Below are positions 1-64,000 of a DNA stretch of 64,000 nt, one piece after another. Both the position numbers and the translations under genes were made by a program. The notes below the pieces were generated by a model. The model was given only the letters and a program-made list of their open reading frames with translations. It had not been told where the DNA came from and made no database searches. The first letter of the stretch is position 1. Every line of letters begins with the position of its first letter. Origin of the DNA: Physcomitrium patens (Eukaryota > Streptophyta > Bryopsida > Funariales > Funariaceae); assembly GCF_000002425.4 (NCBI RefSeq), contig NC_037275.1:10960533-11024532 (forward strand). The letters are read 5' to 3'.

Positions 1-2620
1 AGATTAAATGATAGTGTCAAAGATTTATTATTGAAAATGCCAAAAGAAAAATCTTTAAAAAAAATTATTGGTCAAGCCATTGCATGTAATAATCAATTAT
101 TTGAAAGGTGAAAGAAACAAAAACTTGGTTGGAGAAGAATAAGTCAAGTAATAATGACAGCTCTCAAGTTTTCAAAAACTTACTCATCAAGGCCAAAATC
201 AATATAAATTAATATGGTACATTTTAAATTCCTTAATAAGTTAGAAAAGACTCAAAATTATTAAGAAGGTTTATGCTTATATTATAAAAAAGCTAATCAC
301 ATTACTCAATATTATCCAAAGAAGCAAAATAACTACAAAATAAGAGGCATAATTACCAAAAAAAGATACTGTGTCAAAAAATAAGTTTTTCCATCTACAA
401 TAGAGACAATGTGGTTAAAATTATGTACAATATCAAGTAAAGATCCTATTCTTTATTTAGATTATTTAACTTTCTTTATAATAGATATGTATTTAGGACC
501 TAAAAATCATAAAATCTTTGGATTATTAGATCTTAAAGCTTCAATTTATTTTATAAACAAAGACTTTGTCAAAAAAGAAGAAAATTAAATCCATACATAT
601 AGAAGTCATAGGTGGTCATTTGTTATCTTCTTAAGAAGTTATCCATGAGACTATTTTTTTAGATATAGTAATTAGAGATTATAATAGCATATTAATATTT
701 AATATCATAAGATGTCTTTATAATCTTATTATTTTAAAATTCTTGTAGTTAAAAAAATATAACTATCAAATAGATTAGATTTATTCTAATCTTAATTTTA
801 ATGATAGTTAAATATTAAATCTTATTAGTTAAGTAAAATTTTTTAAGTCTAATATATCAAAATTCTTATTAGTAGGTGTCAGAGCTTTTATATATGCCAT
901 AAAAGAAGGGTCATCTTTTGTTATATATGCCATGTCTATTTTTGATAGTAGAAATATTTTAAGTAATATTTCTAGCCAATATCAAGATTTGAAAGATATT
1001 TTTGAAAAAAAAATAAAGATATTTTTTTAGAGCATCAACTTTATGATTATTCACTTGATTTGCAAGAAGAACCTCAACCATCATTTGGATTGATCTATAA
1101 TTTATTATAAAATGAGTTTGCTTCATTAAAGGAGTATATTAATGAAAACTTGGCTAAAAACTTCATACGCCATTCAAAATTTCCAATAAGAGATTCTATC
1201 TTATTTGTGAAGAAAAAAGACGGATTTCTATGGATGTGCATAGATTATTGAGGACTTTATGAGATAAATATCAAGAATAGGTATCTCCTACTACTGATTT
1301 TAAAAATTTTTAATTAGCTCAATGAAGCAAAGATCTTTAAAAAAATAAATCTATAAAGAGCATACAACTTAGTTTCCATCAAAGAAAGAAATGAATAAAA
1401 GATTGCTTTTCAAACTACGTATAGATATTTTGAATATAATATTATACCTTTCAGACTCATAAATGTATTAATCAATTTTTAATATCTTATAAAATATATT
1501 TTTTATCAATTTTTTAATGATTTTATTGTTTGTTATTTAAATAATATTCTAATCTATTTAAAAAGCATAGAAAAATATAAACTCTATATTTTTTGTGTAT
1601 TACTATGGAATTTACTATAGATTTTTTAATTTCAAGTTCGTAAGATTTTATATTTGTGATAGTAGATTATTTTATAAATATGACATATTTTGTACCATTT
1701 GCAAAATCTATCATAAATAAATAAATAGCTAAGCTTTTTTTTGGACAATATCTATTGCTATCATGGATTGTCTAAGGATATAAGATTAGATAGGGAGATT
1801 CAATTTATATCAAGATTTTAGAAAATCTTTTTAAAAATTTTAAACGTGGATGTAAAGCTCTCTTTGGCTTTTTATTTATAAATTGATCGGCAAATGAAAC
1901 AAGTAAATTAAATTTTAGAGCAATATTTGAGGTATACCATCAATTATCATCAAGATGATTGAATAATTCCTTTGTTATTGGTAAAATTTGTGTACAATAA
2001 TTGAGTATATTCTTCTACTCAACAAACATCTTTTAATGCCAATTATGATTATCATCTACAACCTGATACTTTTGACTTTTCAAAAAATGATAATCTTGTA
2101 CTAGAAGATTTTATAAATTATTTGTTAGAGCTATATGCAACAATGAAAGAGCAATTAAAGGAATTTCAAGAATGACAAAAGTTCAATGCGGATGCCTATT
2201 GCAAGAAACAACCACAATTTAACATGGGTGATAAGTCTTTGTGACAAGTTGGAATATCATAGGCTTGGACATTTTTCTATTTGTAAACAAGTTAATCTTA
2301 TTGCTTATTCATTATACCTTCTATGATCTATGAAGATCCATCATGTATTTCACATGTCTATTTTTGAGCCATATAAGATAGTGAATATCTTAAGATGAAG
2401 AAAAATAACACTTCTTTTTATAGAAAAGAATAATAATCAAGATTTTGACGTAGAAGGAGTCTTAGATTTAATGTGATAATATATTAAAATATCTTGTTCA
2501 TTGATATGGATAGAATATTTGTGAATGCACATAGGAGCCAATAAAAAATCTTGCAAACACAACAATGAATATTGAGGCTTTCATCAATAATATCTATTAA
2601 AATTAAAATAAAAAATAAAA
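1..2620 (+). mobile_element. Degenerate chromovirus (Ty3/gypsy) copy E1, internally deleted
   Basis: Conceptual translation on the + strand gives, in order, remnants of gag (about 1-420), protease (about 480-650, with the active-site DSG read as DLK), reverse transcriptase (about 1,100-1,560, with MCIDY, KNRY and the YLNN version of the YLDD motif), integrase core (about 1,590-2,100, with the VIVDHF-like segment) and a very worn chromodomain (about 2,440-2,570). Every domain carries stops. The RT palm joins directly to integrase near 1,585, so the RT C-terminus, RNase H and integrase zinc finger (roughly 1.3-1.4 kb) are missing. It is the same family as the element at 6,492-40,130 but more decayed. 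Bases are strongly AT-biased, and many stops are explained by C-to-T or G-to-A changes. The left end lies outside the window. Confidence 0.8.
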
Positions 2621-2759
2621 AATAAAAAATATTTGCTATGAAACAAGATATATGAAAGATAGCATTCTATCTTTTAGCTTTGATTGTAGCTTTTGTGTAT
2701 TTATGGCGCTAAGAAGATAAAGAATCAACAACTAATAAATTCAATTTAAGACCTATTAT

Positions 2760-3300
2760 TTATTGAGTTATCAGACAAGATATTTCAATTGTCATAAATT
2801 TTCAAAGATATAAAGCTTGAAAAAAGAAATCCTCAAAAGAATTAGAAATTCATTTAAAAATGATATAGTATTAAATCAGAATGACTATTGCCAAATACAA
2901 GAAGACTAAAAAGACTTGAAATAAGACTAAAGACTAAAAAGGCATTAATAAGACTGAAGAAGGCTTCACTCTTACCTCCACATATACTCTTAACTAGGAG
3001 CTATGTTGCAATGTCTTATAGGACCTCTAAAATATGTTGACTTTGTAAGATACATATCTTAACTTGCAAAGCAAGTTTTCTATATTTGTACCACATAATT
3101 AGTTTATTCCACAAGCTATCAATACATGGTTAACTTATTGATCAAGTTTCTAACCTACTAATGAAGTACAAATATATGTAAAGTCAATAGAGTCTCTAAA
3201 AAGCTTCTCTAAAAATTATTAGGAAATAAATCAAATTTTATTTATTTCTATTTAATCACATAGATAAATATTAGAATAAATATGCATATGTGTGATATTA
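2760..3300 (-). repeat. Inverted LTR remnant of family E
   Basis: This stretch is similar, as reverse complement, to the E LTR at 6,492-7,070. Shared blocks include the reverse complement of the GACTTTACATGTATTT region and the segment around GCAAGTTAAGATATGTGT. It is also a direct repeat of 5,660-6,200. It lies beside copy E1 but in the opposite orientation, so it is not that copy's own 3' LTR unless a rearrangement took place. Ends are approximate. Confidence 0.65.
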
Positions 3301-3749
3301 TCCTCTTTTTTAGAGATAAGTTCTACAAAGAGCGGTCATCATATATTGAGAAAATTCAAGATGCAATGAATTATGTTTGCTACATATTTTGGTCTTTATT
3401 TTCTTTGAAGATGGTTGATAGGCTTGTTTAGCCATCAATAGTTTCTACGCTAACATCAGCGATAATAATATGATCTATTCCACACAACAACAAAAACTTC
3501 ATAAAACTTCAAAGAAACTTACAAAGGAATGTAAGTGGGCCCATAGTCTATTGAAGAAAGAAAAATTTGAAGCCACAATACTTAGCATTCTTGACATAGA
3601 CTCTAAACTTCTTTTATAGGCATAAGATTAATATTTCCATGGTTGGCGCTTGTGATGTCTAAAATTTCTACTCTAAGAATATTGACAAGTTCTTAAAAAT
3701 TAATAATAGTTGTAAATCTATTCTCACTTCTATCAAGTGTAGTATCAAT

Positions 3750-3785
<36 letters not shown>

Positions 3786-5660
3786 AACTTAAAAAATTCA
3801 TAAATAATATTAGAAGAGGGTAATTCTCAACCTCTAATATCAAATAAAAATTTATACAAAGAAAGATAATCCGTTCTCTTTAAAGAAGATATTAGTATTA
3901 GAATATTAAAAAATTTGTTTAAAGGTAGGTAGTTGCTAGAAAAATCAATCTACCTTAATAGCATTTGGTAGTCCAATAGAATAACTTTACTTACATAAGA
4001 TTAGTTGTCTTCTATTTCTTAACTATTATTTATCTATGATTTTTTCTATCAAATTATTATATATTTATATATTTATATATTAATTTTATTTAAATAATTA
4101 AAAAGTTATTTTTTAAATTTTAAATTTTAAATTTTAATTTTAATTTAATTTATTTTCATTTTTATTTTTATTTTTCTTTAATATTAATATTAATATTAAT
4201 ATTATATTTTTAATTGATTAATTAATTAATTAATAATAATAATAATATTATTATTATTTATATATATTATTTTATTTAGATATTTATTTATTTAAACAAT
4301 ACAGTAATTAGCTTGTAAGAGTTTTTACATGCATCACTTTCTTAAATAAAAAAATAACCGTATTAAAACATTGATCACAACACCACAACTACTTATTATT
4401 TCACCAAAAATATATACAAGAATCCTTCCAAATTTCTTGTCTAATCACTATTAAAAATCAACTATCATCTTACAACAATATCATGAATTATGGTCAATCT
4501 ACCATGGTCATCAATTCCCAAGCTATGTCCTGCCCTTGTTGCTACTAGATTATCTCTATGTCCTTGTAATACCACTACTCTGATTTCTTTTGATAAAAAT
4601 GCCTTCATTTCACTGCCTCCTCTAAAACAGCCTTGCAGCTTAGATCCGTCAACACCAAACTAACACACTACCATTGTCGCTTCTTTTTTAGTCAACTCAA
4701 GCTCTTCTAAAATTGGCACCCTTTTCTCTTTCTAATCCATACCTTTTTCTATTCATCTGAATCTACGCCCATATCCACGACCAACAATTTCTTTTCATTT
4801 TAATCTTTATCTTCTTTTACTTAGATTCTTCCACTCACCCTCTAAAGCTAAATCACAATTTGGTCTTCTATGCAACTTCAGCATACATTGCTATTCCATC
4901 CTACAATCTCCACTTCTCTCCTTTGAATAAAACTCTCTAAGCAGTATGTATGTTTTCAACTAGATCTGCCACCGTTCAACTTCTTTCTCTATTGTATATG
5001 ACACTTTCTTCCACCTTGCCTCGTTGTCCTCAGTAATTCTATTGCATTTTAATTTTGATGCTCTATACTTCCTTTGCCCAATATTATTGACATAATCTGC
5101 CCCATTTGGAAGTATTTAAATTGGAATATGTACAACCCAGACTGGTCTAGCAAAATAGATTGTTGATTTGTGGGGTTTTTCTTAAGTCCTTCATACATCC
5201 TTATGAGAAATTATTATGGATCCTTTTAAATATTTTTTTTATTCTATTTTTATTTAGAAATAATATATTTATTTTTTACTATTTTTAGTAAATACTTTTA
5301 GTTCTAAAATTCTAGATAATATATTTTTTATTGTTTATCTCTTCATTCACTACTTTATCAACATGAGACTACTATCTTGATTTAATTTAATTTTAAATTA
5401 TAATTGTTTTATCCACCATTATAATTGTATTCAACACTTAATACCTAAATGAGACTATTCTTCAATAATTTATCATACTTATCTACATCTAATTTTTTTT
5501 CTTCTTAATTCTATTGATTTATTCTAAAATATATTCTAACTATACTATAAGTCATAAAATTTGGCTCAAAGTAATCTACAACCTTCAAAATACAATAATA
5601 TAAGTAAAATAATCTATTTATTTCTAAAAAAATATAAGAATAATGAATTAATATTCTTAT
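3300..5660. other. AT-rich stretch without a recognised gene
   Basis: No credible coding region is visible. It holds a run of about 30 T at 3,751-3,780, simple ATT/TTA-rich tracts at 4,060-4,280, and a less AT-rich block at 4,400-5,150 whose - strand translation is broken by many stops. That block may be an old transposon gag remnant, but I could not place it in a family. Confidence 0.5.
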
Positions 5661-6200
5661 AAAACTGTCAAGGATATAGAGCTCAAAAGAAGAAATTCTC
5701 AATATACTCTTCTGTCATTCAGAAGAAAAAAAAAGTCACTCAAAGATGATATAATATTAAACTAGAATGGCTATTTCCAAAGATAAGAAGACTACAAAGT
5801 CTTGAAATAAGACTAAGGATTAGAAAGACATTTATAAAAGTGAAGAAAGCTTTACTTTTGTCTCTATATATATTCTTAATTAAGAGCTATGTAGCAGTAT
5901 CCTATAAGATATATAAAACGTGTTGACTTTGTAAGATACATATTTTAACTTATCATGTAAGTTTTTTATATTTTTGCTACATTATTGGTTTTTTCTACAA
6001 TCTATCAACACAAAATTAACTCATTGACCAAGTTTCTAACCTCCTAATTAATTACAAATACATATAAGTCAAAGTAGCATCTATGAAGCTTCTAAGAAGC
6101 TTTTCTAGAAAATATTCTAAAATAAATTTAATTTTATTTACTTTCATTTGATCATATAGATAAATAATAAAATAAATATATATGCTTTTGAAACAACCTT
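5660..6200 (-). repeat. Second inverted LTR remnant of family E
   Basis: It is a direct repeat of 2,760-3,300 and an inverted match to the E2 5' LTR at 6,492-7,070. Conserved landmarks are the segment around GTTGACTTTGTAAGATACAT near 5,920 and GACCAAGTTTCTAACCTCC near 6,030. It has diverged from the 2,760 copy by many point changes. Ends are approximate. Confidence 0.65.
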
Positions 6201-6491
6201 CAAGACAATAAAATTGAGATGACAATCCTCAAGAACAACATATCCTCCCTCAAATAGATAGCAAGTTACAACATGTTTGATATAACAAGTTTGAATGAGA
6301 TTCTTGATGTTTGATTATTTTATTAGAAGTTGGAAGAATTTATGATAGTATTCCATATATTCTATTAGAAAAAGATATAAAGGTATGAATAAAAACTAAA
6401 TGATAGGATGGTATTTACTTCATGCTATGTGATACTATAGATGGCTGAGAGGACCTATCGACTAACATCATAGAGAACAAAGATTAGGATA

Positions 6492-7070
6492 TGTGACAAA
6501 CTATCATGGAGATATATTAACTATGATAGTTACTATCATGATACGAATAGGTAGAAGTAGATAAAAGTAGATTAATTTCATAATATCTTCTAGAAAAGCT
6601 TCATAAAAGCTTCATAGATGTTGCTTTGACTTTACATGTATTTATACTTGATTGATAGGTTAAAAACTTGGTCAACAAGTTAACCACGTACTACACATAT
6701 TGGTAGCTTGCAGAACAAGCTAACTATGTGGCGTCCACATAGAAAACTTGCCTTGCAAGTTAAGATATGTGTTGTATAAAGTCAATACATTTTTGGAGGT
6801 CCTATAGAACATCGCCACGTAGCTCTTAGGTAGTTAGTATATATATAAAGATAAGAATGAAGCCTTCTTTACTCTTATCAACTCCTTTCTTGCTTCTAGT
6901 CTAGTTTCAAGGATCTCTTGTTTTCTTGTCTTTTGGCAATAGTCATTCCAATTTCTTTCTTAATATACATATTTAGTTATTTTTATTTTTTTTATTTTTC
7001 TTTAAAAAAAGTCTCATTTGTTTATTTATTTTTATCAAGTTCTTGTCTTTAATAGATTGATAAGAGTACA
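6492..7070 (+). repeat. 5' LTR of chromovirus E2
   Basis: A stretch of about 580 bp beginning TGTGACAAAC lies directly upstream of a primer-binding site and the gag start of element E2, and is similar in inverse orientation to 2,760-3,300 and 5,660-6,200. The right end is fixed only by the primer-binding site at 7,075. No matching 3' LTR was found beyond 40,130, so the boundaries remain approximate. Confidence 0.6.
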
Positions 7071-7074
7071 CTTA

Positions 7075-7086
7075 TAATATCAGAGC
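7075..7086 (+). other. Primer-binding site of E2 (initiator tRNA-Met type, mutated)
   Basis: The sequence TAATATCAGAGC matches the plant retrotransposon primer-binding site TGGTATCAGAGC (complementary to the 3' end of initiator tRNA-Met), except that the leading TGG reads TAA. Both changes are G to A, the same bias seen throughout this element. Its position between the LTR and gag fits. Confidence 0.7.
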
Positions 7087-7266
7087 TTTGTCTAATCTTG
7101 ATTAAGAGTGGATTACCTCTTTTTCTTGATAAGATATAAGCATATTAGAAGTTGCGGATTACCCTCTTCTAAACTGATATTGTTCTTAATATCTTCTTTG
7201 TTCTCAAGTCTTTTCTTCTATTTGTCTTAAGTGATATTAGAAATCTTTTCTTTTCTAAGTATTATC

Positions 7267-8260
7267 ATGGCAAAACTTGCTAAAATGAAGAGTGCAATAG
7301 TACAAATATAAGAGCAATTGAAGGAATTAATGCTTGAAATGTATCAACTCAATTTACTTCCATAAGGTGCAATAAGATTCATAAGAAGTGAAGATATAGA
7401 AATGATTGGAGCTACTTCAACATCTGCATCAAATCATATTCTTTTTCCTATGGTAGAATACTCTTCAAATATTAGAAAACCAAGAATTGTCATATCTGAG
7501 AAGTTTGATGGTATCAGATCAAAGTTTAGAGGATGTATCAATCAAGTAGAACTTGTGATTGAACTTCAATCCCAAAGCTATCCAATTCTAAGATCGCAAG
7601 TTAGATTCATTAGTACACTTCTTTCAAGTTCAGCATTATCATGGTTTTCATCTTTTCTTGAACAACGAGATCTAATATTGGATAATTGGAAGACTTTTTT
7701 TGCAAAGTTTTGACCCATGTATGGAGAATATGATGCAATTCGTGTTGCAACTAACAAGATCCATATTTTGCAACAAAACAATTGATTATTAATGTTATAT
7801 GCTTTACAGTTTCAATAACTTGCAATTAATATCAAGTGGGATGATACTGCATTTGTAAGCCAATTTTTCTGTGGATTACAATATGAGGTAAAAAAATTAA
7901 TGCTCAACTTATCTAATCTTCAAACATTGAGTCAAACAATTGACTTTGCTGTAAAGTGTAACAATCATCTTTTTGAATTTTGATATGAGAACCGTACAAA
8001 TAGACCTTAACGTTACTATAATTCAATAGCAACACCAATATCTGTTCAGCACATACATTTGAAAGTAGAGGATATGTAAATTGATGCAATATATTTCAAA
8101 TCTCTTATTGAGCAAGAAAGACTCGTCATTACTAGAAAGGATTGTGCTTATATTGTAGAGAACCTAAGCATACTATTCAACATTACCCAAAGAAGCAATA
8201 CAACCATAAAATAAGGAGTACAACTATCAAAGAAGATAGTATGTCAGAAAACAAGTTTGT
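7267..8260 (+). pseudogene. gag of chromovirus E2
   Basis: Reading starts at an ATG (MAKLAKMKSA). A capsid-like region follows at about 7,400-7,980, including an ALSWFSSFLEQ segment typical of gypsy capsids. A worn zinc knuckle lies near 8,140-8,200, visible as YCREPKHTIQHYPKK once a frame slip is allowed. Several in-frame stops (near 7,713, 7,785 and 7,980) and at least one frameshift prevent a full product. The capsid would package element RNA in virus-like particles. No intact product is possible. Confidence 0.75.
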
Positions 8261-8278
8261 CCAGCTAAAATAGGAACT

Positions 8279-8863
8279 ATGCGAGTGGAACCTTGTACAA
8301 CACCTAGTGAAGGTCCTATTTTCTCCTTAGAACCCTCTCCTTGTTTTACAATAAATGTTATTTTAGGACCTAAACATCACAAAGCCTTTGCCTTGTTAGA
8401 TTCAGGAGCCTCACCATATTTTTTAGATGAAGAATTTGCTAAAAGACATAGCATACTTTTAGTGAAGAAAACTAAACCTGTTCATATAGAAGTCATAGAT
8501 GGTCGCCCGTTGTCTTGAAGATATGTTACTCATGAAATCCTTCCTATACAAGTAGCAACTAATGGTCATAGTAGCTTTGTAATATTTAATATCATTAGAT
8601 CTCCCTCTATTCCAGTCATTTTAGATTTATTATGGCTAAAAAATTATAATCCTAAAATAGATTAGACTTCTCGTAGTCTTAAATTTTTTGAAAGTATAAC
8701 TAAGAACGTAATTAATCAAGTAAAAAGTCATAAGTTTAGTACAATTAAACCTGTATTTGTAGGTACAAGAGCTTTCTTGCATGCTGTAAAAGAAAGATCA
8801 CCTTGTGTCATTTATGCTACACTTGTTTCTATTGGTGGAAAGACTTCAAGTGGCATTCTAAGC
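8279..8863 (+). pseudogene. Protease and protease-RT linker of chromovirus E2
   Basis: The open stretch 8,279-8,518 contains a retroviral-type aspartic protease core with the active-site motif LLDSGAS and the following FLDEEFAKRH. Reading continues through stops into a linker (GTRAFLHAVKERSPC near 8,765-8,815) that ends at GGCATTCTAAGC, exactly where the LTR of element D begins. The coding sense resumes at 34,781 with QDF, DVFEKKNVD and similar. The protease would mature the gag-pol polyprotein; this copy is broken. Confidence 0.8.
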
Positions 8864-9612
8864 TGTGATTGCTCATTTTACTTATTCTGGAAGAAACCCC
8901 CTAACATAAACCCGTATTGGGGGATTCGACCTCGAGAAATGACCATGTATATGAACTCCAATTGTTAGGGTCACACAATTAACAACTACTGCTGAATGCT
9001 TACCATACCGAAGAACACTTAACTTTTTCTCCTACTGTCCACTCTCTCATATCAATACAATAACATCCACGACAATGATTTCAGTACCCTGTGTAATTCA
9101 CGAACACACAAGCATATGCCAAACCTTGGAATGAACAACTTTCAATCCACAAAATCTAATCAAGACAATTCCTTCGATTACAATTCCTCTCCATTAAACT
9201 TACAACCTTGCGATAAATAGTGACTGAAAACTTCCATACATCCTCAATCTTTCACAACAATTAATAAACAGTGATCCATAAACAACTTTGTAAATCAAAC
9301 ATTAATTCATTAAATCGATTCTCTTCACTAGAATTAACACTAACACAAAAGAAACAAGAAAACTAAGAAGAAGAGATAGCACCAAGCTTATCCCCGGCTC
9401 ACAACTTTCACAGTCTGGCATTTTCTTCCCCTCTCCCATCCTCCTTATACTACCCTGAGATACCAACTCCTATACTATAGATGATAACTACTTTTCCTGA
9501 CTATTCATCCATTCCACCTGCTGAACCACCTTTTCAGTAGTTATCTATCCCTATTTTTACCATACACTAGGTATCTACATTTTGAAAATAACTACTTATT
9601 CTACATAGCCCA
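8864..9612 (-). repeat. Left (3') LTR of element D
   Basis: It runs from TGTGATTGCT to ...AGCCCA on the + strand (749 bp) and is a direct repeat of 34,004-34,780. The two copies share long blocks such as the segment around CTTACCATACCGAAGAACAC and the one around GGAATGAACAACTTTCAATCC, with many point differences, so insertion is not recent. Because the element is coded on the - strand this is the 3' LTR. I could not find a clean target duplication: the host flanks are ATTCTAAGC on the left and ATTTCAAG after the right LTR. Confidence 0.85.
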
Positions 9613-9749
9613 ACTCCTAACTGTGCAGCGTCCTCACAAACTCTCAATTGATACCTATCTAAAAATTATCTAACAAAAATTTACAAAAATTACGATCCCT
9701 TTGGCCTATCTAATTAATCAGTTGCCATAGTATCTATTATTGGTTCCAT

Positions 9750-11363
9750 CTATTCCAGTTCCAATTGCAAATCTTTATCCTCTTCCAATCCTTCCATCAG
9801 CTCCTGCCTCAACTGAGCTGAAAGGTCTTCATTGTACTCGCCCAATTCACGGACTTGAGCTTCCAATTTCAGGATCTGGGCATCTCTCAATTCCAATTGG
9901 TACTGAAAGTGACTCCTCTCTTCTGAAACTTCGGGAATTGGCAACGCCGATACTTGTGCTTGACCAATATTGACTAAATCCTCTGCCAATCTTGTCACCT
10001 TGGCGTTCAAGGCCTTAATTTCAGCCCTTAACCGCTCTATTTCACATCTGTATTGGTCATTCAATAGTAATTTCTCTTGCGTCAATAACTTGATCTTTTC
10101 TCCTTCTATTACCAACTGACCTTTTGCTTTTTCTAGTTCCAAAATTGAATGACTGCAAGCCCGGAATAGTTCTTGCCTGTGGAAGTCCACCATGCGCTCT
10201 CTTTCTTTGTCCCAAACTTTCTGTTGTTCCCCAATTTGTCGCTCCAATAGTAGCTTGGATTCCGCATTCGCTTGGATGATCCATTCTTGCTCTTCAATTC
10301 TTTGTGTCTGCTCTGATATCACCTTTTTGCTTGCCTCTAATTCTAGTTTACCACTGCCCTCTACATCCAATGCTCACACCATAGAATGTATTTGTGAAAT
10401 ACACTTCAATAAAATTTTTTTAAGATGTATGCCTTCCGATAGTCGGCCCTATAAAAATGCTAACTGATTGATATCTAATAACGTCGGGACTTCATTCTCC
10501 TCCTCCACCACCAAACGAATCGGATCTATTTTCGGTACCACTAGATGACTGGATTTCCCAATTTCATATATTACCTCCATTGTATTGACATTTTGTGCCA
10601 ACAAATTCCGTTCTCGTTGCGGAGGCACTGGCACTAGTTCAGAACTTCCCTCTACTGGCGATGTTTGCCGCAATGTGTACTCAATCACAGCATACACATA
10701 ATTAGAACATAGCAATGCTGTAAACTTTCATATTTTGTACTCGGCTCCCATTTCCGCATGAATACGGGTTGCTACATAAGCTGTCCAATTGAACACCATC
10801 CCTTCAAACGTCCCTACCGCTACAATCATTAACGGTTTTGACATATATGTGTTGTGTCGATACAACCCTAGACGCCTCAGTACGAAGCGCAACCATTCCA
10901 TGAGCTCTGGTGTAATTGCCTCAGGCATCCGCCAACCTTGGTTCTTCTCAAACGATGACATGCCACTTTTGAAATAACTTTCCAGTTGGAAGTCACTAGA
11001 CTCCTCAGCACCTACTGCAATCTCTCCTACTGGAAGAAACAATATTTTTTTTGACGATCTTCTTATCAATACCGATAACGTGTCCTTAGACTACGCTCGA
11101 TCCATTCTGTGGGTCATAGTTCGCGATGTATTCTTCCACTAATACCACATTAATTGAAGGCAAATTATCTGACCTTCGTAAAAATTGAAACATTTGTGCG
11201 TTTTAAAAATCTCTTATTCTCCTTGGCATCCAGCAAATCTCTAGCTTCATAGGCTCCATATTTTTAACGATTACTACGGATGGTGGTCCTAAATTGCGTT
11301 TAGCTTTTACATTTCGGCCACTTTCCTCTCTATTCGTAGCTCTCTTTGCACTCTCAATTGCCA
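9750..11363 (-). pseudogene. Extra ORF downstream of integrase in element D (coiled-coil C-terminus)
   Basis: Starting from MAIESAKRAT near 11,363, one frame runs through a basic segment, two stops and a frameshift near 11,070. It continues with a segment containing QGWRMPEAITPELMEWL and WTAYVATRIHAEM (10,728-11,069), an acidic/proline segment (10,449-10,715), and a 206-residue highly charged coiled coil (9,750-10,370; heptad-like repeats of E, K, Q, L). Stops near 10,725 and 10,440-10,370 split it, but the pieces are collinear and on the sense strand. It lies between integrase and the 3' LTR, the position of the extra or env-like ORFs of some gypsy lineages. I see no signal peptide or membrane segment. 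Function is unknown; a captured gene is possible. Confidence 0.55.
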
Positions 11364-11737
11364 TGATGTACACTCTTTCAAGTTCTAACTATCATTACTA
11401 CGCTCCAGTACTCTGAAACACCCGAAATTGTAACACCAAAAAGAAACAATAATAGAATGCGACACCTGAGAATGACCGTAAATGGGTGCCTCACTCCTAT
11501 TCTTTTACCTAGTGGTGATAACGACAACATGTTATCACTACTGTCCGTTTCTCATCCCCGTCCCATCTCACACATTAGTAATTACTAACTATCCTTTCAG
11601 CGGCCTCTACATCCTAACGCACTTAATTAAGTCTATCCTAAATACATTCGACGTGACTTCCTCCAGAAATTGAAAACTCGTCTCCGGTTTTACGTATGAT
11701 ATAACCATAATCGGTTCCTGTTAATGCAGGTATTGAA

Positions 11738-12590
11738 TCAATGACCCATGAAATCCTCCAATTGAATAGACCCATTGGATTTTCCAATGGTTAATATTAC
11801 TTCTTGCCCGTACACCAATTGGAATGGTGTGGAATTGGTAGTCTCTTTATATGCAGTACGATACGCCCACAATGTCGCAAATAATTTAGTATCCCGATCC
11901 GTTCCCATGCCCAAAATTATTTTGGTCAAAATCTTATATAAAATACCATTGGTCTTTTCCGTCTGTCCATTGGCCTGAGGATGATATGGTGTTATTTTCC
12001 TGTGCTTGATTTCGTATGTATTCGTCAAGGCTGCTATGGTAGCATTTATGAAATGGGTGCTGCGATCGCTAACCAATTCCTTCGGACACCCAAATCGAGT
12101 AATAATATTCTCGTATAGAAATGTGGCCATCGTATTGGCATTATCATTGCATGTAGCAATAGCCTCCGCCCATTTGGTTATATAGTCCGTGGCGACTAAA
12201 ATATACCGCTTTTGTCCATGTCTCGATGTTGGTGTAATGGGTCCAACAAAATCAATTCTCCATTTCTCAAATGGTGCCTATGCCAAGATTGGTACTAATG
12301 GCATTGCTGAAGTACCCGTGGATCGACCAATTCGTTGACAGGGATCACAATGACGAACAAATTGGTGTGCATCAAAAAACATTATGGGCCACCAATATCC
12401 GGCCATTAAAGCTTTGCGAAGAGTACTGTCTCCCGCAAAATGTCTACCACAACTATCTAAATGACATCCTTCCAAAATTGTACAAACTTCACTTTGAAAG
12501 ATGCAACAGCGTAAAATTCCATCCCGCCCTTATTTGTACAAGGCATCTCTAATCATGGTATACGGCGCACTTTTTAAAATCAGACGCTTC
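11738..12590 (-). pseudogene. Integrase of element D
   Basis: The zinc-binding N-terminal part is at 12,278-12,475 (HLDSCGRHFAGDSTLRKAL, then HCDPCQRIG), and the catalytic core is at 11,738-12,130, with VSDRSTHF carrying the second aspartate and PYHPQANGQTEKTNG carrying the glutamate. The segment between them, with the first aspartate, is read in part at 12,130-12,278. Stops and a frame break separate the pieces. Integrase joins element DNA to the host chromosome. It lies downstream of RNase H, the gypsy order. Confidence 0.8.
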
Positions 12591-12599
12591 TTTAGTTTT

Positions 12600-13368
12600 T
12601 CATTCTAAGAAATAGGAAAAGTCTAAAATGTTAGATATTGGATCAATTCACCATATTTGGGTGTAATGACATCCACAGCGAATAATTGTGCGTCCGAAAG
12701 AGCATTGTTTATTGGCTCATTACCCAATATATTAGATAAACGGGATAAGTGATCCGCATTGGCATGTTTCTTTCCTGGTCGTACATTGATAGTAAAATTA
12801 AATTCTTGAAGTAATAACACCCATCGAGCAATGCGTCCACTCAATTGAAGCTTATTAATCATGTATTTTAGGGCATCATGATCCACATAAAAGACAAAGG
12901 GATACCCAAGCAAATAGTACCGAAATTTCTAAATCAAGTATATCATACCCAACGCTTCTCGTTCAGTAGTAGTGTAATTACGTTCGGCAGCCATCAATTG
13001 TCGACTAGCATAATAGATAGGATGATCTAGATCTTGGTCATCTTTCTAACTTAGCACCGATCCAATAGCCACATTGGATGCATCAACATACACATGAAAG
13101 GCTCAGTCCAATGAGGGGCCACCAATATTGGTACAGAGACCAATTTTGACTTCAATGCTTCAAAGGCCACGGTACACTCCATGGTCCAGATGGGACTAGT
13201 CCCATCTAATAAGGGTTTCTTCAGTAAGTTCGTTAAAGATTGACAAATAACTGCAAACCACCGAATAAATTGTCGATAATAACTGACATGGCCGACAAAT
13301 CCTTGAACACCGGAGATCGTCTTTGGTCTGGGTAAGTTCATTATATGTGTCACTTTGTCTAGATCCTT
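12600..13368 (-). pseudogene. RT C-terminus (connection) and RNase H of element D
   Basis: At 13,051-13,353 the translation shows TISGVQGFVGHVSYYRQFI, the usual gypsy segment after the RT palm, followed by LLKKPL. At 12,623-12,913 it shows the RNase H C-terminus (YVDHDALKYMINK, PGKKHANADHLSRL). Stops interrupt the region near 12,920-13,050. The reading frame ends abruptly at 13,369, the edge of the C array, and its upstream half is found at 30,524. The pair therefore marks a single RT gene split by a 17-kb insertion. Confidence 0.8.
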
Positions 13369-14494
13369 TGTCGTATTACGTGCTTTCCTGCTCGAGAACG
13401 CGTCGGTGTCGTATTACATGCTTTCCTGCTCGAGAATGCATCGGGCGTCTGGCTGTAGAAGGTAGTATGGAGATTCGCCGATAGTCAAGCAGTCTATCAG
13501 TTTTTGACTGCTAGAATATAAACGACTGCAACAATATACCGTAAATCTATACGGATGCTCTTCGACTCCTTGTCGAAGTCTTTTTTGCCCCAGCCAGTAG
13601 GTCTCTAGACGTTACAGAGAACCCCGAACAACCCAAACTGTTAATCTTCAATACCGCTTTGTACTTACGATCTTGTATCCACTGACTGTCTTGTTAGATT
13701 AATCCAATAAATTTCTTTCACTCCGCATACTCAATCCTATAAACACCCTTTTAATCCTTCAATCACAGACATAACTCGATTTCATAAAACAGTCAAGAGT
13801 ACTCAAACCCACTTCATTAAAAATCCCGATTCACCATTACAACACTGACTTCAGCAACGATTGCCTCAGTCTTCCCAAAACTCTATGAAGAAGAAAAATC
13901 CAATTCTTCGTCTTTTCTTCTCCGACCCGAAGCATGAAGCTCCTCTCCAGTCCCCTTGATTCCCAAAACCTCCAATGAAAACGAACTAGTAACCTTGCAA
14001 AAAGCTTGAAGCCCGTAATCGGGACCACATTGAGTCGCACGACCAATTCAGGTCTCATATTAGGAAAGAGTCCAATAGTAAGACCTCGATGTTTCCGTAA
14101 TTGGATCAAATTGGTCCTTCGCGTTAGCTTGGCTGAGGCCCGTAGAAAGACTTGGATTCTCTTCTAATTAGACTGTATTGGGTTGCTCGACCAATTCAGG
14201 TCTCATATTGGGTAAGAGAACCCGGATTGGATTCTTGAAATTGGATCCAATTGGCTCTTCGAACCAGGCTCATCCGTCATGTGAATTGGTCCTTTTTCTT
14301 TCTGCTGACTCTCGTTATTGGAATCGAAGAGAGCATTTCAGTATGCCCCGGCTGATTGTAACGGGGTGACTAACCTTGGCCTCCTAGTATTTGCACAGGA
14401 AATGGTCGTTGCTCCCAATATTCGAGGTAACTAAACATTAATAAAAGTCCTCTTTCTTTATATTTTCACAGTATACTCGTGTTACAACACGACA
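13369..14494 (-). repeat. C-array LTR 1 (left-most, 3' type)
   Basis: It begins TGTCGTATTACG and ends GTGTTACAACACGACA on the + strand, with the TGTCG...CGACA terminal inverted repeat shared by all C LTRs. At 1,126 bp it is shorter than LTR 2 (1,348 bp), mainly through missing interior sequence. The first 38 bp are duplicated in tandem: a second TGTCGTATTACATG start occurs at 13,407. Confidence 0.85.
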
Positions 14495-14508
14495 TCCACC
14501 CCCTCTGA
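14495..14508 (-). other. Polypurine tract of C1
   Basis: On the - strand the purine run AGAGGGGGTGGA lies directly next to the 3' LTR start TGTCGTG. This is the expected priming site for plus-strand DNA synthesis. The identical tract is found beside LTR 2 at 21,821-21,834. Confidence 0.75.
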
Positions 14509-14556
14509 ACCTGTGCATCCTCCGGTATGCACCAGTTTACCCAATTGCTGTTTGAT

Positions 14557-15860
14557 TTAGAATATATCCTCTACGTCTTTGTCCAGTTCATCTTCGTCAC
14601 CTTCATTATCCAAATCACTTTCATCTTCTTGCTGCAAAATCTCTATACCTTCATTAAGGTCTTCCATATTCATCTCCGTGTGTCTTCGTTTAAATATTTT
14701 TACTCGCTTCTCTGCAATTGGTATTTTGAATTTTGTACCATCTAACTCCCGTAGTAAGTAAGTCGCATTATCATGAACAGTTTTTACTACATATGGTCCA
14801 AACCAATGTTTTGAAAATTTCCGCAAAGTACTATGTTGATTATCCAGACTATTGTCATAAACAAGTACCCAGTCACCTTTCTCGATTGCTTTTAGTCTCA
14901 ATCGATGTTGCTTATCGAATCGCGCCTTATTTTGTAACCTTGCTCTTTTTAACCTTTCTAATGCTATCTGCACATCTTCCGTTCTTTGCTCCAATTGTCG
15001 AATCCTAATAGCCAAAAGTTCTTCTCTTATCAATCCATCTTCCCATGGTAGCATACTCTAAGTAAGTACCTTTTCTTCAATCAGCATAATTGGTTTTCGA
15101 CCTGTCATAAGTTCTACTGGCATATATCCTATCACCGAACTATGTGTTGTTCGATCAGCCCATAATGCAAATGACAAAACCCGTGGCCACTCTTTAACCT
15201 TCCCATTACAAGCTTTAACCAATGCTTTCACAATCGGTGGGTGACCACGATCGCTTTTCGCATTCCCTTCCGGATTATAAGCAGTAGTCGGTGATAGTTT
15301 AACTCCACATTTTTCAAAGAACTTACGAGCTTCTTTTACATTTAATTCTCCACGATCTGCAGTGATTTTTCCTACGCACCCGTAACGGCAAATGACATCT
15401 TCAAGCAAAAACCTACAAATCCTCTCTGTAGATTTTGTCCTCAATGCTCTTCCTTCTACTAGATTTGATAAATCTTCACGAGCTAAAACCAAATATCTCA
15501 TCTGCCATAACCCAACCGGTATAATAACCAAATCAACAATCCATTTAAAATGAATAGCCAGAGGATACGTAGGATGAAGACCATCTCGATGTCGGATATT
15601 AGAATACGATTGACAGATTTCACATGACTCTACAAATGAGAGCACATCTCGATACATATTTTTCCACCAATATCGTTCCTTGAGTTTAGCAAAAGTAGCC
15701 CAGATTCCTCTATGCCCTGCCTATAAACTATCATGAAACTCCTTTAATAATTTTAGTTTTTCTTCCTTTTTGCCTACCACTCGTCATGGCATCCCAATTC
15801 CTTTCTTCGGTCTCTTCCATAAGAATCCATCTCGAAGTAAAAATCCATATGCTTTTTTTC
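14557..15860 (-). pseudogene. Integrase of element C1
   Basis: The HHCC zinc-binding part is read across 15,620-15,790 (LKEFHDSL, AGHRGIW, then CEICQS). The catalytic core is at 15,058-15,657, with IVDLVIIPVG and TADRGEL for the two aspartates. The third position reads NAKSDRGH, an aspartate where integrases of this type carry glutamate. The C-terminal part (14,557-15,054) has the HWFGPYVVKTVHDNATYLL beta-barrel segment and an acidic tail. Stops at about 15,055, 15,722 and 15,785 break the frame; C2 lacks only the first of these. Inactive as read. Confidence 0.8.
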
Positions 15861-15864
15861 TTAT

Positions 15865-17610
15865 TTATTTGAATTTTTTTGTAGGCCAATTCCCCTGCTT
15901 AGTCAAGGTATTCAAGTAATGACCAATATCCAATAATTCTCCTTCATAAGATTCTTCAAGAAATAGCTTGTCTTCTCTGTTGAGATTTGATATTGAATAG
16001 AATTTCAATCCAACGTCATCAATGTCTTCAACCATTTCGTCCTCCCTCTCGTATCTTGCTCGAGATAGCATGTCTGCTACTAAATTGTCATTTCCAGTGA
16101 TATGCTTAAATTCTGGATTTAGTGACTTAATATAAGCAATCCATCTCAACATTGCAATATCTGGCATTGAACAGTTAATAATCATTCCAAGTAATGGCAA
16201 GCAATCTGTTTCAATTACTATTACTGCCTTAATCAAATAGTCCTTTTCAGCTTTCATAGCCGAAACGACTCCCCAAAGTTCTCTTTTGACTTGCGAATAT
16301 GCACGCTGACGAATACTTAAAACTTTAGTTCCAAATCGAACTGCAAATCTATTCCCATTTGAATCATCTTGACCCACAGCCCATCCAATGGCAATTAGAC
16401 TAGCGTCCACAGTAAGAATCACTGGTCTATTGCACTTATAATCAACCTTCCTCAATATTGGAGGTGACATCAATAATTTCTTCAATCTTTGTATTGTCTG
16501 AATATGCCTTTCTTTCCATTCAAATCGGTAACCCTGGCGTAACAGTTCATATAATGGATCCGCTATGTGAGCAAAATGAGGGATCTAGATTCGATAAAAT
16601 ACACATGCACCCAAAAACCTGTGAACCTCTGTTAAAGAATCACAATCCTCTTTCATCCTTCCAATTGCATCAACTTTAGTCGGATCTGGTTTTCTTCCGT
16701 AAGATCCACATAAATATCCAACAAATACAACCTCTCGCACTCCAAATACGGACTTCATACCCGATAATGTAAGATGAACTTCTCCAAGCCGAGTTAAAAT
16801 CTTTTCACAATCTTGTATATGATCAACAACATATCTGCGACACCCCCTCGTATCTAAAGTTTCATCCTTGTCTCCTTCTCTGCACCCTTTTATAGGAACA
16901 TCATCCAGAAAAGGCATAGTCTTTTCCGTAATAAAATCTCTCAATACCTTATTCATCCCATTCATCATATGCGCAACTGAGTTGGTCGTGCCTTTAGGAA
17001 GAGTGCACATTCTAATCAATCCAAGTGGTGTCCTCATTGTTATCATATCTCTATTTCCTTCGGCAAGTTGAAATTGATCATAACCTGAATACAAGTCACC
17101 CATTGAATAGATCGCCCTTCCAGCAAACGCCTCAGCAAATTCATCCACAATAGGTCCAATTCCTGCATTCCTGACATTTACAGCATTCACCGGCTGCATA
17201 TCTTGAATAAACTGTAGTGACCCATTCTTCTTAGGTACCGTAAACCATCGACTAGAATACGACGCAAATGAAGGTTCTAATATTTTCATCTTTATCTTTT
17301 CTTTCAATAGTTCGACCAATTTAGGTAAATGTGCCCTCGGTACTGGAATCGGTCTTAGATTCCAAAGTACATGCGGTACAGTGAAGATAACCATAGGTGT
17401 TATAATATTCGGATCCACACACCCAATTTCATAAGATTCGAAGGCAAACGATCTACCTTGTTTAGCCAACATCTTTTTGAAGCAAGTAATTTCCTCCGGC
17501 AATAAAGAACCATCAGAACCAATCTTCAATTCTTCAAAAGTCTCTTCAGTAAACTGATGTCCAATACTCATTGGATCTCTTAAACTTGCTTCTTTTGATG
17601 CTTCTCCCAT
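15865..17610 (-). pseudogene. Reverse transcriptase and RNase H of element C1
   Basis: RT motifs in order on the - strand: FTVPKKNGSLQFIQDMQPVN, YSMGDLYSGYDQFQLAEGN, TPLGLIRMCTLPKG, and the catalytic PFLDDVPIKG, in which FLDD replaces the common YVDD/YLDD. RNase H follows at 15,865-16,485 (LTVDASLIAIGWAVGQDD, QVKRELWGV, METDC-like IETDCLPLLG, DNLVADMLSRARYE). A stop near 16,587 separates the two in this copy; in C2 they form one 581-residue frame. The family is gypsy-like but unlike the plant chromoviruses in this window; from memory, similar RT/integrase wording occurs in fungal elements. Confidence 0.8.
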
Positions 17611-17631
17611 TTGTTCTTTAGAATCCTCTGG

Positions 17632-18226
17632 TTATGGTCCGGCAACAGGCTTTACCTTCTTATCTGCCGTTTTATATCTCGTCTCTACTGTGACTTCTGG
17701 TGCTTGAAAAGATTCAAGCATGGTATAAACCTCTCTCGAATGAATCTCAACAATCTTATCATTATCCCCTAATCCAATAGATGTAATCAATTCCAATGAA
17801 TCTTCCAGTCCATTTTCTTCATAAACACCCAAAATCCTCTCATCATCTTGCAATGTACCTAACTTGCATAATTCTCCTTCAATATTATATAATCTTTTCT
17901 TTCTTTTCTTTTAAAATCATCAACTTTCTTATAGATAATATTTCCATTCTCCAATATACCAATAAAACTCGAATTAAAGGCACCTTCATCTCGCGAGAGT
18001 ACCTCCTCTTTTGTACCTCCATAATCTCGCTTTACAGTGGTACCTCCCCAAAATCCTTAAATCCTTCAACAATCTTTGGCAATGGTTTCTCCTTCAACCT
18101 ATCTCGATTCCGTTCATGGTTAGGAGGTACTGTTAGAAATTGTACAGCTTTCCTCCCATCTTCGCTCCGTACCCTTGCATAAGTAGAACCATCGTCAAGT
18201 ACTTTTGTTTCCATCCGTGTTGCCGT
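17632..18226 (-). pseudogene. Protease C-terminus and pro-RT linker of element C1
   Basis: The segments METKVLDDGSTYARVRSEDG (18,160-18,214) and MQDDERILGVYEENGLEDS (17,800-17,853) continue the polyprotein between protease and RT. Stops near 18,030 and 17,630 interrupt it, and the same stops occur in C2. Upstream it joins an LTR fragment at 18,227. Confidence 0.65.
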
Positions 18227-18349
18227 TGTCCTATTACGTGCTTTCCTGCTCCAGAACGCGCCAGGCGTCTAGCTGTAGAAGGTAGTATGGAGATTTGCCG
18301 ATAGTCAAGCAGTCTATCAATTTTTGACTGCTGGAATATAAACGACTGC
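18227..18349 (-). repeat. LTR fragment inserted in the C1 protease
   Basis: It starts TGTCCTATTACGTGC and matches the first ~125 bp of the C LTRs, ending at ...AACGACTGC. It replaces about 124 bp of protease sequence that is present in C2 at 25,553-25,676. The left flank GTTGCC is the same host point at which the right end of LTR 3 joins protease sequence (26,980). Confidence 0.85.
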
Positions 18350-20401
18350 GTTATTAGCTGCTCGTATTGCCCATCCATGTTCCATATCAATTGGCCATTT
18401 TTGCTTCTTATAAAGATCTTTAAACATGAGATTTATTTCAGAACCATGGTCCACCAAGGCAACTATTGGTTCTTCTTTATCTCCTACCTTCACCAATACC
18501 TCAGTAGTTGCCCTTGCCCAATGCTTTCGAGTATAATGGCTCAAAGTTTCCATTTCCTTGTCACTAGAATCTTCGAAACGTACTCGTTGATTACATCCAT
18601 TCTTTTCATTTGTTGGTTGCTTGTAACCAATATCAACCTCTTCTTCATCTCTACATATTCTTGCATCAATAGCATGACTCATTCCAATTTCGCTCATTAA
18701 TTGCCTCTTTCGCTTAATGCTGTCAATGATAACATCATGAAACTCCTTCTTTGCAATTCCCAAGACTTCTTTCAATGTGAATTCCACCTTAGCATTTAAT
18801 ATACGTTCTTCTAACACCCCTTTCAAATTTGTTGCCGCTTCAATATCAGAAAGTAGCTTATAAGCAATTGATTTGCCCTTATCTTTTGTCTCCGTTGTTT
18901 TTCCTCCCAATGATGCTGAGGTATCCTTTACAGGCAATTCTTGTGAACCTACCTCCCGAGCCTTGTCTCCTCGAGTTTGCCTCTTAAAAGAATTTCCTTC
19001 TCTAGTATCATCAAAATTTCCTCGTCTTTTTTCTTCCATCAAAGCTTCATGTTGGCTCTTAGCAATATATGCATGAACTGAAAGAGACTCAACAGGATCC
19101 TCCCAACCTATTCTTCCTCGTATTGTAGCTGCAGTTCTCAATAATGCTTCTCGAGGTAATTTCCCTTCTTGCATTGTAGAAACGGCAGAAGCCCAAAACT
19201 CACTAATTTCCGTACTTCCACCAATTTCATCATCTACTCTAGCACCATAACTTGCACTTTCTCGTACTACTGTTTGATGCTCTTTTAAGTAATCTTGAAC
19301 CAATGCTCTCATTCCTCCCTTGCCAAAATTGGTTTGAGGAAGATCCTCTCTATCTTTCAATGCTATCTTCCCATCTTTCCAGCAAATAATTCCCTGCCGT
19401 ATCATATTATTAAATTCATTGCAATCTTTTCTAGTGTGTGAAGCATCATCACACCAAATACATCTTTGTACATATCCTTGTTTTGAAACATTCTTCGAAT
19501 TGTTTATAGAAGTATTCTCTTCAAGTCTTGCCAATTTGATTTGAAGATCTCGCATTCCTCGTATAATTTCTTCCATACCCATATCTGCTTTCTTTGACAA
19601 GGATGTCGAAGGTTGAACTGTAGGCATTGTCGGTGGTGTTGTACGTAGTGGAGCTTTGGGTGCTTGTACTGTTTTCGGAATATTGCTCCTATCCTTCCTC
19701 CTTTCTTTTTTTGTAAGCAACCCCACCGCATCTTCAACGTTCTTCCACTTCGTTGTCAATTCTTCATCTTCTTCTTTGTCTTCAAGAAGGGGTTCTAATT
19801 TCTCTTGCAATTTTCCATGAGCAGCTTGAAGAAATAGATCAACTTTGTTCGGCTCCAATGTCAATTTTTCTACCTTCGATAATTGAGAGTACTGCCTCTC
19901 AAATTCCCTTAGTAGCTCTGTTGCTTGTAAATTCTTATTGGGCCGTTCAATCCATCCCAGAAACAACTTCTTAGTAACGCGATCAGCATCTTCCAAGAAA
20001 TATTCGTCTTTCAATGCATGTGAAAAATCCTCCCATGAATTCTAACAACGATCCGTAATCGATGTAATGTCGTCCCTTATCTCCGGTATCGTGGCAAGTC
20101 CAAATAGTGCAACCATTTTCTTCTCAGAAACCTGATTTAATTCCATTTCACGAACATAACATCTTAAATACCTTGAAATATTCCTCCCATCAAATTGATC
20201 AATTTTATTGACAACTGCTTGCAATGCTTTGGTTGCCAAAGCTTCCTTTCGATCATTGCTTTGTTGTTGCTGTATTGACAATGAGAAGGCTTGAAACAAA
20301 CTAGCAATAGATGGATCCATGTGCATACCTTGTCCTTTAGAAGAATCCCCACCAAAATCTTCTCCCAAAAATCCTTCAAAATTTTTATTTTCGTTTTCCA
20401 T
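18350..20401 (-). pseudogene. gag and protease N-terminus of element C1
   Basis: It starts at MENENKNFEGFLG (20,401) just inside the 5' LTR. A capsid-like segment (KIDQFDGRNISRYLRCYVRE) is followed by a stop at 20,042. A 565-residue frame then contains the CCHC zinc knuckle CIWCDDASHTRKDC (19,420-19,470) and a protease start, VALVDHGSEINLM, with DHG in place of DSG/DTG. The frame then runs into the LTR fragment. One TAA stop (CAA in C3) is the only break in the gag part, so this copy is comparatively young. Confidence 0.8.
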
Positions 20402-20472
20402 AAAAATAAAGATAAAATCAACCGATATCCAATACCTTCTACCTCAAGCTTTCACGTTGGGTTCACCACTTA

Positions 20473-21820
20473 TGTCGTATTACGTGCTTTCCTGCTCGAG
20501 AACGTGCCGGGCGTCTGGCTGTAGAAGGTAGTATGGAGATTTGCCTATAGTCAAGCAGTCTATCAGTTTTTGACTGCTGGAATATAAACGACTGCAACAA
20601 TGTACCGTAAATCTATACGGATGCTCTTCGACTGCTTGTCGAAGTCTTTTTTTTTTTTTTTTTTTTTTCCAGCCGATAGGACTCTAGACGTTACAGAGAA
20701 CCCCGAACAACCCAAACTATTAATCTTCAATACCCCTTTGTACTTACGATCTTGTATCCACTGACTGTCTTGTTAGATTAACCCAATAAATTTCATTCAC
20801 TCCGCATACTCAATCCTATAGACACCCCTTTAATCCTTCAATCATAGACGTAACTTGATTTTACAAAACAGTTAAGAGTATTCAAACCCACTTCATTTAA
20901 AAATCCCGATTCACCATTACAACACTAACTTCAGCAGCGATTGCCTCAGTCTTCCCAAAACTCTACGAAGAAGAAAAATCCAAATTCTATGTCTTTCCTT
21001 CCCCGACCCGAAGCATGAAGCTCCTCTCTCTAATTGCCTTGATCTTTCAAAAACCTCCAATGAAAAACCAAACTGGTAACCTTGCAAAAGCTTGAAAACT
21101 CGCTCCCCCCCCGATTCCCCCGAAAAAAAACCTCCCCCTTCAAAACTATATTCCCCCCTAACCTTATCCTCTGAATTTCTTCAATCTTTCGTCTTAGATC
21201 CGGAATTGGCTCCCACCTCAAGCTTGGATCCGAAATTGGCTCTCGCCGTCAAGTTTTGTCCTCCGTTTTTACCTTTAAGAAATCCATTTACCGAAAACAA
21301 CGTTCCCTGAAACGGCACAGAGAACAGGACAGCCTGAAACAGAATCGAACCCCGTAATCGGGACCACATTGAGTCGCCCGACCAATTCAGGTCCTATATT
21401 GGGAAAGATGCTCGTAGTAACCTGGATGTTTCCGTAATTGGGTCAAATTGGTCCTCGCGTCAGATTGGCTAAGATCCGTAGTAAGACCTGGATTTCCCCG
21501 TAATTAGACTGCATTGGGTTGACCGGCCAATTCAGGTCTCATATTGGATAATAGAACCCGGATTGGATTCTTGAAATTGGATCCAATTGGCTCCTCGAAC
21601 CCGTCGTGTGAATTGGTCCTTCTCTTCCTGCTGACTCCCGTTATTGGAATCGAACGGAGCATTTTAGTATGCCCCGGCTGACTGTAACGGAGTGACTGAA
21701 CCTGACCACTCAGTATTTGTACTGGAGTTGGTTGATGCTCCCAATATTCGAGGTAACTGAATATTAATAAAATTCCTCTTTCTTTTTATTTTCACTGTAT
21801 ACTCGTGTTACAACACGACA
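20473..21820 (-). repeat. C-array LTR 2 (shared by C1 and C2)
   Basis: It runs TGTCGTATTACG to CAACACGACA, 1,348 bp. It serves as 5' LTR of C1 and 3' LTR of C2, as expected for a tandem array formed by LTR recombination. It has a run of about 22 T at 20,647-20,668 where LTR 1 and LTR 4 have a short T run followed by GCCCC or GTCCCG. On the - strand the sequence after its end is TAAGTGGTGAACCCAACGTG, a possible primer-binding site that I could not assign to a tRNA with confidence. Confidence 0.85.
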
Positions 21821-21834
21821 TCCACCCCCTCTGA
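21821..21834 (-). other. Polypurine tract of C2
   Basis: Same - strand tract AGAGGGGGTGGA next to the LTR as in C1. Confidence 0.75.
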
Positions 21835-21882
21835 ACCTGTGCATCCTCCGGTATGCACTAATTTACCCAATTGCTGTTTGAT

Positions 21883-23190
21883 TCAGAATATATCCCCTAC
21901 GTCTTTGTCTAGTTCGTCTTCGTCACCTTCATTATCCATATCACTTTCATCTTCTTGCTGCGGATTCTCTGTACCTTCATTAAGGTCTTCCATATTCATC
22001 TCCGTGTGTCTTTGTTTAAATATTTTTACTCGCTTCCCTGCAATTGGTATTTTCAATTTTGTACCATCTAACTCCCGTAGTAAGTAAGTCGCATTATCAT
22101 GAACAGTTTTTACTACATATGGTCCAAACCAATGTTTTGAAAATTTCCGCAAAGTACTATGTTGATTATCCAGACTATTGTCATAAACAAGTACCCAGTC
22201 ACCTTTCTCGATTGCTTTTAGTCTCAATCGATGTTGCTTATCGAATCGCGCCTTATTTTGTAACCTTGCTCTTTTTAACCTTTCTAATGCTATCTGCACA
22301 TCTTCCGTTCTTTGCTCCAATTGTCGAATCCTAATAGCGAGAAGTTCTTCTCTTGTCAATCCATCTTCCCATGGTAGCATACTCCAAGTAAGTACCTTTT
22401 CTTCAATCGGCATAATTGGTTTTTGACCTGTCATAAGTTCTACTGGCATATATCCTGTCACCGAACTATGTGTTGTTCGATCAGCCCATAATGCAAATGA
22501 CAAAACCCGTGGCCACTCTTTAACCTTCCCATTACAAGCTTTAACCAATGCTTTCACAATCGGTGGGTGACCACGATCGCTTTTCGCATTCCCTTCCGGA
22601 TTATAAGCAGTAGTCGGTGATAGTTTAACTCCACATTTTTCAAAGAACTTACGAGCTTCTTTTACATTTAATTCTCCACGATCTGCAGTGATTTTTCCTA
22701 CGCACCCGTAACGGCAAATGACATCTTCAAGCAAAAACCTACAAATCCTCTCTGTAGATTTTGTCCTCAATGCTCTTCCTTCTACTAGATTTGATAAATC
22801 TTCACGAGCTAAAACCAAATATCTCATCTGCCATAACCCAACCGGTATAATAACCAAATCAACAATCCATTTAAAATGAATAGCCAGAGGATACGTAGGA
22901 TGAAGACCATCTCGATGTCGGATATTAGAATACGATTGACAGATTTCACATGACTCTACAAATGAGAGCACATCTCGATACATATTTTTCTACCAATATC
23001 GTTCCTTGAGTTTAGCAAAAGTAGCCCAGATTCCTCTATGCCCTGCCTATAAACTATCATGAAACTCCTTTAATAATTTTAGTTTTTCTTCCTTTTTGCC
23101 TACCACTCGTCATGGCATCCCAATTCCTTTCTTCGGTCTCTTCCATAAGAATCCATCTCGAAGTAAAAATCCATATGCTTTTTTTCTTAT
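21883..23190 (-). pseudogene. Integrase of element C2
   Basis: A 366-residue uninterrupted frame (21,883-22,983) covers the catalytic core and C-terminal domain: CEICQSYSN, IVDLVIIPVGLW, TADRGEL, NPEGNAKSDRGH, then WFGPYVVKTVHDN and an acidic tail. The third catalytic position is aspartate, as in C1. The zinc-finger part upstream (22,990-23,190) has two in-frame stops shared with C1, so both copies descend from one already defective parent, or the stops are read through. Confidence 0.8.
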
Positions 23191-24936
23191 TTATTTGAAT
23201 TTTTTTGTAGGCCAATTCCCCTGCTTAGTCAAGGTATTCAAGTAATGACCAATATCCAATAATTCTCCTTCATAAGATTCTTCAAGAAATAGCTTGTCTT
23301 CTCTGTTGAGATTTGATATTGAATAGAATTTCAATCCAACGTCATCAATGTCTTCAACCATTTCGTCCTCCCTCTCGTATCTTGCTCGAGATAGCATGTC
23401 TGCTACTAAATTGTCATTTCCAGTGATATGCTTAAATTCTGGATTTAGTGACTTAATATAAGCAATCCATCTCAACATTGCAATATCTGGCGTTGAACAG
23501 TTAATAATCATTCCAAGTAATGGCAAGCAATCTGTTTCAATTACTATTACTGCCTTAATCAAATAGTCCTTTTCAGCTTTCATAGCCGAAATGACTCCCC
23601 AAAGTTCTCTTTTGACTTGCGAATATGCACGCTGACGAATACTTAAAACTTTAGTTCTAAATCGAACTGCAAATCTATTCCCATTTGAATCATCTTGACC
23701 CACAGCCCATCCAATGGCAATTAGACTAGCGTCCACAGTAAGAATCACTGGTCTATTGCACTTATAATCAACCTTCCTCAATATTGGAGGTGACATCAAT
23801 AATTTCTTCAATCTTTGCATTGCCTGAATATGCCTTTCTTCCCATTTAAATCGGTAACCTTTGCGTAACAGTTCATATAATGAATCCGCTATGTGAGCAA
23901 AATGAGGGATCCAGATTCGATAAAATATACATGCATCCAAAAACCAGCGAACCTCTGTTAAAGAATCACAATCCTCTTTCATCCTTCCAATTGCATCAAC
24001 TTTAGTCGGATCTGGTTTTCTTCTGTAAGATCCACATAAATATCCAACAAATACAACCTCTCGCACTCCAAATACGGACTTCATACCCGATAATGTAAGA
24101 TGAACTTCTCCAAGCCGAGTTAAAATCTTTTCACAATCTTGTATATGATCAACAACATATCTGCGACACCCCCTCGTATCTAAAGTTTCATCCTTGTCTC
24201 CTTCTCTGCACCCTTTTATAGGAACATCATCCAGAAAAGGCATAGTCTTTTCCGGAATAAAATCTCTCAATACCTTATTCATCCCATTCATCATATGCGC
24301 AACTGAGTTGGTCGCGCCTTTAGGAAGAGTGCACATTCTAATCAATCCAAGTGGTGTCCTCATTGTTGTCATATCTCTATTTCCTTCGGCAAGTTGAAAT
24401 TGATCATAACCTGAATACAAGTCACCCATTGAATAGATCGCCCTTCCAGCAAACGCCTCAGCAAATTCATCCACAATAGGTCCAATTCCTGCATTCCTGA
24501 CATTTACAGCATTCACCGGCTGCATATCTTGAATAAACTGTAGTGACCCATTCTTCTTAGGTACCGTAAACCATCGACTAGAATACGGCGCAAATGAAGG
24601 TTCTAATATTTTCATCTTTATCTTTTCTTTCAATAGTTCGACCAATTTAGGTAAATGTGCCCTCGGTACTGGAATCGGTCTTAGATTCCAAGGTACATGC
24701 GGTACAGTGAAGATAACCATAGGTGTTATAATATTCGGATCCACACACCCAATTTCATAAGATTCGAAGGCAAACGATCTACCTTGTTTAGCCAACATCT
24801 TTTTGAAGCAAGTAATTTCCTCCGGCAATAAAGAACCATCAGAACCAATCTTCAATTCTTCAAAAGTCTCTTCAGTAAACTGATGTCCAATACTCATTGG
24901 ATCTCTTAAACTTGCTTCTTTTGATGCTTCTCCCAT
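23191..24936 (-). CDS. Reverse transcriptase-RNase H of element C2
   Basis: This is the longest open frame of the retrotransposon region, 581 residues from MGEASKEASL. RT spans about residues 60-330 (VPKKNGSLQF, YSMGDLYSGYDQF, PFLDDVPIKG as catalytic motif, VFVGYLCGSY). The connection domain is about 330-400, and RNase H about 400-545 (LTVDASLIAIGW, QVKRELWGV, ETDCLPLLG, ADMLSRARY). It would copy element RNA to DNA and degrade the template. It is flanked by stops on both sides (24,937-24,957 and 23,188-23,190), so it would need to be part of a longer polyprotein, and the element as a whole is not complete. Confidence 0.75.
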   Translation of the reverse strand: MGEASKEASLRDPMSIGHQFTEETFEELKIGSDGSLLPEEITCFKKMLAKQGRSFAFESYEIGCVDPNIITPMVIFTVPHVPWNLRPIPVPRAHLPKLVELLKEKIKMKILEPSFAPYSSRWFTVPKKNGSLQFIQDMQPVNAVNVRNAGIGPIVDEFAEAFAGRAIYSMGDLYSGYDQFQLAEGNRDMTTMRTPLGLIRMCTLPKGATNSVAHMMNGMNKVLRDFIPEKTMPFLDDVPIKGCREGDKDETLDTRGCRRYVVDHIQDCEKILTRLGEVHLTLSGMKSVFGVREVVFVGYLCGSYRRKPDPTKVDAIGRMKEDCDSLTEVRWFLDACIFYRIWIPHFAHIADSLYELLRKGYRFKWEERHIQAMQRLKKLLMSPPILRKVDYKCNRPVILTVDASLIAIGWAVGQDDSNGNRFAVRFRTKVLSIRQRAYSQVKRELWGVISAMKAEKDYLIKAVIVIETDCLPLLGMIINCSTPDIAMLRWIAYIKSLNPEFKHITGNDNLVADMLSRARYEREDEMVEDIDDVGLKFYSISNLNREDKLFLEESYEGELLDIGHYLNTLTKQGNWPTKKFK

Positions 24937-24957
24937 TTGTTCTTTAGAATCCTCTGG

Positions 24958-25753
24958 TTATGGTCCGGCAACAGGCTTTACCTTCTTATCTGCCGTTTTA
25001 TATCTCGTCTCTACTGTGACTTCTGGTGCTTGAAAAGATTCAAGCATGGTATAAACCTCTCTCGAATGAATCTCAACAATCTTATCATTATCCCCTAATC
25101 CAATAGATGTAATCAATTCCAATGAATCTTCCAGTCCATTTTCTTCATAAACACCCAAAATCCTCTCATCATCTTGCAATGTACCTAACTTGCATAATTC
25201 TCCTTCAATATTATATAATCTTTTCTTTCTTTTCTTTTAAAATCATCAACTTTCTTATAGATAATATTTCCATTCTCCAATATACCAATAAAACTCGAAT
25301 TAAAGGCACCTTCATCTCGCGAGAGTACCTCCTCTTTTGTACCTCCATAATCTCGCTTTACAGTGGTACCTCCCCAAAATCCTTAAATCCTTCAACAATC
25401 TTTGGCAATGGTTTCTCCTTCAACCTATCTCGATTCCGTTCATGGTTAGGAGGTACTGTTAGAAATTGTACAGCTTTCCTCCCATCTTCGCTCCGTACCC
25501 TTGCATAAGTAGAACCATCGTCAAGTACTTTTGTTTCCATCCGTGTTGCCATGATATAAGGTTGTCCTAAAATCAACGGATAAGACGTTGTATCTTGAAC
25601 GAAGAAATGTTGCTCCGTCGTAACATCCCCAATCCGAATTTTGACATCTGGACAAGCTCCATATAATTCGCCCCGTGTGTTATTAGCTGCTCGTATTGCC
25701 CATCCATGTTCCATATCAATTGGCCATTTTTGCTTCTTATAAAGATCTTTAAA
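24958..25753 (-). pseudogene. Protease and linker of element C2, truncated
   Basis: It contains the protease C-terminal half (QHFFVQDTTSYPLILGQPYI near 25,570-25,630, then METKVLDDGS) and the linker to RT with the same stops as C1. Upstream it breaks off after the segment KNGQLIWNMDG at 25,753, where interior LTR sequence begins. About 205 bp of this end (25,549-25,753) is repeated on the far side of LTR 3 (26,980-27,184). Confidence 0.75.
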
Positions 25754-26979
25754 TTTCCAGCCGATAGGTCTCTAGACGTTACAGAGAACCCCGAACAATC
25801 CAAATTGTTAATCTTCAATACCTCTTTGTACTTACGATCTTGTATCCACTGACTGTCCTGTTAGATTAACCCAGTAAATTTCATTNNNNNNNNNNNNNNN
25901 NNNNNNNNNNNNNNNNNNNNNNNNNNNNNNNNNNNNNNNNNNNNNNNNNNNNNNNNNNNNNNNNNNNNNNNNNNNNNNNNNNNNNCCCTTTAATCCTTCA
26001 TCATAGACGTAACTTGATTTTACAAAACAGTTAAGAGTATTCAAACCCACTTCATTTAAAAATCCCGATTCACCATTACAACACTAACTTCAGCAGCGAT
26101 TGCCTCAGTCTTCCCAAAACTCTACGAAGAAGAAAAATCCAAATTCTATGTCTTTCCTTCCCCGACCCGAAGCATGAAGCTCCTCTCTCTAATTGCCTTG
26201 ATCTTTCAAAAACCTCCAATGAAAAACCAAACTGGTAACCTTGCAAAAGCTTGAAAACTCGCTCCCCCCCCGATTCCCCCGAAAAAAAACCTCCCCCCTC
26301 AAAACTATATTCCCTCCTAACCTTATCCTCTGAATTTCTTCAATCTTCCGTCTTAGATCCGGAATTGGCTCCCACTTCAAGCTTGGATCCGAAATTGGCT
26401 CTCGCCGTCAAGTTTTGTCCTCCGTTTTTACCTTTAAGAAATCCATTTACCGAAAACAACGTTCCCTGAAACGGCACAGAGAACAGGACAGCCTGAAACA
26501 GAATCGAACCCCGTAATCGGGACCACATTGAGTCGCTCGACCAATTCAGGTCCTATATTGGGAAAGATGCTCGTAGTAACCTGGATGTTCCCGTAATTGG
26601 GTCAAATTGGTCCTCGCGTCAGATTGGCTAAGATCCGTAGTAAGATCTGGATTTCCCCGTAATTAGACTGCATTGGGTTGACCGGCCAATTCAGGTCTCA
26701 TATTGGATAAGAGGACCCGGATTGGATTATCGAAATTGGATCCAATTGGCTCCTCGAACCCGTCGTGTGAATTGGTCCTTCTCTTCCTGCTGACTCCCGT
26801 TATTGGAATCGAACGGAGCATTTCAGTATGCCCCGGCTGACTGTAACGGAGTGACTGAACCTGACCACTCAGTATTTGTACTGGAGTTGGTTGATGCTCC
26901 CAATATTCGAGGTAACTGAATATTAATAAAATTCCCCTTTCTTTTTATTTTCACTGTATACTCGTGTTACAACACGACA
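25754..26979 (-). repeat. C-array LTR 3, left-truncated, with assembly gap
   Basis: It starts in the LTR interior at TTTCCAGCCGATAGG, about 195 bp inside the LTR 2 equivalent and exactly after the position of the LTR 2 poly-T. It continues to the normal end AACACGACA. It lies inside the protease gene and is therefore an extra LTR rather than an element end. It contains 100 N at 25,886-25,985. Confidence 0.85.
25886..25985. other. Assembly gap of 100 N
   Basis: Flanks read ...AATTTCATT and CCCTTTAATCC. LTR 2 has only about 27 bases between these two flanks, so the true missing sequence is probably near that length and the 100 N is a placeholder. Confidence 0.95.
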
Positions 26980-29161
26980 CCATAATATAAGGTTGTCCTA
27001 AAATCAACGGATAAGACGTTGTATCTTGAACAAAGAAATGTTGCTCCGTCGTAACATCCCCAATCCGAATTTTGACATCTGGACAAGCTCCATATAATTC
27101 GCCTGGTGTGTTATTAGCTGCTCGTATTGCCCATCCATATTCCATATCAATTGGCCATTTTTGCTTCTTATAAAGATCTTTAGACATGACATTTATTTCA
27201 GAATCATGGTCGACTAAAGCAACTATTGGTTCTTCTTTATCTCCTACCTTCACCAATACCTCAGTAGTTGCCCTTGCCCAATGCTTTCGAGTATAATGCC
27301 TCAAAGTTTCTATTTCCTTGTCACTAGAATCTTCGAAACGTACTCGTTGATTACATCCATTCTTTTCATTTGTTGGTTGCTTGTAACCAATATCAACCTC
27401 TTCTTCATCTCTACATATTCTTGCATCAATAGCATGACTCATTCCAATTTCGCTCATTAATTGCCTCTTTCGCTTAATGCTGTCAATGATAACATCATGA
27501 AACTCCTTCTTTGCAATTCCCAAGACTTCTTTCAATGTGAATTCCACCTTAGCATTTAATATACGTTCTTCTAACACCCCTTTCAAATTTGTTGCCGCTT
27601 CAATATCAGAAAGTAGCTTATAAGCAATTGATTTGCCCTTATCTTTTGTCTCCGTTGTTTTTCCTCCCAATGATGCTGAGGTATCCTTTACAGGCAATTC
27701 TTGTGAACCTACCTCCCGAGCCTTGTCTCCTCGAGTTTGCCTCTTAAAAGAATTTCCTTCTCTAGTATCATCAAAATTTCCTCGTCTTTTTTCTTCTATC
27801 AAAGCTTCATGTTGGCTCTTAGCAATATATGCATGAACTGAAAGAGACTCAACAGGATCCTCCCAACCTATTCTTCCTCGTATTGTAGCTGCAGTTCTCA
27901 ATAACGCTTCTCGAGGTAATTTTCCTTCTTGCATTGTAGAAACGGCAGAAGCCCAAAACTCACTAGTTTCCGTACTTCCACCAATTTCATCATCTACTCT
28001 AGCACCATAACTTGCACTTTCTCGTACTGCTGTTTCATGCTCTTTTAGGTAATCTTAAACCAATGCTCTCATTCCTCCCTTGCCAAAATTGGTTTGAGGA
28101 AGATCCTCTCTATCTTTCAATGCTATCTTCCCATCTTTCCAGCAAATAATTCCCTGCTGTATCATATTATTAAATTCATTGCAATCTTTTCTAGTGTGTG
28201 AAGCGTCATCACACCAAATGCATCTTTGTACATATCCTTGTTTTGAAACATTCTTCGAATTGTTTATAGAAGTATTCTCTTCAAGTCTTGCCAATTTGAT
28301 TTGAAGATCTCGCATTCCTCGTATAATTTCTTCCATCCCCATATCTGCTTTCTTTGATAAGGATGTCGAAGGTTGAACTGTAGGCATTGTTGGTGGTGTT
28401 GTACGTAGTGGAGCTTTGGGTGCTTGTACTATTTTTGGAATATTGCTCCAATCCTTCTTCCTTTCTCTTTTTGTAAGCAACCCCACCGCATCTTCAACGT
28501 TCTTCTACTTTGTTGTCCATCCTTCATCTTCTTCTTTGTCTTCAAGAAGGAGTTCTTATTTCGCTTGCAATTCTCCATGAGTAGCTTGAAGAAATCGATC
28601 AACTTTGTTCGGCTCCAATGTCAATTTTTCTACCTTCGACAATTGAGAGTACTGCCTCTCAAATTCCCTTAGTAGCTCTGTTGCTTGTAAATTCTTATTG
28701 GGCCGTTCAATCCATTCCAGAAACAACTTCTTAGTAACGCGATCAGCATCTTCCAAGAAATATTCGTCTTTCAATGCATGTGAAAAATCCTCCCATGAAT
28801 TCTGACAACGATCTGTAATCGATGTAATGTCGTCCCTTATCTCCGGTATCGTGGCAAGTCCAAATAGTGCAACCATTTTCTTCTCAGAAATCCGATTTGA
28901 TTCCATTTCACGAATATAACATCTTAAATACCTTGAAATATTCCTCCCATCAAATTGATCAATTTTATTGACCACTGCTTGCAATGCTTTGGTTGCCAAA
29001 GCTTCCTTTCGATCATTGCTTTGCTGTTGCTGCATTGATAATGAGAAGGCTTGAAACATACTAGCAATAGATGGATCCATGTGCATACCTTGTCCTTTAG
29101 AAGAATCTCCACCAGAAACTCCTCCCAAAAATCCTTCAAAATTTTTATTTTCATTTTCCAT
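26951..29161 (-). pseudogene. gag and protease of the interrupted C2 element (upstream half, C3)
   Basis: It starts at MENENKNFEGFLGGV (29,161). The capsid region is open here to 28,556 (201 residues) where C1 has a stop, then stops occur near 28,555 and 28,508. The zinc knuckle CIWCDDASHTRKDC is at about 28,190-28,230, and after a stop at 28,054 a 327-residue frame leads to the protease. The active site reads VDHDSEIN (DHD), different from DHG in C1. The frame ends in LTR 3 at 26,979. Together with 21,883-25,753 this makes up one internal region, split by LTR 3. Confidence 0.8.
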
Positions 29162-29231
29162 AAAATAAAGATAAAATCAACCGAAATCCAATACCTTCCA
29201 CCTCAAGCTTTTACGTCGGGTTCATGACTTT

Positions 29232-30523
29232 TTTCGTATTACGTGCTTTCCTGCTCGAGAACGCGCCGGGCGTCTGGCTGTAGAAGGTAGTATAGAGATT
29301 TGTCAATATTCAAGCAGTTTACCGGTTTTTGACTGTTGGAATACAAACAACTGCAAGAATTCACCGTAAATCTATATGGATGCCCTTCGACTGCTCGTCG
29401 AAGTGCTTTTTGTCCCGACCGATAGGTCTCTAGACGTTACAGAGAAACCCGTACAATCCAAACTGCTAATCTTCGACACCGCTTTATACTCATGATCTTG
29501 TATCCACTGATTGTTCGTTAGATTAATCCAATAAATTTCATTCACTCCGCATACTCAATCCTATAGAGACCCTTTTAATTCTTCATCACAGACGTAACTC
29601 GATTTCATAAAACAGTCAATAGTAATCAAACCCACTTCATTAAAAATCCCGATTCACCATTACAACACTGACTTCAGCAACGATTGCCTCAGTCTTCCCA
29701 AAACCCTATGAAGAAAAAAAAAACCCAATTCTCTGTCTTTTTTCTCCGCCTGAAGCATGAAGCTAGCTCTCTGATTCTTCAAAAAAAAACTCTCCAAAAA
29801 ACTTATTCTCCCCCTTAACCTTATCCTCTGAATTTCTTCAAACTTCCGTCTTGGATCCGAAATTGGCTCCCACCATTTGAGCTTAGATCCAAAATTGGCT
29901 CCGGTCGTTAGAGCTTAGATCCAAAACTAGCTCTCGCCGTCAAAGCTTTCTCTTCCATTTTTACCTTTAAGAAATCTTTTTACTGAAAGGACATTCCTGG
30001 AACGACACAAAGGACGGAACAGCCTGAAACGGAATCGGAGCCCGTAATCGGGACCACATTGAGTCGCACGACCAATTCAGGTCTCATATTGGGAAAGAGT
30101 CCAATAGTAAGACCTGGATATTCCCGTAATTAGATCAAATTGGTCCTTCGCGTCAGATTGGCTGAGGCCCGTAGTAAGACTTGGATTCTCCTCTAATTAG
30201 ACTGTATTGGGTTGCCCGACCAATTCAGGTCTCATATTGGGTAAGAGAACCCGGATTGGATTCTTGAAATTGGATCCAATTGGCTCTTCAAACCAAGCTC
30301 ATCTGTCGTGTGAATTGGTCCTTTCCCTTTCTGCTGACTCTCGTTATTGGAATCAAACAGAGTATTTCAGTATGCCTCGGTTGACTGTAACGGGGTGACT
30401 AATCCTAGCCTCCTAGTATTTGCACTGGAATTGGTCGTTGCTCCCAATATTCGAGGTTACTGAACATTAATAAAAGTCCTCTTTCTTTATATTTTCACAG
30501 TATACTCGTGTTACAACACGACA
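29232..30523 (-). repeat. C-array LTR 4 (right-most, 5' type)
   Basis: It begins TTTCGTATTACGTGC (TG mutated to TT) and ends GTTACAACACGACA, 1,292 bp. Its right neighbour CCGTAGTGATACC is the RT of element D, so this is the right edge of the C insertion. The left-edge flank at 13,368 is GATCCTT; no clean target duplication is apparent. Confidence 0.85.
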
Positions 30524-31205
30524 CCGTAGTGATACCACGGCTAGTGATGATATGTCCCAATAATTTTCTTGACAGAATACCAAATTGATACTTCTCCGAA
30601 TTTAGAGATATTCCATACTTGTCGCATTGAGCCAAGCATTTGCCGAGACAATTAAGATGATCTTATTTTGTACTAAATACACAGAAGTCATCTAAAAAGT
30701 TTTCTATAAAGAGCCGGAGATAGTCTTGGAAGGCTTGAGTTATCACTCTCTGAGACATGGCCAGGGCGTTACATAACTCAAAAGGCATTATGCGATAAGC
30801 GAATGTGCCCTAATCATTCTTAGCTTTGGCTTGATAAAGCCAAGGTCTGCCCAATAAAATGGGATACGACAACATAGAACTCTGTAATTGAAATGTAATA
30901 TAATCGATTTTGTATGTCAATCCCAAGATTAGAATGACAATATTACGTAAGATTCCCATTGGCTTTATCCAACTATGATCTGCCATTCGTAAGACCAATG
31001 TCGTAGATAGCAATTGCTTTAGATCCAAGTCCTCCATTGTATCCGCATTCATTAAATTCACACTGGAGCCACCATCAACTTGTACCCCTGGAATTAAAAT
31101 GCCATCAATTGATATATCCATTGTTGGTGCTCCCGGATCTGGGTTTAAGCTAACTTCATGAATTTCTTTAGTACGGGATCTTCGTCGTATTAACACTGAA
31201 TTCAA
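30524..31205 (-). pseudogene. Protease and RT palm fragment of element D
   Basis: The protease is at 30,810-31,205 with VQVDGGSSVNLMNADTMEDL and the flap/C-terminal YPILLGRPWL. Directly after AKAKND and a stop, the frame continues GTFAYRIMPFELCNALAMSQ and then the catalytic FLDDFCVF. The RT fingers and first palm motifs (normally some 150-250 residues between protease and this point) are missing, so D carries an internal deletion. The frame stops at LTR 4 with HIITSRGITT and resumes at 13,368. Confidence 0.8.
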
Positions 31206-31399
31206 TGTAGATCGACATTTTTATGCTACAGCCAAAAGTTGCTTCATTATAATTCAAGGCTGAATAACATCCAAATCCCTCATAATGTCATAGGATTCCA
31301 TATTGAGAGTAATTCCCAATGCTCTTTTGTGTTTCATTGGTTTCAATTTTACTCCGTTCGACAGCAATTCCTTCCTGGTGATTGAGATTGCCGTTGGTA

Positions 31400-33749
31400 A
31401 CTTTGCCTACTTATCTACCACTAAAGGTTCTTTTAATGCGTAAGATCTTTTATTGGGCTGTACAGGTATTGGTACTTGATCAGTTGGGATCGATCTTGAT
31501 GGTCCTGGCAAATTAGCACGTGAGACCAAATTGGGTTCCTTAGTCTGTTGAGGTCTCAATATTGGCATACGTCCCAATACTGATATTGGTTCATTTAGCC
31601 CCGTGGATGGCGCTACTTGCTCTCCTATGATTGGTTCATCCATATCTTGAATTGGATTCTTGTCTTTTTGTTGGCCTCTGGTAAGCACTGCGTTCACCAC
31701 CTCGACACAATGTATTGGTGAGTCTCGTTGAACAGGGCCTTTGTCCTCCACCGGTTGGCTTGCTTATATTTGTTGGTCTCGGTTATTATAATTAAAGGGT
31801 GCATTGCACTGCTGATAAGTGTGACCAGACTGCTTACAATTTCCACATATTGGAGCATAGTCATCACTAGTCCTTGGATTAGGACATTCATTGGCATAAT
31901 GACCAATTTGTCTGCAACGATAGCAATGAAGTGGTCTCCTACCAATTCCTTCAGGGATATTGGGTGTCTCTACGGGTATATAACGGATAGGTCTGTTCTA
32001 TGTCAGATGAGTAAAGGATCCTGGTTGATCCATTGTTACTGTAAAGTTTGGCATTGGCTTTATCATGGGTAGATATTGATGGTATCCTGGTTGGTTCATC
32101 ACCAATCCGTGAGTATTGGATACACCTTCTTGGTGAAATTCAGAGTTGAAGAAATTAGAATAATTCTTGTTTTATTTATTCGCCTGATTTTCATTCCAAC
32201 CAAACCTATTATTCATCTGTACTTGATTGACATCCGACAAAGTTAGTTGAATCATTATCTGGTTACTGAGCTGTTGTTGCTTCCGTAAATTCCAACAGTT
32301 GGTGGTAATATGCTTGCCCCCGCAAAAGATACATTGTATAGTTATTTGGAGTGGTGAAAGACATTCTGTTACTAAATGACCTTGCTCCTTACAATTGCTG
32401 CACCAGACATTGGAACGCATATTAGTTGGTTTATGCCTTTTTTCTTTATCCTTGGCCAGATTCACAACCAATTCATCCATTTTTTTCATCAATGTTAACA
32501 GCAATGACTCATTAGGATCCCTTGATATCAATGCATTTTGCAATTTCTTTGTAGGTATTGGTTTCTGATATGCAAAATAAGGGGCATACAGGTGTGATGA
32601 TGATGGTAGTACAACTTGCAATCGAACGACATCCACTATTTCCTGTGAAATTGTACCATACTCATTCCTTCCCAAATAACTTTCTGATGTGTCATTCCAA
32701 TTTGTCATTTGATAACCTCCTTGAGATCGAATCATCGTGGCTCCAACTCTTAAGTTCTGGTCATAGTGACATTCCTCCTATACTTTTGCTCGCTCAAGAG
32801 ATGATGCAATGGTGGCTGATTGGGCCTCCTTTACAAACATTTTCAATTCTCGTGGGTGTAGTCTATTAACCAATATGGACAATACAAATGATTCTGGTAT
32901 TTGGTTATTTGGCCATTTTTGAATTATATCCGCTACACGACCATAATATGACTGTACTGCTTCCCTTGGTACCATTCTGCTGTTCATTAATTTTTCTCTA
33001 AGACATTCTTGAAAACCAATTGGTCAAAAATGGACTAAAAATGTATTTTTCAATGCCTCCCAATTGATAAATTGTCCCACAGGTTGGCGGTTATACCACT
33101 CAAACACTGTGTCTTTTAATTTCGCTGACAGCCATCTGAGCCAAATGTCTTTTCTTCTTCCATTATTGGCTACACACGCCTTCAAGAATTGAGACAAATG
33201 TTGATCTGGATCCGCACCTGACAAACCCCAAAAAGTAAGTAATGGCACGACGCTAGTCGTTCGATCACCCACTGCACCTATTTGAACTGCAATCACAACT
33301 GCTGGTCCTCCGGACATCATTAAAGATGCCGATGTTTCACTCAATTTCTTATTAAAATAAAAACTGTCTCCTACAAAAGTCTTTTTCAGACTTCCAGGCC
33401 TTCCCGATTGACTATTATTATTCCCAAATAATTTTACTGGTTGAATATGAGGTGAAAATGACAGGTTTTGATATACTTTGAATTCGTCTTTATTGGCAAG
33501 TAATTTATGCCGATCTTTAGAATCAGTCTTGTTAGGATCAGACGTATTTTCAATTGAGAAGATACCCAGTGGGATACCTAATTCCTCTGTGCCTTCCTCA
33601 TTTTCTGTTAACGGCTTCGAGAGGTTTGCTCGACTATTAGCAGCCCTCCCCGCGAGTGCTCTTGGTAATTTCTTTAAGGGTATGTACTTCTGAAATATTA
33701 GAGGTCGATCGTTTTTTGGATACGATCGAATATGCCGACAGGCATGCAA
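31400..33749 (-). pseudogene. gag of element D
   Basis: The N-terminus MHACRHIRSYPKNDRP is at 33,749. A capsid-like segment ends near 33,024 (VFEWYNRQPVGQFINWEALK) and continues at 32,778-32,987 (SYYGRVADIIQKWPNNQIPESF). Two zinc knuckles follow at about 32,290-32,410 (CSNCKEQGHLVTEC, CIFCGGKHITTNC), with a third, frame-shifted CCHC near 31,810-31,940. The tail is proline-rich (31,407-31,751). Frameshifts near 33,000, 32,170 and 31,750 and several stops break it. Two or three zinc knuckles is more than usual for a gypsy gag. Confidence 0.75.
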
Positions 33750-33979
33750 CCACGGCTTAATCCAACTTTATCAATGCTTCTTTTTTAATTTATGATCTTG
33801 CTCATTACGTAACAAATTTCTTGCTTGCGATCGCTCTATTCTTTCCTTTGATTACTTTATTCTCTTTGCTGTTAAATTCTCATTCTTAATAACAATACTC
33901 TTTTATTATTTCTACTGAGTTTGCTTCCTAATCTCCTTTACTGCTTTGACAGTTAATTCCTAACACTCAATAATGTTGT

Positions 33980-34003
33980 CAATCTCCGGCAGCAGCGCCA
34001 AAA
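33980..34003 (-). other. Primer-binding site of element D
   Basis: On the - strand the sequence right after the 5' LTR reads TTTTGGCGCTGCTGCCGG. It is close to the TGGCGCCGTTGCCGGGG site used by plant gypsy elements primed by tRNA-Asp. This differs from the initiator-Met site of E and helps place D in a different lineage. Confidence 0.65.
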
Positions 34004-34780
34004 TGTGATTGCTCCTTTTAGTTATTCCGGAAGAAATTTCCAAATATAAACCCATATAGGGAGATTCAAACACGGGGAATGACCATGTATATGAGCTCCA
34101 ATTGTTAGCATCATGCAATTAATTGCTATTGCTCAATGCTTACCATACCGAAGAACACTTAAATTTTCTTCCTACTGTCCACTCTCTCATATCAATACAA
34201 TAACATCCACAACAACGATTTCAATACGCTGTATAACTCACAAACACACAAGTATATCCCAAACCCTGGAATGAACAACTTCCAATCCACAGAATCTAAT
34301 CAAGATAATTCCTTCAATTACAATTCCTCTCCGCTAAACTTACAACCTTGCGATAAACAGTGACTAAAAACTTCCATACGTCCTCAATCTTTCACAACAG
34401 TTGATAAACAGTGATCCATAAACAACTTCGTAAATCAAACATTAATTCATTAAATCGATTCTCTTCACTAGAATCAATACTAACACAAAAGAAACAAGAA
34501 AATTAAGAAGAAGAGATAGCACCAAACTTATCCCCGGCTCAATGCTATCGCAGTCAGGCCCCTGGCTCACAACTTTCACAGTCTCATATTTTCTTCCCCT
34601 CTCCCATCCTCCTTATACTACCCCGAGATACAAACTCCAATACTACAGATGATAACTACTTTTCCTGACTATTCATCCATTCTACCTACTGAACCACCTT
34701 TTCAATAGTTATCTATCCATGTTTTCACCATATACTAGATATCTACATTCTGAAAAAAACTACATATTCTGCACAACCCA
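34004..34780 (-). repeat. Right (5') LTR of element D
   Basis: TGTGATTGCT to GCACAACCCA, 777 bp, direct repeat of 8,864-9,612. It has an insertion relative to the left copy near 34,535-34,565, where a CCCGGCTCA/CCTGGCTCA segment is partly duplicated. To its right the coding sense of E2 resumes. Confidence 0.85.
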
Positions 34781-35610
34781 ATTTCAAGATTTTTAAGATG
34801 TATTTGAGAAGAAGAATGTAGATACTCCTCCGAAACATCATTCCTATGACTGCTCAATTGAACTTCAAGAAAGAGTACAACTGCCATTTGGAATAATCTA
34901 CAATTTATTTCAAAATGAGTTGGCTAAACTCAAGGAGTATATTGAAGAGAATCTGGCCAAGAACTGCATACGCCATTCCAAATTTCCAGTAGAAGCTCCA
35001 ATTTTATTTGTGAAGAAAAGAGATAGATCATTGCGGATGTGTGTCAATTATCGAGGATTCAACAAAATCACCATCAAGAATAAGTACTCGCTATCTTTGA
35101 TATTTAGACTCCTTGATCAGTTGAATCAAGTTAAGATCTATACAAAAATAAATCTACGAAGAGCATACAATTTGGTATGCATCAAAAAAGGAGATGAATA
35201 GAAGATTGCATTTTAAACAAGGTATAGACATTTCAAAAACAACGTCATGCCTTTTGGACTTACAAATACACCAGCAGCATTCTAACATCTAATGAACGAT
35301 GTCTTTTGGGAGTTTTTAGATGATTTTATTGTCTATTATCTAAACGACAACTTAATCTATTCTAAGAACATAGAAGAATATGAACTTCATGTTTGTTGTA
35401 TCTTACAAAAACTAAGAGATGCGGGACTCTATGCTAAGATAGAAAAGTACATATTTTATACTACTTAAGTCGACTTCTTAAGATACATGATTTCAAATGA
35501 TGGACTTATGATGGATTCTAAGAAAGTTCAAGCTATTATGGATTGAAAGATTCCAAAAATGATAAGAGGTATCTAATGCTTTTTGGAATTTGCCAACTAC
35601 TATCGGATCT
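34781..35610 (+). pseudogene. Reverse transcriptase of chromovirus E2 (first part)
   Basis: Translation gives DVFEKKNVDTPP, KLKEYIEENLAKNCIRHSK, PILFVKKRDRSLRMCVNYRG, IYTKINLRRAYNLV, NNVMPFGLTNTPAAF and YYLNDNLIYSK (catalytic YLDD read as YLND). In-frame stops occur where W is expected (GATGAATAG) and where Q is expected (TTTTAA), both explained by single transitions. The frame stops at TATCGGATCT, the target site of a solo LTR, and continues at 38,001. Confidence 0.85.
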
Positions 35611-36001
35611 TGTAGAATAGGTAAATAAATTTTGTGATAAGTTACTGGTTGGTTATTGATAACCTTGAGAATTAGACTTATGGTTAGGTAGTTTAGTTAG
35701 TAATAATAGGTTGTTATTGGAACAAATGGTTAAGAATTCAAAGAGTCATAACCTTTGGAATCTGCTAGCCGACAATCCATCTTTTGGTAGGATAAAGAGG
35801 TTGAGAAAAAGAAGATCGGAGCCAGACTATGAGAGTCGTAAGTCGGAGGGCCAAACTGTGAGAGATATAAGCCAGGGTAAGCTTGATGCTACCTCTTTGT
35901 TTTCTTTGCTTTTATTATTTGCTTATGAAGAATTGTGCTTGAGAGAAGTATTGTTGAAACTATGATTAGAATATTGTGGAATATGACTTTGGACTGACCG
36001 T

Positions 36002-37588
36002 TGTTGTATTACGTGAAGTCTTGCTTGAGAATGCACCGAGCACCTAGCGGTGGAAGGTAAAAAAAAATTACAACAAAAGGTCTTAATAATCTAATAGGAT
36101 TATAGAAAAATTACAATTAAACGTTAACAATCATAATCAAACATTAAGCAAGCTCAATTAAACTTTATTGGAATTATAAAAGAAACGCAACGAAATCCTT
36201 AAGGAAATATAAAAGAATATTAAAGAAAACTTAATCAAACCCTAATAAAAATCTAAATAAACCTTAAATTCTAACCAAATCCTAATCCTAATCCAATCTT
36301 AATCAAACCCTAGACAAATCCTAAACCCTAAACATACCCTAGTCAAATCTTAGACAAATCTTAAGCCTAACAAATCTTAATCAATTCCAAATCCTTAACA
36401 AATCCTAATAAAATCCTAAACAAACCCTAGTCAAATTCTAGTCAAATCTTAACTCTAAACCCTAACTAAATCCTTAACCTAATCAAACCTTAAATCCTAA
36501 ACCAAATCCTAATCAAATCCTAACTCTAAACCTTAATCAAATCCTAATCATAGATTTGAAATTTAAATAATTAAAGATTGAACTGTTGATTCTAATTCAA
36601 AATTTTTACACTTCTTGGAATTTAAGTTAGCAACCAGCACACAAATTTTGAAGAAAATCGCACTTACCAATTAGTTGATGACCTCAAAACTCCGCTCAGA
36701 TGTCGGCCAGCCTCTCCTTCTCTACTCTGATGCCAAACTTCCAATGCCAATATCTCTTTTTTCCACTATTCGATTGCTTCCAAATTTTACTTGCATATAG
36801 GAAATCAAGTCTTCTATTGATAAAACTAAAAATCTCTCCAATCCAATTGACAAATTTCTAGATATATAAGAAAAGCTTACTGCTCCTAAAAATCCTAAAT
36901 CCCGAGACCTTAGCCTAGAAAAACCTTCATATGTATCGATCTAGCCATTGGATTGATCTCAAATCTCTTATACAGATTTACAACAAGCATACCAATAAGT
37001 TTCTAAATTTTCATCCATAAAAATGCTACAAAAGTTACGAAATCCAAAAATTTGTAAACTGGTTTTATTTCTCAAAGATCTAAATTCACAAAGAACATCA
37101 CTCGCTTTGAAAATCCCTCAAAAATCCAATACTGATCCAAGCGACATGAAATCACCTCTCAAAAATCCCTCCACAAGTCTGCCCCCTTAATTCGGCTCTT
37201 TGATCTCTCAAAGAATCCTTGAGTCACTATTAGAGTACGGTTTTGTGCCTTGGGATCTGATTTCGATCCAAGTTCAAAATTGGTCCTCTTCGGATATCAA
37301 CTTTCATCTTCTTGAGGTAATTTTTACTAATTTGTACTCCTAACTCCTCCTTACATATGCCTATATCCTTTATTTTTCTAATCTACCTTGTTTTGCCTTA
37401 TTTATGGCCTTACAAAGTAAATAGAAGCATAATTTGTAAATAGGCAGCATTAGCACCTTTAATTTTTCTACCTTTTGACTAATATCTATTTTTCCAAGAT
37501 AATTTGCTACAATATTTTTGAAGTGAGATCCTCAAAACATGATATTTTCTTCACCCTTTTCACTTGTTATCCATGTTACATCACGACA
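36002..37588 (-). mobile_element. C-like solo LTR nested in the D-like LTR
   Basis: It starts TGTTGTATTACGTGAAGTC and ends CATGTTACATCACGACA, matching the ends of the C LTRs (TGTCGTATTACG...GTTACAACACGACA), but is 1,587 bp and diverged inside. Flanks are CCGT and CCAT, possibly a decayed 4-5 bp duplication. Its interior carries a run of CCTAA-rich repeats (36,090-36,560). Confidence 0.75.
36090..36560. repeat. CCTAA-rich degenerate short tandem repeat
   Basis: Loosely repeated 10-12 base units such as TCAAATCCTAA, AAACCCTAA and AAATCTTAA cover about 470 bp inside the C-like LTR. Some units equal the plant telomere unit CCCTAAA, but most do not, so it is a degenerate minisatellite rather than true telomere DNA. 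Confidence 0.7.
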
Positions 37589-38000
37589 CCATTTTGGAAA
37601 AAATCTGTGACCTTGAGAATTGAGATTATCGAATTGTGTTGTGTTAAGTGAAGATATTGAATTCTATGTGATGAATTGAGAAACTGAATATAATAAGTAA
37701 GCTGGAAATCAATAATTGAATATATATAAACCACAAAGAGAGTAAGTGGGAGATGAACTGATAAGAATATGGAAGTATTGTTGAATTGATAGTCGTGGAA
37801 TGGATTATGTGTTGAATTAAGATGGAAGTAGTAAGCCTTGGTATTTTGTAGTTTGATAATTGATTTTAGATAGCTAGAGTATAGTCAATTGTGACACTAA
37901 TAGACCCAATTCATATAACCAGTCTTTTTTCGTATTCGAACCTACCTATATTAATTCAATTACTTTGGTATATTTAAGTTTGAACACAACGAGAACAACA

Positions 38001-38600
38001 GATCTTCAATAAAGACTTCTCTCAAGTTGCAGCTCCACTTACACGTTTGACTTGTAAAGACAAACTTCAATGGAATCAAGAAGCAGAAGTAACATTTGAA
38101 GCTTTAAAGACATCCTTTGTTTCTGCACCAATCTTGTATCGCCTTGATTTTTTTAAGCCATTTTTTATGAAAACAGACACATTAGACTTTACTTTGGGTG
38201 CTATATTGTCACAAATGGAAACAGATGATAAACTTCACATAGTAGCTTTTCATTCCAAAAAATTTTCAATGGCCAAGATCAACTACGAGAACCACGACAA
38301 AGAACTTGCAATTGTGGATTTGTTTCAAGAATGGCATCATCATCTAGAAGGTGCTCCTAGTCCTTTCATAGTATATACAGATTACAAGAACCTTGAATAT
38401 TTTATATCAACACGTATTTTGAATTGTTACCAAGCCTATTGAAATATATCTTTGTCAAGATTCGAATTCAAGATCACTTATCAACTGGAAAAACAACAAG
38501 GTTTATTAAATACACTGTCTAGACGATCTCACCTTGTACCAAAGGAAAGAGATGTTGCTTTTGATTACCAATAGATAATTCTCTTGAAGCTATAGCATCT
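38001..38600 (+). pseudogene. RT C-terminus and RNase H of chromovirus E2
   Basis: Resumes with IFNKDFSQVAAPLTRLTCK, then WNQEAEVTFEALKTSFVSAPIL, FMKTDTLDFTLGAILSQ (first RNase H aspartate), NYENHDKELAIVDLFQEWHHHLEG (glutamate) and YTDYKNLEYF (aspartate), followed by a stop and TLSRRSH. The EW-H-LEGA and TDYKNLEYF wording resembles fungal-type chromoviruses and the Tcn1-like elements reported from mosses. The open part is 131 residues (38,047-38,442). Confidence 0.8.
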
Positions 38601-38613
38601 TCATCTTTGAGCA

Positions 38614-39600
38614 ATGAAATCAATACTAACTGTTGATTCAAATTTTATTAAGCAAGTTCAGTCAAGTATGTCTTTAGATCCTCTTATTCATGATATACAA
38701 GAGAATCCTTCAAAGTCTCATGTCACTATCAAGTTTGAATTCAAGGACAATCTACTATATTTTGAGGAACGCCTATATGTTCCAGAAGGTGAAACTCAAT
38801 TATGTGTTCTTCAAGCTCATCATGACTTTCCAACAACATGATATTTTGGGTACAATAAAACTTTGGAACTAATATCCAGGGATTTTTGGTGGCTCCAAAT
38901 GTGAAAGACAATGAAAGATTTTGTACAATCTTGTGATGTTTGCTCAAGATCAAAAACTCCTCATCATCGACATCATGGACTTCTTCAGCCATTACCTATT
39001 CCAGAACAACCATGGTCTTTTATTTCTATAGATTTCATCACGGATCTTCCAATCTCAGGTTCTTATGACTCTATATTTGTGATAGTAGATCATTTTGCCA
39101 AAATGGCACATTTTGTACCATGTATAAAATCTATCACAAGTAAAGAAACAACTAAATTCTTTCTTGATAATATCTATCACTATCATGGATTATCCAAGGA
39201 TATTATATCAGATAGGAAAACTTAGTTTGTATCAAGATTTTGGCAGATTCTTTTCAAGATTTTAAAAGTGGATATAAAACTATCTTTGGCATTCCATCTT
39301 CAAACTGATGGACAAACGGAGCATGTTAATCAAGTTTTGGAGCAATATTTAAGATGTACCATCAACTACCAACAAGGTGATTGGACAACTCTTTTGTCAT
39401 TGGTAGAATTTGCTTATAATAACACGGTACATTCTTCTACAAAAAAAATACCTTTCTTTGCCAATTATGGTTATCATCCATGACTTGATACTTTTGACTT
39501 TTCAAAAGCTGATAATCCTATTGCAAAAGATTTGATAAATCTTTTGTCAGAGCTACATGTAACAATGAAGGAATAGTTAAAAGAATCTCAAGAATAACAA
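38614..39600 (+). pseudogene. Integrase of chromovirus E2
   Basis: Zinc-binding residues are at about 38,815-38,950 (HHDFP, then SCDVCSRSK, with a frameshift between). The catalytic core shows FISIDFITDLPISGSYDSIFVIVDHFAK (38,911-39,225), ISDRKT for the second aspartate, and LQTDGQTEHVNQVLEQYLR (39,268-39,483), where the glutamate is followed by H. Stops occur near 39,226 and 39,484. The order after RNase H is normal for Ty3/gypsy. Confidence 0.8.
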
Positions 39601-40130
39601 AAGATCAATGTGGATGTCTATCCAAAAGAACAACTATTATTCTACATGGGTGATAAAATATGGTTACTTCGTCACAATATCAAGACCACTTGTTCTTGTG
39701 ATAAGTTGGACTATCGAAGGCTTAGACCATTTTCTATTTCTACACAAATCAATCCAATTGTATATCATTTACACCTATCGGAGTCAATGAATATCGATCG
39801 AGTATTCCACATATCTCTTCTTGAACCATACAAGATAGTGGATATACCAAGAAGAAGACAAGTTCCATCTCCTTCTATAGAAGTGGACAATAATGAAGAA
39901 TTCAAAGTAGACGAAGTCATAGATTCAAGGTGGTGTCGAAATAAATTAGAATATTTTGTCCATTGGCATGGATATGATATTAGTGAACGCACATGAGAGC
40001 CAATAAAAAATCTTGAAATACAACAAAGGCGATGGAGGCTTTTCATTGACGACATCCATCAAAATCAAGATAAAAACCTTCCTTATAAAAGAAATAAGAT
40101 CTAGGCAAGATAACATTCTACTTTCAATCC
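39600..40130 (+). pseudogene. Integrase C-terminus with chromodomain, E2
   Basis: After the GPFxxx-like segment and RVFHISLLEPYKI, the 128-residue frame 39,610-39,996 ends in a chromodomain: FKVDEVIDSRWCRNKLEYFV, HWHGYDISERT. The next residue, expected W, is TGA, then EPIKNLE. Chromodomains target integration to modified chromatin and define chromoviruses. The conserved aromatic cage positions (Y/F and W) can be seen in the part before the stop. Confidence 0.85.
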
Positions 40131-40163
40131 TTGTTTGTAGCTTCTTTATAGTTGTAACGTGTT

Positions 40164-42560
40164 TGGTATCACGACTTTTGTATTGCATCAACTTTTTTAA
40201 GGCATTTTTTATAAAAAAAATGCATCACACTTTTTTTGGATGTAATATTGTCACAAATAAAAGTAATTGATTAACTCTATCTAATAGCTTTTTATTCCAA
40301 ATTATTTTGAGTAATATCGATCAACTACTTAATCTACAATAAATAAACTTCTTGCAGTTGTAGTTTTTTTTTAGAAATGGCAATATTTTCTAAAAGGTGC
40401 TTCTAATCTTGTCATTGTTATTGACTTATTTTTTGATTTTCATATAAAAATAATATATATTTCTATATTTAATATATAATATATTATATAATATAATAAA
40501 AGCCATGTTATTAGATTTTAATTGATACAAAATATAATTAAATTACTACTTTGAAGTAATTAATTTAAAAAGCTATTATTGATATTGATTTTATATTAAT
40601 GATAGTTTTTATATGTTTAGAGTCACCTTTATTAGACATTGGAATCTCATTAAATCTTTTTTTTTTTCTTTTATTTGATGTTTAAGGTACATATTACATA
40701 ATACTTAATAAATAAAAGATTAGATAAAAAAATTTATATAAAAAAGAATAATTAAGCCAAACATATTGATGAATAGAGATGGATGATGAAAATCTCTTTT
40801 CTTATTAACCAAAAGTTATGCCCAATAGGCTTCAAGGAGGCTTCTTTAGGCCTTAGTAGGAATTAGAGTTATTTTTTTGGAGCCATTCAAATATTAAAGA
40901 TTCATATTAATAAATTTAGGATTTTGGATATGTTTATGTTAAATTTTTTGTGTAATTTGGAGGCTTTGTAAAGAAGATATAGGCACTTAAAGTTAAGATG
41001 TTGATTTTGTACCTACTATCATTCTTTGGGGCATAGTACATGCATATGAAAGGCTTCTAAAGATCAGATTGTACAATTGGAAATTTGGTTTAAAAGGCTA
41101 TTTTTTTCATACAAAAAGAAAAAAAATATAATTAATTTTGAAAAGCAATGATTGCTTGAAATCAGTGTATACAAATTGAAGTTTGTCAGTGAACCAATTT
41201 CATGAAGGATTTGGTTTTAACCATATCTTAAGCATTTGGATGAATCTTTAGCTAAAACTTTTCATAAATATGTATTATTATGTTATAAAGCTATACACCA
41301 AATTTTGTGTTATTTAAATTTTGGATTTTTGAAATATGAAAAAATGGTATTTAGGTACTTATAAATTAGGATTTAGAGCATCTATTAGGAATTCTAAGAT
41401 GCCAAATGATCTATAGTAGATTTATAATTTATTTTTTTGTAGCAAAGCTTAAGGATAAATATTAAATTATTTAGAAATTTGAAAAAAATTAAATGGTTGG
41501 ATTAAAAAATATGATACTTTAAAGTATAAGGAAAAAAAATTCTTTGTAAGAAAAAAATATTTTGAAAGGGTTTTGCTACAATTTGGATATTTTATACAAA
41601 ATAAAGAAATTTTTAGAAGCCAAGACTTTATATATATTTTAAAAATAGAGATATAGAGCTATGAAAAAATTATGATAAAAAGATGGATTTTTTTAAAGAG
41701 ATTATGGATTTTCTTTGAGCTTATGGAAAATCTAATTTAATCACAAATAATTAGTTATGATTTGGTATAACAAAGGATGTTAAGGCATTTTTAGATGCTT
41801 TGAAAAGTCTTAAATACAAACCTTTTTAAATATGTAAGGTTTTTACTATTAAAATATTTTTATATATTATTATGTTTATTTATCTTTTATAATAAGAATA
41901 AATTATTTATTAAAGTTTGGCAAATAAATTAAAGCTAAAATCTCTACAGTTAAGTACCAAATGTATCTCCAAATAGAAAATCACACCATATAACACCATG
42001 TATATAAATCATAAGAACCTCATATACTTCATGTTAATATACATATTGAATTATTGCCAAACTCATTGGAGCATGTCATTTTCAAGATTTGATTTTAAGA
42101 TTACATATTAATCTAAAAAATAACAAGATTTATCAAGTACACTCTCTACATGTTCTTATCTTGTACTAAAAGAAAGAGATGCAACTTTTTATCAATGAAG
42201 AATGGTTGTCTTAAAGCTTGAGCAATTTTATCTTTGAGCAATAAAATCAACATTGATTGTTGATTAAATCTTTGTCTAGAAAATTTAGTTAAGTATGTCT
42301 TCTAATTCTCTTCTTTATGATATCAAGAATAATTCTTTTAAGTTTTATGATATCTCTAAGTTTTAATTTAATTACAACCTACTCTAATTTGAAAGTCGCT
42401 TGTATGTTCTACAAAGAAAAGTATATTAATATGTTCTTGAAGCAAATCATGACTTATCAACAATATGATATTTTAGATACAATAAGACTTTGGAGCTAAT
42501 GCTTAGAGATTTTTGGTGACCACAAATGTAAAAGGCTATAAAAGAATTTGAATAATTATG
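40164..42560 (+). mobile_element. Further degenerate E fragment split by AT-rich insertion
   Basis: 40,164-40,440 is a worn RNase H segment similar to 38,145-38,340 (FFKAFFIKKMHHTFFGCNIV, TSCSCSFF). The matching continuation (similar to 38,445-38,940, SRFDFKITY and the integrase zinc region) appears at 42,025-42,560. The 1.6 kb between them (40,440-42,025) is very AT-rich, has no open frame worth reporting and I did not recognise it; it may be another insertion. Stops are dense throughout. Confidence 0.6.
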
Positions 42561-43224
42561 TGATATTTGTTGAGATTTTGACATGACAAATTTTGAGGGG
42601 TTAGAAGTCAACCATATTTTAACATGTAAAAAGTGAAATGTTAAAGCGAATTTCGTTAAACAAATTATTTTAAAAGCTTTATGGTTTACTTTCTTTAGTA
42701 TCGGACAATTACAGAATAAATTTAAATACACATATTCGAAAATTCTAGCATTCCATACAAAAACCTCTGAAAAATCACTTGACTCATTAAAGATAGATTG
42801 GGGAAACCTAGTAAAACAAAGAAATGTAACATTTACAATCAACAAACACAAAAAAATACTCCCACAGAAACCAAGCCAGCAAAAACGAAGAGTCAACCAA
42901 ACTCATATAAATCACCTGCAGTGTCCAAAATTACACCAAAAAAATCCTTTACCTTCAAAGCACATGCTGCCTACCGAAAAAATACTTGACTGTTATACAA
43001 ACATGTTCAAACAATCACTAGCAAAACCAGAAATTTATCATACAAAAATCATCCACCCAACTAGAGGAATCATTTTTCCACGGAGACTATTACACTCACA
43101 ACCCAGAAACATCAACCCTTGTGGAGTTAAAGCATTCTTAGACTTTTTAGGGCTAGGGTATTCTTAGGGCTTGAATTCCGACGTTCGTGTGGGGAGCTGA
43201 CGGTGGACCAGCGATGGAGTGATC
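42560..43224. other. Transposon remnant to FPP 3' flank, no gene seen
   Basis: Base composition rises from AT-rich to average here. It should contain the 3' UTR of the FPP gene (- strand). Open stretches on both strands are short or overlap transposon remnants and show no family signature. Confidence 0.5.
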
Positions 43225-46200
43225 CTAGTACATGCTGGTCTCGCTTTGTGATCGCGAGTAGAATCGGCTGAACGGCGTCGACGACGTCGTGCTCCTCGAA
43301 TCCACGCAGGTGCCGTCGCCCCTCGGGCTGTCGTTCGCCAATTTCAGACCCGAGGCCAATCCACGAATGGTCCGAACGCTTCGCAGCACGCGTCGCGGCG
43401 AGGCGGTATTAGAACCTGATTCCCCACCGATGCTGTCGGGTTGCGATGCATCGCTGAGCAGCAGCGGACAATTTGTTGTTGCATTCGTGCCGTTTTTGCA
43501 TGATTCTGAGCGGCTGTTGGTTTGCTGGTGAAGGATACCTGGTAGGGTGGAGTGGGTTGATCTCGAAGCCCAGGTTAGGCTGGTGACGGGATGGACCGGA
43601 GGAGCGGTCGTATCTGCTGACTCTTCTGCTTGCGACCGATAAATTTCCGGTGTCTGGGTCGTTTTTTCTGTGGAATCTGGAGACGCGGGAGTTGGTATGG
43701 GGGAATTTTGATGTGGGTCGTGAATGACAAGTGCAGATGAAGCGGTTTCGTTCTCCTTCACTGCGCTTTTGGACGCTTTGTCCTCCGCAGCTGCCAGTTG
43801 CAAGCTGTTCTCGAGCTCTGTGCTTCTTCCTGATGAATGATCCGTTCGTCCAACTCCTCTGATTCCCATGGTTCATCGTTTCGGTCAGCCCCTGCTTGAC
43901 ATGGAAGTGTGAAAGCCGAACGAATTTCTAAGTAAGCATATACTAGTGGAAGAGTGAACAGCGTTTTTTTTTTTTTTTTTTTTTTTTTTTTTCATTACCT
44001 TTGGGTTTGTTCCTGGATGTCTTTAAGTTTTGCCACAACCTCCTGGTGGCGACATTGCTCGCGCTGCAGCTCGATTTCCAGACTGGCAACTTTATCACAA
44101 AGCTGATGCTTCTCAGCGTTTGCATCTCGCGGGCTCGCGGATAGGCAGAGACCTGTTGACGAGCGCTCCAGCATGTCTTGTTCTGACAAATCCCCCTCTT
44201 TATTGTCTTCATTGTCATGTGCGGCCTGAACGAGTTTTCAAGTGTCGCGAGAATTCAGTGCACGAGACATCAACAACTCTCAGTGCCAACAGCGTACATT
44301 AATTAGACATTGATGATGTCTAATTTTATGATTGAGTGATCACCTGTAGTGCTTGTAATTCTTTCACAAGAGCCTCAGATTCACTTAATCGCACACGCAA
44401 GGCTGCCACTTTAGCATTGGCCTCGACGAGCTGTTCGTTCATTCCTGACAAATTACTCTCAAGCTCATTCTTCTCCGTCCTCAATTGCATAACATCAACG
44501 TCAAGATTATGACCAACTTCTTCTTGAATCCTAGGCTCCATATCCGAATGCTCCACTCTTAATCTGCACAGCTCCTCTTCCAACTGCGATATCATCACCC
44601 TTGCTGACTCTAGCTCCATAGTTATCGCCAGCCGTTCACTTGCCGAGCTATCCCTCTCTCTCTGCTCCTTTTCGTTGGCGGAAATGTGGAAGGTCAAAAT
44701 GCAATCTAAGGTGGCCGTGAGCTCCAGTAAAAGCTTCAAAATATCTCCACCACTTTCGAGATACCCATTTGTAGCTCGCAAAAGGCTTCTCATCGAACTA
44801 TCTACCATCTCGTCGTGCCAGCGCACTGACAAGAGAATAGAAGTTTCGCTCGCATTCGTCGCGTCATGGTGCCTGGATGTGATGGGTGTTGATTCGATCT
44901 CAGTGGCTTGCGCAAGAGCTTCAATGATATGCACCAGTTTCCTAAGCGCCATAGCAATTTCACCATTGCCAGAAACTGCAGTACCCCCTTCAGAGTTTGC
45001 TCGCCTCTCCAGCAACGAATCTAACTTGGCTTGTAACCCAATGACTAACTGCTCATTTGCAGTATTCCTACTTTGCAAAAACGCTAGCTGTCCCTCGGCC
45101 ACGGAAAGCTTTTCACCAAGTTCCTGGCACATTTGATTCGCTGCCTCAAGTTCCCTGTCCCTCAAAGCCACCGTCTCTTCAAGGCACACAATCCGTAGCT
45201 GATTAGTCGATTCGTCGACAGCACCAAACACTGTTAGAGCGGTCTCAACTGAGCGCTCGGGGCTGGATGCTGACAGCGACTGAGACTGCGAATTTGCTAA
45301 CCGTTCCATTTCTTCGAAATCGTCCATAAGCTCAAAATTTAGGGAAGTGCCGCGTCTGGGGAAGGAATCATTTGATGGCCATTTCTTTGATGATGCAGGT
45401 TTCGAAGGTGCTCTCAATGTCTGAACTTCTTCCTCCATAAATGAGAGACGGCTGGCAGTTTTCGCACACATGAAGCGAGCGTTTTGTAGCTCATCGTTCC
45501 GCTTGGCGAGGGCTTCCTTGAGCATTCGCGTTTCCTTCTCCAAGTTGAGGATCTTGTCGACCGAAGCATTAGCATCCAAGATTGCCTGCAAAGTCTCTTG
45601 AGCGATGGCCTCTTGTGGGTCTGTCGCGCTTTGGCTCCTTCCCAAGGGTCTCCTGCGTGGACTCCCTTTGCTAGGATGATCTTTTCCGGAACCACCCACG
45701 TCCTGCTTCACCCGCACCAGCGCTGTGGAATCTGTGAAAAAAGATTAGTTCTCATGAAGGGTTAGGATTTTGATGAAACTAACAATTAATACAAATTTAA
45801 TTCATTTGGAATGACGAAGGAAATTGTTGATGGGAAAGAGGCTCTACTCAGAAGCTTCTTGCGGAGCAACATGCGAAGACGGTCACACTCCTCATCAAGC
45901 TTGGCGATCTTCTTCACGACTTCTGCGTGTTGTTTCGACGCCATATCTGATGCTTTTCTTTCAAGCTCCAGCTCTGTCATACGAACCTCAAGCTCCTTGG
46001 TTATCACGTGGATATCATACTTGAGGGCCATGTTTTCTTTCACCACCCCCTCGAGTTGCACCTGGTGATTTCAAACCCAAAGAAACTGAAAGCTTAAACG
46101 ATGTTCTCGATGATTGGATCCCAGGGGGTTCAAAGTTGTTCTCTGCGCTGCAAAGCTGCTCAATGTGCTGGGTATAGAAGGGATACATCACATTCTTGAG

Positions 46201-47074
46201 TATTTCTTACCTGCAGAGCTTTCATATCAGTCTCTGAACCAGCCATATTATCCTTTCCCTCTGCTAGAATTTTCGAACGATCCTGCAAGGCGTGAGTGAG
46301 AGCCTTGTTCTCAGCTCGCGATTCAATAAGCTCGGCTCGCGTTTGTCCCACAATGTGCCACACTTCCGCCAGTTTGGACTCCATCTCTAACCGGAGTTTA
46401 TCATACTCTTGAGTCTTCTTCACAATAGTTTCATGAACGAGTTGATCTTGCTCTTCACGCGCGCTGCGAAGCTGCTTCATCGCCTCTTCCAAGGCGCCAT
46501 CCAGATGCTCCACGCGGTCCTCGCTGGCCAGCCTCTGTTGCAAGGCGCACTCCAGTTGCAGCTTGAATTCGGCCGCCTCATTCTCTGCTCTCTCCCACCC
46601 TAAAAAACCAGCATGACTAAGAGCTTGCAGTGTAACCGCAAAACACAACGTTCTAAAACATCTACCACACGACCAAACAGGTGGAGTTCATGGGAAAACC
46701 GAGCATACCGATCACAGCCTCCTCCGCGACTTTGATATGCTGCTTGACGAGGTTATCTTTGACAGTTATCTCAGCAAGAGCCTTATTCAATTTCTCATTT
46801 GTGGTCTTTTCTTTCTCGCCGTACTTCTCATCTATTTCACGAAGGGTGCAGTCCAATTCTTCTTTCTGGATCCGGAATTGGTCTTCCAGTATCCTGGCGA
46901 CTTCCTGCACGATGCCACACTTGAGCTCAGAAATTCAAGAAGGATGGCTAGAAAGCGCCGACTGCAGTTCCATTTTCGGTCCAATGCCGATTGATGATCA
47001 GGGTTTTGAAGCTCCTGTGCTAATAACAGATGCAAGGACCCGCAGCAGTAATGCTCAAGGAAGAAATCAGACAG

Positions 47075-47109
<35 letters not shown>

Positions 47110-47729
47110 TGAGACACCTGCTCGTCGAAAAGCTTAACCGTAGGAGGGGAAATCCCACCTTCCCCAAAGCTATTCTTCTTCGTCCTCCACAGCCAACCCC
47201 TCGGTTTTTGCGCGTCTCTCAAATCCATCGTTACTCCTTACTCAGCTCCGTCTCCCGACTTAAATTAATCTATCCTCTCCCTGTAGCACATAAACGAGAA
47301 CATCATCGTTGCCGCCAGAACGCTTGATTTAAAAGAAAGTGTTAGTTAGAGTAAGCCATTATTGCGTGTGAGCTGGGTCACGTCTCATTCACCCGAAATG
47401 ACGGAAAACCTCGCCATTTCGCCTAGAATTGAGAAATGTGGAAGAGTGCAACCTAAAGAAAGAATCGTCTACCATTCGAGAGCTGCATGAACTCCCACTG
47501 TGCGCACTGACCCTGAGTCTCCATCTCCCAGGACGATGGGGAACTGATTGATTTGAGTTCTCTGGGAGAGTCTAGGACATATACATCGGGACGACAACGT
47601 CGTGAGAGCTATATGATGGAGAAGACTAAAAACCAGTCGCACCTTATGCAAAAAATTGAACACATCTCGGCCATTGACATCTAAGCTGCGTGAGCTCGTG
47701 GCCGAGGCCGAAATGACACTGGACCCCAT
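43225..47729 (-). CDS. FPP: Filament-like plant protein (FPP, DUF869 coiled-coil family)
   Basis: Spliced model on the - strand: 47,643-47,729 (tentative first exon), 46,709-46,904, 46,211-46,599, 45,848-46,061, 44,344-45,731, 43,999-44,225 and 43,225-43,858; all junctions are GT/AG and phases agree, giving about 1,044 residues. Family motifs in order: VKQHIKVAEEAVIGWERAENEA, EDRVEHLDGALEEAMKQLR, NMALKYDIHVITKELEVR, ASKQHAEVVKKIAKLDEECDRLR, RKKLLNSTALVRVKQ, ETRMLKEALAKRNDELQ, MCAKTASRLSF, ELMDDFEEMERLA, and a serine-rich tail ending TPFSRFYSRSQ. Almost all is coiled coil. FPPs are plant-specific long coiled-coil proteins; Arabidopsis members are linked to VETH/COG2 complexes and the cytoskeleton. 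The first exon (MGSSVISASATSSRS) is uncertain because the usual W-rich N-terminus is not seen. Confidence 0.85.
43963..43992. repeat. Poly-T tract in the last FPP intron
   Basis: About 30 consecutive T on the + strand, thus a poly-A near the donor side of the intron between the last two FPP exons. Confidence 0.9.
47078..47105. repeat. GA microsatellite in FPP intron 1
   Basis: About 14 GA units. It lies in the proposed first intron (46,905-47,642). Confidence 0.9.
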
Positions 47730-48215
47730 CTGTAATCCAGATCTGAAGCTCCATTTCCTCTAGCATTTCAGCAACTCACACTGCTGCTGAAACCAAAATG
47801 CTCAACCTGTTCCGCCCTTCCTGCGAGATTCCCGATCGCAAGATTCCAGCAGCCACGATGCTTTTCCCGCATGAATATTGGCAGCTTGATCACTTCTTTG
47901 CGGACTGCCCCTCTCTGCACAATCCTCAAGCTAACCACGCCCTAAAGATACTGATTCTGTTGCCGCGTTACAGTAAATTCAAGATCCACATGGGATTCAG
48001 AACCTGGAATCTAACGCAAGGTCCGCCTCTATTGGCGGCAGGCTCGCTTTTGCGCAAGCAAGCAACTGAGAATAAGGTTCAGTTCTCCCCGCACACCACA
48101 AGACGAAACTCCAGAGAGAAGACTCCAATCCAGTCCAACCCACAGCGATCATGAGAAGCAACAAAACAGAGCAGTGGAGCGGGGCATAATAACAACTAAC
48201 AGCAGCGCAAGAAAC

Positions 48216-48716
48216 TCAAAAACGCGGAAGGGAGGAAAAAAAAAAAAAAAAAAAAAAATGCGGCCATGCAAGGGGAGAGGGGGAAAAGCCGAGAACGTGG
48301 CCAGCAGGAGAGAGAATGCTAGAGCAGGGAACGTCAAAGGGGGGCAACAGCCAGAAACAGGCGGTAGGATCGACCAATAGGTACATGGAGTAGGTCTCGT
48401 CTCGCAGGTTCACAATCCCGATCGATCCTACGCCTTCCTCCGTGTCCCGGAAGCTTTTTTGACCCCGAGCCTCATGGTCGGAGCTAGAAATGTCTAGGAA
48501 GTCATGAAGGCGTGGTTTAGGGGTGCTAGTGGCGTGGATAGTGGGGACACTGGGCACCATGGATGGATCCGTGGACCCACCGACACCGAAACGTCTTCGG
48601 CGCTCATAGAGCGCTGCGCCCAGTCCGGGAGGCAGCCATCGGATATATCCCCTCCCTGCCCCGTCCCGGCGCCTCCGCTTCTTCATCCATCCACAATGTT
48701 CTTCATCCACATCCAA
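48216..48716 (-). CDS. Doubtful hypothetical ORF upstream of FPP
   Basis: A 166-residue frame starts MDVDEEHCGWMKKRRRRDG. The first ~115 residues (to about 48,380) have ordinary composition, with segments RGYIRWLPPGLGAALYERRR, PKPRLHDFLDISSSDHEA and GIVNLRDETYSMYL. After that the frame runs through a poly-A tract read as F repeats, which is not credible. If real, the coding part would have a splice donor near 48,380. I recognise no family. It is GC-richer than its surroundings and lies on the same strand as FPP, so it could also be 5' sequence of that gene. Confidence 0.25.
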   Translation of the reverse strand: MDVDEEHCGWMKKRRRRDGAGRGYIRWLPPGLGAALYERRRRFGVGGSTDPSMVPSVPTIHATSTPKPRLHDFLDISSSDHEARGQKSFRDTEEGVGSIGIVNLRDETYSMYLLVDPTACFWLLPPFDVPCSSILSPAGHVLGFSPSPLAWPHFFFFFFFSSLPRF

Positions 48717-51260
48717 TTACTTTCATATGACATTCATCGTCCGTTATCATTCGTCTAAATGCGTTTGCGTCATCCGTTTGTTCATTCTTCTAACGGGATC
48801 CATTGTGATGGTGGGTCAGGAGTTGGGATTGGGGTCTCGAGTGTGGTTTCGAGTTTTTCAGCAATGGAATTTTGTATTGTGAGATATGTATATGCTTTCT
48901 TTCAGGTTGTGGGTTCCTTCCAGTAGTTATCAATCCTACATCAGAAACCAATTCCAAACATCCTTGAAAAGTAAAAACAAGCATTTAGTATTTCTTTATT
49001 TGTATGACACACTTACATATGTACAATCAATAGTGTGTCAATTTACATACCACATGTTCCTGGCATATGGGTTTGCAAGAAAAGACATCACATTACTATA
49101 GTGGAGTTTCCTGTTAGTCTTCAGTTTTCCATTCTCATTTCTATCTATTTGTAACAGCAAGGGAGCCCACATGTTAGTTCCTATCAAGCTATCTTGGCAT
49201 TTTATGGTTGGAATGTGCACATCAAAACTTTTGAATCCTGAACTTTAATTCTATTGAAATCCTAATAATTAAACAGATAAGTATCGTGAAAAAGGGCATC
49301 ATGTATTTTAATCAAACACCATCATAAACTGCAATATATTCATAATTTTTCCATGAGTTTAAAACAAAGTATTCCATTCAATTGTGAGCACATTAAGTTA
49401 GCAATATAAGCATGAATTAATCCCACCATTTGTGCATATTGTATAAGTGTACCAAAGTGAAATTTGTTACCACTTGGTTTTCAAAAACGTAAACCTATAT
49501 TTATTCGTTAACACATTTCGAAACCAAGCTTCTAGAATGAAGCTAAAACTGATCAAGTTTCACATTCAAGTCCTGCGTTTGGTTTGGGTTTTCTATTATT
49601 AACTGGTATGGCATCGGGTGTGGGCTGTGCTTTGACTTTAAAGTATACTTCCACAGAAGTGGGAATCTTTTTCTTTCAACTTGGCTACCTTTTGGAAATT
49701 TGGAGCCTAATGCTCATCCATCTAGTGGATGAATGTATGAATGAAATATAGTGTTTTACTCCTGAACCCTCAGAGAAAGAGCAGAGAAATACAAAACCAT
49801 TTGACGTTACTATCAATCTGTGATTTAAAAGCATAAAGCACTCTGATTATTTATTTATTTATTTATTTGGTCGCATCTAATTTTATGTTATCAAAATAAA
49901 TTCATAATCAAAAAAGTTATTGCCGGTGTTATTTGTGTGTTCCATTTCAGGTTGCTTTTAGTGAATCAATTCGAGTAAATTGGATTTTGTTCAAAATTAC
50001 TATTTGTATTTCTCGTACAATTTTTTAATTGGGTTGAGTTGTTTGGTAGAATGTTTAAGGTTAAAAAAATAATAATTGACTACTTATTTATAATTGTAAT
50101 GGAATGCATTAATGACTCGAGAGTAATTTGTTTTATAAAATAATAATGGACTCCAGAGCATCATGTTTTATTTTTGTTGTTGTTGTTGTTGTTTTGTTTT
50201 GTTTTGTTTTTTTTTTTTTTTTTTCTGAAAAATGATATGCAATGAAATTTATACCATATCATGCTAGAAAGATTTCAATCATGTTTCAATATTCTATACA
50301 TCATTTCATTACTAATTGATTACAACAATAGTTATCAATGACAATTTCGTTTTTATAATTTTAGATAAAATTAACTTCCCTTGCATTTAAAAGAAAAATT
50401 TGCGTTCTGTATTTTTATTTAAAGTTATTTCACAAATTCCTTGTAAATATATAATTTTGTGTATAGGGATCCAAGAATGTTTCCAAAAAAACATATACAT
50501 AATCATATCCTTTTCAGCAAGGATTATATTAATCAAGATTTTTTTTAATTTGATGTGGGTTTTTACTATTTGTTGTGTCTTAAATGCAAGCTTTCTGACT
50601 ACCATCATTTATCTGATGAGACTTGGATCCTAGAGTCTATACTTTGTTCAAATTAGGTACATAATACTCAAAAAATCCTTGTCAAGGTTGAATAAAAAGG
50701 TGCCCATTTGATTAATAATAATAATAATGCAATGCATGTTTTGAATTTGGCACATGCATGAATTTATCAACCATTCAAAAAATGATTATATGGTATTTAT
50801 ACAATTATACAAAGTTTAAAGATTTTTCACTCACTAACTCTAGTTACATCAACACAATTAGAAAATATTCAAACTGATGTACTCACAATCTCTTTCAGTA
50901 CTTTTAAAAATAACAAAGGTATTATAAATTTCAACTTTTGGATTCAGACATTTTATTTCACAGCAGTATTTGTGCATACATCAAATGCGTGAAAACCATG
51001 TTCATCTCAAAATTAAACATTAATTATGGTTATCCTTAATTTTATTCAATGTCATAAATCGACCAAAGATTCCCAAAAAAATGAAAAACTTTTTGAAATA
51101 AAAATAACTCAATAAATTAAAAAATAAATAAAAGGAAAAAACACCATCATTATTTTTCTTTATTTTCTGTCAAGCACGTAAAATTTTCCTAACATTATTG
51201 AACAACAAACCTACACATACAAAATCGCATCAGCAAACGGAATACGAGTCCCTAATCTTA
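48717..51260. other. AT-rich intergenic region, nothing recognised
   Basis: About 2.5 kb between the FPP side and the SWAP70 promoter. It holds only short open stretches, an ATTT run near 49,850, a TTG/TTTTG run followed by poly-T (50,176-50,224) and simple ATA repeats near 50,715. No RNA gene or transposon signature was found. Confidence 0.55.
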
Positions 51261-51308
51261 CCGTGGCAGCACGGTGGTGGGTCGCATCCAGGAGAGCTTA
51301 TGTGACAA

Positions 51309-51360
51309 CCACGTCACGTCCGTCTAGCGTGACGAGGATGCCAAAGTGGCAGCCACGTCA
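51309..51360 (+). promoter_or_regulatory. Paired CCACGTCA motifs upstream of SWAP70
   Basis: CCACGTCA occurs at 51,309-51,316 and again at 51,353-51,360, with another ACGT-containing CACGTCC between. ACGT-core hybrid G/C boxes are bZIP binding sites in plants. They lie 270-320 bp before the start codon. Regulatory use is inference. Confidence 0.35.
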
Positions 51361-51625
51361 GCAACCCGTTGTGTATAGAGTGCTGAGTTGGCGGACACCC
51401 AAATGTTGTGACACTCAACGACGAAGGCGACCGAAAACAAGACCCAGAGTGACGAGAAAGCAATCGTCGACCAGCCTCTTGCTCTCTCCTCGCGATTCCT
51501 ACACCACCCTCTCGCACCTCCGATCCTGCCCCAAGACATGTTCTAATTCACCTCCGCACGCTCGTGCTTGATTCCCCATCTCAAGACCTCACGGCCGAGC
51601 TTCGTCTCGCTCAACTTGGTTCGCT

Positions 51626-54600
51626 ATGTCTCAGGTTAGCCTTACTTGTTCCCTCGCTGTGGGGTTTTCATGTTTCGATGCCCAGCTCGTTGGGGTTTGT
51701 GAGTCTTGCACGATTCCAGTGCCATTGTCGCTGTTAGTGATTTTTTTCACAACTTGGGGTTGACTGTAAGTGTTTGGGATGTTGGGTATTTGTTGGGTGG
51801 TGTTGGGTATTGTGATGATTTTTTGCGTTTAGGGTGAAGTGAAATGTTGGATTGATGTTTGGTTTATGCGTGGGCAGGCTGGTGGTGAAGATCTCAAGGC
51901 GAAGCTTGAGAAGATAAAGAAGCAGCTCAGTGCTAGCTCTGGAAGCGTGCTTCTGCAGGGGCCGTTGCTTAAGCGGTCGGAGACAGTGAGTCTCTCTCTT
52001 TTTTTATTTTACATGTATATTTTTTTCCCTTCCTGACATTGGGTCGATTTTCGTGTTTGGAGTATGAGGATTGTATTACTAGTTGCAATCATAGATGTGT
52101 CACAGAATATTCCCTCACTCGCCTAGGATTGATTGATTGTGTACTTTGTGGATTGAAGCTGGTGAATCAGCCGTGACATTAATGCTGTGAGTAATCACCG
52201 CCAATACTATGGGCTTTGTAGGGACGTCCAATTGCGCAACGCATTCTGATAATCTTAGCTTGAGTATTAAGGCGTAGCACAAAAATGCATATTCTTCCAT
52301 CTTCAGTTTTAATTTAATTTGCTTCCGTGGTATTACCTATTTATTAGAACAGTGCGAAGTAGAAAATCTTGTTGAGAAGATTAAGCTTGCGTATTGAACT
52401 GGCAATAGATAGCGTCGAACCTCGTGAACAATTGGATGTCCCTGCATTGATGCAACAACATGGAATGCGATTTTGTCGCACTATTTCCAATGGGATGTAT
52501 GTCTGAGTAGTATTCATGCAATTCGTCAGACGCTCACTGAAGGAGCACCTGTTTCTTGTCCGACACTGCAGTTGACGTGGCTGTGTACTTCCTGCTGCTG
52601 TTATTCGAGCACATTTAGCAGATTGAAGAGTAATTGCATAGTCGTGACACTCGAATGTGCTGACTAAGGATCTGTGTGAGCAGCTGCGTAAATGGAATCA
52701 GCGATGGTTTACGTTAGATCCTTCAACTGGGAGGATGGAGTACAGGTTAGAATTGGGTCGTTATTTTGATTGTCTGTGTTCAACAAAGAGTACCAGCTTG
52801 AGATGACCCATGTTCCTTGCCGCCCTTCGAGTGACAAATCGATAATTCGTGCATTTGCATATTGTAACGACAGCTATAACTTCTGACTTTCATTAATTAT
52901 AGGTTGCTTCTCGTTGTTTTGTTTGGATGCGTGCAGGTTTCAAAGAAGTGATCCATCACCAAGAGGGCTAATTCATTTTGATGCAGACAGCACAATTACC
53001 GTCTCACCTTTGAATATCCAGTAAGACTTCGGTGCAAGTGCTTAAATAACTTTTTACATTACTCGTCTGATCGTGGGATTTATTGTTGACCATAACATGT
53101 CATTGTGAATTGTATACTCACTAGCTTATACCGATGGGTATTTTTGAATCGGAACTATTTTAGTATCTGTAAATATTACGAACTCTGTGACATGCCAAAC
53201 TTCCGGCTTGATTTTGCAGAGGAGACAGGAAATACGACGGATGTTGCTTCTGTATCCTTGATATCAAAGCGTCTAATGGAAGTGAAATTAAATTTGTTGC
53301 ATAAGATAAAAAACTTTTAGTTCAGAATGGCGATAAAATAGGTTTGTGGTTTTGGTAAACTAAAATGATAACAAGTAACTTATTACTTAAGTGGTTAAAA
53401 GGACTAGCCAGTAGTTCATTGGGTTTGCTTACGAACGGTCTGTTCAAGTGATTTAGTTTCCTCTGTTCCACGTGTGTTCTGGTTATGCAAGCGAATGTAA
53501 TGTGCGGTTTGCTTAACTTGCATCATTTTTGGATAGACATTGGCACCTCCCAGAAGAAAGAATCATTCCTTTGTGCAGAGACACCTGCTGCGGCGAGAGC
53601 TTGGGTTGCAACCTTGAGGTGAGTGATTTCTGATAGTTTGCGGTGTTCTTAATATGTAGCCATGTCTTGCGCAGTAGTATACAATTATATTGAGAAAGCA
53701 ACTTTTATGTAAAGAACCAATCACCCTGTATCTTTTAGGAAGAGAGCATATATATATATATATATATAGATATATGTGTGTGTGTGTGTGTGTGCAAAAA
53801 CAATTATGCATTCTTCTTCAAGTTGTCTAATTTTTTGCACATAGCACACTTGCGTGAAATACAGGGCTGCAGCGCTTGTGTTAAAGGCACACAAGGAGGC
53901 AGTCAATTCATTGAGTGGAAATGGCCATGCAAAACTTGGAACAGTGGCTGCTTCAGTCGCTGCTGCGAATGCCACAGCTCAAGAGGCAATGAAGGATGTG
54001 CAAGCGTCCTTCAGGCCATCTGTTGCAATCCCACAAAGCTCGGCACTTGCTGCTAATAACAGCGTCGACAACTCAATCATTCTAAAGGTCTGATATGCTG
54101 GAAATCGGTGGTAATTTTTTTTGTTTCATCGGTTGTCGTACTTTATTCCTTTCTTAATTCTCAAGTTTTAGTTGACAGACCTCTGTGCTTCTGCAATTTC
54201 ATCCAACTTAGATAAGACCATATCATTCCTTTGGTAATCGTTGTAATGGAAACTGCATTTTTAATGCCATGGTTTGCATTATGTGCTTTGTGGGGATGTA
54301 TCGATCTGTTGTTATCTATTTTTTTGCATGTTAAATTCTGTGGGTTCATAAGTTGTGCATTGATGACCAGGAAACATTGCGAGTAAAAGATGAAGAACTC
54401 AATCAACTTCAGAGGGACCTCAGGGCACGAGACCTGACCATCAAGGAGTTGGCTGAACGACTTTCTGAAACGGCTGATGCTGCCGAATCAGCGGCTAAGG
54501 CCGTTCACTATGTTGACAAGGAACGTCAAGTTGCCGTGACAGAAATAGAACACTTGAAGAAGGAGCTACAACGCGCTTCTGATGAGGTTTCTTTAATTGT

Positions 54601-55705
54601 CTTGTATCTGCTACAGTGTGGAAGACAGTGCCAGCTCTATGCGGTTTTCATGGGGTCTTCCAGGGTTGAGTCTCGTCTTAGATAATCGTTTGAGCTCTCT
54701 TCGGTTTTGTACATTCTTTGAGTGTAACTTTGTAAGCTAATCTGATGTGATTGATTGATTGTTTGACGACAGATCAAGGCAGCGGAAGAGAAGGTTGTAG
54801 CTGCCAACATGATGAGAGATCTTGCATTGCAAGAGGCTCACAGGTGGCGAGTTGAGTTAGGAAAGGCCAGAGAGCAATGTGTCATCATGGAGGGTGCTGT
54901 TCAACGTGGTCATGAACATGCAAGACAACTGAAAATTGCTCACGAGCAACAGCTTGCGAGCCTCTATCAAGCACAGGAACCTAGGTTTAAATCTTCCTCT
55001 AGCTCCGCTTATTTCCATGGACAGGAAACCGCTGTTAGCGCTCAATTATTATCAATAATCGTTGACTAAATTCCTGCTGCTCTCAACAGCCACCTTGGAG
55101 TTTACCGCCGTCTTGTTGTATATTCAAATTTGATTCAGGATGAGAATTACTACTTTTTATACTGCCAAGTTTCTAAGGACTGATCTGTCTTCAGTGTCGT
55201 GTGCAGTGCTGCAGGCACCCAAGTGAACTTGAAAGCTCAGGATGAGAGGCCAGCAACGGCAGAAACTATGACGGACTCCGGCGATGTTGCCGTGGTTGAG
55301 CCTCTTGCAGTGCCCATTCCAGCAGTAGCCTCTGCAGCCGAGAATACAGCGAGCATAAGGAACGTACAGGAGGTCACACAGACACCTCCACAGTTACCAT
55401 CCTCTGCACCCCAGGTTGCTGAGAACATTGTTCATCCAACACTGCCTCCAGAAAATGTCATGAATCAAAGCCCTCCCGTCATGACAGTGGATTTACCTCC
55501 GCAGGCACCTGAGGTTGGGAACAACATCGAACACAGTAGTCCTTTGGCGGGTGCACCGCCTCCAATCGAGCACACCCTGCCCCATGGTGCATTCCAAGGC
55601 GAGGAGGGACAACCACTGGTCGAAGAAACGTCCGTTGAGTTTGCAACTCCTGCACCCTCTGACCAGAACCAACTATCGAATCAAGGAACCCCGTCGACAG
55701 CATAA
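51626..55705 (+). CDS. SWAP70: SWAP70-type PH-domain protein
   Basis: Ten coding exons: 51,626-51,634; 51,878-51,985; 52,684-52,745; 52,937-53,020; 53,220-53,251; 53,537-53,618; 53,865-54,087; 54,371-54,586; 54,773-54,984; 55,207-55,705. All are GT/AG, phases agree, total 1,527 nt (508 residues plus stop), near the ~504 of the Arabidopsis homologue (At2g30880 from memory). Residues ~28-125 form a PH domain (LLQGPLLKRSE, LRKWNQRWFTLDPSTGRMEY, KYDGCCFYIGTSQKKESFLC, AETPAAARAWVATL). A conserved segment follows (LKAHKEAVNSLSGNGHAKLG), then a coiled coil (~201-342) and a Pro/Thr/Val-rich tail. Plant SWAP70 proteins act with Rho-type (ROP/Rac) GTPases and bind phosphoinositides at membranes; this role is taken from the family. 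The first exon encodes only MSQ, chosen because it restores phase 0. Confidence 0.92.
53750..53794. repeat. TA and TG microsatellites in a SWAP70 intron
   Basis: A run of TA followed by TG units in the intron between 53,618 and 53,865. Confidence 0.9.
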
Positions 55706-56196
55706 ATTCCAATGGACGAAACAGGAGCACATGTAACTGACCCACAAATCATTAAAAAATGATTGATAACAATACACGTGTGTGTACCCTGTCGCTCAGT
55801 TCTTACCACTAGGTAGAATAGGGTTTGCTGCAGTATTAATAGTGTGTGAGCTTTAATAAGTGATTAAGTTCAGCACCTCCGTGGTTGGGCATAGAAAATA
55901 TCAAAGACTTGCCTCTAAACTGGTATTGACAAGTTCTTACCCTCAGCATTTTCAAATAACAAGTACGTTGTCTACTGTAAAAACATGACACTCCACTAAT
56001 AAGACACGTTGAGCAACCTGAATAAAAACAGTTCTAACGTAAAGAACACTCAAGACCCTACCACAACACATCTTCGCTATGCAGAGACAAATTCCAGCTT
56101 TCCGAACTTGACATCATACAGCAAACACCCTTTCAACAAAACGCCAAGAAGCAGCAATTCAGTCGGTCACCGTTAAGTACATTCACCACAACGTGG
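55706..56196. other. SWAP70 3' flank
   Basis: Contains the stop-proximal 3' UTR and unique sequence up to the first snRNA repeat unit. Nothing else recognised. Confidence 0.5.
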
Positions 56197-56457
56197 GTGC
56201 GTGTTTGGTTGGTTGGTTGGTTTATTCTTTCTTCTTTCTTCTTCTTCTTCTTCTGCCTGTTCTTCTTCCAGTGAGCCAGTGAGTGTTGTATGATGTTGGT
56301 GATGGTGCGGGTATGGGGTTTGTGGGGGACAGGGAGCAATGGGGTGGGTTTGAGGCGAGATGTTGGTTGTAGCAGGGAGGGAGAGGGAGTGAGAAATGGA
56401 GGTGGAGGCGTGGTGAGGGGGCGGGGGGAGAGCAGGAGAGCGAGGGTGGGTGAGAAT

Positions 56458-56501
56458 GTCCCACACGGGTTGGAGCGGCGGGGTGTGGGTGGGTGGTAGA
56501 A
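56458..56501 (+). promoter_or_regulatory. U1 promoter, unit 1 (USE-like and -32 element)
   Basis: GTCCCACACGG at 56,458-56,468 (-68 to -58) matches 9 of 11 positions of the plant snRNA upstream sequence element RTCCCACATCG. GGTAGAAG follows at 56,494-56,501 (-32), 25 bp after the USE, where a TATA box is expected. Confidence 0.75.
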
Positions 56502-56525
56502 GCGTGCGGAGGAGCGATGGGGAGG

Positions 56526-56687
56526 GCACTTACCTGGGCGGGGTCGATCCATGATCAGGAAGGTGGATGGCCTAGAGGAGCCCGGCCCATTGCACTGACG
56601 GGGCGGGCGGCTCTAGTATCTCTCTACGGAGGGCATACACGTCGTAATTTGTGGCAGTGGGGGCTCGCGTTCGCGCGGCCCCCGCCC
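56526..56687 (+). ncRNA. U1: U1 spliceosomal snRNA, unit 1
   Basis: The 5' end reads GCACTTACCTGGGCGGGG; its ACTTACCTG pairs with 5' splice sites of introns in pre-mRNA. Downstream come stem-loop sequences with CATTGCAC (U1-70K/U1A loop region) and the Sm-binding site AATTTGTGG, then the terminal stem-loop CTCGCGTTCGCGCGG within GC-rich arms. Length of about 162 nt is normal for plant U1. The first two bases differ from the usual AT. The 3' end is set at the base of the last stem. U1 snRNP starts spliceosome assembly. Confidence 0.95.
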
Positions 56688-56689
56688 AA

Positions 56690-56696
56690 AGCGTAA
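56690..56696 (+). terminator. U1 3' box-like element, unit 1
   Basis: AGCGTAA lies 3 bp past the U1 3' end and resembles the plant snRNA 3'-end signal (CA, spacer, AGTNNAA). A related AGCACAA follows U4 and AGCACGAA follows U5. Confidence 0.45.
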
Positions 56697-56852
56697 GCCG
56701 AAACCGGAGGAGACTAGGTGTGTGGGTGTGTTTCAAAGTTGTGAGTGTCCGAGAAAACCCCCGCATTCTGCGATGGCCGCCGCATACACTCGCTCCTATG
56801 ATTGACAAAGCGAGTGAGCGCAACAACGAACCGCGCGTGCGCCGCCGTCCCG

Positions 56853-56975
56853 ATCGATGGTCCAGCGAACACTCGGGGCACAGCTGCTGTGGCAGTGAGC
56901 GTTGCTCCGCCGCCCTCCCCGATCGATGGTCCAGTGAACACTCGGGGCAGCTGCTGTGGGCAGTGAGCGTTGCTC
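56853..56975. repeat. Local duplication between U1 and U4, unit 1
   Basis: Two adjacent copies of about 60 bp start with CCGATCGATGGTCCAG and share CGAACACTCGGGGCA/TGAACACTCGGGGCA, CAGCTGCTGTGG and CAGTGAGCGTTGCTCC. The copies differ by a few substitutions and small indels. Function unknown. Confidence 0.8.
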
Positions 56976-57294
56976 CCGCGCGGGGTAAGAAGGGCGATTC
57001 CACGCCCGAGTCGGATCGGGTCACAACCTCCTCCCTCCGAGGCGCGAGCTGTGAGGGAGGAGGGGCGATGGGCGTTGGATTTTGCGAGGCGCACGTCTGA
57101 CCCCGATCTCTCTGACTGTGCCGATGAGAGCGCAAATGGGATGAGGTTACGGCCTAGCGCACAGGCTGGTGGTGCAGCGAAGGGGAAGCACGCGATGGCG
57201 GGTGAGGGGCGTGCCAATGGCAGTTGCGCTGCACGGTGTGTCGCCTCCGGCAGCGGCGCCTGGTGACGATTTAGTGGTGGGTCGGGGGCAGATT

Positions 57295-57339
57295 GCCCCA
57301 TAGCGATGGGAGGAGACGAGCCCCCGGGGGAGGTACATG
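57295..57339 (+). promoter_or_regulatory. U4 promoter, unit 1
   Basis: GCCCCATAGCG at 57,295-57,305 (-71 to -61) is identical to the U2 upstream element and matches 8 of 11 USE positions. GGTACATG at 57,332-57,339 (-34) takes the place of a TATA box after a 26-bp gap. Confidence 0.7.
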
Positions 57340-57365
57340 CGGGGGGAGGCGGGGAGGGAGACGAC

Positions 57366-57508
57366 ATCTTTGCGCTTGGGGCAATGACGCAGTTAGTGAG
57401 GCAAACCCGAGACGCGTCAATTGCTGGTTGAAAACTATTTCCAACCCCCCTGCGGTGCCCGCGAGGGCGCCCCAGAATTTCTGGAAGGTCTGGCGTAGGC
57501 CGGGACCT
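57366..57508 (+). ncRNA. U4: U4 spliceosomal snRNA, unit 1
   Basis: It starts ATCTTTGCGCTTGGGGCA, the U4 region that pairs with U6 (stem II) and then the 5' stem-loop bound by the 15.5K/Snu13 protein (CAATGACGCAGTTAGTGAGG). It continues with TTGCTGGTTGAAAACTATTT, stem-loop 3 and the Sm site AATTTCTGG, and ends in a hairpin GGTCTGGC/GGCCGGGACC. About 143 nt. U4 carries U6 in the U4/U6.U5 tri-snRNP. The 3' end is placed at the base of the last hairpin. Confidence 0.93.
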
Positions 57509-57513
57509 CACAA

Positions 57514-57520
57514 AGCACAA
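57514..57520 (+). terminator. U4 3' box-like element, unit 1
   Basis: AGCACAA, preceded by CA, 6 bp past the U4 3' end. Confidence 0.4.
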
Positions 57521-57755
57521 ACCCCAAACAGGATGGCTCGGAGTGTGCGCAGCCCTGTGTCGCTCTCCCCTCGGATCTGTGGTTTGCGTCGGCAGCGGCG
57601 GCGGGACCGTGGCCCCGCGCACTGCCGGGGAGTGCAGGTGGCACACAGCTCGGTGACGAGCCAAGTAGACGACGCCGTGAGCGCGCAGCCGTGTGGGTGG
57701 AACCGAGCGTGGGCCTGTGGTGCGTGGTCCGGGTGTGCTGCCGCCGGCGGACGCG

Positions 57756-57827
57756 GCGTTTGTAGTCCAACGGTTAGGATAATTGCCTTCCAAGCAATGG
57801 ACCCGGGTTCGACTCCCGGCAAACGCA
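57756..57827 (+). tRNA. tRNA-Gly(UCC): tRNA-Gly (anticodon UCC), unit 1
   Basis: A 72-nt cloverleaf: acceptor GCGTTTG/CAAACGC with discriminator A, D-arm with GGTTAGGAT, anticodon stem ATTGC/GCAAT around CTTCCAA (anticodon TCC), and T-arm CCGGG-TTCGACT-CCCGG. The internal A and B boxes are present, no intron. It lies between convergent U4 and U5 genes. Confidence 0.97.
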
Positions 57828-57841
57828 CGCACGCGCGCCCC

Positions 57842-57845
57842 TTTT
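57842..57845 (+). terminator. Pol III terminator of tRNA-Gly, unit 1
   Basis: TTTT 14 bp after the tRNA, the usual Pol III stop signal. Confidence 0.7.
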
Positions 57846-58021
57846 CTCGCGGCATGCCATGCCCACGGATGATGTGTGGCCCGTCGCCAGCCCCTCCGCG
57901 GACCGCGAGTCGCCGCTTCTCTCCCACTCTCGGGTGTGGCAGGAGGCACACTTCTCCAACCCACACCCACGGAGGCCCTGCCCTTGTGCCCTTGTTCTCC
58001 GTGCTACCCATACAATCCGAC

Positions 58022-58029
58022 TTCGTGCT
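58022..58029 (-). terminator. U5 3' box-like element, unit 1
   Basis: On the - strand AGCACGAA lies about 10 bp past the U5 3' end and resembles the elements after U1 and U4, with one extra base. Confidence 0.4.
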
Positions 58030-58039
58030 TCCAATTGGT

Positions 58040-58161
58040 GGGCCCCGCAAACGGGGCAGTCCAAAAACTCTGGCTATGCCGGTCGTTGCGCCCAGCGCAC
58101 GGTATTCTTTAGTAAAAGGCGAAAGAATAGTTCGCTCTGTGCTGAGCGCCCGGCCCCATAT
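58040..58161 (-). ncRNA. U5: U5 spliceosomal snRNA, unit 1
   Basis: The - strand carries the invariant loop 1, CGCCTTTTACTAAAG, closed by ATTCTTT/AAAGAAT. Loop 1 aligns the exons at both splice steps. The long 5' stem follows (GCGCTCAGC... pairing with GCGCTGGGCGC), then a Sm-type site AGTTTTTGG and the terminal hairpin GCCCCGTTTGCGGGGC. The 5' end (ATATGGGG) was placed 32 bp after the -32 element. About 122 nt. Confidence 0.92.
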
Positions 58162-58185
58162 CTCCCCCGCCCAAACATCCACGCT

Positions 58186-58230
58186 CTTCTACGCATGCCC
58201 TGCCCCTTCTTCCACCCAACCGTATGGGAC
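58186..58230 (-). promoter_or_regulatory. U5 promoter, unit 1
   Basis: On the - strand GTCCCATACGG (58,230-58,220) is the USE-like element, differing from the U1 one at a single base. CGTAGAAG (58,193-58,186) is the -32 element, 26 bp further on. Base 58,220 is the one that differs in unit 2. Confidence 0.7.
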
Positions 58231-58681
58231 CGACGCGTGCCCTGCCCTTCCTCCGCCCACTAACCCGACGTGCAATCTGTATCCCTCTCAACTTCCCACC
58301 ACCGCTGTATGTTGATGTTGGAGTCAACCATGGGTGTTCCTGGCACAAAACCATCCCATCTCCCTCAGATCCACTCAAATCCATGGATCAATGGATGAAC
58401 ACAATTCTAAGAAACGGGCAAGTGAAGAGAGAAAGGGAAATCTTGAAATTTGAAGCTGTGTTCTTTCAAACAAACAGGAAATCATCGTCATCGTCATCAT
58501 CATCACCACCATGAAAACGACAACAGGCTATGAGAATGAGAATGAGAAGGAAAAAACAAAACAAAAACACGATAAAACAAATCAATCAACCAATAACAAG
58601 CATGCACTGGTACATAAAAATAAGCACAGTGACATCTGTGATAAAGAACGAGAACGCGTATTTCAAGAAAAAACACAAAAA

Positions 58682-58704
58682 AAAAAAAAAAAAAAAAAAA
58701 AAAC
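58682..58704. repeat. Poly-A tract in the AT-rich spacer, unit 1
   Basis: About 24 A in the AT-rich block (58,440-59,100) between U5 and U2. The block has no gene; it also holds a CAT/CATC microsatellite near 58,480-58,512. Confidence 0.85.
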
Positions 58705-59100
58705 ACAATAATAACGACATCAACAATAAACAAAATAACAAAATCAAGTTTTCATAGATAAGAAATGAAAACTGCAATGCCGAAAAATAAAGCTAAATAA
58801 ATAAACAAACAAACATACGCCACAAACCACAAAACAAATTCCACCAATACTCAAGAACACAGTTTTTCAGACAATTATGTAACAATACCCCAAAATTAAT
58901 AACAAACACACAGAAAAACACGAAAACAAATCGAAATACCAAAATGTAACCAAACTTGGTTAGATTCATTTTTCTCGACATTTTGTGTTTATTGTTATTC
59001 ATTCCTTTATTTGCTTCCCCTTGCTGCTGCTGCTTCTTCTTCTTCGTCTCCGTCTGTGTTTTGTTTTGTTTTGTTTTGTTTGTTAGTTCATTCATTCATT

Positions 59101-59120
59101 ACGTCATGCTTGCATGACGT
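59101..59120. other. Palindrome in the U2 3' spacer, unit 1
   Basis: ACGTCATGCTTGCATGACGT is an almost perfect inverted repeat with TGACGT (bZIP-type) half-sites. It lies downstream of U2 and is repeated in unit 2 at 63,048-63,067. Confidence 0.6.
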
Positions 59121-59459
59121 GTGTTTGTAGAGCCCGGGCACGGCGTTAGTTGGGATCCACCTCGTAACTGAACAGCGTCCAGGGGTGTGGGATGGGCTGG
59201 CGTGGGTTAGCGGGGGAAATACAAAAAAGCGACGGGACGACGGGACCGCGTGTGGCTGACAAGGTGGCCCCCGCGGGGTGGGGAGGCGGCGTCCAACTCA
59301 AAATCGAGCGTCACCAGCGCCAGCACAGGCGGGCCGTGGCAAGGCTGGTTGGCTCTTCCACCCATCCCCACAGTCGACGTTCGGGGTCCACTGACGCGCA
59401 CACTCTTTCCAGTTTCGCTCTTTGCATTGTAGAGGGGGCCCTCCGGGAAACGGAGGGAA

Positions 59460-59653
59460 ATGGGCTGCGCCGGCCGAGGAGGTAGTGCAAGACCAAGGCG
59501 ACGCGCGCTGGCCCGGGCAGCAAGCTGCCGGATGGGCCCGCACCCGAGATAAATTAGATTAATATCGTGAGGCTCGATGAGCCTCGTATCAGATATTAAA
59601 CTGATAAGAACAGATACTACACTTGATCTTAGCCAAAAGGCCGAGAAAGGTAT
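59460..59653 (-). ncRNA. U2: U2 spliceosomal snRNA, unit 1
   Basis: Read on the - strand: ATACCTTTCTCGGCCTTTTGG, the conserved U2 5' end, then AGTGTAGTATCTGTTCT with the branch-site pairing region GTAGTA, stem-loop II (ATCAGTTTAATATCTGATAC), stem IIb (GAGGCTCATCGAGCCTC), an Sm-type AATTTAT, and stem-loops III and IV (CCGGCAGCTTGCTGCCCGG; TTGCACTACCTCC). About 194 nt, near the 196 of plant U2. The 3' end is placed after GGCGCAGCCC. Confidence 0.96.
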
Positions 59654-59678
59654 GCCTCTTCCCTCCCGCCCCGCCCTC

Positions 59679-59723
59679 CTTCTACCCCCACCTCCGCCCT
59701 CCCTCCTGCACACGCTATGGGGC
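59679..59723 (-). promoter_or_regulatory. U2 promoter, unit 1
   Basis: On the - strand GCCCCATAGCG (59,723-59,713, -70 to -60), identical to the U4 element, is followed after 26 bp by GGTAGAAG (59,686-59,679, -33), identical to the U1 -32 element. Confidence 0.7.
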
Positions 59724-60039
59724 ATTCACCACCCACCCACTGCCACTTCAACATATCAACATACTCGCCACACCACCAAATCAAAGTCCCCGCCCTCCAA
59801 ATCATCATCGCCCCCAGGCTCTCTTGCATTTTGCAACCACACAACACCAAAACAACCATGCTGAATACCGTGGTTTTCTTGGTTTGAAGACTGGAAAGGG
59901 TGGGGGCTCCACCGGTGCTACTACTCATGGTCAAACAAAATACCCCAAAATATGGGAAAGCGTGGCATGTAGTTACCTAGGGTATATTCATGTGAGTGTC
60001 TTTATTTACATATTTTTTTACTTATTTATTTCATTTTCG

Positions 60040-60130
60040 ATGGACGGATGGACGGACGGACGGACGGACGGATGGATGGATGGATGGATGGATGGATGGA
60101 TGGATGGATTGATTGATTGATTGATTGGTT
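60040..60130. repeat. GGAC/GGAT/GATT microsatellite at the unit junction
   Basis: Runs of GGAC, GGAT and then GATT tetranucleotides followed by GGTT and GCGT units end unit 1. The same tract begins again at the window end (63,987-64,000). Confidence 0.9.
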
Positions 60131-60404
60131 GGTTGATGCGTGCGTGCGTGTTTGGTTGGTTGGTTGGTTTATTCTTTCTTCTTTCTTCTTCTTCTTCTTC
60201 TGCCTGTTCTTCTTCCAGTGAGCCAGTGAGTGTTGTATGATGTTGGTGATGGTGCGGGTATGGGGTTTGTGGGGGACAGGGAGCAATGGGGTGGGTTTGA
60301 GGCGAGATGTTGGTTGTAGCAGGGAGGGAGAGGGAGTGAGAAATGGAGGTGGAGGCGTGGTGAGGGGGCGGGGGGAGAGCAGGAGAGCGAGGGTGGGTGA
60401 GAAT

Positions 60405-60448
60405 GTCCCACACGGGTTGGAGCGGCGGGGTGTGGGTGGGTGGTAGAA
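60405..60448 (+). promoter_or_regulatory. U1 promoter, unit 2
   Basis: USE-like GTCCCACACGG and -32 GGTAGAAG, identical to unit 1. Confidence 0.75.
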
Positions 60449-60472
60449 GCGTGCGGAGGAGCGATGGGGAGG

Positions 60473-60634
60473 GCACTTACCTGGGCGGGGTCGATCCATG
60501 ATCAGGAAGGTGGATGGCCTAGAGGAGCCCGGCCCATTGCACTGACGGGGCGGGCGGCTCTAGTATCTCTCTACGGAGGGCATACACGTCGTAATTTGTG
60601 GCAGTGGGGGCTCGCGTTCGCGCGGCCCCCGCCC
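60473..60634 (+). ncRNA. U1: U1 spliceosomal snRNA, unit 2
   Basis: Identical to the unit 1 copy as far as read: 5' splice-site pairing ACTTACCTG and Sm site AATTTGTGG. Both copies should be equally functional if their promoters are. Confidence 0.95.
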
Positions 60635-61241
60635 AAAGCGTAAGCCGAAACCGGAGGAGACTAGGTGTGTGGGTGTGTTTCAAAGTTGTGAGTGTCCGAG
60701 AAAACCCCCGCATTCTGCGATGGCCGCCGCATACACTCGCTCCTATGATTGACAAAGCGAGTGAGCGCAACAACGAACCGCGCGTGCGCCGCCGTCCCGA
60801 TCGATGGTCCAGCGAACACTCGGGGCACAGCTGCTGTGGCAGTGAGCGTTGCTCCGCCGCCCTCCCCGATCGATGGTCCAGTGAACACTCGGGGCAGCTG
60901 CTGTGGGCAGTGAGCGTTGCTCCCGCGCGGGGTAAGAAGGGCGATTCCACGCCCGAGTCGGATCGGGTCACAACCTCCTCCCTCCGAGGCGCGAGCTGTG
61001 AGGGAGGAGGGGCGATGGGCGTTGGATTTTGCGAGGCGCACGTCTGACCCCGATCTCTCTGACTGTGCCGATGAGAGCGCAAATGGGATGAGGTTACGGC
61101 CTAGCGCACAGGCTGGTGGTGCAGCGAAGGGGAAGCACGCGATGGCGGGTGAGGGGCGTGCCAATGGCAGTTGCGCTGCACGGTGTGTCGCCTCCGGCAG
61201 CGGCGCCTGGTGACGATTTAGTGGTGGGTCGGGGGCAGATT

Positions 61242-61286
61242 GCCCCATAGCGATGGGAGGAGACGAGCCCCCGGGGGAGGTACATG
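61242..61286 (+). promoter_or_regulatory. U4 promoter, unit 2
   Basis: GCCCCATAGCG and GGTACATG at the same spacing as in unit 1. Confidence 0.7.
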
Positions 61287-61312
61287 CGGGGGGAGGCGGG
61301 GAGGGAGACGAC

Positions 61313-61455
61313 ATCTTTGCGCTTGGGGCAATGACGCAGTTAGTGAGGCAAACCCGAGACGCGTCAATTGCTGGTTGAAAACTATTTCCAACCCCCCTGC
61401 GGTGCCCGCGAGGGCGCCCCAGAATTTCTGGAAGGTCTGGCGTAGGCCGGGACCT
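61313..61455 (+). ncRNA. U4: U4 spliceosomal snRNA, unit 2
   Basis: Starts ATCTTTGCGCTTGGGGCA and carries the same Sm site AATTTCTGG; identical to unit 1 as far as read. Confidence 0.93.
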
Positions 61456-61702
61456 CACAAAGCACAAACCCCAAACAGGATGGCTCGGAGTGTGCGCAGC
61501 CCTGTGTCGCTCTCCCCTCGGATCTGTGGTTTGCGTCGGCAGCGGCGGCGGGACCGTGGCCCCGCGCACTGCCGGGGAGTGCAGGTGGCACACAGCTCGG
61601 TGACGAGCCAAGTAGACGACGCCGTGAGCGCGCAGCCGTGTGGGTGGAACCGAGCGTGGGCCTGTGGTGCGTGGTCCGGGTGTGCTGCCGCCGGCGGACG
61701 CG

Positions 61703-61774
61703 GCGTTTGTAGTCCAACGGTTAGGATAATTGCCTTCCAAGCAATGGACCCGGGTTCGACTCCCGGCAAACGCA
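61703..61774 (+). tRNA. tRNA-Gly(UCC): tRNA-Gly (anticodon UCC), unit 2
   Basis: Identical 72-nt cloverleaf to unit 1, again with TTTT 14 bp downstream (61,789-61,792). Confidence 0.97.
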
Positions 61775-61986
61775 CGCACGCGCGCCCCTTTTCTCGCGGC
61801 ATGCCATGCCCACGGATGATGTGTGGCCCGTCGCCAGCCCCTCCGCGGACCGCGAGTCGCCGCTTCTCTCCCACTCTCGGGTGTGGCAGGAGGCACACTT
61901 CTCCAACCCACACCCACGGAGGCCCTGCCCTTGTGCCCTTGTTCTCCGTGCTACCCATACAATCCGACTTCGTGCTTCCAATTGGT

Positions 61987-62108
61987 GGGCCCCGCAAACG
62001 GGGCAGTCCAAAAACTCTGGCTATGCCGGTCGTTGCGCCCAGCGCACGGTATTCTTTAGTAAAAGGCGAAAGAATAGTTCGCTCTGTGCTGAGCGCCCGG
62101 CCCCATAT
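61987..62108 (-). ncRNA. U5: U5 spliceosomal snRNA, unit 2
   Basis: Same loop 1 (CGCCTTTTACTAAAG), Sm-type site and terminal hairpin as in unit 1. Confidence 0.92.
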
Positions 62109-62132
62109 CTCCCCCGCCCAAACATCCACGCT

Positions 62133-62177
62133 CTTCTACGCATGCCCTGCCCCTTCTTCCACCCAAGCGTATGGGAC
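62133..62177 (-). promoter_or_regulatory. U5 promoter, unit 2 (one-base variant)
   Basis: The USE-like element reads GTCCCATACGC here; the last G of unit 1 is C. The -32 element CGTAGAAG is unchanged. Confidence 0.7.
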
Positions 62178-63406
62178 CGACGCGTGCCCTGCCCTTCCTC
62201 CGCCCACTAACCCGACGTGCAATCTGTATCCCTCTCAACTTCCCACCACCGCTGTATGTTGATGTTGGAGTCAACCATGGGTGTTCCTGGCACAAAACCA
62301 TCCCATCTCCCTCAGATCCACTCAAATCCATGGATCAATGGATGAACACAATTCTAAGAAACGGGCAAGTGAAGAGAGAAAGGGAAATCTTGAAATTTGA
62401 AGCTGTGTTCTTTCAAACAAACAGGAAATCATCGTCATCGTCATCATCATCACCACCATGAAAACGACAACAGGCTATGAGAATGAGAATGAGAAGGAAA
62501 AAACAAAACAAAAACACGATAAAACAAATCAATCAACCAATAACAAGCATGCACTGGTACATAAAAATAAGCACAGTGACATCTGTGATAAAGAACGAGA
62601 ACGCGTATTTCAAGAAAAAACACAAAAAAAAAAAAAAAAAAAAAAAAAAACACAATAATAACGACATCAACAATAAACAAAATAACAAAATCAAGTTTTC
62701 ATAGATAAGAAATGAAAACTGCAATGCCGAAAAATAAAGCTAAATAAATAAACAAACAAACATACGCCACAAACCACAAAACAAATTCCACCAATACTCA
62801 AGAACACAGTTTTTCAGACAATTATGTAACAATACCCCAAAATTAATAACAAACACACAGAAAAACACGAAAACAAATCGAAATACCAAAATGTAACCAA
62901 ACTTGGTTAGATTCATTTTTCTCGACATTTTGTGTTTATTGTTATTCATTCCTTTATTTGCTTCCCCTTGCTGCTGCTGCTTCTTCTTCTTCGTCTCCGT
63001 CTGTGTTTTGTTTTGTTTTGTTTTGTTTGTTAGTTCATTCATTCATTACGTCATGCTTGCATGACGTGTGTTTGTAGAGCCCGGGCACGGCGTTAGTTGG
63101 GATCCACCTCGTAACTGAACAGCGTCCAGGGGTGTGGGATGGGCTGGCGTGGGTTAGCGGGGGAAATACAAAAAAGCGACGGGACGACGGGACCGCGTGT
63201 GGCTGACAAGGTGGCCCCCGCGGGGTGGGGAGGCGGCGTCCAACTCAAAATCGAGCGTCACCAGCGCCAGCACAGGCGGGCCGTGGCAAGGCTGGTTGGC
63301 TCTTCCACCCATCCCCACAGTCGACGTTCGGGGTCCACTGACGCGCACACTCTTTCCAGTTTCGCTCTTTGCATTGTAGAGGGGGCCCTCCGGGAAACGG
63401 AGGGAA

Positions 63407-63600
63407 ATGGGCTGCGCCGGCCGAGGAGGTAGTGCAAGACCAAGGCGACGCGCGCTGGCCCGGGCAGCAAGCTGCCGGATGGGCCCGCACCCGAGATAAA
63501 TTAGATTAATATCGTGAGGCTCGATGAGCCTCGTATCAGATATTAAACTGATAAGAACAGATACTACACTTGATCTTAGCCAAAAGGCCGAGAAAGGTAT
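63407..63600 (-). ncRNA. U2: U2 spliceosomal snRNA, unit 2
   Basis: Identical to unit 1 as far as read: 5' end ATACCTTTCTCGGCC, branch-site pairing GTAGTA, stem-loops III and IV. Confidence 0.96.
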
Positions 63601-63625
63601 GCCTCTTCCCTCCCGCCCCGCCCTC

Positions 63626-63670
63626 CTTCTACCCCCACCTCCGCCCTCCCTCCTGCACACGCTATGGGGC
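63626..63670 (-). promoter_or_regulatory. U2 promoter, unit 2
   Basis: GCCCCATAGCG and GGTAGAAG at unit 1 spacing, fully inside the window. Confidence 0.7.
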
Positions 63671-64000
63671 ATTCACCACCCACCCACTGCCACTTCAACA
63701 TATCAACATACTCGCCACACCACCAAATCAAAGTCCCCGCCCTCCAAATCATCATCGCCCCCAGGCTCTCTTGCATTTTGCAACCACACAACACCAAAAC
63801 AACCATGCTGAATACCGTGGTTTTCTTGGTTTGAAGACTGGAAAGGGTGGGGGCTCCACCGGTGCTACTACTCATGGTCAAACAAAATACCCCAAAATAT
63901 GGGAAAGCGTGGCATGTAGTTACCTAGGGTATATTCATGTGAGTGTCTTTATTTACATATTTTTTTACTTATTTATTTCATTTTCGATGGACGGATGGAC

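Follow-up and report, generated by a model that had tools for sequence, protein, structure and literature searches.

The question raised by this locus is whether a moss holds a genuine tandem array of spliceosomal RNA genes and, if so, how far such an array resembles an rDNA locus. The window is the whole stretch of Physcomitrium patens DNA analysed (64 kb). C23 is the sequence that carries the window. The repeat is very probably a genuine tandem array of snRNA cassettes, in which the genes are separately transcribed, the copies are homogenised and the RNAs are under selection, and which exists beside dispersed snRNA genes.

Composition of the cassette

The Rfam search (gathering thresholds) gave 10 matches in the whole 64-kb window, none of them outside the repeat region. 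Each 3,947-bp unit contains U1(+), U4(+), tRNA-Gly, U5(-) and U2(-). This set of five is present twice, and the period between copies of the same gene is exactly 3,947 bp (Table 1). The matches to U1, U2, U4 and U5 reach the ends of the covariance models in both units and exceed the curated cut-offs. The tRNA-Gly(TCC) was also called twice in the window by ARAGORN. The unit length, gene order and strands proposed by the first-pass annotation, from sequence alone, are thus those found by the covariance models and ARAGORN, and the covariance-model search that it had suggested calls all four snRNAs in both units. The window includes 1.98 units.

The genes form two convergent pairs (U1 to U4 on the plus strand, U2 to U5 on the minus strand), with the tRNA-Gly gene between their ends. 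The spacers are 680 bp (U1-U4) and 1,304 bp (U5-U2). By eye, the U1 5′ splice-site sequence can be read as ACTTACCTG and the loop of U5 as GCCTTTTACT. The predicted Sm region of U2 reads AATTTATCTCGG, which is unusual against what we take to be the usual form.

U6 was not called in the unit, either by Rfam at gathering thresholds on the window or in a permissive scan of one unit; its absence had been noticed from the start. With E values up to 5 admitted, that permissive Rfam scan found no extra genes: besides the five known ones, it listed two weak matches (E 0.13 and 1.1), both overlying the tRNA. The long open frames of the GC-rich unit are presumed to arise by chance across RNA genes and spacers.

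Table 1. Features of the cassette array in the window. Cut-offs in bits are given in brackets.
Feature	Position	Strand	Remarks
Cassette unit 1	56197..60143	.	3,947 bp; beginning of the repeat
U1 promoter, unit 1	56458..56502	+	USE-like box, 28 nt, TAGAAG
U1 snRNA gene, unit 1	56526..56685	+	RF00003, 117.7 bits (69.5)
U4 promoter, unit 1	57295..57339	+	USE-like box, 28 nt, TACATG
U4 snRNA gene, unit 1	57366..57500	+	RF00015, 101 bits (46)
tRNA-Gly(UCC) gene, unit 1	57756..57827	+	RF00005, 70.7 bits (29); ARAGORN
U5 snRNA gene, unit 1	58041..58155	-	RF00020, 86.9 bits (40)
U5 promoter, unit 1	58186..58230	-	USE-like box, 28 nt, TAGAAG
U2 snRNA gene, unit 1	59460..59653	-	RF00004, 173.4 bits (46)
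U2 promoter, unit 1	59679..59723	-	USE-like box, 28 nt, TAGAAG
GATG microsatellite	60039..60125	.	By the unit junction; length varies among copies
Cassette unit 2	60144..64000	.	Cut at window end; to 64090 if whole (completes at C23:11024622)
U1 promoter, unit 2	60405..60449	+	
U1 snRNA gene, unit 2	60473..60632	+	Rfam
U4 promoter, unit 2	61242..61286	+	
U4 snRNA gene, unit 2	61313..61447	+	Rfam
tRNA-Gly(UCC) gene, unit 2	61703..61774	+	Rfam; ARAGORN
U5 snRNA gene, unit 2	61988..62102	-	Rfam
U5 promoter, unit 2	62133..62177	-	USE-like box with last base substituted
U2 snRNA gene, unit 2	63407..63600	-	Rfam
U2 promoter, unit 2	63626..63670	-	

Promoters

The composite promoter pattern is defined as a USE-like box, 28 nt and a TA box. 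It is found at 8/8 snRNA genes and at no other site in the 64 kb. Aligned without reference to the motif, the four upstream regions score 104.9 (maximum of 61.3 in 25 shuffles). In plant snRNA promoters a TATA box is expected near -30 and, further upstream near -70, a USE resembling RTCCCACATCG. The USE-like boxes are placed as expected, yet differ from this consensus at 2-3 of 11 positions. The TA boxes are also at the expected positions but are TAGAAG or TACATG, not TATA. The sole base of the window that differs between the units (58220) lies inside the USE-like box of U5 in unit 1.

Since a USE-like box and a TA box stand at a fixed spacing before every snRNA gene, each gene most likely gives its own Pol II transcript; the tRNA would be transcribed by Pol III. 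Near matches to the three-prime box (CAN3-10AGTNNAA) occur 3′ of all four genes, the best with 1 mismatch. They were dropped as evidence, the motif being short enough to match by chance.

According to the relevant part of PMC9845283, the USE-TATA distance of plant Pol II and Pol III snRNA promoters differs by one helical turn. A full helical-turn difference between the two classes was not found here: the USE-to-TA offset is 36-37 in 14/14 Pol II-type rows and 33 in 4/6 distinct U6 promoters, so that the two classes are some 4 bp apart. In three of the Pol II-type rows the loose TA pattern is matched at additional offsets as well. The remaining U6 promoters have offsets of 29, 35 and 37 (C15) or none (C10). 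The six distinct U6 promoters derive from 8 loci taken from 27 rows. The promoter rows do not include two below-cut-off U1 genes (C3:11.77M, C4:14.9M), the U4 genes of C2 (box lost), the U1 gene of C3 (the same as that of C60, see below) or any second or third copy of an array gene; no offset is listed for U4 at C5:8.1M and C10.

Extent of the array and related loci

The searched genome assembly is of 470 Mb, and the genome-wide census covered U1, U4 and U6. The C23 array runs on beyond the window and contains in all three full units and the beginning of a fourth, with further U1 copies at C23:11024952 and C23:11028891. A gap of 18,206 N begins at C23:11029104, inside the array; the unit counts are therefore those of assembled units only. 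Diverged relatives of the cassette are found on C2 and C3, which makes three chromosomal loci in all. On chromosome C3 the array is collapsed; it is carried by an unplaced contig, C60 (about three units). Array edges carry truncated units. The flanks were compared for signs of shared ancestry of the three loci. In these short stretches, neither the 10 kb at C3 nor the 10 kb at C2 showed similarity to 16 kb of flank in the window; between the C3 and C2 flanks (10-kb stretches), the match is confined to array parts. No U6 is located on C23 or C60 among the 27 U6 rows (best 48 candidates scored).

A filament-like plant protein (FPP) domain is encoded beside the cassette array; its homologs comprise 11 matches (36-58% identity) among the best 8000 candidates scored. 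Both the adjoining FPP domain and the 470-Mb genome fit a land plant. Among other genome contigs, a pattern scan found one plant-like U2 contig (L001). Viral contigs gave 0 matches to the long U2 pattern, the short U2 pattern and the tRNA; the sole viral match to the U5-loop pattern (L002) was rejected, Rfam calling nothing in it.

Cassettes are not the sole source: 6/15 U1 genes and 4/11 U4 genes over the cut-off lie outside cassettes. Each dispersed U1 gene differs by at least 11 bases from the array-type U1. These data bear on the proposal of the first-pass annotation that the cassette is a single rDNA-like locus supplying equimolar U1, U2, U4 and U5. Each unit does carry one gene per type, and the copies are homogenised. 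However, with these U1 and U4 genes outside cassettes, equimolar supply is unsupported. Furthermore, the relatives of the cassette occupy three loci, each gene has a separate promoter, the units at the edges are truncated, and the U4 genes of C2 lack the box. This proposal is not retained, and we consider it improbable. The arrays, alongside the dispersed genes, would rather add dosage, without setting the stoichiometry alone.

Homogenisation and constraint

Copies inside an array differ by 0-3 substitutions and are more alike than copies of different arrays. In the window, units 1 and 2 show one difference in 3,857 comparable positions (58220 C / 62167 G). For the C23 units: u1/u2, 2 mismatches in 3,947 bases; u1/u3, 2 mismatches and 12 gap columns; u2/u3, 3 mismatches and 12 gap columns. 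The C60 units have 0 mismatches over 4,151 aligned bases (100 gap columns), and the C2 units 0 over 1,219 (35 gap columns). In contrast, a C23 unit and a C60 unit differ by 522 mismatches and 1,059 gap columns.

A duplicated cassette or two haplotypes joined head to tail by the assembly would also give almost identical copies, and a gap follows those of C23. However, the C23 copies differ in substitutions and indels, and the C60/C3 and C2 lineages also hold more than one copy. The assembly more likely lost copies, the C3 array being collapsed on the chromosome and held by C60. Such an artefact is very unlikely, and the concern about assembly duplication raised at the outset is partly answered by the copy differences and by the diverged relatives elsewhere.

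Between C23 and C60, the genes are unchanged or almost unchanged (U1 160/160, tRNA 72/72, U5 115/115, visible U2 129/129, U4 134/135), whereas the promoters are 0.87-0.92 identical and the spacers 0.74-0.84. Diverged spacers with near-unchanged genes indicate that the arrays evolve in concert and that the genes are under constraint; the suggestion that the unit is homogenised by concerted evolution is therefore upheld. Near-identity within arrays and spacer divergence between them suggest that unequal exchange or gene conversion holds the copies of an array alike. The RNAs would be kept unchanged by selection. The U1 genes are identical across the three loci and the dispersed ones differ: conversion between loci, and not selection alone, might be involved.

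The genes of the C2 array are worn (U5 111/114, U4 132/138, visible U2 123/125), and neither of its U4 genes has a USE-like box. This lost box, the unusual Sm region of U2 and the dispersed genes, which could suffice, would fit a satellite of dead snRNA genes. In such relics one would hardly expect genes to stay 99-100% identical from C23 to C60 with spacers down to 74-84%, nor the promoter boxes to be retained on both; moreover, the array genes have Rfam scores near the genome's best in the U1 and U4 census. Relics are thus very unlikely, and functional, homogenised cassettes are the preferred reading.

Comparison with known systems

In rDNA arrays, units are head to tail and near-identical within an array, and spacers are diverged between arrays. 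The moss units show these same features. They differ in that rDNA gives one precursor whereas the cassette consists of separate genes with separate promoters; moreover, few moss units are seen, and their spacers are not homogenised across the three loci.

The first-pass annotation had described plant snRNA genes as usually dispersed or in small single-type clusters. The single-type part does not stand: for Arabidopsis, Wang and Brendel (2004, PMC545797) describe seven clusters of U1 with U4 and one of U2 with U5. As far as that description goes, in both plants U1 precedes U4 on the same strand and U2 adjoins U5 in tandem. The promoters are of the USE plus TATA type in Arabidopsis, with USE-like and TA boxes at comparable positions in the moss. 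The Arabidopsis clusters are separate two-gene clusters with spacers of 180-300 nt (U1-U4) or <200 nt (U2-U5) (PMC545797), whereas the moss has both pairs and a tRNA in one tandemly repeated unit with longer spacers.

In the dinoflagellate Symbiodinium minutum, several major snRNA types are likewise found at one place. Its cluster includes all five, U6 among them, with more snRNA genes at about 70 places, and the part of the description considered mentions no homogenised repeated unit (PMC4083563). In fish, mixed snRNA types are also linked (U2-U5, U1-U2-U5), partly in multigene arrays; in the passages concerned, U4 is not among the two or three Pol II snRNA types that these animal linkages join, and the lineage is a different one (PMC3464664).

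A broader scheme can be put forward only tentatively. The U1-U4/U2-U5 linkage may be ancestral in land plants, whole in the four-gene array of the moss and split into pairs in Arabidopsis. The conserved tRNA-Gly gene may act as a Pol III barrier against read-through between the convergent Pol II pairs. The choice of polymerase in moss may depend on the USE-TA difference of about 4 bp and not on a helical turn.

Significance

In a land plant, the genes for the four major spliceosomal RNAs of Pol II type can all be kept in rDNA-like arrays, and three loci show signs of homogenisation. The pairings, which Arabidopsis shares, make it testable whether plant snRNA gene linkage is ancestral. Physcomitrium patens is a model moss in which genes can be targeted. 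It would allow the array, its tRNA gene or the spacing of the promoter boxes to be deleted or altered and the effect on splicing to be measured.

Structure of the array

A covariance-model search (Rfam, curated cut-offs) gave 10 matches in the 64-kb window, all inside the array, and confirmed the order put forward in the first-pass annotation, U1(+), U4(+), tRNA(+), U5(-), U2(-), in each of two units. These matches recur at an interval of 3,947 bp, with no deviation between genes. Within the window, the two units differ at 1 base of 3,857 comparable positions. The anticodon is TCC, i.e. tRNA-Gly (ARAGORN). No gene beyond the five was found by a permissive Rfam scan of a single unit. The G+C content is 54.9% in the cassette unit and 36.8% in window 1-56196. 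A 69-bp tandem duplication, which matched no Rfam family, lies between U1 and U4. Elsewhere in the window are a filament-like plant protein domain (PF05911, E 2.6e-28), about 10 kb from the array, which marks the source as a land plant, and two retrotransposon-like blocks, nearly identical to each other, that carry reverse transcriptase, RNase H and integrase-type domains.

To the right of the window, contig C23 carries the remainder of unit 2, a complete unit 3 and the beginning of unit 4, including its U1; 18,206 N follow. Past this gap, array sequence was not found as far as C23:11070000.

Related arrays and dispersed genes

The genome searched comprises 470,438,890 bases in 101 contigs, and all gene counts are lower bounds. 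At least 17 matches were obtained for U1 (at least 15 over cut-off), at least 11 for U4 (all over cut-off) and at least 27 for U6 (at least 20 over cut-off). None of the U6 matches listed is on C23 or C60. Among the matches listed, no U1-U4 pair was found outside the cassettes, the dispersed U1 and U4 genes being on different contigs. Several U6 genes and one pair of U1 genes are arranged as inverted pairs, with 0.6 to 13.6 kb between the partners.

The unplaced contig C60 (12,673 bp) carries U1 genes at intervals of 4,242 and 4,290 bp, and its blocks align with the C23 unit at 77-91%. Its end is identical to a segment of C3 (2,457/2,457 bases), and the C3 chromosome itself keeps only a partial unit, which includes U1; C60 is therefore most likely the C3 array, collapsed within the chromosome. 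C2 carries a third cassette lineage, with truncated array edges: Rfam calls U1 once and U4, tRNA and U5 twice each, and one further stretch matches U2.

The putative Sm region of U2 reads AATTTATCTCGG; the same string is found in two copies on C60 and in one on C2. It departs from the usual run of T and is reminiscent of the U7-type Sm site.

Coordinates and distribution of the features (counts are minima; bare positions refer to the window)
Feature	Contig or stretch	Position	Remarks
Array	Window	56197-64000	Repeat starts at 56197; window end cuts unit 2
Tandem duplication	Window	56840-56976
Putative U2 Sm region	Window	59544-59555 (-)
Retrotransposon-like blocks	Window	14557-29176
Segment identical to C60 end	C3	18760270-18762726
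U4 genes of the C2 array	L035	5526; 9340	
Plant-like U2 gene	L001	1697-1838
U1 over cut-off, cassettes and relatives	C23 (four), C60 (three), C2 (one), C3 (one)	C3:18.76M	The C3 gene is possibly a second count of a C60 gene
U1 over cut-off, dispersed (at least 6)	C4, C12, C24, C15 (twice), C3	C3:21.86M
U4 in cassettes (at least 7)	C23 (three), C60 (two), C2 (two)
U4 outside cassettes (at least 4)	C5 (twice), C17, C10		C10 weak (49.8 bits)
U6 inverted pairs	C12, C15, C1, C2	C12:12.374M; C15:7.064M; C1:19.43M; C2:3.10M
U1 inverted pair	C15	C15:6.18M

Promoters

All four snRNA genes have a composite promoter in which exactly 28 nt separate a USE-like box, G(C/T)CCCA(C/T)A(C/G)(C/G)(C/G), from a TA box, TA(C/G)A(A/T)G. 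Relative to the Rfam start, the USE-like box begins at -68 to -75 and the TA box at -29 to -36. This composite precedes 8/8 snRNA genes and occurs at no other site of the window. A narrower form gave 7 matches in the window and 0 in 100 shuffles; it missed the second U5 copy because of a single substitution. As the motif was picked after inspection, a preset-free alignment of the four upstream stretches was also run. It recovered the same two boxes and scored 104.9 (25 shuffles: mean 52.3, s.d. 4.2, maximum 61.3).

Offsets from CCCA to the TA box were compared in promoters of this genome (loci L003-L010, L016, L017, L027-L029 and the window promoters). All 14 Pol II-type entries compared, which are partly non-independent and three of which have additional TA matches, have an offset of 36 or 37, as against 33 for four of the six distinct U6 promoters. 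Two dispersed U4 genes give 36. In angiosperms, the Pol II and Pol III classes are said to be one helical turn apart (PMC9845283), whereas the moss Pol II-type and U6 spacings are about 4 bp apart. In the C2 array, the USE-like box is missing from both U4 genes, and in the same manner, as though one lesion had been passed on from copy to copy. A plant-like U2 gene with a USE-to-TATA spacer of 22 nt was found in L001, a contig assigned to a Trichormus MAG; judging by the name of the cyanobacterium, it is perhaps from a host plant, e.g. the fern Azolla.

Homogenisation and constraint

Copies within each array are homogenised. Among the C23 units, u1 and u2 differ by 2 mismatches in 3,947 bases; u3 differs from u1 by 2 mismatches and from u2 by 3, with 12 gap columns in each of these two comparisons. 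No mismatch separates the C60 units (4,151 aligned bases, 100 gap columns) or the U4-to-U5 part of the C2 units (1,219 aligned bases, 35 gap columns). Gene conversion or unequal exchange would account for this homogenisation.

Between C23 and C60, U1 (160/160), tRNA (72/72), U5 (115/115) and the comparable part of U2 (129/129) are identical and U4 nearly so (134/135); identity, gaps left out, is 0.87-0.92 in promoters and 0.74-0.84 in spacers. Between C23 and C2, the values are 160/160 for U1, 72/72 for tRNA, 111/114 for U5, 132/138 for U4 and 123/125 for the comparable part of U2. These alignments show the snRNA and tRNA genes to be constrained. Inter-locus conversion would also fit as the source of the identical U1 on three chromosomes: array U1 genes are the same there, while the six dispersed U1 differ from them (132-145 matches of 154-157 aligned bases).

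Comparison with known systems and working model

Arabidopsis is reported to have seven clusters in which U1 lies upstream of U4 and a single cluster of U2 and U5 (PMC545797). Other sources describe clustering of all five snRNAs in Symbiodinium and occasional tandem alignment of two snRNA types in animals and green plants (PMC4083563), and U2-U5 and U1-U2-U5 linkage in fishes (PMC3464664). A four-type snRNA cassette in a plant was not found in the titles and opening lines of abstracts of the open-access papers listed, and a prior mention is possible.

In the cassette, the gene pairs U1-U4 and U2-U5 converge from either side on tRNA-Gly, which occupies the middle. The tRNA is retained at the same place in the C23, C60 and C2 lineages and is thus part of the cassette; hypothetically, it might act as a barrier between the pairs. 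Each snRNA gene would be transcribed separately by Pol II, and tRNA-Gly by Pol III. The equimolar snRNA supply proposed in the first-pass annotation is unsupported, because dispersed genes exist and the promoters are separate; the benefit of the arrays would rather be gene dosage. Since Arabidopsis shows the same U1-U4 and U2-U5 pairings as the moss cassette, these linkages may be old; the likeness suggests this, short of proof.
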